This document shows, in pieces, positions 1-39,444 of a stretch of DNA of 39,444 bases. Source of the DNA: a bacterium (GTDB lineage: Bacteria; Zixibacteria; MSB-5A5; GN15; FEB-12); the NCBI GenBank assembly GCA_030605565.1, contig JAUWIB010000029.1, positions 1-39,444 of the forward strand, in the 5' to 3' direction. Below the pieces are notes generated by a model. The model was given only the letters and a program-made list of their open reading frames with translations, did no database searches and was not told the origin of the DNA. Each line of letters opens with the position of its first letter. Position 1 is the stretch's first letter. The translations under genes and the position numbers were made by a program.

Positions 1-53
1 TGAAGGGTTGTCCGTTCTTTTTTGCTAAGTATGATATCCTGTGCTACTCGCAT
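1..53 (-). mobile_element. IS630-family transposase, N-terminal fragment (runs off the left edge)
   Basis: Reverse complement reads ATGCGAGTAGCACAGGATATCATACTTAGC... = MRVAQDIILSKKERTTL, resembling IS630 transposase N-termini; the element seems to end at a CTAG (132-135), the preferred IS630 target. Confidence 0.6.
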
Positions 54-123
54 CTAAAACACCTCCACCGCAATAATACGGCAGAGGAACGCCGAAGTCA
101 AGATACTGCCTACTATTTATGCA

Positions 124-780
124 TCACACCACTAGTTCGTCCTGGCTACTGTGGTCCACTCTGACAGAATAGTTCTTCTCGTCGGATATGACTTTAGCAG
201 CTCCGGCCAACTTGAGAATCGGCACAGAAATCAATCGTTGCAATCGTGAAACGATACCAAAGACTATAAGGAAACAGCATATGATAATGAGACACACTGC
301 AATTCCGATCTGGTACAATCGTGCATCCAGTTGCTGTAGGTCGCTTTGAAGGTAGATAGTACCTAACCTATCAGTGTCCAGCGAGATCGTGTGGTACATA
401 CTCAGGGCGTAGTCGGTGAACTTGAAGCCAGGTTTGTCGATCGGTGGTGCCTTGAAATTATCCAGATGATCGTCCCGGACATAATGTGCCAGGACAAGCT
501 CTTTGTCTCCGTAAATGACGGCAGCAATTATGTGTTCCTCTGCCTTGAGGGCCGTGAGAACTTCACTGGCATCAGCGGCGTTATTGAATGAAATAGCGGC
601 CGTACAGTTGGAACCGATGATACTGCTGAGAGTTTCCAAGTCGCCCACCATTGATGTCTTCAGAGTGTAATGATCATAAACCATAAAAACAGTACCGGCC
701 AACACCAGAGCAACGCCGGTAGCTATCATGACAATCATCGTTAGCTTTTTGCGAATAGAGCTGTCTCTGAAATTAAACAA
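124..780 (-). pseudogene. CHASE8/HAMP sensor protein (probable histidine kinase), truncated in HAMP at the IS630 boundary
   Basis: N-terminal TM, CHASE8-like periplasmic domain, second TM, HAMP ending ...YSVRVDHSSQDELVV*; a HAMP normally continues after DEL and no catalytic domain follows. Confidence 0.7.
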
Positions 781-798
781 TCCGCCACTGCCCTTCTC

Positions 799-1341
799 TC
801 AGTCAACGATTCGAGCCAACCTGAGCAGCTTTGAGCTGATCTGCAAGCCGGTCTCTTCGGCGGCATCTACGTTTATTTCGAAGCGAATTCTGTCGTCTTC
901 TGCGAAGAATCCGATAGTCCCACCTCGCTCTGCGAAATCATCAATATCGCTGACGGTCAGAATGGCTCGGTTGGTCAGTATCTTCAGCATCCGATCCAAG
1001 GTACTCTCCTCCGACTGAGCAATGAACACCACATCGTAAGAAAGAATCTCTTCTGCGGATCGAGTATATGACACCGTAACAGATTTGCCACCGACCTTCA
1101 TTCCCTCAATGATATTTTCCAGTTCATTTCCGAAAGGATTCTCTCCGATCACACATATCTGCAGGAGAGAATCCTTCTCATCCGGCACATCGGGGGGCCA
1201 CTCCACGAACTTTGTGAAATTGTACAGGAAAGCCGCCTTGACGGCGTACTCCGAGGGCGCCTTAGCCTGGGCGCCTACCTGCATTGCCGTACAAAATGAG
1301 AGGCACAGAAGAGCAACAAATGTGAATATCAGCCTTCGCAT
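799..1341 (-). CDS. YfiR/DUF4154 family periplasmic protein
   Basis: Signal peptide (MRRLIFTFVALLCLSF), YAVKAAFLYNFTKFVEWP and CVIGENPFG...GKSVTV motifs typical of YfiR family; start set at the internal Met. Confidence 0.85.
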   Translation of the reverse strand: MRRLIFTFVALLCLSFCTAMQVGAQAKAPSEYAVKAAFLYNFTKFVEWPPDVPDEKDSLLQICVIGENPFGNELENIIEGMKVGGKSVTVSYTRSAEEILSYDVVFIAQSEESTLDRMLKILTNRAILTVSDIDDFAERGGTIGFFAEDDRIRFEINVDAAEETGLQISSKLLRLARIVD

Positions 1342-1345
1342 AGGT

Positions 1346-3382
1346 CTATAAGGCCAACTTAAGATCGGCGTGGAATCGTCTCTCAACCCCCGTACTTATC
1401 CTGCCCATTTCGGAGATGAACTCCGTATGGCTCTTCTCTAAAAGATCCTGACCGGTCACAGATAGTTCCAACTGAGGGAGTACCTGCCATCCGAGTCGCA
1501 GGTCGCCCGTCACGTAGCTGGATATCCCCTGCCGTTCGACCTCATCGACGTAGCGAATTTGGGTGGTTACATTGATGTTGCGACGCACTTCAGTTGTGGC
1601 ATACAAAGAGAACTGATTACTCGGCCCTGGTGATTCAAAACTCTTCAATGATCCAAACGATACTCCTTCCCCACCAAATCCAGCGTATGACCACTGATGC
1701 GAGTAGGACAACTTGAACTCTACCCGTTCGCTTGTTTTCCACGCCCCGGCAAACTCAACACCGTAGGTTTCGGCGTCCCGCGTATTCATGATGTCAACGG
1801 GCAGAATTATGTAAGCCGGATAGTTCTCATCAAACTCGGGCTCACCAATGGCTAAAGATAGAAGATCGTTGTACCGGCTGTAGAACCCGGTGACGTCAAG
1901 TGTAATACGATTGGACAAGGTCGACCGATAACCGACTTCGTACGCGACCAAGTTCTCGCTTCTGTTCTCACTGATACCCCTGAATACGACCTTTACCGGA
2001 ATCGGAGTCGGATTTGCCAATGACAAAGGTGGCACGGCCGCAATAAATAATTCCCCTTCACGGTCTACACGAGATGGTGTACGCACCGCTCTTGAAACTG
2101 ATGCCCATAATGTATGATCTCTTGCCGGATGCCATAGAATGTGACCACTCGGCTGGATCTCAAGATCAGTAAGCTCGTGGTATTCCAGCTTTGTCCCGAG
2201 CGTAAGCTCAAGCCTGTTAGGGACTATCGCATAATCAATCTGTGCGAAAATATTGCCAAGACCGTAGGTTCGTTCGGTTGGATTCATCGAGATGTAGAGT
2301 CCACTGGTGACCTTATCATGGTTAACTCTGTAGCCTCCGCCCCATATCACATCGAGTTGAGATGAGACGCCGAAGCTGTGTTGATAGTCCAAATCGTAGG
2401 TTTTACGACTGAAGTCAACCCACGTATCTTTTCTGGCGGCTTGGTCGAAGTAAACCTGCACCGTATGTTGGTTGCCGCTTTGGCTTTGCCGCGAGAAACG
2501 CGCCAGGATGTTGCCCCCGGTGATATCAGTCTGTTCCTGCAAAACCGTTGTGTAAGGAGCGTTGATATCAGGGACAACGTAATTGGCGCCCGCTTTTCCA
2601 TTATAAACGTCGCTCTGAACCGTTATGTCACTAAGATCCGAGAGAGCTCCATCATATCTGAAGCCTCCACGACCCATCCACCAATCGTCTTTGGTATCTA
2701 TTCCTGAGGAAGCGTCAAATTCATTGCGATCAAAGTACTTTCCATAGACGCGGAGGGAACCGTTGTTTCCAACTGGTCCATTGTATCGCAGTGCCCCTGC
2801 GCCTCGCTCATAGGTTCCGCTACCAACAACCAGCATAGTTTCCTGCGATTTGCCTGGCTGCTTGGTGGTGATATTGATCACGCCGTTGACGGCATTAGCT
2901 CCCCATAGGGTTGCCCCCGGACCGCGAATAACTTCGATACGGTCTATATCTTCCATCAGTACATCCTGGACATCCCACCAGACACCCGAGAACAGCGGCG
3001 AGTATACGGTACGGCCGTCTATGAGCACCAGGAGCTTGTTGGAAAAACTGGCATTGAATCCACGTGCGCTGATTGCCCAAGTGCTGCCATCGATATTGGC
3101 AACATGCAGTCCAGGCACCATACGTAAGGCATCCGGAATTGTGCGAGCTCCTGACTTTCGTATCTCCTCGCCGGTTAATACGTAGATGGCAGCGGCCGCA
3201 TCGGATAGCTTCTCAGCTTTCTTGGACACAGAGGTAACCTTGATGTCCATGAGGTCCTCAAGGCTCATCTGAGCAAGATCAAGGTCCTCTGAGCCTGCTT
3301 GTGAGGCCCAGGTACTGCCATTGAGGAATCCACCTACAAGAATGGCAAATACAAAGATTCGGACGGTTAGTGAGTTCATCAT
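1346..3382 (-). CDS. TonB-dependent receptor
   Basis: Plug domain (IPDALRMVPGLHVANIDGSTWAISARGFN...LLVLIDGRTVYSPLFSGVWWDVQ...IEVIRGPGATLWGANAVNGVINITTK) plus beta-barrel; AAGGAG RBS upstream of ATG at 3382/3379. Confidence 0.92.
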   Translation of the reverse strand: MMNSLTVRIFVFAILVGGFLNGSTWASQAGSEDLDLAQMSLEDLMDIKVTSVSKKAEKLSDAAAAIYVLTGEEIRKSGARTIPDALRMVPGLHVANIDGSTWAISARGFNASFSNKLLVLIDGRTVYSPLFSGVWWDVQDVLMEDIDRIEVIRGPGATLWGANAVNGVINITTKQPGKSQETMLVVGSGTYERGAGALRYNGPVGNNGSLRVYGKYFDRNEFDASSGIDTKDDWWMGRGGFRYDGALSDLSDITVQSDVYNGKAGANYVVPDINAPYTTVLQEQTDITGGNILARFSRQSQSGNQHTVQVYFDQAARKDTWVDFSRKTYDLDYQHSFGVSSQLDVIWGGGYRVNHDKVTSGLYISMNPTERTYGLGNIFAQIDYAIVPNRLELTLGTKLEYHELTDLEIQPSGHILWHPARDHTLWASVSRAVRTPSRVDREGELFIAAVPPLSLANPTPIPVKVVFRGISENRSENLVAYEVGYRSTLSNRITLDVTGFYSRYNDLLSLAIGEPEFDENYPAYIILPVDIMNTRDAETYGVEFAGAWKTSERVEFKLSYSHQWSYAGFGGEGVSFGSLKSFESPGPSNQFSLYATTEVRRNINVTTQIRYVDEVERQGISSYVTGDLRLGWQVLPQLELSVTGQDLLEKSHTEFISEMGRISTGVERRFHADLKLAL

Positions 3383-3634
3383 ATACTCCTTTACTCCTTG
3401 AAATGGACGCCAACAGGCTCCCCTTCTAAGTTCGGTACTGATATTGTGGGGTTCGGATACAAACTCCATATGACTTGATTTGAGCAAATTCATCCCCATC
3501 AGTACCGCTTCTATATTGGTCAGTTCCTCTAATATGATCTCCATCTTGCCGGAATTCGGCTCTCCGGCAAAACTTTATCCTTGCACCAGAAATGACATCA
3601 AGCACAGGAAAACGGTTGTGTACAGGTGCTTCAT
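3383..3634 (-). pseudogene. Internally deleted remnant of a second TonB receptor
   Basis: One frame reads MKHLYTTVFLCLMSFLVQG*SFAGEPNSGKMEIILEELTNIEAVLMGMNLLKSSHMEFVSEPHNISTELRRG; NLLKSSHMEFVSEPHNISTELRRG matches the receptor C-terminus DLLEKSHTEFISEMGRISTGVERR. Confidence 0.6.
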
Positions 3635-3968
3635 TAGGTCTCTTAGACAATTATCGGCACTGCGCAAGGGTGGCTTAACAAGACCTACTCCCTTATGGGA
3701 CGGGTGGGCCACCCGCCCTGCTAAGCCATGGGCCGCCGGACCTGAACATTATCGCATTCTCCCCAATTTCCACTGACATGATCTGACAGTGGCCTGTGTT
3801 ATCATGTAGCGAAGCAAGAGGGCTTGTGGGGCCGCCGCAGGCATTGGGGTTGTCCTGCGGAGCAACAAAAGTGAGGGGGTCGCCGTCCGGCGGCCTCCTC
3901 GCAAATGAAATGATGCCGAAACGTCGCGAGGCGATTGGTCGGACGACACAGAGCAGGAGAGTGTCAGC

Positions 3969-5507
3969 ATGTTAGCCAGAGTGATTTCATCCGCTACGTT
4001 GGGGGTCGATGCGTACACCGTTGAGGTCGAGGCCGACATTCAGCAGCAGTTGCCGGCTTTCGTTACAGTCGGGCTGCCCGAAGGAGCGGTACGGGAATCC
4101 AAGGAGCGGGTGACCGCGGCGATCAAGAACTCGGATTTCATTTTCCCATCCAAAAGGGTGACTATCAATCTGGCTCCGGCGGACATCAAGAAGGAAGGTT
4201 CGGCTTTTGACCTGCCGATAGCTGTCGGAATCCTGGCCGCGACCGGGCAGATTCTGCGCGATCGTTCGGATGAGTTTGTCATTCTCGGAGAGTTGTCGCT
4301 CGACGGCACCCTCAGGCCGGTGCCGGGAGTGCTGCCGATGGCCATGGTACATGCCTTGGGCAACGGACTTAAGGGGCTGATCGTTCCAGTCCAGAACTCC
4401 AAAGAAGCCGCCATCGCCGGTACTCTGCCGGTCTACCCGGTGAGATCACTGAAAGAAGCGGTTCATTTTCTGGAGGATGAATCTTCAATAAAACAGTTCC
4501 GCGTAGACATCGATGCCGTTTTTAGGGCTGCTCACAAATACACGACCGATTTCGCCGACGTCAAAGGTCAGGAATCGGCCAAGCGTGCGCTGGAGGTGGC
4601 TGCTGCCGGTGGGCACAATATCGTGATGATCGGCCCGCCCGGTTCCGGTAAGACGATGCTGGCGCGACGCATGCCGACGATCCTGCCGGACATGTCGCTG
4701 GAGGAAGCTCTCGAAACGACCAAGATTCATTCGGTGGCCGGTCGCCTCCCGGCCGAATCGGCGCTTGTGGCCACGCGGCCGTTCCGCTCGCCGCATCATT
4801 CGATATCATACGCCGGACTGATCGGCGGCGGCGCCATTCCCAAACCGGGTGAGGTCTCGCTGGCCCATCATGGCGTACTGTTTCTCGACGAGCTGCCGGA
4901 GTTCAAGAAGGACATTCTTGAGATGCTTCGGCAGCCGATGGAGGACAACGCGGTCACAATCTCACGGGCTGCCACGACGCTCACCTACCCGGCCGGGTTC
5001 ATGTTGATCTCAGCTATGAATCCCTGCCCGTGCGGTTACTACGGTGACCCGTCCCACGAGTGCAACTGCTCTACTACCGAGATCCAGCGCTACATGTCGC
5101 GCATCAGCGGGCCGCTCATGGATCGGATCGATATCCATATCACGGTACCTTCGGTGAAATTCACGGAGTTATCTTCCGATATGTGCGGCGAGAAATCGGA
5201 GCTTATCCGCGAGAGAGTCAACGCCGCGCGAAAAATCCAGTTGGAACGTTTCAGCGTTGAGGAAAATATGTTCTGCAACGCTCACATGGAATCACGTGAT
5301 ATTCGCACCTACTGCAAGATTGAAGACAAGTCACAATCGTTATTGGCGATGGCTATCAATCAGCAGGGGCTGTCGGCGCGAGCCTATGATCGAATTCTCA
5401 AAGTAGCGCGGACGATTGCCGACCTGGCCGGCTCGGCAAGTATCGAACTGGGACACATCGCCGAAGCCATTCACTACCGCACCCTCGATCGGAAACTGTG
5501 GTTGTAG
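3969..5507 (+). CDS. comM: YifB/ComM family Mg-chelatase-like AAA+ ATPase
   Basis: [24 protein letters not shown], Walker [50 protein letters not shown]. Confidence 0.95.
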
Positions 5508-5535
5508 GACACGTGAGTGAAGCTACCGCGTCGAC

Positions 5536-5591
5536 GTGCGAAGCGCGAAAAACAGGCTTGCCTGTGTGGGTGGCAGACGTCCTCGTTTGTC
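5536..5591. repeat. Intergenic composite palindromic repeat (GCGAAGCGCGAAAAAC block + GGCAGACG-TCCT-CGTTTGTC hairpin)
   Basis: Same modules recur near 6886-7026, 14761-14825, 15425-15444 and 19093-19112. Confidence 0.6.
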
Positions 5592-5672
5592 CCTGTATCC
5601 ACATCCGGCGATACTACGGACATGCAGGTGGCAACAAAGCCCGGCTGCAGGACTCCAAATCATCACAGCGCA

Positions 5673-5698
5673 CAAAAAAAACAGGGCCGGAGCCCTGT
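5673..5698 (-). terminator. Rho-independent terminator for the 5753..6208 gene
   Basis: Minus strand: ACAGGGC-TCCG-GCCCTGT followed by an 8-T tract. Confidence 0.8.
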
Positions 5699-5752
5699 TT
5701 GGTAATTATCGGTTTACCAGCCGCGTGTGCTATCGCGGCTGTGCGGTCGGCG

Positions 5753-6208
5753 TCAGTCGGATATTTTCTTCAGTCGCAGCACGTACAGAGTAGTGCCTTC
5801 CTGCAACTTGAGAATTAGCGAGTCGGCTGGCGTTTCATGAACAAAGACACCACGCGGATTCATCTCTTCGGTGCAGGCGTTACAGCCGGCATCCTTGTCC
5901 GGTACGGAGCTGCTCTCTTTGAGGCGAACACCTTCCGTGAGCGCCCATTGGCCATCCACTGCGCAGAAGCAGTTCTCCACATCCTGCGTTGTGTCAAGAT
6001 TCATGTGATAGGCTGTTTCATCGAAGATGAAGATGACATGTTCGCAGATAGATTTCTCGTCCGGACCACTGTAGTCTGTTATATAGCAATAGGTACCGGT
6101 GTAGGTCCCGACCAGGTTTACATCCGGCGGCAGGACGATGTCACTTTGACATCCAAACGCTATGACCAAAGCCACCAGGCATCCAAAGATTACAAGATAT
6201 TTCCTCAT
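5753..6208 (-). CDS. Putative lipoprotein, unknown function
   Basis: Lipobox-type signal MRKYLVIFGCLVALVIAFGC; followed by a terminator. Confidence 0.7.
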   Translation of the reverse strand: MRKYLVIFGCLVALVIAFGCQSDIVLPPDVNLVGTYTGTYCYITDYSGPDEKSICEHVIFIFDETAYHMNLDTTQDVENCFCAVDGQWALTEGVRLKESSSVPDKDAGCNACTEEMNPRGVFVHETPADSLILKLQEGTTLYVLRLKKISD

Positions 6209-6850
6209 CGATCAAAACTCCTATTTCAAGACATAAACTCCAAGCCAATATACAACGGCCGCTCGCACGGCACAACCGAAAAAAGATCGTCGGCCATGTT
6301 TATAACGTGCGACCCAGTTGATCTGTGCAACGACATCTGCCCATTCCGACAAGGCAATCTTCCATGTTTCTCTGATCGGACGGACCGCTACAATCCATTT
6401 ACAATGCCAAAAAAGATGGTCGCGGACAGGGTGGGAATCGCGGGCCTGACCACTAGGGCCAAGCCCACAATTCGGGTGCCTGACATATAATGAGTGATCG
6501 GCTTGCCGGCATTACAACCAGTGGAACGACAACGACATAGGCCAGTGGCGTGTTGCCCGACCATACCCTCCAGAACTTATCTGCGAGTATCGAAAATCGG
6601 ACCCCGGTCACCTTTTTGAGTACGATCTCTATTGACAACGGCGAGGCCGGGCAGTATAATAAATTGAAGTTTGCTGATCGGAACCCACTGGGGATCCCCC
6701 CCTCTATCCCCACTCCCTTCGGCAAGCTTCTTTTCTTTCGTCTTTCTTCAAATCCGGTTCGAGAATTCCGTTCGCGGATCAGATGTGCGATGCGGTGGGC
6801 TTGTCTCAACCGGGCCGCAAGTGGCGTGATTCAGGTGCTGTCAGGCTTGT

Positions 6851-7026
6851 GGGCGGCGGATTCCCTCGTTTGCCCCAGCATCGATGTGGTGCACGAGGAC
6901 GTACACCACGCACAAGAAAGCCTAAGCATAGAATGACGGCGCGCGAAGCGCGAGAAACAGGTGCTCTGGGTGGGGCGCCGGTCTGCCGCTTGACGTAATA
7001 CAGTGGGGCAGACCGGGAGGTCTGCC
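6851..7026. repeat. Cluster of intergenic short hairpin repeats
   Basis: 6886-6909 GTGGTGCACG-AGGA-CGTACACCAC; 7007-7026 GGCAGACC-GGGA-GGTCTGCC; 6939-6960 GCGCGCGAAGCGCGAGAAACAG block. Confidence 0.6.
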
Positions 7027-7087
7027 GCCCACAGTATCTCTCGGGACAGTCTCAACGACGCATGACAAGTATGGGATGTTTGGTGAG

Positions 7088-7549
7088 CTAAGAACCGCTG
7101 ACCGTCTTGAAGCTGTATATCTTCCACTTGCCATTGACTTTGTGCAACCCGAACCTCGTCATGTATCCCTGCGACTTTTCCTTGTCGATGAAAGTGACAT
7201 CGACAGAAGCCACGTCGTCGCCCTCGACATGCCCCTTGTTGATGATCCGCTGGAGGGAGAACCAGGTTTTCTTCGTCAGCCCTTCACCGGTCAGATCCTC
7301 GAGAATCTGCTCGGGGCTGGTGAATACGCGGGGGCTGTCGGTCTGGACGGCGTAGTCTTCGTTGAGGTTTTTCATCAATTCCGGCAGGTCCAGCAGATAA
7401 ATCAGAGCGGCTTGGTCGTTTTTTTCCATGGCGCCGAAAAGTGAGATGACTGTCTTCCTGGGAGCATCCTCCGCCGAGTCGGCACATACCAACAGGACAC
7501 TCAGGCTTAGACCGACGCATAACAACGAGACCGTTGCACGAATGCTCAT
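7088..7549 (-). CDS. Secreted small protein, DUF4878/NTF2-like
   Basis: Signal peptide; ISLFGAMEKNDQAALIYLLDLP...KWKIYSFKTV pattern of NTF2/DUF4878-like folds. Confidence 0.55.
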   Translation of the reverse strand: MSIRATVSLLCVGLSLSVLLVCADSAEDAPRKTVISLFGAMEKNDQAALIYLLDLPELMKNLNEDYAVQTDSPRVFTSPEQILEDLTGEGLTKKTWFSLQRIINKGHVEGDDVASVDVTFIDKEKSQGYMTRFGLHKVNGKWKIYSFKTVSGS

Positions 7550-8502
7550 TTGGAAAAACCTCCGGTTACGGTTATGCGGTGACTCTCACCAAGATCAGCC
7601 CCGGGGGCGTAGGCGTAGGCGATGTGCAGTCGTTTGTAGTCGAAACCGACCCCAACGGTCAAGCCGGCCCAATTGTCGTCGGAGTCGTGGGCGCGATAGT
7701 TGGAGCCGAAACTGTTCCATCCGAGCCGCAAGTAAAGTGGTTTCAGTTCGTGGTACTCGCCGCCGACAGCAAACTCGATGTCATTGTCAACCGGCACGAT
7801 CAGATCAGAAGCCAATAGCAGCGGTAAGCCGCGAGGGCGGTACGAGACACCGCCTCGAAAGGTCAGGGGTAGTCGGTACTTCTCAGAACCCAGCGCCGAA
7901 AGCTGTTTGCCGAGGTTTTGCACCATCACGCCGCCGGTGAAACGCTCGCGATCATCAGTGTACTTGGCGCCCAGGTCAACCGCGAAACCAGTGGCGGAGT
8001 ATTCGTGGACATGCTCGTATATGAACTTGGCCGTGATGCCGAGTTTGAAGTTGTAGCTCACCTGTCGTCCGTAGGTTGCCGCCAGCACGATGTCTGAGCC
8101 GCCGAAGGTTCCCAGTCGCCGACCGCTGGTGTTGGTTTCGACGAATTCACCGTAGCCCAAATAATCGAAGTGTCCGGCTATCGAACTTCGTTCGTCGAGA
8201 GGGAAGATCATACCGACAAAGCCGGATTGCATATCCACGAAGTAGTTGTGGTAGCCGCCGATCCATCGCGTTCCCTTGCCGCCGGCGATACCTGCCGGGT
8301 TGTAGTAAAGAGCCGATTCGTCATCAGCCAGACCGGTGGCCGCGCCACCCATCCCGATGGCTCTGGCTCCTATGTTGATCTTAAGGAATGGAAACGCGCT
8401 GGTCCCGGCTTTGGAGTTAATCTCGGCCTTTGGCTCAGAGGGAGCACCTAACGTCAAGGTGAGAACCATCGCGAATATCAACAAGCATGTGTATCTTTTC
8501 AA
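7546..8502 (-). CDS. PorV/PorQ-like (UPF0164) outer-membrane beta-barrel protein
   Basis: GTSAFPFLKINIGARAIGMGGAATGLADDESALYYNPAGIAG motif; probable TTG start at 8502 with AGGAAAGG upstream; the longer ORF start lies inside a repeat element. Confidence 0.85.
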   Translation of the reverse strand: MKRYTCLLIFAMVLTLTLGAPSEPKAEINSKAGTSAFPFLKINIGARAIGMGGAATGLADDESALYYNPAGIAGGKGTRWIGGYHNYFVDMQSGFVGMIFPLDERSSIAGHFDYLGYGEFVETNTSGRRLGTFGGSDIVLAATYGRQVSYNFKLGITAKFIYEHVHEYSATGFAVDLGAKYTDDRERFTGGVMVQNLGKQLSALGSEKYRLPLTFRGGVSYRPRGLPLLLASDLIVPVDNDIEFAVGGEYHELKPLYLRLGWNSFGSNYRAHDSDDNWAGLTVGVGFDYKRLHIAYAYAPGADLGESHRITVTGGFSK

Positions 8503-8523
8503 AATCGACCTTTCCTGTCTAAC

Positions 8524-8640
8524 AGGCTGTTGAAAAAGTGAAGTTTCTGTCATTGCGAGCGAAGCGTGGCATCCTCGGATTTCTGCGAAACAACCAATTG
8601 GAGATTGCCGCGTCCACCTGCGGCGGACTCGCAATGACGC
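8524..8640. repeat. MITE-like repeat (GTCATTGCGAGCGAAGCG ... GCAATGACGC), one outer arm missing
   Basis: AGGCTGTTGAAAAAG followed by internal inverted repeats GTCATTGCGAGC / ACTCGCAATGAC; second copy at 37251-37404. Confidence 0.7.
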
Positions 8641-8755
8641 CTGAATCGCCTTTCATCAGTCTGCCAATTCCTGACTTGATCGTTCTACCATCTTATACTA
8701 TTTATCGACCTGTTTGGTCGGTGCTGTAGAACTGACTCCGGATCCACTGCCGCTG

Positions 8756-9250
8756 TCACCAACTTTTGGTGGTACGGTTGATTATCGATACGATCAGACG
8801 CTGAATCGCTTTGCTCTGACCATCCTGTTCGGTTTCGCTGTCGACCAGGTAAACACCTTCCTGGACCATGCTTTCCCGCCAGATATCAGAATCGTTGTCC
8901 CGTGGGTTTCTCAGCGCCACGTCAAAAGTCATAGTCACGCTGTATGACAACACCACATCATTCTCGTCATACTCAAACGGCTTGCGTTCATAACGAGTCA
9001 GAACACCGGACAGAGCCGCGTCGGCGTTTTCGGCGGAGACAACCTTGAAAGTCCCGTCGGCCAGAAAGGCATCGATCACCAGATCGGTTATGCGGTCAGC
9101 CAGATCATACTCGGTTGTCTTGTTGTCGAAACGGTCGACCGCTATCGTTTGGATGCTCGATTTCCCGGCCGGGTTGAACGTATAGACGGCGCAACCCAAG
9201 CCTATAAAAGCTGCTACAAGCGGTGCTAACAATAACCTGTGTGCCATCAA
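8756..9250 (-). CDS. lptE: LptE-family LPS-assembly lipoprotein
   Basis: Lipoprotein signal then YTFNPAGKSSIQTIAVDRFDNKTTEYDLADRITDLVIDAFLADGTFKVVS, typical of LptE-family proteins. Confidence 0.8.
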   Translation of the reverse strand: MMAHRLLLAPLVAAFIGLGCAVYTFNPAGKSSIQTIAVDRFDNKTTEYDLADRITDLVIDAFLADGTFKVVSAENADAALSGVLTRYERKPFEYDENDVVLSYSVTMTFDVALRNPRDNDSDIWRESMVQEGVYLVDSETEQDGQSKAIQRLIVSIINRTTKSW

Positions 9251-10557
9251 TCTTTCAACCCCTGAGTTTTGCGCACGTTCCCGTTTCCGAGCGATCCGCT
9301 CACTATTTTGCCCCGCTTAATTACCAACTGGGCCAGGTTTACACCGCAGTGATAAGGCAGTTCGCGGTAGTCCTGCATGTCCCAGATGACCAGGTCGGCC
9401 ATACAGCCGACCTTGAGGCGACCGATTCGGTCTTGCCGGTTGATAGCGCAGGCGGCGTTGACGGTCACCGCCGAGATTGCTTCGGCAGCCGTCATTTTCA
9501 TCTGTAATGCAGCCAGTGAGATAACCAGAGACAAAGATTCGGTGTTACTGGAACCGGGGTTGCAGTCGGTCGACAATGCCACGATGACACCGGCCTCGAT
9601 CATTTTGCGGGCCGGAGCGTAGGTGGTCCCGGCCAGCGAGAAGGTTGTCGCGGGTAACAGCACCGCTGCCGTCCCGGATGCAGCCATAGCCCGAATACCT
9701 TCGTCTGAAGCGTATACGAGGTGATCGGCGGAGACAGCCCCCATTGAGGCGGCCAGTTCAGCACCGCCGGTGGAACCCAATTCATCGACGTGGAACTTCA
9801 AACCAAGTCCTGAGTCCCTGGCGGCTTGCTGGATGCGACGTGATTCATCGACGTCGAACACACCTTTCTCGCAGAAGATGTCGGAGAACTCGGCCAGCCC
9901 TTGCGCGGTAACCTTGGGCAGCATTTCGTTGATCACCAGATCGGCATAGGCCTTGCGGTCTTCGCGGTATTCGTCCGGAACTTCGTGCGCACCCAGAAAA
10001 GTCGGGACCAGATCGATTGGGTGCGTATTATTGAGTTCGCGAATAATCTCCAACTGTTTGAGTTCAGACTCAGTCGACAGACCGTAGCCGGATTTGGCCT
10101 CGATAGTGGTGATACCGTGAGCCAGCAGCCGGTCGAGCCGGTGCGAGGTCTTTTTTATGAGAACATCGGCGGGCGTGGTGCGCAGGTCACGCACGGAGGC
10201 TCGGATGCCGCCCCCGGCAGCGGCGATTTCCATGTAGGTTTTGCCCCGGATGCGCATCTCGAATTCTTTTTCGCGCGTCATCGAGAACACCGGATGAGTG
10301 TGCGGATCAATGAAACCGGGGGTGACAACCCGGCCGCCGGCATCGATCACCCGACATCCCTCAGCCAACGGCGCGCGGCCTTCAACCTCATCGGAACGAC
10401 CGACGGCCAGCAGTTCCTCACCGGCCACGGCCACTCCCCCATTCTCAACCAGAGCCAGTTGTTTCATCTGATCACCAAGCCGGGGAACGTCTCCGGCCAT
10501 CGTGACCAACTGACCGATGTTCTTGACAAGTAGAGTGGCTTTCTTTTCCAACGGCAT
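9247..10557 (-). CDS. hutI: Imidazolonepropionase
   Basis: VTPGFIDPHTHPVFSMTREKEFEMRIRGKTYMEIAAAGGGI, GLKFHVDELGSTGGAELAA, LSTDCNPGSSNTES. Confidence 0.95.
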   Translation of the reverse strand: MPLEKKATLLVKNIGQLVTMAGDVPRLGDQMKQLALVENGGVAVAGEELLAVGRSDEVEGRAPLAEGCRVIDAGGRVVTPGFIDPHTHPVFSMTREKEFEMRIRGKTYMEIAAAGGGIRASVRDLRTTPADVLIKKTSHRLDRLLAHGITTIEAKSGYGLSTESELKQLEIIRELNNTHPIDLVPTFLGAHEVPDEYREDRKAYADLVINEMLPKVTAQGLAEFSDIFCEKGVFDVDESRRIQQAARDSGLGLKFHVDELGSTGGAELAASMGAVSADHLVYASDEGIRAMAASGTAAVLLPATTFSLAGTTYAPARKMIEAGVIVALSTDCNPGSSNTESLSLVISLAALQMKMTAAEAISAVTVNAACAINRQDRIGRLKVGCMADLVIWDMQDYRELPYHCGVNLAQLVIKRGKIVSGSLGNGNVRKTQGLKD

Positions 10558-10692
10558 ATCACGAATATATGGTGTGAGCGGTTCTGATCAAAATGATTCT
10601 TACATGGCGACAGACCAAGGGGCGCGTCCCGTAACTGGTTGTGGGTTGGTTTGAAGATTAACCTACCCTACCGCAAGTAGAAAAACACCAAG

Positions 10693-11685
10693 TTACCGGG
10701 AATAGTCTTTGCGAAGGCTGTCAGCCCATTGATCGAAGAATGGGTCGCCTGTCATCCTGGCGAGATCACGCAGTTGGCCAATATGGACCCGATGATAGTT
10801 GACATCGAAGCGTCGGAAATGCAGATTATATAAACTAATCCCTCCCTTTCGCCGAAACAACGGCAAGTAATTCTTGATTGTGCTCAAACCAGCTTTCAAG
10901 ATCATTTCCGCCTGTGGGTCATTTGTAAGCCGGAAGTAATCATATAGCCCAAAGATAGCAAACATGAATCCGTTCAGGGTCATGCTGGGTGGCTCGGTAG
11001 GATATTCCTCGACCCAGTAGCACCCACAACTATCACGAAAAACCGTCCAGGGATGGCTGTCGTTGCGAAATCTGAGGAAAGAATTGAAAACCTTACGCGA
11101 GAGGTCAAGAAAAGTCGAGTCTTGCGTGACATCAAACATGCGCACAAGGACGCCAAGCAGCTCCCCCTGCGCCATCCCCGAGAACCAAGGCGCTGTCAGA
11201 AGAGCATCATCACGCTGATGAACTTTGTAATCTATGTTGTAGGGAAAGTACATGGCGCTGTCGAAGGTCATCGCTTCCTGAATCAAGCGTGCCACGTACT
11301 TGTGGGCGAGTTGCAGAAGCGCAGTATCACCTGTCCGATGGTAGACATCAAGCAACGCATACAGTTTGTGAGCCATTGCAACCGGATGGTAGTAGGATTC
11401 GCCTTCCCATTCGCTCAGCATCACATTGTCGGCATCACGTACAAAGTCCGTATCACGAGCCGCTGTTTCGGAGTAGCCAGTGTTGGGGAGGTCGTCGTAC
11501 GCAAGCTCAACAATGTCGAAGTCATACGAGACGCAGGTATCAAGCGGAGGTATTGGGCCGTAATCGTGGCCGGACAGTTCGACTCCCTTCTCACAGGAGA
11601 TCAGTAGTCCGACCGTCACCGTCACAACTCCTGCCAGGAGCCGCGAAATCAGCTTCGATTTCGTTGGTGGACTCAGGGGTGTCAT
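10693..11685 (-). CDS. Lipoprotein with D-glucuronyl C5-epimerase-like (C-terminal alpha-barrel) domain
   Basis: WFSGMAQGELLGVLVRMFDVTQDSTFLDLS...WVEEYPTEPPSMTLNGFMFAIFGLYDYFRLTNDPQAE...YHRVHIGQLRDLARMTGDPFFDQWAD resembles the glucuronyl C5-epimerase C-terminal domain. Confidence 0.75.
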   Translation of the reverse strand: MTPLSPPTKSKLISRLLAGVVTVTVGLLISCEKGVELSGHDYGPIPPLDTCVSYDFDIVELAYDDLPNTGYSETAARDTDFVRDADNVMLSEWEGESYYHPVAMAHKLYALLDVYHRTGDTALLQLAHKYVARLIQEAMTFDSAMYFPYNIDYKVHQRDDALLTAPWFSGMAQGELLGVLVRMFDVTQDSTFLDLSRKVFNSFLRFRNDSHPWTVFRDSCGCYWVEEYPTEPPSMTLNGFMFAIFGLYDYFRLTNDPQAEMILKAGLSTIKNYLPLFRRKGGISLYNLHFRRFDVNYHRVHIGQLRDLARMTGDPFFDQWADSLRKDYSR

Positions 11686-11699
11686 CGAACCTCATTCGT

Positions 11700-12884
11700 C
11701 TAATGTGTTCCATAGCGGCTCAGCAGAGACCTGCCGAGGCGATGCTGGGTGGCCACCGCCACGGCGTAGATAAGCGGAAGCAACGGCACAAGATAATAGT
11801 ATCGGGCGATGAAAAGCATGTGAAAAACGGTATAACCGGCAATCATCAGTTGTATGGATCGGGCCTGTCTTTGCAGGCCTGATCCCAACAGGCGCGGGAG
11901 GATGAATATTCCGATCCAAAAGAACGGGTAGAAGAGAGCACTGTCGGCGTAGTGGACCCGCCACAGGAGATTGGTCTTGCTGAGGGTTAGCATGATCGAT
12001 CTTCCCGGGTTACGGCAAATGTAATCAAGTCCTCCCTGAAGAAAGGCCGACTGGTTCCGCAAAGACAGTGTGTCGTACGGCGGTTCGAAAAGCTCCGGCT
12101 CCTGATAGGTGCCGTTGGCAACTTCGTTAAAACCGGAATAGAAATTGAAACCGGCGTTGGTGGACAGCAGAATGAGACGATCGTGACAAATCCAGTTGCG
12201 CACCGTCCAGGGTCCGATGGCGGCGCTTGTGGCCAGCAGAAGAATCACCGAGTACTTTACGGCACGGGGACGGTGAGTCATGGCTACCAGATAGACCATC
12301 CCAGGCAAGAGGGCCAGGACTCGGCCGGTGGCGAGGGCGGCCAGCCCCAGGAAAACACCCGCGAGGCTGAGAGCGATCAGCGGTCTATTGCTATCACGAA
12401 ACAAGAAGTAAAGCGACAGGGCCACCAGGAGGCAGGTGATGAGTTCATACTTGTAGTACATGGTGAAGTAGTACATCAGCATGGAATTGAATACGAAGAG
12501 ACCGGCCCACCGCGACGACAGTTCCCCGACCAGTCGCCGCATATATCGTTCTGAGATAACGGTGATGAGCACCAAAGCAGCAATGTTTAGCAGGTAGTAC
12601 AGTTGAGATGCCTCCCCGAAGAGGCGAAAAAACTGGGCCAGCAGAAGCGGGTAGAGCGGCGGCCAGTAGGACCCTTCCAGAGCTCCACAGGCAGGCCATG
12701 ACCCGGCGTCCTGTATCTGGTGAGCGACGCGCAGATAAATATGAGAGTCTATGCCCGAAGCCGTGTTGCCGACAAATGTGAAGATAACGTGGGCAAGGGT
12801 AGACAGACCCAGGACAAGCCAGTACCGTCGCAAGGTTAGCCCGTGGTAGACCCGGCGAAGGAAACGAAGTATCTTGGCTGCCAT
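11700..12884 (-). CDS. GT39/ArnT-like polytopic glycosyltransferase
   Basis: Multi-TM protein with DSHIYLRVAHQI...YWPPLYPLLLAQFFRLFG, characteristic of the PMT/ArnT superfamily. Confidence 0.75.
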   Translation of the reverse strand: MAAKILRFLRRVYHGLTLRRYWLVLGLSTLAHVIFTFVGNTASGIDSHIYLRVAHQIQDAGSWPACGALEGSYWPPLYPLLLAQFFRLFGEASQLYYLLNIAALVLITVISERYMRRLVGELSSRWAGLFVFNSMLMYYFTMYYKYELITCLLVALSLYFLFRDSNRPLIALSLAGVFLGLAALATGRVLALLPGMVYLVAMTHRPRAVKYSVILLLATSAAIGPWTVRNWICHDRLILLSTNAGFNFYSGFNEVANGTYQEPELFEPPYDTLSLRNQSAFLQGGLDYICRNPGRSIMLTLSKTNLLWRVHYADSALFYPFFWIGIFILPRLLGSGLQRQARSIQLMIAGYTVFHMLFIARYYYLVPLLPLIYAVAVATQHRLGRSLLSRYGTH

Positions 12885-12976
12885 GGCTCAGTCACCTCAG
12901 AATCAGGTTTGAAGGTCTGGCAGAAAAACCTCTGAGACGGACCGATTGATGAGAAAGACTCTAACCGGAGGCAGTA

Positions 12977-14626
12977 TCATTTCATCGGGATCTTGATTTT
13001 GTGTTTGTGCGCGAACTTGATCGCATCGGGGTAACCGGCATCGGCGTGGCGGACGATGCCGCTGCCCGGATCATTGGTCAGGACCCTGTTGAGACGCTCG
13101 GCCATCTCTTTGGTGCCGTCGGCCACCACTACCATTCCGGCATGAATAGCGTTCCCGATCCCAACCCCGCCGCCGTGATGAATCGACACCCAACTGGCGC
13201 CGGAGATAGCATTGAGCAGGCCGTTCAGAAGAGGCCAGTCAGCGATAGCGTCGGAACCGTCGAGCATCCCTTCTGTCTCGCGGTATGGAGAGGCCACCGA
13301 ACCGCAGTCGAGGTGGTCGCGACCGATTACTATAGGACCGGAGATTTTGCCCTTTTGGATGTAGTTGTTCATGATGTCGGCGAAGCGCGCGCGCTCGCCA
13401 TAGCCTAACCAGCAAATGCGGGCCGGTAAACCCTGGAACGGAATCTGTTCGCGCGCCATCTTGATCCAGCGCACCAATGACTTGTTTTTGGCAAACTCTT
13501 TCAGAACGATCTCATCGGTGACGGCGATATCATTCGGATCCCCCGACAACGCGGCCCAACGAAACGGTCCGCGCCCTTCGCAGAACAGCGGGCGCACATA
13601 CTCCGGCACAAAACCCGGATAGGCAAAGGCGTTGACCAGCCCGCCCGTTTGAGCTTGGCCGCGAAGGTTGTTGCCGTAGTCGAACACCACCGATCCGGCC
13701 TTCTGGAACTTGAGCATGGCGTCACAATGTTTCACCATCGACTCATAGGAACGCTTGATATAGCCTTTGGGGTCTTTCTTGCGCATCCGGTTGGCCTCGA
13801 TCACTGTCAGCGCTTCCGGGATATAGCCGTTCAGTTCATCGTGCGCCGAAGTTTGATCGGTGACAATATCCGGCACGATCCCGCGACGGAATATCTCCGG
13901 GAAAATCTCAGCGCAGTTGCCGACCAGTCCAATCGAGATCGGCTCTTTCGACTTGGTGTGTTCTTTGATTAGTTTGATTGCTTTGTCCAGGGTCTTCACT
14001 TTGACATGGCAGAAGCCCTGCTTGATGCGACGATTGATGCGGGCTTCGTCGACCTCAACCACCAGAATCGATGCGCCCGACATAGTGCCCGCCATTGGCT
14101 GCGCGCCGCCCATGCCACCCATACCGCCGGTAAGGACCCATCTGCTGCTCAGATCGCCGCCGAAATGCTTGTCCGCGATGGCTGCAAATGTCTCGTAAGT
14201 TCCCTGGATGATTCCCTGGGTGCCGATGTAAATCCAACTGCCGGCTGTCATCTGGCCGAACATGATCAGCCCCAGCCGTTCCAACTGACGGAATTTTTCC
14301 CAGTTTGCCCAGTGCGGCACCAGATGGGAGTTGGCGATTATTACTCGCGGTGAATACTCGTGGGTGCGGAAAACGCCGACCGGTTTGCCCGACTGGATCA
14401 TCAGCGTCTCGTCGTTCTCAAGTTTCTTGAGCGACTTGACTATGGCGTCGTATGCTTCCCAGTTGCGCGCGGCCTTGCCGCTGCCGCCGTATACGATCAA
14501 CTCCTCCGGTTTCTCGGCAACCTCCGCATCGAGGTTGTTGTTGAGCATCCTGAGGGCGGCTTCCTGATGCCAACCCTTGCACGACAGTTTCAGACCACGA
14601 GCAGCTTTGACTTTCCTGGGCTTCAT
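12977..14626 (-). CDS. hutU: Urocanate hydratase
   Basis: [89 protein letters not shown]. Confidence 0.97.
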
Positions 14627-14681
14627 CGACAGACTCCTGTTATTATCCGGCGAATATAAAGCGGTAACCTGAGCAAGTCAA

Positions 14682-14853
14682 ACAGTGAGTTTGAGCGGTG
14701 GGGGCGGCAGCGTGTGGCTGCATTTACAGTGACAGATCCTCCGTCCCGTCTTTTTGTGGTCGGCGTACGTCCCCGTGCGCCGACAACTTTTCAGGGTGAA
14801 CGCGGTAGACGAGGACGTCCACCGCGCACTAACAGTGAGTTTGGGCGGTGGGG
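14682..14853. repeat. Direct 23-nt repeats flanking two hairpins
   Basis: AACAGTGAGTTTGAGCGGTGGGG (14682-14704) and AACAGTGAGTTTGGGCGGTGGGG (14831-14853); hairpins 14761-14782 and 14802-14825 between them. Confidence 0.7.
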
Positions 14854-15031
14854 AATTGCAGAGTCGTTTGTTTCGCAGGGTCCTGGCCACGCTGAAAGCG
14901 TGGTTGTGACCCTGCGATCCTCGCAGAGGTGTTGCGGAACTGCTGTATGAAAAACCGGCCGTTCACACGCCCTCATTCGGAGGTCGTGGGAACCACCGGA
15001 ACAGGCAATCTGGGGTGTTCGCGCAGAATCC

Positions 15032-15352
15032 TTACCCCCCCTCCTTCTCCACACCCTTCACTTCCTGGCGGGTGAAGATGTAGGGCACGCCCTCGCCGTA
15101 GCCGCGCTCCGGCGTGCAGACCAGGAAGGAGTCCGATTCGAAAATAGCCACCACCAACTGGCTCGGCGCGTCCGGCTCCAGGTCGGCGTAGTGCTGTCCG
15201 ACCTCGATGCGTCGCCGGGAAGAACCGTGATAGAGTGGGTTGACCTCAATGGCGTTGATTCGCTTATCGCGCACCGGTCGCTGCATCAGTTTGGCGAGGT
15301 AGTCAACTACCTGTTTTCGTTCATCAGCTTCCATTAACGGTTTCTCGTTCAT
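15032..15352 (-). CDS. Hypothetical protein (~106 aa)
   Basis: ORF starting MNEKPLMEADERKQVVDYLAKLMQRPV; plausible globular composition, no recognised family. Confidence 0.45.
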   Translation of the reverse strand: MNEKPLMEADERKQVVDYLAKLMQRPVRDKRINAIEVNPLYHGSSRRRIEVGQHYADLEPDAPSQLVVAIFESDSFLVCTPERGYGEGVPYIFTRQEVKGVEKEGG

Positions 15353-15424
15353 GTCGCTCCATCGGTATGGCCGTCGAGGCACAGCATTTGTGGGCGTCGT
15401 ATATCCACATGCGACGCTTACGGT

Positions 15425-15444
15425 GGCAGATGTGGACATCTGCC
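15425..15444. repeat. Hairpin repeat GGCAGATG-TGGA-CATCTGCC
   Basis: Perfect 8-bp inverted repeat with 4-nt loop, same architecture as the other intergenic hairpins. Confidence 0.6.
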
Positions 15445-15579
15445 GTACACAGTTATTCCAAACTACATCAGGTGGTGTGCTTAGTCAAGGGGGCGATAAT
15501 ATCCGGTCTAAATTATCCTCTTGGCGTAACGCCGAATACGCGGCTGCCAGAATAATGCAGTAAATATAATGTTCGGTAC

Positions 15580-15608
15580 TTGATAGTCGTGAGTCACTTG
15601 GTTATACT
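15580..15608 (+). promoter_or_regulatory. Putative sigma-70-type promoter of the oad operon
   Basis: TTGATA-N17-TATACT upstream of oadG. Confidence 0.55.
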
Positions 15609-15707
15609 ATCACCTTGTTTTTCGGCCCGTTCGCAACCGGGCGGGTCGTACCGAACGTGGATGTCTGTCCATCTCGGTGGGCGGACCAACATACGGAGAG
15701 TTTGCCT

Positions 15708-15920
15708 ATGGGATCGATGGATCTCGTTCACATATGCGCCTCGGCATTCGCCGCGGTGTTTTTCTTGTTGATGGTGTTGGCCATCGTGATGCGAGTCATC
15801 ATCGTCGTCTTTCCGCAGAGAGAGGCCAAAGCCGATGCCGCTGTCCTTGCAGCCGTTGCTACGGTGGCCGCAAGCGTTTACTCTGGCACGAAGATAACCA
15901 AGGTTGAGGAGATAAAATGA
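15708..15920 (+). CDS. oadG: Sodium-pump decarboxylase gamma subunit-like (OadG)
   Basis: Small single-TM protein (FAAVFFLLMVLAIVMRVIIVVFP) with GGAGAG RBS, overlapping the next gene (AAATGA). Confidence 0.75.
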   Translation: MGSMDLVHICASAFAAVFFLLMVLAIVMRVIIVVFPQREAKADAAVLAAVATVAASVYSGTKITKVEEIK

Positions 15921-17782
15921 TCTTTACTGAGAAAGCCAAAAAGATCCGGGTGATGTTCACCCCCTTCCGCGACGGGCTACAGAGTTCGTTCGGCGGCAAG
16001 GTGCGTCTTAATGACATTCTACCGGCCATGAAACGTTCCGCCGAACTGGGGATTCACCATTTTGAGTTCGGCGGCGGGGCGCGCTACCAGGCGCCGCTGA
16101 TGTATCTGGGCGAGGATCCGTTCGAGGACATGAAGAAGATGCGTGAGGCGGTCGGTCCCGATATCGATCTCCAGATTCTCACCCGCTCGGTTTCCGGTGT
16201 CACTCTGACGACACAGTCGATGGAGGGATTGAACCTCCAGGCCAAGCTGATGAAAGAGTATGGCACTACCTGGGATCGCAACTTCGACTATATGAACGAT
16301 GTCGACAACCTCATCAAGACCGGCAAACCGATTGTCGATGCCGGGATGCATCACCAGGTTTGTATCGCCCTGATGGGTATGCCGTTCCATTCGGACAAGG
16401 TGCATACCGCCGAGTTCTACTTCAACATCGGCAAACGTCTCCTCGAAAGCGGTATGCGGATCGACAGCATCTGCCTGAAAGATGCCAGCGGCACCACCGA
16501 CCCGAAAACGATCTATGACACTGCGGTGGCTTTGAGAAAGATCATGCCACCGGAGATGCCGCTGTGGCAGCACACTCACGACACAGCCAGCATGGCGGTG
16601 GCCTGCTACATGGCCGGTATCGAGGGTGGGGTTGACGGTATCGATCTGTCGGTCCGACCCATGGCCTCCGGCACCGTGCAGCCGGATGTGCGCTCGATGG
16701 ACCATGCTCTCAAAGGCACCGGCTACTCGCTTGATGTCGACGCGTCCAAAATGGGCGAGATCGAAGATATGCTCAACGAATCCATGGCCGATTACGCTTT
16801 CAACCCGACCACCACCGCCGCTGACGCCCGCGTGCTGGGCTTCCCGATGCCGGGCGGCGCGATTGGACCGAACGTTCACATGATGGTCAAAGCCGGTATT
16901 CTCGACAAGTACACCGAGGTGCTGTCTGAGTTCCCGGTCGTGGTGGAAGCGGGTGGCGCCTGGACCAGTGTTACGCCGGGTAGTCAGCAGTACTGGCTGC
17001 AAGCGTTCAACAATGTGCTGTACGGACGATGGAAAAAGATCGACGCCGGATTTGGCAAGGCGGTGCTGGGCTATTTCGGCAAGACACCATTGCCGCCGGA
17101 CCAGGAAGTTGTGAAAGCCGCCTCCGAACAATTGGACTTGCCACCATTTGATGGTGATCCGCTGGAAGCAGCGCCGAAGAACATCGACGCCGCCAAGGCC
17201 GCTCTACAAGAGCGCAACCTGCCGGTCAATGACAAAAACACCTTCCTGGTGCTGGGTCAGATGGTGCCGGGCAAGAAAATCGAAGTTAACGAAGGTATCC
17301 GTTTCCTGACGGGCAAATCGAAAATCGACGTCCCCCTGAAGAAGAAAGAGGCGCCGAAACCGGCTGCCGCCTCCGCGCCGTCTGCGGCACCTGCTACGCC
17401 GGCTGTGACCGGTCCGGTGACATCACGCTGCACCGTTGAGGAGAACGGCCAACGTCGGACATTTATGGTTACGCTCGAACCGGCCTCCGGTGGCGGCGTT
17501 GCCGCAGTGTCAACCGTGGCGCCTGCTGCCACTGCAACTCCGGCTGTTCCGGCGTCGTCCAACGGTACGCCGGTGTATTCGTCGTTCGCTGGTTCGGTGG
17601 AGATTGTGGATATCATGGTCAAAGTCGGCGACACGATCACGAAGGGCAAGACGGTGGCACAAATCGAGGCGATGAAAGCCACGCACGACATTAAGGCTCC
17701 ATGTGACGGCACCGTGTCGGAGATATTCGCGCAGATCGGCGATGAGATCGATTCCTCGAAACCGATTCTGATGATCGCGTAG
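15917..17782 (+). CDS. oadA: Oxaloacetate decarboxylase/pyruvate carboxylase subunit B alpha subunit with C-terminal biotinyl domain
   Basis: FRDGLQS, LKDASGTTDP, LWQHTHDTASMAVACYMAGIEGGVDGIDLSVRPMASGTVQPD, biotinyl domain IEAMKATHDIKAPCDGTV. Confidence 0.92.
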   Translation: MIFTEKAKKIRVMFTPFRDGLQSSFGGKVRLNDILPAMKRSAELGIHHFEFGGGARYQAPLMYLGEDPFEDMKKMREAVGPDIDLQILTRSVSGVTLTTQSMEGLNLQAKLMKEYGTTWDRNFDYMNDVDNLIKTGKPIVDAGMHHQVCIALMGMPFHSDKVHTAEFYFNIGKRLLESGMRIDSICLKDASGTTDPKTIYDTAVALRKIMPPEMPLWQHTHDTASMAVACYMAGIEGGVDGIDLSVRPMASGTVQPDVRSMDHALKGTGYSLDVDASKMGEIEDMLNESMADYAFNPTTTAADARVLGFPMPGGAIGPNVHMMVKAGILDKYTEVLSEFPVVVEAGGAWTSVTPGSQQYWLQAFNNVLYGRWKKIDAGFGKAVLGYFGKTPLPPDQEVVKAASEQLDLPPFDGDPLEAAPKNIDAAKAALQERNLPVNDKNTFLVLGQMVPGKKIEVNEGIRFLTGKSKIDVPLKKKEAPKPAAASAPSAAPATPAVTGPVTSRCTVEENGQRRTFMVTLEPASGGGVAAVSTVAPAATATPAVPASSNGTPVYSSFAGSVEIVDIMVKVGDTITKGKTVAQIEAMKATHDIKAPCDGTVSEIFAQIGDEIDSSKPILMIA

Positions 17783-17795
17783 CAGGGCGCCACCA

Positions 17796-18917
17796 ATGGA
17801 AGCATTTCTGCAACTGGCGCAAGGGTCAGGTTTCGCCAATCTCAGTTGGGGCAACTGGGTGATGTTTGCGGTGGCGGGCACCCTGATTTATCTCGCCATC
17901 GTCAAGAAGTATGAACCGCTGCTATTGATCCCAATCGGCTTCGGCGCCATCCTGGCTAACCTGCCGCTGGCCGAGATGGGTTCCCACGCTGATGGTATCA
18001 TTGGCTTGATCTATGATCAGGGGATCAAGACCGAGTTGTTGCCCCCGATCATTTTTCTCGGCATCGGTGTGCTGACGGATTTCCGACCATTGTTGGGACG
18101 ACCACTGACGTTCCTGCTGGGCGCATCGGCGCAACTCGGAATTTTCGTGGCGGCTTTGGGCGCAGCCTTACTACTGGGCTTCAGTTTCAAGGAAGCGGCT
18201 TGTATCGGTATCATCGGCGGCGCCGACGGACCGACATCGATTTTTCTCACCAGCCAACTGGCGCCACACCTGTTGGGACCGGTGGCGGTGGCGGCCTATA
18301 GTTACATGTCGTTGGTGCCGATTATCCAGCCGCCGATCATCCGTATGCTGACCTCGAAGAGAGAGCGCGCTATCGACATGCCCCAGATGATTAAGGTCTC
18401 GAAGACGGCCATCATCTTGTTCCCAATTGTCACCGGTATCATTGCCTCGCTGGCCATTCCATCGAGCGCGCCGCTGATCGGAATGCTGATGTTCGGCAAC
18501 CTGCTGCGTGAATGCGGTGTCACCGAGCGACTGCGCAAGACCGCCGGTGGCGCGCTGATCGACATTGTGACGATTTTCCTGGGTTTGACAGTCGGCGCCA
18601 CTATGGATGCTGCGGGGTTCCTGATACCCAGCACACTCAAGATCCTGGTCCTCGGCGCCGTGGCCTTTTCGTTCTCGACCGCCGGTGGTGTGATTTTCGC
18701 CAAGATTCTCAATCTCTTCCTGAAGAAGAAGATCAATCCCTGTATTGGCGCGGCTGGTGTCTCGGCGGTACCGATGGCCGCGCGGGTGGTTCAGAAATTC
18801 GTGTCGGATGCCACCGATGGAAAGGTGAACCCGCTCATGCCGGCTATGGGACCGAACGTCGCCGGGGTGATCGGTTCGGCGGTGGCCGCCGGTGTGTTCC
18901 TGACGCTGTTGGGCTGA
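17796..18917 (+). CDS. oadB: Sodium-translocating decarboxylase beta subunit (OadB)
   Basis: IIFLGIGVLTDFRPLL, CIGIIGGADGPTSIFLTSQLAPHLLGPVAVAAYSYMSLVPIIQPPIIR, PMAARVVQKFVSD. Confidence 0.95.
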   Translation: MEAFLQLAQGSGFANLSWGNWVMFAVAGTLIYLAIVKKYEPLLLIPIGFGAILANLPLAEMGSHADGIIGLIYDQGIKTELLPPIIFLGIGVLTDFRPLLGRPLTFLLGASAQLGIFVAALGAALLLGFSFKEAACIGIIGGADGPTSIFLTSQLAPHLLGPVAVAAYSYMSLVPIIQPPIIRMLTSKRERAIDMPQMIKVSKTAIILFPIVTGIIASLAIPSSAPLIGMLMFGNLLRECGVTERLRKTAGGALIDIVTIFLGLTVGATMDAAGFLIPSTLKILVLGAVAFSFSTAGGVIFAKILNLFLKKKINPCIGAAGVSAVPMAARVVQKFVSDATDGKVNPLMPAMGPNVAGVIGSAVAAGVFLTLLG

Positions 18918-18965
18918 GAGCCTTGGTTTCGTTTCGGACGCAACCGACTGCATGATAAGATCTGT

Positions 18966-18992
18966 GACCCCGGCGAAAGCCGGGGTCTTTTT
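18966..18992 (+). terminator. Rho-independent terminator after oadB
   Basis: GACCCCGGC-GAAA-GCCGGGGTC-TTTTT. Confidence 0.9.
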
Positions 18993-19162
18993 CTATGGTT
19001 CAGCCTGCTACTTCAGCCTACGCAGGTGATGGCGGTCAGGCGAGTCGCCTTACAGTACCCAAACCTTCGACTCCGCTCTGGGTGACATGTGGAGCGCGCG
19101 GAGCGCGAAAAAGTGGCCTGCCACTATTAGATTGCAGACCGATGATACCGATGAGAGCCGGG

Positions 19163-19825
19163 CTACCTGACCCTCAGACCGGCGATTTTGACGGCGCCCC
19201 GGTGGTAGCCATCAGGGAACAACTGTTCAAGTTCCTCCAACTGGAGTCCAGTTCCGTCGCAGGTTTCATAAACCATTGGGACGGCGTTGTTCTTCTCCCA
19301 GCTTTCTCGCAGGTATCGTATGACCTTCCAGTGCTTCTCCGTCAATTTCCCGCCGGGTATTTTCATGTTGTAGGCTCTGAATGTGGCGTATTGCTCATCC
19401 CACTCATCAGAATGCACAAGAAACCCGCGCACGTCCGTCTCGTAGGTCTTGTCAGCGGATATCAAGTTAAGGTCCATTGCTGCCGGCGGATAATACGCCT
19501 GCCCCAGATAACCCTCTTTGTAAGTGATGCCGGCCAACTTGCAGGCGCCTCTGAGATACCCGGTCGGGAAGAGTCTCCTCATATCTTTGAGGCGCAGAAT
19601 ACCCCCCATGCGACAGGCATCATAGACCGACGGACACGAACCCGTATCCTCAAAGGTCTTACGAATATAGCGGATGACGTCCCAGTGTTCCTTTGTCAGG
19701 CCACCGGAAATCTTGAGTTGCGCGGACATGCCTTCTGCGAAATCTTCATCCCAGGAATCGAAGATCAACAGGTGCCCCATATTGTCCGTCTCGTAGCTCT
19801 TGCTCTTGTAAGTGAAAGTACCCAT
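19163..19825 (-). CDS. Fused double-domain DsrC/TusE-like protein A
   Basis: Two DsrC-like repeats in one ORF: GHLLIFDSWDEDFAEGM...LTKEHWDVIRYIRKTFEDTGSCPSVYDAC...LFPTGYLRGACKLAG and GFLVHSDEWDEQYA...LTEKHWKVIRYLRESWEKNNAVPMVYETC...LFPDGYHRGAVKIAGLRVR*. Confidence 0.88.
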   Translation of the reverse strand: MGTFTYKSKSYETDNMGHLLIFDSWDEDFAEGMSAQLKISGGLTKEHWDVIRYIRKTFEDTGSCPSVYDACRMGGILRLKDMRRLFPTGYLRGACKLAGITYKEGYLGQAYYPPAAMDLNLISADKTYETDVRGFLVHSDEWDEQYATFRAYNMKIPGGKLTEKHWKVIRYLRESWEKNNAVPMVYETCDGTGLQLEELEQLFPDGYHRGAVKIAGLRVR

Positions 19826-19903
19826 GTTCACTCCTTGGTTCTCATAACCGATTTATTACAGCCTGATGGTCATTAGCTCGGGTCCAACACGATGGGAGTT
19901 GGA

Positions 19904-20596
19904 TCACCTGACCCTCAGACCGGCGATTTTGACGGCGCCCCGGTGGTAACCATCAGGGAAAAGTCGCTCCAGATCCTCCAATTTGAGACTATTGACCTCA
20001 CAGGTTTCATATATCGTGGGAACCTCCCCGGTGATTCGGTACCTGTCTCGCAGAAAGCGTATGATCCGCCAGTGCTTGTCTGTAAGCAGATTCGGCATCC
20101 CCATGTCATATGCCTGACGGAGGGCAAAGTTCTCGTCCCAGTCGTCCGGGTTGGTCAAAAAACCCAGATCGTCAATCTCGTATGAGCTGTTTCGGTACCG
20201 GGACAGGTGATGCTGGAAGTTGTGTTCCTGCCAAACATATTTCAGATAGGCTTCCCTGTGCGTAACCCCCGCCAACTTGCACGCCCCCCGCAGATAGCCT
20301 GCCGGGAAAAGCCGTTTGATATCACCGAGTCCGAGGTCATTCTCTCTGCAGGCCACGTATACCAGAGGGCATGTGTTCATGGACTCAAAGGAGTTGCGCA
20401 AAAAGGAGATCACTTTCCAGTGCTGATTCGTCAGTCCATCTGTGATGCCGATGCCGGGAGCCATCCCCTCGGCGAAGTTTTTGTCCCAATCGTTCGGATC
20501 CATGAGGAAGCCCTTGGAGTCCACCTTGTATTTCCTGCCGCCATGTCGAAAATATTTCATGGCGCCCGAGGTCGCCTCGTTGTCTTGTTTAGCCAT
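19904..20596 (-). CDS. Fused double-domain DsrC/TusE-like protein B
   Basis: GFLMDPNDWDKNFAEGM...LTNQHWKVISFLRNSF...CPLVYVAC...LFPAGYLRGACKLAG plus GFLTNPDDWDENFA...LTDKHWRIIRFLRDRY...VPTIYETC...LFPDGYHRGAVKIAGLRVR*. Confidence 0.88.
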   Translation of the reverse strand: MAKQDNEATSGAMKYFRHGGRKYKVDSKGFLMDPNDWDKNFAEGMAPGIGITDGLTNQHWKVISFLRNSFESMNTCPLVYVACRENDLGLGDIKRLFPAGYLRGACKLAGVTHREAYLKYVWQEHNFQHHLSRYRNSSYEIDDLGFLTNPDDWDENFALRQAYDMGMPNLLTDKHWRIIRFLRDRYRITGEVPTIYETCEVNSLKLEDLERLFPDGYHRGAVKIAGLRVR

Positions 20597-20643
20597 TAAG
20601 CTTCAACCTATCTTTCACCCATGGTCCGGGTCTTTGACCTCAT

Positions 20644-21699
20644 TCAACATATTCTCGGCAGTTGCTCGCCGCTGTGCATGTCCACCATTCGTTCGACGCC
20701 AATGATACTTCTCATGGTAACAACACCGGTCTCCCGGTCGGTTACTTCGCCCACAATCGTGGAGCCGAGGCCGGGGAAACAGGTTCCCAAAATCGCTGCT
20801 GTCCTGTCTGCGTCGGATGCCGGGATGATGACAACAAAACGCCCTTCGTTGGCCACATACATTGGATCGAGACCAAGCAGTTCACAAGCCCCTCGTACAT
20901 CATCGCAAACGGGCACTTTGCTTTCGTCGATACCGATGTGCAGGTCGGATGACTCAGCGATCTCCACCAGTGCTGTAGCCATACCTCCCCGGGTCAGGTC
21001 ACGCAGGCAGTGAATTTCGATCCCCGCCTCGATAAGCTGCATAACCGCCGATGACAGCGGGGCACAGTCGCTCTCTATCGTCGTTTCGAACGATAACCCC
21101 TCACGTTGGGCCATGACGGCAATGCCGTGTCGGCCGACGTCGCCACTGATAATTACCACGTCTCCCGCTCTGAGGGAACCCGGACCGATCCGGAGGTTAT
21201 GGTTCACGGCGCCAACTCCCGCCGTGGTAATGAATACACCATGACCCCGGCCGTGATCGACCACTTTGGTGTCGCCGGTTACAATCCGCACCCCGGACTG
21301 GAGCGCCGCCTGCCGCATCGAGAGAGCTATCCGCCACAGCGATTCGGTGGGAAAGCCCTCCTCAAGGATAAATGACGCGCACAGATACAGAGGCTTTGCC
21401 CCGCACATGGCAAGATCGTTGACGGTTCCATAGACAGCCAATGTCCCGATGTCTCCACCGGGGAAGAAGAGGGGATCGACGACATAAGAATCGGTGGTGA
21501 AAGCAAGCTGGGCTCCTGCTATGTTGAGAAGCGCTCCGTCATGGTGTGATTCCGAGTCCGGATTCTCGAACAGAGGAGCAAACATGTCGTGTACAAGCTG
21601 GTGCATCAACCTGCCACCCCCGCCGTGAGCCATAGAGATGTGCGGATGCTCCGTCAGAGGGAACCGACAAACCGGGCTTCCATCGCCTGATGGTTTCAT
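20644..21699 (-). CDS. hypE: [NiFe] hydrogenase maturation protein HypE
   Basis: [52 protein letters not shown]-terminal PRIC. Confidence 0.96.
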
Positions 21700-22820
21700 T
21701 GGCTTCTACTCGCTTTCATACGCTCAGAATTCTCACTTTGACGACTGTAGCGGTAGTACGCCGCGCAGGCGCCCTCGGATGATATCATGGGAGCACCCAG
21801 AGGTCGCTCGGGCGTGCAACTTCCAGCGAAGGCAGGGCAGTCGCACGGCTTCCTGATCCCCTGAAGGACCAGACTGCTTATGCACACTGAACTGTCTTCA
21901 GCCGGACGATCCGTCAATTCGAATCGTTTCTCGGCATCAAACTCAACGAACTCATCACGAAGGGACAAACCGCCTTTTGGTATAACACCAAAACCGCGCC
22001 AGGTGCGATCGACGACACGGAAGACACGGTCTATCATGTCCCGGGCCACTTTGTTGCCATCAGGTTTGACAGCCCTTGCATACTGGTTTTCGAGTCTGGC
22101 ATGACCCTGCTCCAACTGCGCCACCGCCATGTGAATACCCTGAAGAATATCAACCGGTTCAAACCCGGTGACGATGATCGGAAGATGAAACCGAGAACAG
22201 AGTTGTGCATACTCAGAACAACCCATCACGCTGCAAACATGACCGGGCGCCAGCAAGGCTTGCACCTGACACTCGGGAGAGTTCAGGATAGCTGCAATGG
22301 CAGGCGGGATAAGAACCTGCGCGCACAAGATCGAGAAGTTGCGCAGGTTCTGTTGGTATGCCTGGTATACTACCGAGGCGTTTACGGGAGCCGTGGTCTC
22401 AAACCCAATCGCGAAGAAGATTACTTGCTTGTCAGGATGCTCGCGCGCGATCTTGAGGCAGTCCAGCGGCGAATAAAGCGTGCGAACGTCACCCCCCTGC
22501 GCTTTGACGGACAGCAAGTCCTGCTCGCTGCCGCGAACGCGAAGCATATCTCCAAACGAACAGAAAACGACATCCTCACGTGAGGCCAGAGTTATGGCTT
22601 TGTCGATCAGGTCGGTCGAGGTGACACATACCGGGCAGCCGGGGCCGTGCAGAAGCGTAACCTTGTCGGCAAGCTTCCGGTCGATGCCGTTTCTTACGAT
22701 GGCATGAGTCTGCCCACCACATACCTCCATTACTTTCCAGTGGCCGGCGCCCGCCTCAAGGATAGCTCCAACGAGTTGCGCCGCAATGGCGGGATCACGG
22801 TAATCATCCAGGAACTTCAT
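21696..22820 (-). CDS. hypD: [NiFe] hydrogenase maturation protein HypD
   Basis: [45 protein letters not shown]. Confidence 0.97.
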
Positions 22821-23071
22821 CGACCGCTCTCTTTCCCGGTTGTCGGGAGTTCCAATTGACTGAGATACTCAAGAGTCCTCGCTGCTTCATCGGGGTCGAC
22901 AACACTGATGGCGAAGCCGGCATGTATAAGGACATAATCGCCTACCGTTGCTTCCGGCGCCGCCGACAGATTCACATTTCTCACGATGCCGCCGAAACTG
23001 ACTCGCCCCGACCGCGTGAGAGGAGCGTCGTCTGTTATGTCAACTATCCTGCCGGGAATCGCCAGACACAT
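22817..23071 (-). CDS. hypC: [NiFe] hydrogenase maturation chaperone HypC
   Basis: [13 protein letters not shown]-terminus; [20 protein letters not shown]. Confidence 0.96.
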
Positions 23072-25397
23072 TCTTGTCTCCTTTGTGTTGCCGGCGGCAA
23101 GCCGCCATGATCTGACCGAGTGCTATACCGCCGTCGTTGGGTGGCACGCGCTCGTGTAAGTACACTTCAAAGCCATGATGTTCGAGGGACGCCAGGGCGC
23201 GCTCGGTGAGGTATCTATTCTGGAAACAGCCGCCGGTGAGCACGACCTTGCGCTCACCGACCCTGACGGCGACAGCGGCGGTCATCTCCGCCAGAGTACA
23301 GTGGAACTTTGCGGCAATCATGGCCGGGGTTACTGAGGACCGTAAGTCAGTGAGGATTTGACACAACATCGGCTCCCAGTCGATGACGAATGGTGAGACT
23401 GATGTGTCCAGGTCAAACTCGTAGGTGTCCACCGACCGGATGTTCAAGGCCGCAAACTCCAGCTTCATCGCGGCCTGACCTTCAAAACTCATTTTGTGAC
23501 ACAATCCGACAAGGGATGCGATGGCATCAAAGAGGCGACCGGCGCTCGAAGTGAGAGGTGAATTGATTCCCCTGCCAAGCATCTTCTTGATGGTCTTTAG
23601 CTCCGATTTTCCGAAGGACCTGACCAAGGGCAGGTCATCCATCGATACCGCAGCATCACCAAAGACCTCATACAACAAACTCAGGGCCGAACGGCGTGGC
23701 TCACGGATAGCAGCATCACCACCGGGCAGGCGAAAGCATCGCAGATGAGCGACGCGCTCAAAGGAGTTGTCATTGATTCTCAAGAACTCACCGCCCCAGA
23801 TGGCGCCATCGGTACCAAGCCCTGTGCCGTCGAAGGCTACCCCGAGCAGCGGAGGCTCCAGACCATGTTCGGCCATACAAGACAGAACGTGCGCGTAGTG
23901 GTGCTGAACCGTCACCCGTGGGACATCAAAGCTTGATGCAAACCGGGTGGACTGATAGTCAGGATGCTGGTCACAGACCACTCGACCCGGATTCACATCA
24001 TACATGGACATTAGTGACCCGGCGGTAGTGCCCAAAGTGTCGAAAGTGAGTTTGCTATCCAGGTCACCGATATGCTGACTGACAAAGGCGCGCCTTCCTC
24101 TGGCTATACCGATTGCGTTCTTGAGTTGAGCACCCACCGCCAGACAGTCCGGCACAGGTTCGGGCAGATCAATCACTGTGGGAGCATATCCACGGGCGCT
24201 GCGAAGTACGACCGGACGGTCAGCAATAACACGCACAATCGAGTCATCGACGTGCTGCGCTATGGGACGGTCATGCACCAGAAACAGATCGGCAACTCTG
24301 TGAAGCCGAGCGAGAGCATCGCGCTCATCGGTGCCGATCGGCTCGTCCGACAGGTTGCCGCTGGTGGCCACGATGGGACCGCCCAGGTCAGCCATGAGCA
24401 GATAGTGCAGAGGGGTGTAGGGCAGCATGACTCCCAGGTATGGGTTGTCGGGAGCAACCAGATGCGAGACGTTGCCCTGAGTGGTTTCTGCATAAGGCTT
24501 CCGTTTCAGCAGCACTATCGGCGAGGCGCAGGAGGTCAGGGCAGTCTTCTCCGTTGTTGTCAGTTCACAGTCGTTCTCGACCGACGGCAGGTCCGGATAC
24601 ATCAGCGCAAACGGTTTTTCCGGTCGGTTCTTTCGATCTCTCAGACGGCGCACGGCGTCATCGTTGGTGGCATCGACAATGAGTTGAAACCCGCCCAGTC
24701 CCTTCAGGGCCAGTATCCCGCCCGCCCGTATCAAGTCACAGGCCCGGCGTAGAGCCTGTTCATGGCCGGCTAACGCTTTGCCCGCTTTATCCCACAGTTC
24801 GAGATGCGGGCCGCACTTCGGACATCCGTTCGGTTGCGCATGGAAACGTCGGTTTCGTGGGTCTTCGTATTCCCGACGACATTCGTCACACATACTGAAC
24901 CGTCGCATAGTCGTGTTGGCGCGGTCGTAGGGGAGCGATTCTACGATGGAGTAACGCGGTCCGCAGTTGGTGCAGTTCGTAAACGGGTATCGGTAGCGAC
25001 GGTTGGCAGGATCGAAGATTTCCTCTCGGCAGTCCCGGCAGGTTGCGATATCCGGAAGGATCACGGCGTCAGTTTCGCCGTTGCGGTCACTCTCCCGAAC
25101 GCTGAAACCTGAGTAGCCGACGGGCGTAAGGTTGTCAGCTTTTATGTCATCAATATGGGCCAGAGACGGTTGTTCAGCTACGACGCGATCAAGGAACTGT
25201 CGGAGTCTGTTCTTGTCACCCTCAAGTTCAATCTGTACCCCTCCCAGTGAGTTCCTGACCCAGCCGTTGAGATCGAGGTCGTTGGCCAGTCGATAGATAA
25301 ATGGACGGAAACCGACGCCCTGTACCGTTCCTCTGATACCGAGACGCAATCGTGAGGGCTGATCGATCTCGGTAACATTAGCAGCCTTCGGCGCCAA
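23040..25397 (-). CDS. hypF: Carbamoyltransferase HypF
   Basis: Acylphosphatase domain (GTVQGVGFRPFIYRLA), zinc fingers (CRDCREEI, CTNCGPRYSI, CDECRREY, CPKCGPHL), YrdC-like and Kae1-like domains; TTG start at 25397. Confidence 0.96.
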   Translation of the reverse strand: MAPKAANVTEIDQPSRLRLGIRGTVQGVGFRPFIYRLANDLDLNGWVRNSLGGVQIELEGDKNRLRQFLDRVVAEQPSLAHIDDIKADNLTPVGYSGFSVRESDRNGETDAVILPDIATCRDCREEIFDPANRRYRYPFTNCTNCGPRYSIVESLPYDRANTTMRRFSMCDECRREYEDPRNRRFHAQPNGCPKCGPHLELWDKAGKALAGHEQALRRACDLIRAGGILALKGLGGFQLIVDATNDDAVRRLRDRKNRPEKPFALMYPDLPSVENDCELTTTEKTALTSCASPIVLLKRKPYAETTQGNVSHLVAPDNPYLGVMLPYTPLHYLLMADLGGPIVATSGNLSDEPIGTDERDALARLHRVADLFLVHDRPIAQHVDDSIVRVIADRPVVLRSARGYAPTVIDLPEPVPDCLAVGAQLKNAIGIARGRRAFVSQHIGDLDSKLTFDTLGTTAGSLMSMYDVNPGRVVCDQHPDYQSTRFASSFDVPRVTVQHHYAHVLSCMAEHGLEPPLLGVAFDGTGLGTDGAIWGGEFLRINDNSFERVAHLRCFRLPGGDAAIREPRRSALSLLYEVFGDAAVSMDDLPLVRSFGKSELKTIKKMLGRGINSPLTSSAGRLFDAIASLVGLCHKMSFEGQAAMKLEFAALNIRSVDTYEFDLDTSVSPFVIDWEPMLCQILTDLRSSVTPAMIAAKFHCTLAEMTAAVAVRVGERKVVLTGGCFQNRYLTERALASLEHHGFEVYLHERVPPNDGGIALGQIMAACRRQHKGDKNVSGDSRQDS

Positions 25398-25403
25398 GAG
25401 CCT

Positions 25404-25670
25404 TCACCCTTCCGCCACTTCGACGCTATCCAATATTATGTCCTGAGCATGAGGGTCAAAGTTGTCCTGAAGAACCTCGACCTCGAGCCTCGCACCTTCC
25501 GCTACCGTGCCGGCCACGGCAATATCGAAATGTTCGCGGAGGTGGTCGGGCGAGATCTGGGCCAGGGCGCCAAGTTTCACCTTGACCCCGATCACTTTGT
25601 CGGCTCCGTTTTCTTCAGCGATGGTTTTGACCTTGCTCAGCAGGTCCTTTAGAAGTGAAGATTCATGCAT
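25404..25670 (-). CDS. hypA: HypA-like nickel metallochaperone lacking the zinc-ribbon
   Basis: MHESSLLKDLLSKVKTIAEENGADKVIGVKVKLGALAQISPDHLREHFDIAVAGTVAEGARLEVEVLQ then DNFDPHAQDIILDSVEVAEG* with no CxxC pairs. Confidence 0.8.
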   Translation of the reverse strand: MHESSLLKDLLSKVKTIAEENGADKVIGVKVKLGALAQISPDHLREHFDIAVAGTVAEGARLEVEVLQDNFDPHAQDIILDSVEVAEG

Positions 25671-26160
25671 TGTCACCACCTGTCACTTTGTGCCTGGTCA
25701 GACTTTCGATATCCTCGACGATACGTCCAATGATCTTGTTGGCGCTTTGCCGGACCTCCGGCGTCAGGTCGATACCGGCTGAAAAACTCTTACCCTCAAT
25801 GCCGTACACTATCAGTCCACGAGGAAGCCGATTGAGAACCCTGGCCAGTTCGATTACCTCGTTGACGGAAATCGAATGAGTCGACAACCCTGAGAATAAG
25901 TTGGAAGGGATAGACTCGCACAGCGCATCGAAGTGATATGTCGTACCCGGAGGGGCTCCGGAAGAAGCGCAGTCAATCACAAAAGTATGGTCCGAGTCGG
26001 CCCAGGCATCGATAAGCGCAAAACCGTCGCCGATTCCCTCAACAACTCTCACGCCGCTGAGGGCAAGGCTCTCAATCTGCCTGGCGACATACAGGCCGAT
26101 GCCATCGTCCGACCGGTAGGCGTTGCCGATGCCGACCACCGTTATGGAGTATTCTTCCAC
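25663..26160 (-). CDS. Hydrogenase maturation protease (HyaD/HycI/HybD-type)
   Basis: VVGIGNAYRSDDGIGLYVARQIESL, GDGFALIDAWADSDHTFVIDCASSGAPPGT. Confidence 0.92.
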   Translation of the reverse strand: MEEYSITVVGIGNAYRSDDGIGLYVARQIESLALSGVRVVEGIGDGFALIDAWADSDHTFVIDCASSGAPPGTTYHFDALCESIPSNLFSGLSTHSISVNEVIELARVLNRLPRGLIVYGIEGKSFSAGIDLTPEVRQSANKIIGRIVEDIESLTRHKVTGGDNA

Positions 26161-26175
26161 TGAGCGTGTCCTTTC

Positions 26176-27465
26176 TCAATCCCGCTTGATATCGAGTTTG
26201 AGGAAATGGCACGAACAGGAAATACAGGGATCGTAGTTGCGTATCACCTGCTCACACTGCCAGGTGAGTTTCTCGTCCGTCAGATCGAGGTTCTTCTGCA
26301 CGAACTGACGAAGGTCTACTTCCATGGCCTTCTGGTTCTGCGACGTGGGAGGAATGATTCTGGCGTCTTTTATGATCCCGGCGTCGTCGATCTCATAGCG
26401 ATGATAGAGCAGTCCGCGTGGCGCTTCAGTGCATCCGTGCCCGACCCCGGCCTTAGGCAGCACTTCAACATATGGTTTGTCGGGAGCTTTGTACGCCTTA
26501 ACGATCCTCAACGCTTCGTGGCAGGCGAACACCGTCTCCACACTCCGCACGATGATACTCTTGAACGGATTTGTGCAAACCTCCGACAAACCGGCTTCCT
26601 TAGCTGCTTTTTGCGCCACCTCCGGCAGTCGGTCGAAGTTGTTGCAATACCGAGCCATTGGTCCAGCCAGGTAGTCGTCTCGCTCTTTTACTTTCGCCTG
26701 CAGCGATGTCGAATGCGGTACGTGGATCTCCTCAAAAGTGTCCAGGAACTGGTCGGTGCTGATGTCGATCCCCTTGTTGGAGACTATCCTGCCTTCGGTG
26801 ATAGGGTACTCGTCAGGATGTCGCAAGGATACAAACTCATAGTCTCTCTCGAACTCGGGGAAGGATAGGGTGGAGGTAAAGCGGACCGTTTCAAGAGATG
26901 CCTCCAGCGCCCACTGGAGAGGCTCGACGAATCGGAGGATATCCTCTTTCGTTGGGACTTTGTAGAATCCCCCGACGCGCGGGTTCACCGAGTGTATCTC
27001 TCGACCGCCGAGGAGCACCATCAACTCGTTGCCGATTTTCTTGAGCTTCAGACCCTGAGTGACGACATCCGGGTGGTCTTTGGCCATCGTTATAGCATCT
27101 TCGTAACCCAGGAAGTCGGGAGCATGGAGCATGTAAATATGAAGCGCGTGCGATTCAATCCATTCACCACAGTAGATGAGTCTGCGCAAGTCTCGGAGCG
27201 GTCCCGAGACGGTGACACCGCAGACTGATTCCATCGCCTGTGACGAACTCATCTGGTAAGCGATCGGACAGATGCCGCAGATACGAGCCGTGATGTCGGG
27301 TGCTTCGGTGAATCTTCGACCACGCAGTAAGGCTTCGAAGAATCGCGGAGGCTCGAAAACGCTGAAGCGGACATCAGCTACCGTGTTGTCCTTGATCTTG
27401 ACGTAGAGCTTCCCCTCTCCTTCCACACGGGCCAGGTAGTCGACCTTGATGGTTCTACTTTTCAT
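26176..27465 (-). CDS. hydA: [NiFe] hydrogenase large subunit, group 3b-like (sulfhydrogenase alpha)
   Basis: [22 protein letters not shown]1 motif [15 protein letters not shown]2 motif DPCISCSCH with C-terminal tail FLKLDIKRD; start at internal ATG 27465. Confidence 0.94.
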
Positions 27466-28234
27466 GCGCCTCGCTCTCCTTTCGGAACGGCTCCGCATAG
27501 GCATTGAACCCCCGGAACATTCTGACAATATCGTCTGACGGAACCTGCAACCGTTCAAACCAGGCCGCCAGCGATTTGGTATTCGGGCTTTCCATGGGAC
27601 CGAAGCATCCGAAGCAGCCCCGGTTATAGGACGGGCAAAGGGCGCCGCAACCCATCTGCGTAACCGGTCCCAGACAGGGAGTCCCGGTGGATACCATCAC
27701 GCAGACATTTCCCTTCATTTTGCATTCCATACAAACGCTGTGCGTGCCGATGTTCGGCTTGCGGCCATTGAGAGTAGCGCTGATGAATTCCACCAGTTGG
27801 TACTTGTTGATCGGGCAGCCGCGGAGTTCGAAATCAACAAATACATGATCGGCGATGGGGGTCGACTTGTTAAGCGTTTTGATATAAGCAGGATTGGCGT
27901 ACACGATGGAAACGAAATCGTTCACGTCGGCGAAATTGCGTAGCGCCTGAATCCCTCCGGCGGTGGCGCAGGCGCCTATCGTCACCAGACACTTCGACAT
28001 TCTGCGAATCTTATGGATCCGCTCTTCATCGTGCGGCGTGGTGATGGACCCTTCCACCAGAGAGATATCGTAAGGTCCTTTCATTACCGCCCGGGACGCC
28101 TCAGGGAAATTCGCAATAGTGACTTCTTCAGCTATGGCCAGCAACTCATCTTCGCAGTCCAGCAGGGATAGTTGACAGCCGTCACAGGAGGCGAACTTCC
28201 ACACGGCCAGTTTTGGTTTTTTTACGGCAGCCAT
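27455..28234 (-). CDS. hydD: [NiFe] hydrogenase small subunit (sulfhydrogenase delta)
   Basis: [56 protein letters not shown]...[30 protein letters not shown]. Confidence 0.95.
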
Positions 28235-28235
28235 G

Positions 28236-29105
28236 CTACATTTCTCGCTTGGTGAAAATGTCTTTTATGTCGGCGTAACAGTAGACAGGGCCATCCTTAC
28301 ATACGAACGTTGGTCCCAGTTGGCAATGTCCACACAGTCCTATGCCACACTTCATATTGCGTTCCATGCTGATGTAAATGCGGTCATCAGCCACGCCACG
28401 CTTCTGCAATTCCATCACAGCAAACCGCATCATGATTTCCGGACCACATACCATTGCTATGCAGTTCTGCGGGTCGAAGGGGGACCTTCTGACGAGTGAG
28501 GTCACAACGCCAACATTGCCGCGCCAGGCGCCGGTTGCGTGGTCGACAGTCAGATGCGCTTCCAGGTCGAAACGAGAACGCCATTTCTCAAGATCTTTAC
28601 GGTAGAGAATATCCTCTGGAGTTCTTGCACCGTACAGCAGAACAATCCTGCCATACTTCTCGCGACGGGTGAGCAGGTAGTGAATCATCGGCCTTAGCGG
28701 AGCCAGACCGATACCACCGGTCAGCAACACTACGTCCTGATTCTCTACCTTATCAACGGGCCAGCCTTTTCCGTAAGGTCCGCGAACTCCCAAGCTATCA
28801 CCTACTTTGAGCTTTCTCATAGCTCTTGTAACCGTTCCCACCTCACGGGTGGTATGTACTAGTATTTCTCTTCTGGCCGGGTCACCGCTAATCGAAATCG
28901 GCACCTCACCCACGCCGTACACATAGAGCATATTGAACTGTCCGGGTTGAAATGAAAAGTCGGCCTCGCCATCCGGTGGTTGTAGTATTAGCGAGAACGT
29001 ATCCCCCAGGTCCCTGATTATGCGCTGAATCTGCAGCGGCCGCACTAACATGGGATCGGGCTGAGTCCCGGTGCCTGAGTGCTTACTTGTTTGTTGAGTT
29101 GCCAT
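28236..29105 (-). CDS. hydG: FAD/NAD(P)-binding sulfhydrogenase gamma subunit
   Basis: [56 protein letters not shown], 2Fe-2[26 protein letters not shown]. Confidence 0.95.
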
Positions 29106-29550
29106 AAATATCCAACAATTGTAATCTGGTTGCCTCCAGGCGTTCCGCAATGATGGCCACGAACCGTCTCATGACTTCATAGCCGAGATCATGATCTTCT
29201 TCGCATTTCTCGCGAAGGCATTTGCCGTCAAGAGCAATAGCCCTGGTCAATTCCACCGCCCGGGCATCGAAATGCCAGCGGTATGGCGGCACCAGCCACG
29301 ACCAGCCCAGGATTTCCCCGGCTTCCCGTGAGCGAATCATGATCGGTCCTTTCTGGGGAACATGCGTCTCGATGAGAACCCGACCTTGCCGGATGAAATA
29401 AAAGGCGTCGGCTTCCTCACCCTCACGGATAATGAACTCCCCTGACTTGAAGACTACGTTCGAAGCGCAGCCGACCAGCAGTTTGAGATGCTCTGTATCC
29501 AAACCTTCAAGGAATGGATGCTCTCTGAGAGTCTGCTCCAAATCTCTCAT
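29083..29550 (-). CDS. Cyclic nucleotide-binding (CNB) domain protein without DNA-binding domain
   Basis: CNB fold signature FKSGEFIIREGEEADAFYFIRQGRVLIETHVPQKGPIMIRSREAGEILGWSWLVPPYRWHFDARAVELTRAIALDGKCLRE; no HTH. Confidence 0.9.
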   Translation of the reverse strand: MRDLEQTLREHPFLEGLDTEHLKLLVGCASNVVFKSGEFIIREGEEADAFYFIRQGRVLIETHVPQKGPIMIRSREAGEILGWSWLVPPYRWHFDARAVELTRAIALDGKCLREKCEEDHDLGYEVMRRFVAIIAERLEATRLQLLDIYGNSTNK

Positions 29551-29586
29551 AATGGTTATCCTCGTTCTATGGCCGAAGCCATGCTT

Positions 29587-30717
29587 TTACTCCGTCACCG
29601 TTAATTGCCGTGCTTCCTCCGTGATATCGATACCGACCGGACACCAGGTGATGCAACGCCCACATCCGACACATCCTGACATCCCGAACTGCTCCTGCCA
29701 GTGCACTAACTTGTGCATCATCCACTGCCGATAGCGTGAAGTGACACTATTGCGTATGCTGCCGCCGTAGATGTAGGAATAATCCACAGTGAAACAGGAA
29801 TCCCACCGCCGCTGTCTTTGGGCGTGCTGCCCGGTGAGATCAGTACTGTCCTGCATGTTGGTGCAGAAGCAGGTCGGGCAAACCATAGTACAGTTGCCGC
29901 AGGCCAGACATCGCTCGGCTATCGCTTCCCAATGAGGGTCGTCGAATTTCTCGTTCAGCAGTTTTCCGATGTGTTCGGAGTCAATAGTGCGAGTCATGCC
30001 GGCGGCAGCTCGGTTGAGTTCCTTTTGCGCTGCCTTAATCTCCGATTCCTTCGGCTGTTTTACCGGAAGTTTGTCAACGAGCTTTTTTCCCGCTTTTGAA
30101 CCAGGCTCCACAATGAAATAGTGCCGGTTTGAGACACACATCTCAGTCAGGGCCAGATCGAAACCGGAGGTCGCTTTGGGTCCTGTCTTCATGGAAGCGC
30201 AGAAGCAGGTACCGCCGGGACGCACACAATTGACCGCCACCACGAAGACGTTCCGCCGTCGCTCCTGGTATGAGTTGTCGATATACTGACCCTGGCTGAA
30301 TACCTTGTCATGGATGGCCAGGGCGGCAAGTTCACAAGAGCGAACACCGATCAGGGCGCGCTTGATCTGGTCGGGCTCCGGTTGAATAACCTTGAAACCG
30401 TTGCCGTCCCGAGTGGCCTCCCAGAGCTTGTTTGTCGGTGGGTGAAGGAACCTTCTCCAGGACTGCGAACCGATAGTGTAACCAAAAAGTGTCTTCTTCT
30501 TGTCTTTCACCAATCGGTATTTGCCGGGCTCACACTCGTCAACCCAGCCGACAGGAAACTCATCCACAGCATGAATCCTCTCGTAGACAATAGCGCTGTC
30601 CCTGACAGTTGGACCCAACAGTTCGTACCCACTTTCCGATAGCGCATCAAGGAGACTCTGAAAGTTCTTTCTCTCCAGTACGACAACATGCTTGTCCGGC
30701 AACGTTATCTCGGTCAT
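29587..30717 (-). CDS. hydB: 4Fe-4S sulfhydrogenase beta subunit (HydB/AsrA-like)
   Basis: Two ferredoxin-type motifs CLACGNCTMVCPTCFC and CVGCGRCITWCPVGI; first gene of the hydB..hydA block. Confidence 0.92.
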   Translation of the reverse strand: MTEITLPDKHVVVLERKNFQSLLDALSESGYELLGPTVRDSAIVYERIHAVDEFPVGWVDECEPGKYRLVKDKKKTLFGYTIGSQSWRRFLHPPTNKLWEATRDGNGFKVIQPEPDQIKRALIGVRSCELAALAIHDKVFSQGQYIDNSYQERRRNVFVVAVNCVRPGGTCFCASMKTGPKATSGFDLALTEMCVSNRHYFIVEPGSKAGKKLVDKLPVKQPKESEIKAAQKELNRAAAGMTRTIDSEHIGKLLNEKFDDPHWEAIAERCLACGNCTMVCPTCFCTNMQDSTDLTGQHAQRQRRWDSCFTVDYSYIYGGSIRNSVTSRYRQWMMHKLVHWQEQFGMSGCVGCGRCITWCPVGIDITEEARQLTVTE

Positions 30718-30821
30718 GGTGGATCACTCCTCGCATTGTGGCGACCTGGTACATACAGCATAATGGTATTCATCCTCAAAAAGCTATTTGAAACTGCAAG
30801 CGTATGATGAAATCATGGTCA

Positions 30822-31700
30822 TCAGAACTCCATACCTCCGGCTATCTCGAGAATAATATCTCGTTCCCGCAATATCCCCACCAGTTCTCCATCATCCATC
30901 ACCGGCAGGTTGATCACGTGGTGGTGGACCATGAGATGTATCGCCTTCATGATGGGGTCGTGTATCTCTACAAACACGAGTTTATCCATCAACTCGTGGA
31001 TATTTCGTTTGCCGATCAGTTTGCATTGGGCCATAAACATGCCGGTAAAGAAGGTTGTATAGGGAGAGTCTTCGAGGAATGGAGGCAGCACTAACTTAAG
31101 CATGTCAACGAAGCGGATCAACCCCACGAACTTCTCGCTACGGTCGTAAACCAGGGCCGAGCGAACCTGGCCGGCCTGCACCCCCTCCACCACCGGCTGG
31201 TAGAACGCCTCCCGCAGTCTGGCAATAGCATCAGAGACGGGTTCGTCTACATAGAGTCGGGGATAGCGTGATGGGGGCGCCATCAGTTCGGTAATGGTCC
31301 GCTCCCGCATCGGTTTTTCCATGTCTCGATCCAACAGCGTACGGATGCGTTTGGCAAGCTGCTCCATGTCGATCGGCTTTTGCAGGAAGTCGACGATATC
31401 CAGCTTGATTCCGGCCATAGCGGCATCGAAATCCCCGTGCCCGGTAAGGATGATTACCGGGAGGGTAGCGTCGATCTCCCTGATCTCTTGCAGTGTTTCG
31501 ATACCACCCATTCCCGGCATCTTGAGGTCTAAAATGACCACGTCCGGGCGCTCGAAATTTATTGCCGTCAGGGCGTCTGCTCCGTCGGCGACATCTGTTA
31601 CGGTGAATCCTCGTCTGCCCAGCGCTGTCGCTGTGGCCAGTCGGAAGTCATCTTCATCATCCACCAGGAGCAGCTTGAGCGTGGTATGTTCCATATCCAT
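30822..31700 (-). CDS. Response-regulator receiver (REC) fused to a tandem CBS domain module
   Basis: REC: LLVDDEDDFRLATATALGRRGF...PDVVILDLKMPGMGGIETLQEI...VIILTGHG...FLQKPID; CBS pair from ITELMAPP to LVGILRERDIILEIAGG; RBS AAGGAG. Confidence 0.9.
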   Translation of the reverse strand: MDMEHTTLKLLLVDDEDDFRLATATALGRRGFTVTDVADGADALTAINFERPDVVILDLKMPGMGGIETLQEIREIDATLPVIILTGHGDFDAAMAGIKLDIVDFLQKPIDMEQLAKRIRTLLDRDMEKPMRERTITELMAPPSRYPRLYVDEPVSDAIARLREAFYQPVVEGVQAGQVRSALVYDRSEKFVGLIRFVDMLKLVLPPFLEDSPYTTFFTGMFMAQCKLIGKRNIHELMDKLVFVEIHDPIMKAIHLMVHHHVINLPVMDDGELVGILRERDIILEIAGGMEF

Positions 31701-31721
31701 TAGTTTCTCCTTTTCCAACAC

Positions 31722-33572
31722 CTATCCCATGGACGGCAGGTCACCAAAACCGAGCAACGGCCAGTACAACATACTGAGTAACATCAGAACCGCGAAAGCT
31801 AAAACGACGCAGATTATTCCCACGCGCAGGAAGTCTTTCGCTGAAAGATAGCCGCTTGAGTAAACTATGGCATTGGGGGGCGTCCCAATAACCAGCAGAT
31901 AAGCAAATGATGAGGCACAGGCCGTGGCCAGGCCGATGAACGGCACCAGGGTTGTTCCGGGCTCGGCTACGGCGGCCATGTTCAGCGTGATTGGTCCCAC
32001 CGCCGCTGCGGCTGGACCATCCGCCATCAGGTTGGTCATTATCGCTGTTACGGCACTGCCGGTACCAAGCAGGGCCGCGCCGGCCTTGATACCGATTGAC
32101 GCCATGCCCTCGACTACCGAGCGAGCCATCCAGTAAGCTCCCCCTGTCTGGTCAAGGATGCGACCGAAGATGATCGCTCCGGCGTAGAGCCAGACGACAC
32201 CCCAGTCGACTTTCTCCTGATAGTCCCGCCAGTTGACAACTCCACACAACAGGTAGGCCACCGCTCCGGCGATGGCAATCACTCCAATGCCGAGGCGAAC
32301 GCCGATCAGGTCCAGCAGGATGTTCTTCTCGGTGATCCACCCCATCAACATCAACGCGAATATCGAGACCGCAATGATTTGCTTTCGATTCCAGCCCCCC
32401 ATGTGGCTGATGTCCTGTTTCAGAGAGTCCAGGGCCGGGCGCAGATCCTGTATCTTTGGTTTGAATCGCCAGTTGATTACGACCCACAAGAGCGGCATCA
32501 TGATAAGCACGAACGGCATGCCATACATTATCCACTGCCCGTAGCCTATCGTAATCCCGAACATATCTTCCATGTAGGTCATCATTATCACATTGCGGGC
32601 GCCGCCGGAAGGTGAGCCGAAGCCACCGATGTTGCAGGCCATAGCGATTGTGATCATCATCATTTTGGCCAGTTCTTTGTCCTCGGGATTCTTGCTCGAT
32701 AAGCTGTTGTGATACAGAATCAAGCCAATAGGCAGGAAAATCGCGGCCAGGGCATGATCCGAGATGAATGAAGCAGAGGGGGCGATCACCAGAATCATTA
32801 TGGCTGTTACCCAGCGAACGCTCGGCTTCGCCAGGTAGCGGAAAATGAGCAGACAAATACGTTTGTCGACTCCCGTCTTGACGAACGCCGCGGCGAACAT
32901 CAGGCTTCCCATGATAAACCAGCAGGCGTCGGACCAAAACAACGAAGCAACTTCTCGACGGGTGACGATTCCTGAGAACACTAAAATCAAACCGATACAG
33001 AAGGCCACTCCGGGCAAAGGGATCGCCTCCGTCACGAAGCACACGACCACGAAGGCCACCATAGCAATACACACGCGGATCTGTTTAGCGGCTTTGTCCA
33101 CCTTTTCTTGTTGCGCAGGTGTCAGCATGGTATAGGTGAGTTTCTCGAGCCTGAGTTCGCGACCATTCAGCAGTAGTTCCCTCACCCTGGTCTCATCCAG
33201 AGATTCCAGCAGGGTGCGGTATTGCGTGAAGTGCTCTTCATGTCCCGTAATCCCCATCTTTTGCAGGGATTTAGAACCGCGCTTGAGTACCGTCTCTTTG
33301 CGGGATACTCCCTGGACCATACACCCCTCAAAGGCTCGGACAGTTAGCACCTGCCACTGCTCGACATCCTTGAATGGTTTGTCGAACAACTCCTGAGAGT
33401 AGAAGTCGAGCACGTAGGTCTCACCCATCTGATACTCGACGGCCACATCCAACATGCTTTTGGGGATGGGAGCTATCAGAATAAGGACAAAGAGTGCGAC
33501 TGCGATTCCAAATCGCTTGTAGTCGATGTACTTGTCGTAAGCAGAGGCTTTCGCTGAAGGACTATCTGCCAT
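31722..33572 (-). CDS. DASS/SLC13 family anion:Na+ symporter with large N-terminal insert
   Basis: TEAIPLPGVAFCIGLILVFSGI, SFISDHALAAIFLPIGL, NIGGFGSPSGGARNVIMM, AYLLVIGTPPNAIVYSSGYLSAKDFLRVG; about 130 extra residues after TM1. Confidence 0.92.
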   Translation of the reverse strand: MADSPSAKASAYDKYIDYKRFGIAVALFVLILIAPIPKSMLDVAVEYQMGETYVLDFYSQELFDKPFKDVEQWQVLTVRAFEGCMVQGVSRKETVLKRGSKSLQKMGITGHEEHFTQYRTLLESLDETRVRELLLNGRELRLEKLTYTMLTPAQQEKVDKAAKQIRVCIAMVAFVVVCFVTEAIPLPGVAFCIGLILVFSGIVTRREVASLFWSDACWFIMGSLMFAAAFVKTGVDKRICLLIFRYLAKPSVRWVTAIMILVIAPSASFISDHALAAIFLPIGLILYHNSLSSKNPEDKELAKMMMITIAMACNIGGFGSPSGGARNVIMMTYMEDMFGITIGYGQWIMYGMPFVLIMMPLLWVVINWRFKPKIQDLRPALDSLKQDISHMGGWNRKQIIAVSIFALMLMGWITEKNILLDLIGVRLGIGVIAIAGAVAYLLCGVVNWRDYQEKVDWGVVWLYAGAIIFGRILDQTGGAYWMARSVVEGMASIGIKAGAALLGTGSAVTAIMTNLMADGPAAAAVGPITLNMAAVAEPGTTLVPFIGLATACASSFAYLLVIGTPPNAIVYSSGYLSAKDFLRVGIICVVLAFAVLMLLSMLYWPLLGFGDLPSMG

Positions 33573-33703
33573 CAGTTCCTACTCCATGTTGACTGTTGGT
33601 CGTTGATCGCGGCCTGGAAATTTTCGTCCCATTGCTTGGGGTCCAAAAGAAAGCCGTCGGAGTCAAGCGAGAGCTTCGCATTGGAGCTTCTACCGGCACT
33701 CAT
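33572..33703 (-). CDS. Mini-DsrC: 43-aa ORF holding only the DsrC N-terminal motif, overlapping the DASS start codon (TGATG)
   Basis: RBS AAAAAGGAGAGATC then MSAGRSSNAKLSLDSDGFLLDPKQWDENFQAAINDQQSTWSRN*; not in the supplied ORF track because it is under 60 aa. Confidence 0.75.
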   Translation of the reverse strand: MSAGRSSNAKLSLDSDGFLLDPKQWDENFQAAINDQQSTWSRN

Positions 33704-33765
33704 GATCTCTCCTTTTTCATGCAGTCTTGACGACTTTGCACCTGATGCGTGGTGGTCATGGTTAT

Positions 33766-34422
33766 CTACCTGGCTCTCAATCCTGCGATCTTGACCGCTC
33801 CCCGGTGGTACCCATCAGGAAACAGCCTCTCCAATTCGTCCAGTTCCAAACCGTTATGTTCGCAGGTTTCAAATACGGTCGGGACTTCGCGATGCTCCTG
33901 GTAGTAGCTCCGCAGGAAGTTGATTATCTGCCAATGTCTCTCCGACAGACCGCCGGGCACTTTCATTTCCGAGGCCTTACAAACGGCAAACTGCCGGCTC
34001 CAATTGTGCGCTCGAACTAGGAAGCCGTTGGAGTCGATCTCATAGGTCTTTTCCGGTGACGTGGAGGCGACCTCATTGAGCCCATGCTCAACCCAAGCGT
34101 ATTTCAGGTAGCTCTCCTTGTATGTGATGCCCGCCAGTTTGCAGGCTCCCCGCAAGTAACCAGTGGGAAAGAGATTCTTCAATTCTGTCAATCGCAGGCC
34201 ATTTAATTTGCAGGTCTGATAGACTAGTGGACACCTGCCGAGTTCCTCGTATGTCTTGCGAATGAAGCGGATGACCTCCCAGTGCTTGGTGGTGAGACCG
34301 TCAGAGATACCCATTCTGGGCGCCATCGCCTCGACGAAGTTCTCGTCCCACTCGTCGCTGTTCAGCAGGAAGCCTCCGGAGTCTACCTGATAAGGTCTGT
34401 CATTCAGTATCACTTCTGCCAT
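33766..34422 (-). CDS. Fused double-domain DsrC/TusE-like protein C
   Basis: GFLLNSDEWDENFVEAM...LTTKHWEVIRFIRKTYEELGRCPLVYQTC...LFPTGYLRGACKLAG plus GFLVRAHNWSRQFAVCK...LSERHWQIINFLRSYYQEHREVPTVFETC...LFPDGYHRGAVKIAGLRAR*. Confidence 0.88.
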   Translation of the reverse strand: MAEVILNDRPYQVDSGGFLLNSDEWDENFVEAMAPRMGISDGLTTKHWEVIRFIRKTYEELGRCPLVYQTCKLNGLRLTELKNLFPTGYLRGACKLAGITYKESYLKYAWVEHGLNEVASTSPEKTYEIDSNGFLVRAHNWSRQFAVCKASEMKVPGGLSERHWQIINFLRSYYQEHREVPTVFETCEHNGLELDELERLFPDGYHRGAVKIAGLRAR

Positions 34423-34455
34423 GTGAGTCACTCTCCTCCGACTGATTTCGTCATG

Positions 34456-35313
34456 TCAGTCCGGATACCTCCTGCGGATATCCTGAATAAGCTCCGCTTG
34501 TTGCTGTTCAACCTGGCTTTGTCGATGCTCGAACAGCCGACGGATCGTCGCCGCCAGTTTCTCAACATCCGGCGGTTTCTCCAGGTATTCATGAGCACCC
34601 TGCTTGATTGCTTCCACGGCTGTGACGTATGACGGGTGACCTGTAAGCATTATCACCTGGACACTGGGGTAGTACGTCTTTATTCGCCGCAGCACCTCAA
34701 GACCGTCCATGCCCGGCATTTTGATATCCAGAACAACCACGTCAACCAGCTTCTCCTTCAGGAGCGTCAGACCCTGTTCGCCGCTTTCGGCTGTATCCAC
34801 ATCTAAATTGCGGCGTTCAAGCACACGCTTCATCGAGTCCAGGAACCTGACTTCATCATCAATGAGTATCACCCGCACGGGGACGGAGGAGTCCGGCGGC
34901 GGCGGCGGTTCACGATCCTCGCTTTCCCTTTGTTTGAATCGGACCACCACTTCGCGAATACGTGCTACCATGTCGTCCATGTCGATCGGTTTTGACAGGT
35001 AGTCGGCGATACCGTCTTTTGACGTCTGAAAGGCATCATCGATAGATGAGTGACCGGTCAGGAGAATTACCGGCAGGTTAGGATACTTCCTGCGAATGAT
35101 CCTGAACACTTCGATGCCGTCGATATCAGGCATCTTGACATCCAGCACGATGACATCGTACTGCTTTGCGTCCACCATCTCCAATGCTGTCACACCATTG
35201 GGGGCAACATCAACCTCCAGACCTCTTCGCTGCAACGCCTGTGATGAGGCGGTCAGGAAATCCTCTTCATCATCAACGAGCAGGACTCTGCTTTCTTCGT
35301 TGTTTTCCATCAT
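34456..35313 (-). CDS. Tandem receiver (REC-REC) response regulator without output domain
   Basis: VLLVDDEEDFLTASSQALQRRG...VIVLDVKMPDIDG...LLTGHSS...LSKPIDM and VILIDDEVRFLDSMKRVLERRN...VVVLDIKMPGMDG...MLTGHPS...LEKPPD. Confidence 0.93.
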   Translation of the reverse strand: MMENNEESRVLLVDDEEDFLTASSQALQRRGLEVDVAPNGVTALEMVDAKQYDVIVLDVKMPDIDGIEVFRIIRRKYPNLPVILLTGHSSIDDAFQTSKDGIADYLSKPIDMDDMVARIREVVVRFKQRESEDREPPPPPDSSVPVRVILIDDEVRFLDSMKRVLERRNLDVDTAESGEQGLTLLKEKLVDVVVLDIKMPGMDGLEVLRRIKTYYPSVQVIMLTGHPSYVTAVEAIKQGAHEYLEKPPDVEKLAATIRRLFEHRQSQVEQQQAELIQDIRRRYPD

Positions 35314-35323
35314 CAGAAATCTC

Positions 35324-37000
35324 CTACTCTTGCCCGGGTGGCTCCAACCGAAGCATGATATGCATGGCTGTGCCGTTTCCTTGTTCGCTCTCGGCTCTCA
35401 TGCCGCCACCCCACGACTGCACGATGCCATAACAGACCGACAGCCCCAGCCCCGTCCCCTGGCCAACCGGCTTGGTCGTATAAAACGGTTCAAAGACACG
35501 CTCAAGGTCTTCTTGCGGAATACCGGTACCGTCGTCTACTATCTGGAGATGCAGTCGGCCCTCTTCCCGAGCAGCCCGGACGGTGACCGTTCCCCCTTGC
35601 GGCATGGCATCGATGGAATTATTGATCAGGTTCACCATCACCTGCTCAAGTTCCACCGGATCGACCATGGCGCGGGGAAGGTTTTCCTCTATTTCAGCCA
35701 CAATTTCTATGTTTCGCACTTTGGCGCGACGTTCCAGGAGGCGAATGATCTCGGAAAGACGCGGAACGATATCGGTAGGCTTCACCTGAGACTCGCGCTT
35801 GCGTCCGAACTGAAGCATCTTACCGGTGATACCTGCACAGCGCTGGATCTGTGTCTTGCATCGCCGGAGTGATTCCTGAATCTGTTCACGTGTCGGTGTA
35901 TCGGCTTCGGACTCTGACAGCAGGTCGGCAATGTTGGTCTGCTCGGCACTCATGATGGCCAGTGGGTTGTTGATCTCGTGCGCCAGGCCGGTGGCCAGTT
36001 CACCAACCGAGGCCAGTTTGGCCGACCGGATAAACGCCCTCGACATCTCTTCGCGCTCAGCATGGGCTTTATTGATTTGTCCGGTAAGGTGCCAGGTGGC
36101 GAAAAATGTGGTTATGATGAGAAGCGCAATGGCTACAGCAACCACCAACGTCCAGTCAGCTATCGCCTGGTCGACGGTCGCTTGAACAAATGCCAGATCC
36201 TGTTGAGCCACCAGCAACCAGCGATTGTCATTGATCCAGGTAGTTGCTTTGATCCCTTCCGATCCGTGGATATCCACCCGTTCTTCTCTTACTCCGCGGT
36301 GGACGTCAGTCAGGGGACCGAGCGCTCGGTCAAGGAGCGATCCGCCACGAGGTGTAGTCTGGTAAACCCCCTGGCGATTCAGAATATAGACATCGCTGCC
36401 CGGCCCAAGTTCACTCGTCTGCACCAGCCTTTCAAACTGATCGCTGTTGATGGTGGCTCTGAGAATCCACGGCTCACCATCGGCGGCTACCTTCTTCACC
36501 GCCACGATACAGTGCGGTACCTGCCGGTACCCGAGAAAAACATCGCTGACGTACGCCCCCGAGACCATCACTTCCTTGAACCAGTCCGCCTCACGGTAAC
36601 TCAGACCGCGAAGCGCATACGGCCCCACGTATCCTACATGGTCTCCCTCGAAGTTGAAAACGCCCAGATCGACAAACCCCTTGTTGCTGGAACTGTTCAG
36701 ATCAGCTAATAGTTGGCGCAATCGTTGTGGGTCACTGATCTCTGTCAGCGAATTCGACTCGGCAGCCAATTGGAGCAGATGAACCCGCTCCTCAAGATTG
36801 GCCTCGATAGCCTTCCCATGGCTATGAACAAGGTTTCGCATAACCTCTAACGACTTCTGTTCCAACAATTCGCCGAAAACGACCCAGGAACCGAACCCTG
36901 CCAGGAACAACGGCATCAAAGCCGCCACCAGAAGCACCGCTACAATCCGCCAGCGTAACGTCTTGCCGGTTCCCATTATGTGGCTCAGGCCGGTAGTCAT
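35324..37000 (-). CDS. Cache-domain sensor histidine kinase
   Basis: Periplasmic Cache-like sensor between two TMs; H-box SVGELATGLAHEINNPLAIM; N-box VNLINNSIDAMPQGG; G-boxes DDGTGIPQEDLERVFEPFYTTKPVGQGTGLGLSVCYGIV. Confidence 0.95.
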   Translation of the reverse strand: MTTGLSHIMGTGKTLRWRIVAVLLVAALMPLFLAGFGSWVVFGELLEQKSLEVMRNLVHSHGKAIEANLEERVHLLQLAAESNSLTEISDPQRLRQLLADLNSSSNKGFVDLGVFNFEGDHVGYVGPYALRGLSYREADWFKEVMVSGAYVSDVFLGYRQVPHCIVAVKKVAADGEPWILRATINSDQFERLVQTSELGPGSDVYILNRQGVYQTTPRGGSLLDRALGPLTDVHRGVREERVDIHGSEGIKATTWINDNRWLLVAQQDLAFVQATVDQAIADWTLVVAVAIALLIITTFFATWHLTGQINKAHAEREEMSRAFIRSAKLASVGELATGLAHEINNPLAIMSAEQTNIADLLSESEADTPTREQIQESLRRCKTQIQRCAGITGKMLQFGRKRESQVKPTDIVPRLSEIIRLLERRAKVRNIEIVAEIEENLPRAMVDPVELEQVMVNLINNSIDAMPQGGTVTVRAAREEGRLHLQIVDDGTGIPQEDLERVFEPFYTTKPVGQGTGLGLSVCYGIVQSWGGGMRAESEQGNGTAMHIMLRLEPPGQE

Positions 37001-37080
37001 TGTGATACCAAGTTGTTGTAGTTCATAGTCATCAGAGACTTACCTTATGCCGTCATTCATCTTGCTTCTGTCGCATAGCC

Positions 37081-37098
37081 ATAGCAAGACCCTTGCCA
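37081..37098 (-). promoter_or_regulatory. Sigma-54 promoter upstream of the histidine-kinase operon
   Basis: TGGCAAGGGTCTTGCTAT on the minus strand: GG-N10-GC, close to TGGCACG-N4-TTGCW. Confidence 0.75.
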
Positions 37099-37123
37099 CA
37101 TTTCGACATTATGACATATCCGG

Positions 37124-37211
37124 TTGTGTCACAAGCGATTGCAGACGTAACTTTCACTTGACAAACCGATCGACTATACTATATTGGAATATGATGATTG
37201 CATATTGCAAT
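37124..37211. promoter_or_regulatory. Candidate upstream activator/operator sites
   Basis: Three short palindromes: TTGTG-T-CACAA (37124-37134), ATATT-GG-AATAT (37181-37192), ATTGCA-TAT-TGCAAT (37197-37211). Confidence 0.4.
37158..37185 (+). promoter_or_regulatory. Putative sigma-70-type promoter toward the sigma-54 activator gene
   Basis: TTGACA-N16-TATATT. Confidence 0.45.
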
Positions 37212-37250
37212 ATCTATCGAGAGTTGACAACGTGGTGCACAGGAGATAAG

Positions 37251-37404
37251 AGCCTGTTGAGAAAGTCCCCATTCCGGTCATTGCGAGCGACCGCAGGGAG
37301 TGCGGCAATCTCTCCCTCACGGTCTACCAACGAATTGAGATTGCCACAGCCACGCGAAACGCATGGCTTCGCAATGACGGCTTCCGGCCTTTTTCAACAA
37401 GCCT
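37251..37404. mobile_element. MITE-like palindromic element directly upstream of the sigma-54 activator gene
   Basis: Outer inverted repeats AGCCTGTTGAGAAAG / CTTTTTCAACAAGCCT and inner GTCATTGCGAGCGA...TTCGCAATGACGG; partial copy at 8524-8640. Confidence 0.75.
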
Positions 37405-37422
37405 ATAATTCGAGGTATCTGA

Positions 37423-38382
37423 ATGCCGATTGACCCCAAACCCAAAGATGCTGCGTTGCAGTTCCTGGCGGCAGTACCCAGCCAACCGTTCCAGCACACG
37501 CTGGAGATGGCCCGCAAAGTCGCGCCGTTTGACACCTCGATCCTGATAACCGGTGAGACGGGCGTCGGTAAGGAGGTGATTGCCCGTTACATCCACAGCG
37601 CCTCACGCCGCGCCGGCTACTCCATGCTCTCCGTCAACTGCGGAGCCCTCCCGGAGACTCTGTTGGAAAGCGAGTTGTTCGGTCACAGGGCTGGGTCCTT
37701 CACCGGCGCCGTGCGAGACCGTAACGGTCTGTTCGAGCAAGCTGCACGAGGCACTATTCTTTTGGATGAAATTGGAGACATCAGTTTGTCCACGCAGGTG
37801 AAGTTGCTCCGGGTCTTGCAGGAACGGGAAATACTTCGAATCGGTGAGAGTATCCCACGCAAGGTCGACACTCGCATCATCGCCGCCACCAACCGTAATC
37901 TGGAGCAAGCTGTCACAGAAGGCAGGTTCCGCGAGGATCTTCTCTATCGCTTGCGCGTGATTGAGATTGTGGTGCCACCGCTCCGTGAGCGACCGCAAGA
38001 CATCCTGCCGCTGACGGATTATCTCGTGCAGAAACTCTCGGTCAGGTTGGGTATCCCCAACCTGCGTTTGGATGATTCCTGTCTGAAGCGCTTCAGAGCC
38101 TATTACTGGCCCGGCAACGTGCGAGAACTTGAGAATGCCATCGAGCGGGCCGCTGTCCTTAGTGGAACCGGCGAAATCAAACCGGAGCATTTGCCGCCGC
38201 AACTGCTGGACCCCGGCGGATCCAGGCAACATGTGGACTCGGCGCCGTCGCGGAGTCTAAGAGAAGTTGAAATGAACTACATCAGGACTGTGTTGAAGGC
38301 AACCGGTGGGCATCGCGGCCAAGCTGCGAAGATTCTCGGAATCAGCCCGGCGACGCTTTGGCGCAAGTTGAAGAATGAATAA
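37423..38382 (+). CDS. Sigma-54-dependent AAA+ activator without N-terminal sensory domain, Fis-type HTH
   Basis: GETGVGKEVIARYIH, ESELFGHRAGSFTGA, GTILLDEIGDI, YYWPGNVRELENAIERA, C-terminal HTH GQAAKILGISPATLWRKLK. Confidence 0.94.
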   Translation: MPIDPKPKDAALQFLAAVPSQPFQHTLEMARKVAPFDTSILITGETGVGKEVIARYIHSASRRAGYSMLSVNCGALPETLLESELFGHRAGSFTGAVRDRNGLFEQAARGTILLDEIGDISLSTQVKLLRVLQEREILRIGESIPRKVDTRIIAATNRNLEQAVTEGRFREDLLYRLRVIEIVVPPLRERPQDILPLTDYLVQKLSVRLGIPNLRLDDSCLKRFRAYYWPGNVRELENAIERAAVLSGTGEIKPEHLPPQLLDPGGSRQHVDSAPSRSLREVEMNYIRTVLKATGGHRGQAAKILGISPATLWRKLKNE

Positions 38383-38500
38383 TGAAACAGCGGACGCGAG
38401 AATACCAAAAAGCCATTGCCATCAGACAAGCTGTGTCTTAGCATGAAGCCCAACCGAGCCCCATTGTTCGAAGGTGTCAGTCAAGACGATTCAGCAGTAA

Positions 38501-39287
38501 ATGAACGCAATCGAAATATCTGAAATACTTATGCTCTTTGGGGGAGGGCTCCTGGCCGGCACGCTTGGGGGTCTTTTGGGAATCGGCGGAGGGATTGTGC
38601 TGATGCCGATGTTGCGGTTTCTTGTGGGGCTGTCACCTGCCCACGCCGCCGGCGCCTGCATTCTCGCCGTGTTCTTCACTACCCTTGGGGGCAGCTACCG
38701 CCACTACAAGCAGGGCAACGTGAATTTACGTTCGCTCGCTCCCATCATGATATCCGGGGCTGTAGCCACCGTGATATTTTCTTTCGTGTTCCTGTATCTG
38801 TCGACGCGAGACCGTTGGCTTGATTTGGGCATGGGGCTGGTATTTGCTTTGGTCTCGATTCGCATGATTGCCGAAGGAATTCCCGGTCTGGTCAAAAAGC
38901 GTGTAAGCGAGAAGACCGATAAGGAGATGAAAGGCACCCTGGTGCAGAAAATCTCCATCGGATCCCTGGCGGGTGCGCTGCCGGGTCTTCTCGGCATAGG
39001 CACCGGGGTTATCCTGGTTCCGGCCTTCACTTTCATCCTTAGCGCACCTATCAAGGCGGCCATGGCGTCCTCACTGACCTGTTTCTCCGTGAATGCACTC
39101 ATTAGCTCCGGATTCAAATACGCGCAGGGATTCATTGAGTTGAACGTGGCTTTGCCTGGGGACACTGCTCGGAGCCACCCTTGGAGCCAGGCTCAACAAC
39201 CGCTTCTCTTCCGGCGCTCTCAGGCTTGCCTTCGGACTCGTTTTTTCCTATGTGTCGCTCAAGTTCATTCTTTCGTTTACGAGGTGA
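38501..39287 (+). pseudogene. TauE/SafE family permease with a frameshift near the C-terminus
   Basis: GGGLLAGTLGGLLGIGGGIVLMPML, GSLAGALPGLLGIGTGVILVPAF; after ...LNVALP the expected C-terminus GTLLGATLGARLNNRFSSGALRLAFGLVFSYVSLKFILSFTR* continues in another frame. Confidence 0.8.
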
Positions 39288-39361
39288 GGATATGAATAAG
39301 AAAAGAGGCGCTTCGGGATTTTGTGTGGGTAAAACGTTCCAGATAGAGTATTCTATCTGAC

Positions 39362-39444
39362 ATGAGAGATAAAGATCTTTATGCCCGCATCCTCGGAATC
39401 GAGGAGCCCTGGTTTGTTCGAGAGGTGGATTTGCAGCTTCAGGC
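39362..39444 (+). mobile_element. ISL3-family transposase, N-terminal fragment (runs off the right edge)
   Basis: MRDKDLYARILGIEEPWFVREVDLQLQA resembles ISL3 transposase N-termini; the perfect hairpin CAGATAGA-GTAT-TCTATCTG lies just upstream. Confidence 0.7.

Follow-up and report, generated by a model that had tools for sequence, protein, structure and literature searches.

How sulfate and sulfite reducers change over from taking up H2 to releasing it, or back, once their sulfur acceptors run out is the question touched by this locus. It lies in a window (the whole stretch of DNA analysed, 39,444 nucleotides) from a Candidatus Zixibacteria MAG, where three DsrC proteins of two domains each accompany a regulatory cassette and a group 3b hydrogenase operon that includes hyp genes. 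Every gene listed in the initial annotation was recovered from open reading frames and Pfam matches, all on the minus strand, with −32 to +104 bp between neighbours. The locus is genuine and ordered, and its entire layout is seen again in G109, a genome from a different family (f17) of the same phylum. The proposed span of the unit, 37000 to 19163, holds for its gene set and not for its end, since a promoter-like site (37083-37098, minus strand) and a divergent activator gene (37423-38382, plus strand) lie beyond 37000. These 18 kb are most likely one sigma-54-controlled transcription unit, for which we infer a single transcript.

The DsrC-related features are as follows.

19163..19831, minus strand: tandem DsrC A, two DsrC domains (PF04358 twice, 138.9 bits; in a paralogue clade of its own)
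19904..20596, minus strand: tandem DsrC B, two DsrC domains (PF04358 twice), 47 bp downstream of hypE
33766..34431, minus strand: tandem DsrC C, two DsrC domains (PF04358 twice, 144.7 bits)
33572..33703, minus strand: mini-DsrC, a 43-codon ORF or remnant (partial DsrC match under the Pfam cut-off)

The doubled domains described for A, B and C were borne out by two Pfam matches in each (138–145 bits per protein), and the genome encodes only one further DsrC, of canonical type, on contig C62. For tandem DsrC A, dN/dS against a congener is 0.18. An AF2 model of tandem DsrC C has a pLDDT of 86.8 and a pTM of 0.49, the latter too low to fix the relative orientation of the domains; in a Foldseek comparison with solved structures, the predicted structure matched D. 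vulgaris DsrC (2v4j_C) with a TM of 0.86 by target length. The penultimate cysteine (CysA) is absent from all three window proteins; across the family, a cysteine at CysB+11 of domain 1 occurs in 3 of 90 tandem proteins and in the domain 2 tail in none of the 90, domain 2 ending mostly 3–4 residues past AGL. The CysB position is invariantly Cys in domain 1 (92 proteins), and in domain 2 it holds Val, Leu or Ile in 87/90; the conserved cysteines are C66, C73 and C96 (the CysB position) in domain 1 and C189 in domain 2. DsrC of Allochromatium is persulfurated on the penultimate cysteine only (PMC3397948), and because this residue is gone the tandem DsrCs are not canonical sulfur carriers. The three represent a separate subfamily of DsrC. 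Nearby selB had raised the idea that the Desulfobulbus tandem proteins contain selenocysteine; this was ruled out, as their frames are open without TGA.

The operon between tandem DsrC B and the cassette comprises the following genes.

20644..21699, minus strand: hypE (ORF; hyp order kept in other 3b operons)
21696..22820, minus strand: hypD (ORF; operon synteny)
22817..23071, minus strand: hypC (ORF; operon synteny)
23040..25397, minus strand: hypF (ORF; operon synteny)
25404..25679, minus strand: truncated hypA, N-terminal half only (TIGR00100 positions 1–67 of 116)
25663..26160, minus strand: hydrogenase maturation protease (TIGR00072 above cut-off)
26176..27486, minus strand: hydA, group 3b [NiFe] large subunit (best models ShyA/HydA; start placed within a longer ORF)
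27455..28234, minus strand: hydD, small subunit (sulfhyd_HydD and ShyD models)
28236..29105, minus strand: hydG, FAD/NAD(P) subunit (ShyC, HydG and PRK08345 models)
29083..29550, minus strand: stand-alone cNMP-binding-domain protein (PF00027)
29587..30717, minus strand: hydB, Fe-S subunit (sulfhyd_HydB and ShyB models)

Consistent with the sulfhydrogenase identity first assigned, the best models for HydBGDA are those of sulfhydrogenase/group 3b, yet their scores fall under the NCBI equivalog cut-offs; the closest PDB relative of HydA is sulfhydrogenase I alpha (E 1e-68), and its translation contains the Ni-binding cysteine motifs RICGIC and DPCISCSCH. The annotated hypA is present but not at full length: this form (88–91 aa) lacks the Zn half, is the genome's only HypA match and is kept in congeners. 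Almost every 3b operon in the phylum has a gene for the cNMP-binding protein, whether tandem DsrC is present or not, and we therefore rejected this protein as a part specific to a DsrC system.

Upstream of the operon lies a sensor kinase/REC-REC/DASS/REC-CBS cassette, co-directional with the hydrogenase operon and the tandem DsrC genes.

30822..31721, minus strand: REC-CBS, a receiver with a CBS match and no output domain (PF00072, PF00571)
31722..33572, minus strand: DASS anion transporter (TIGR00785 above cut-off)
34456..35313, minus strand: REC-REC, no output domain (PF00072 twice)
35324..37000, minus strand: sensor kinase, dCache-HisKA-HATPase (Pfam)
37083..37098, minus strand: sigma-54 (-24/-12)-like promoter TGGCAAGGGTCTTGCT, identical in two congeners and placed 83 bp ahead of the kinase start
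37423..38382, plus strand: divergent sigma-54 activator (PF00158 AAA, lid, PF02954 Fis-type HTH (HTH_8)), without a receiver domain

The regulatory genes first noticed here form a conserved unit in other genera. In 9/12 cassettes examined, a sigma-54-like site stands at the equivalent position upstream of the kinase (null mean 0.25): each of the nine cassettes with a divergent activator has one, and the three lacking the activator have none. In other genera, activator orthologues (57–68%) are transcribed divergently from the kinase gene. Among the 14 genomes with a kinase orthologue, a 3b hydrogenase is found in 14/14 and tandem DsrC in 12/14 (kinase versus tandem DsrC, P 1.4e-6, with phylogeny not fully corrected), and REC-CBS orthologues occur in 11/111 phylum genomes.

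Two members of the locus are dispensable. The mini-DsrC exists as an ORF but does not stand as a DsrC protein, its sub-threshold match being limited to about the first 30 model positions, and we rejected it as a functional part because it is missing from three congeners, which also lack most of the DASS gene. DASS, 71–79% identical in cassettes of other genera, is internally deleted with an identical junction in G003, G005 and G006 and independently reduced in G109; it is thus not essential.

Does the association of tandem DsrC with hydrogenases extend beyond this window? A NiFe hydrogenase large subunit lies within 10 kb of tandem DsrC at 6/33 loci outside the genus (expected 0.32, P 1.2e-6), and canonical DsrC has one within 10 kb at 0/28. 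Tandem DsrC co-occurs with dsrA (P 1.3e-10) and with 3b hydrogenase (P 1e-4) among 111 genomes, phylogeny being not fully corrected in either figure. The neighbourhood comparison called for initially thus came out positive: in several lineages the fused DsrC both co-occurs and co-localises with hyd/hyp genes of group 3b. The associated hydrogenases belong to classes 3b, 3c (Mvh-Hdr) and Hox-type, with one [FeFe], in several phyla; at the [FeFe] locus (L092), tandem DsrC accompanies an A6 enzyme, a REC protein, a kinase and the HydG maturase, and the 3c-linked copies adjoin HdrA-MvhD. In otherwise syntenic operons, tandem DsrC is inserted before hydB, after the protease, between the protease and hypF, after hypE or after hypB, mostly 11–50 bp from a neighbouring gene. 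Tandem DsrC B belongs to a clade of 16 rows in the family tree, 9 of which adjoin hydrogenase or hyp genes. The window's three copies sit in three separate parts of that tree, so the hydrogenase link is not one frozen ancestral event; a single ancestral linkage behind all adjacency was likewise rejected, as the tree requires the 3b label to change 8 times, no fewer than 3 of these via well-supported branches. A plasmid search gave matches of TusE type only, and the literature searched, which took in few subscription papers, yielded no account of tandem DsrC, nor of any DsrC encoded within a hydrogenase operon.

Our leading interpretation, which we hold tentatively, is that this is a sigma-54-controlled unit in which the tandem DsrCs act as thiol/persulfide adaptors tuning cytosolic hydrogenases to sulfur or redox status. 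The dCache sensor kinase would signal to the output-less receivers (REC-REC and REC-CBS), and these to the sigma-54 activator, which has a gene of its own and no receiver. This would be a DctB/DctD-like arrangement in split form, probably attached at first to the DASS anion transporter; in a few genera, this one included, the cassette has since been combined with a cytosolic hydrogenase operon, here of group 3b. The tandem DsrCs would most likely be thiol- or persulfide-responsive adaptors reporting the sulfur/redox status of the sulfite-reduction pathway, and would tune the expression, maturation or activity of cytosolic hydrogenases; they may contact hydrogenase or Hyp proteins. Against an adaptor role, most tandem loci are beside neither a hydrogenase (16/69 have one within 5 kb) nor a two-component system (11/69), and the kinase occurs without tandem DsrC in 2 of its 14 genomes. 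More broadly, and with somewhat greater doubt, the tandem DsrCs could make up a hitherto undescribed and widespread class of proteins for thiol/persulfide signalling or delivery, encoded alongside unrelated cytosolic hydrogenases (3b, 3c, Hox-type and [FeFe]) in operons of several phyla and coupling dissimilatory sulfite-reduction status to H2 metabolism partly via output-less receivers and a split sigma-54 system.

Alternatively, one could picture tandem DsrC as a persulfide or selenium carrier that takes desulfurase sulfur onto a non-canonical cysteine and delivers it in the maturation of hydrogenases and other Fe-S, Mo and Se enzymes. In an Acidobacteria locus (L112), one protein is a cysteine desulfurase (TIGR01977 above cut-off) fused to tandem DsrC; tandem DsrC has a NifS-SelD fusion gene as its neighbour at four loci in Zixibacteria and SelB at a distance of about 1 kb at several Desulfobulbus loci, with MrpORP nearby at others, and some copies directly adjoin hypB, hypA, hypE or the protease. 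The desulfurase fusion and the NifS-SelD neighbours make a persulfide link conceivable and favour sulfur or selenium transfer over signalling. However, the fusion is a single case from one MAG, the one cysteine on which Allochromatium DsrC takes persulfide is missing from tandem DsrC, tandem DsrC is missing from most 3b operons, and we know of no sulfur-delivery step common to [NiFe] and [FeFe] maturation, so we regard this carrier role as unlikely.

A DNA-binding transcription regulator whose two domains mimic a dimer of HTH proteins is improbable. The numerous paralogues, scattered next to unrelated genes and in some cases divergently transcribed, and a weak similarity to the LexA DNA-binding domain would fit such a regulator, and Grimm et al. 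are said to have described, in 2010, DsrC binding to a dsr promoter in Allochromatium; however, the tandem proteins are mostly mildly acidic (median pI 6.1), their Foldseek matches to DNA-binders and HTH proteins are weak and not significant, and no DNA-binding or receiver-binding motif was identified in them. Least probable is the sulfur relay into sulfhydrogenase initially proposed, in which tandem DsrC feeds sulfane sulfur or disulfide to the 3b enzyme (or HdrABC-type partners) and so couples H2 oxidation to sulfur reduction: adjacency to 3b operons, tight co-occurrence with dsrA, the HdrA-MvhD neighbours and the reported interaction of canonical DsrC with the cytosolic FlxABCD-HdrABC complex (PMC10504309) are in keeping with it, but it is not supported because the sulfur-accepting CysA is absent (its role: PMC3397948), domain 2 mostly stopping just after AGL, because the associated 3c, Hox-type and [FeFe] enzymes include non-sulfur-reducing hydrogenases, and because 34/59 genomes with 3b hydrogenase have no tandem DsrC.

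Regardless of how the tandem DsrCs act, this previously unremarked doubled DsrC in uncultured sulfite reducers suggests that hydrogen metabolism is linked to sulfur status, and a DsrC derivative that lacks the carrier cysteine, keeps CysB, conserves other cysteines and recurs in the operons of hydrogenases unrelated to one another offers a tangible candidate for the coupling that is missing. The cultured Desulfobulbus elongatus DSM 2908 has two tandem copies, neither beside a hydrogenase, and the protein family is therefore testable.

When compared with known systems, the locus has subunits, gene order and hyp genes in common with group 3b [NiFe] sulfhydrogenase operons (HydBGDA), its peculiarity being tandem DsrC and a sigma-54/two-component/DASS cassette in one unit. 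DctB/DctD systems control sigma-54 transporter promoters; the dCache kinase, sigma-54 activator, predicted sigma-54-like promoter and anion transporter are common to both, whereas in the window the receiver and AAA-HTH parts are on separate genes, the activator has no receiver, and REC-CBS and the fusion to a hydrogenase operon are added. RspA-type DsrC-like proteins are DsrC relatives without C-terminal cysteines for which a regulatory role has been suggested; loss of the sulfur-carrying cysteine and suspected regulation are found in both, but RspA-type proteins are single-domain. TusE belongs to the same superfamily (TIGR03342) and shows the opposite pattern, having CysA and usually lacking CysB (PMC3397948). 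With canonical DsrC the tandem form shares fold and family, the CysB position in domain 1 and an occurrence mostly in dsrA genomes; it differs in its doubled domain, its lack of the penultimate CysA, a domain 2 without the C-terminal arm, and the additional conserved cysteines C66, C73 and C189.

The co-directional locus described in the initial annotation holds: from 37000 down to 19163 every convincing gene is encoded on the minus strand, intergenic distances run from -32 to +104 bp, and the order is as follows.

5′ part (minus strand): dCache sensor kinase, REC-REC protein, tandem DsrC C (33766-34431), 43-codon DsrC-like ORF, DASS anion transporter, REC-CBS protein
Hydrogenase part (minus strand): hydB, cNMP-binding protein, hydG, hydD, hydA, protease, truncated hypA (25404-25679)
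3′ part (minus strand): hypF, hypC, hypD, hypE, tandem DsrC B (19904-20596), tandem DsrC A (19163-19831)
15917-18917 (flank): biotin carboxyltransferase and Na+-pumping oxaloacetate decarboxylase beta subunit
37250-37400 (kinase/activator intergenic): repeat-like stretch with similarity to DNA around 8550-8634; may be a dispersed repeat
38501-39295 (flank): TauE/SafE family exporter

Each of the three large DsrC proteins contains two DsrC domains, and the only other DsrC of the source genome (3.39 Mb, 96% complete) is canonical and lies on another contig (C62), on which dsrA is present as well. HypA has no Zn half, and no HypB above the family cut-off was found in this genome, which may reflect a different mode of nickel insertion or a missing contig.

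The probable transcription unit reaches upstream past 37000. A divergent sigma-54 activator without a receiver domain begins at 37423, and a near-consensus sigma-54-like site, TGGCAAGGGTCTTGCT, the top-scoring one of the window and identical in two congeners, lies 83 bp upstream of the kinase start. Orthologous cassettes in other genera keep the order activator/kinase, REC-REC, DASS, REC-CBS, with such a site in a comparable position in 9/9 cassettes that have the activator gene and 0/3 that do not (chance expectation from random stretches, 0.25 of 12).

As a module, this cassette has become attached to hydrogenase operons. The window's layout recurs in a genome of another family in the same class (G109; identities of 61% for the activator, 62% for the kinase, 59% for REC-REC and 60% for REC-CBS, with DASS reduced), where a porin-like gene separates REC-CBS from the hydB-to-hypE series and a tandem DsrC lies 40 bp downstream of hypE. 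The same cassette precedes a 3c HdrA-MvhD-type operon in G102 and a decayed 3b operon in G087, and stands alone in the remaining genomes. The decayed operon (L166) has lost hydG, hydD and hydA and keeps a hydB fragment, a 3b HydD lying on another contig. DASS is internally deleted within an intact cassette in three congeners (L038, L040, L042) and in L159, apparently through two independent events. All 14 of the 111 phylum genomes with a kinase orthologue have a 3b hydrogenase, and 12 have a tandem DsrC.

Across those 111 genomes, in tests that correct for phylogeny only in part, tandem DsrC (30 genomes) co-occurs with dsrA (42 genomes; 26/30, P 1.3e-10; by genus 6e-7) and with 3b HydD (59 genomes; 25/30, P 1e-4; by genus 0.002), the latter link being weakly kept inside dsrA genomes (P 0.02). 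Within the window's genus, G001 and G002, the two species in which tandem DsrC is missing, have no 3b HydD either.

The expectation that fused DsrC proteins would adjoin hydrogenases elsewhere was borne out: among the 60 nearest relatives, with loci of the window's own genus left aside, 6/33 tandem DsrC loci have a NiFe large subunit no more than 10 kb away (0.32 expected; P 1.2e-6), against 0/28 canonical DsrC genes. Further cases are L137/L116, L138 and L139, L093 (labelled Desulfobacteraceae), L122, L126 and L132 (labelled Ignavibacteria/Bacteroidetes), and L105 and L115, where a HoxEFU-like set accompanies the NiFe enzyme; in Abyssobacteria SURF_17 (L092:751-10966) a group A6 [FeFe] hydrogenase, a receiver, two tandem DsrCs, a kinase and the HydG maturase are consecutive. 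The association is not universal, hydrogenase or hyp genes lying within 5 kb in 16/69 tandem DsrC loci outside the genus. The insertion point varies among operons (commonest neighbours hypB, hypE, hypA or protease, usually at 11-50 bp), and the window's A, B and C copies each branch in a different region of the family tree; the association was therefore probably made several times.

The family, known nearly entirely from MAGs, carries public-record labels of Zixibacteria, Desulfobacterota, Acidobacteria, Abyssobacteria, Chloroflexi, Gemmatimonadota, Ignavibacteria, Electryonea and Bacteroidetes. An AlphaFold2 model gives two confident DsrC domains joined by a flexible linker (pLDDT 86.8, pTM 0.49) and matches solved DsrC structures. 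In 92 sequences the domain 1 cysteine at the CysB position is invariant, and C66, C73 and C189 are conserved at 96%, 90% and 98%. Domain 2 has Val, Leu or Ile at the CysB position in 87/90 and mostly ends 3-4 residues past AGL; CysA, the penultimate cysteine on which sulfur is carried, is absent from all but 3/90 proteins. In Allochromatium DsrC, sulfur is bound by the penultimate cysteine only (PMC3397948). Values of dN/dS against congeners (0.11-0.47) indicate purifying selection on the window's copies. A divergent subfamily (L071, L072, L073) has Cys at CysB in both domains; in L072 and L073 it is accompanied by an HdrD/DsrK-like gene and by a single DsrC-like gene whose product has CysA but no CysB.

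Locus, conservation and associations are matters of observation; from them we infer, tentatively, that tandem DsrC is a thiol- or persulfide-responsive adaptor or regulator, which we favour over three alternatives. A role as sulfur or selenium carrier for cofactor biogenesis is the less probable second choice. A cysteine desulfurase is fused in frame to a tandem DsrC downstream of an Rrf2 regulator in an Acidobacteria MAG whose contig also carries a canonical DsrC (L112:742-2610), a fusion seen in none of the other loci compared; a NifS-SelD fusion gene adjoins four Zixibacteria copies (L047, L050, L052, L061), three of them also beside a SIR2 gene; SelB lies near several Desulfobulbus copies, and MrpORP and APS kinase near others. 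Sulfur or selenium chemistry is thus nearby even without hydrogenases. That the proteins are DNA-binding regulators seems improbable. Slightly more so is the direct sulfur relay into the sulfhydrogenase put forward initially, which fares poorly because tandem DsrC is without CysA, also accompanies hydrogenases with no known sulfur-reducing activity, and is missing from 34/59 3b genomes.

Tandem DsrC belongs to a locus in which known parts, namely the DsrC family, a group 3b hydrogenase and a split sigma-54 system resembling DctB/DctD, stand in a new combination.
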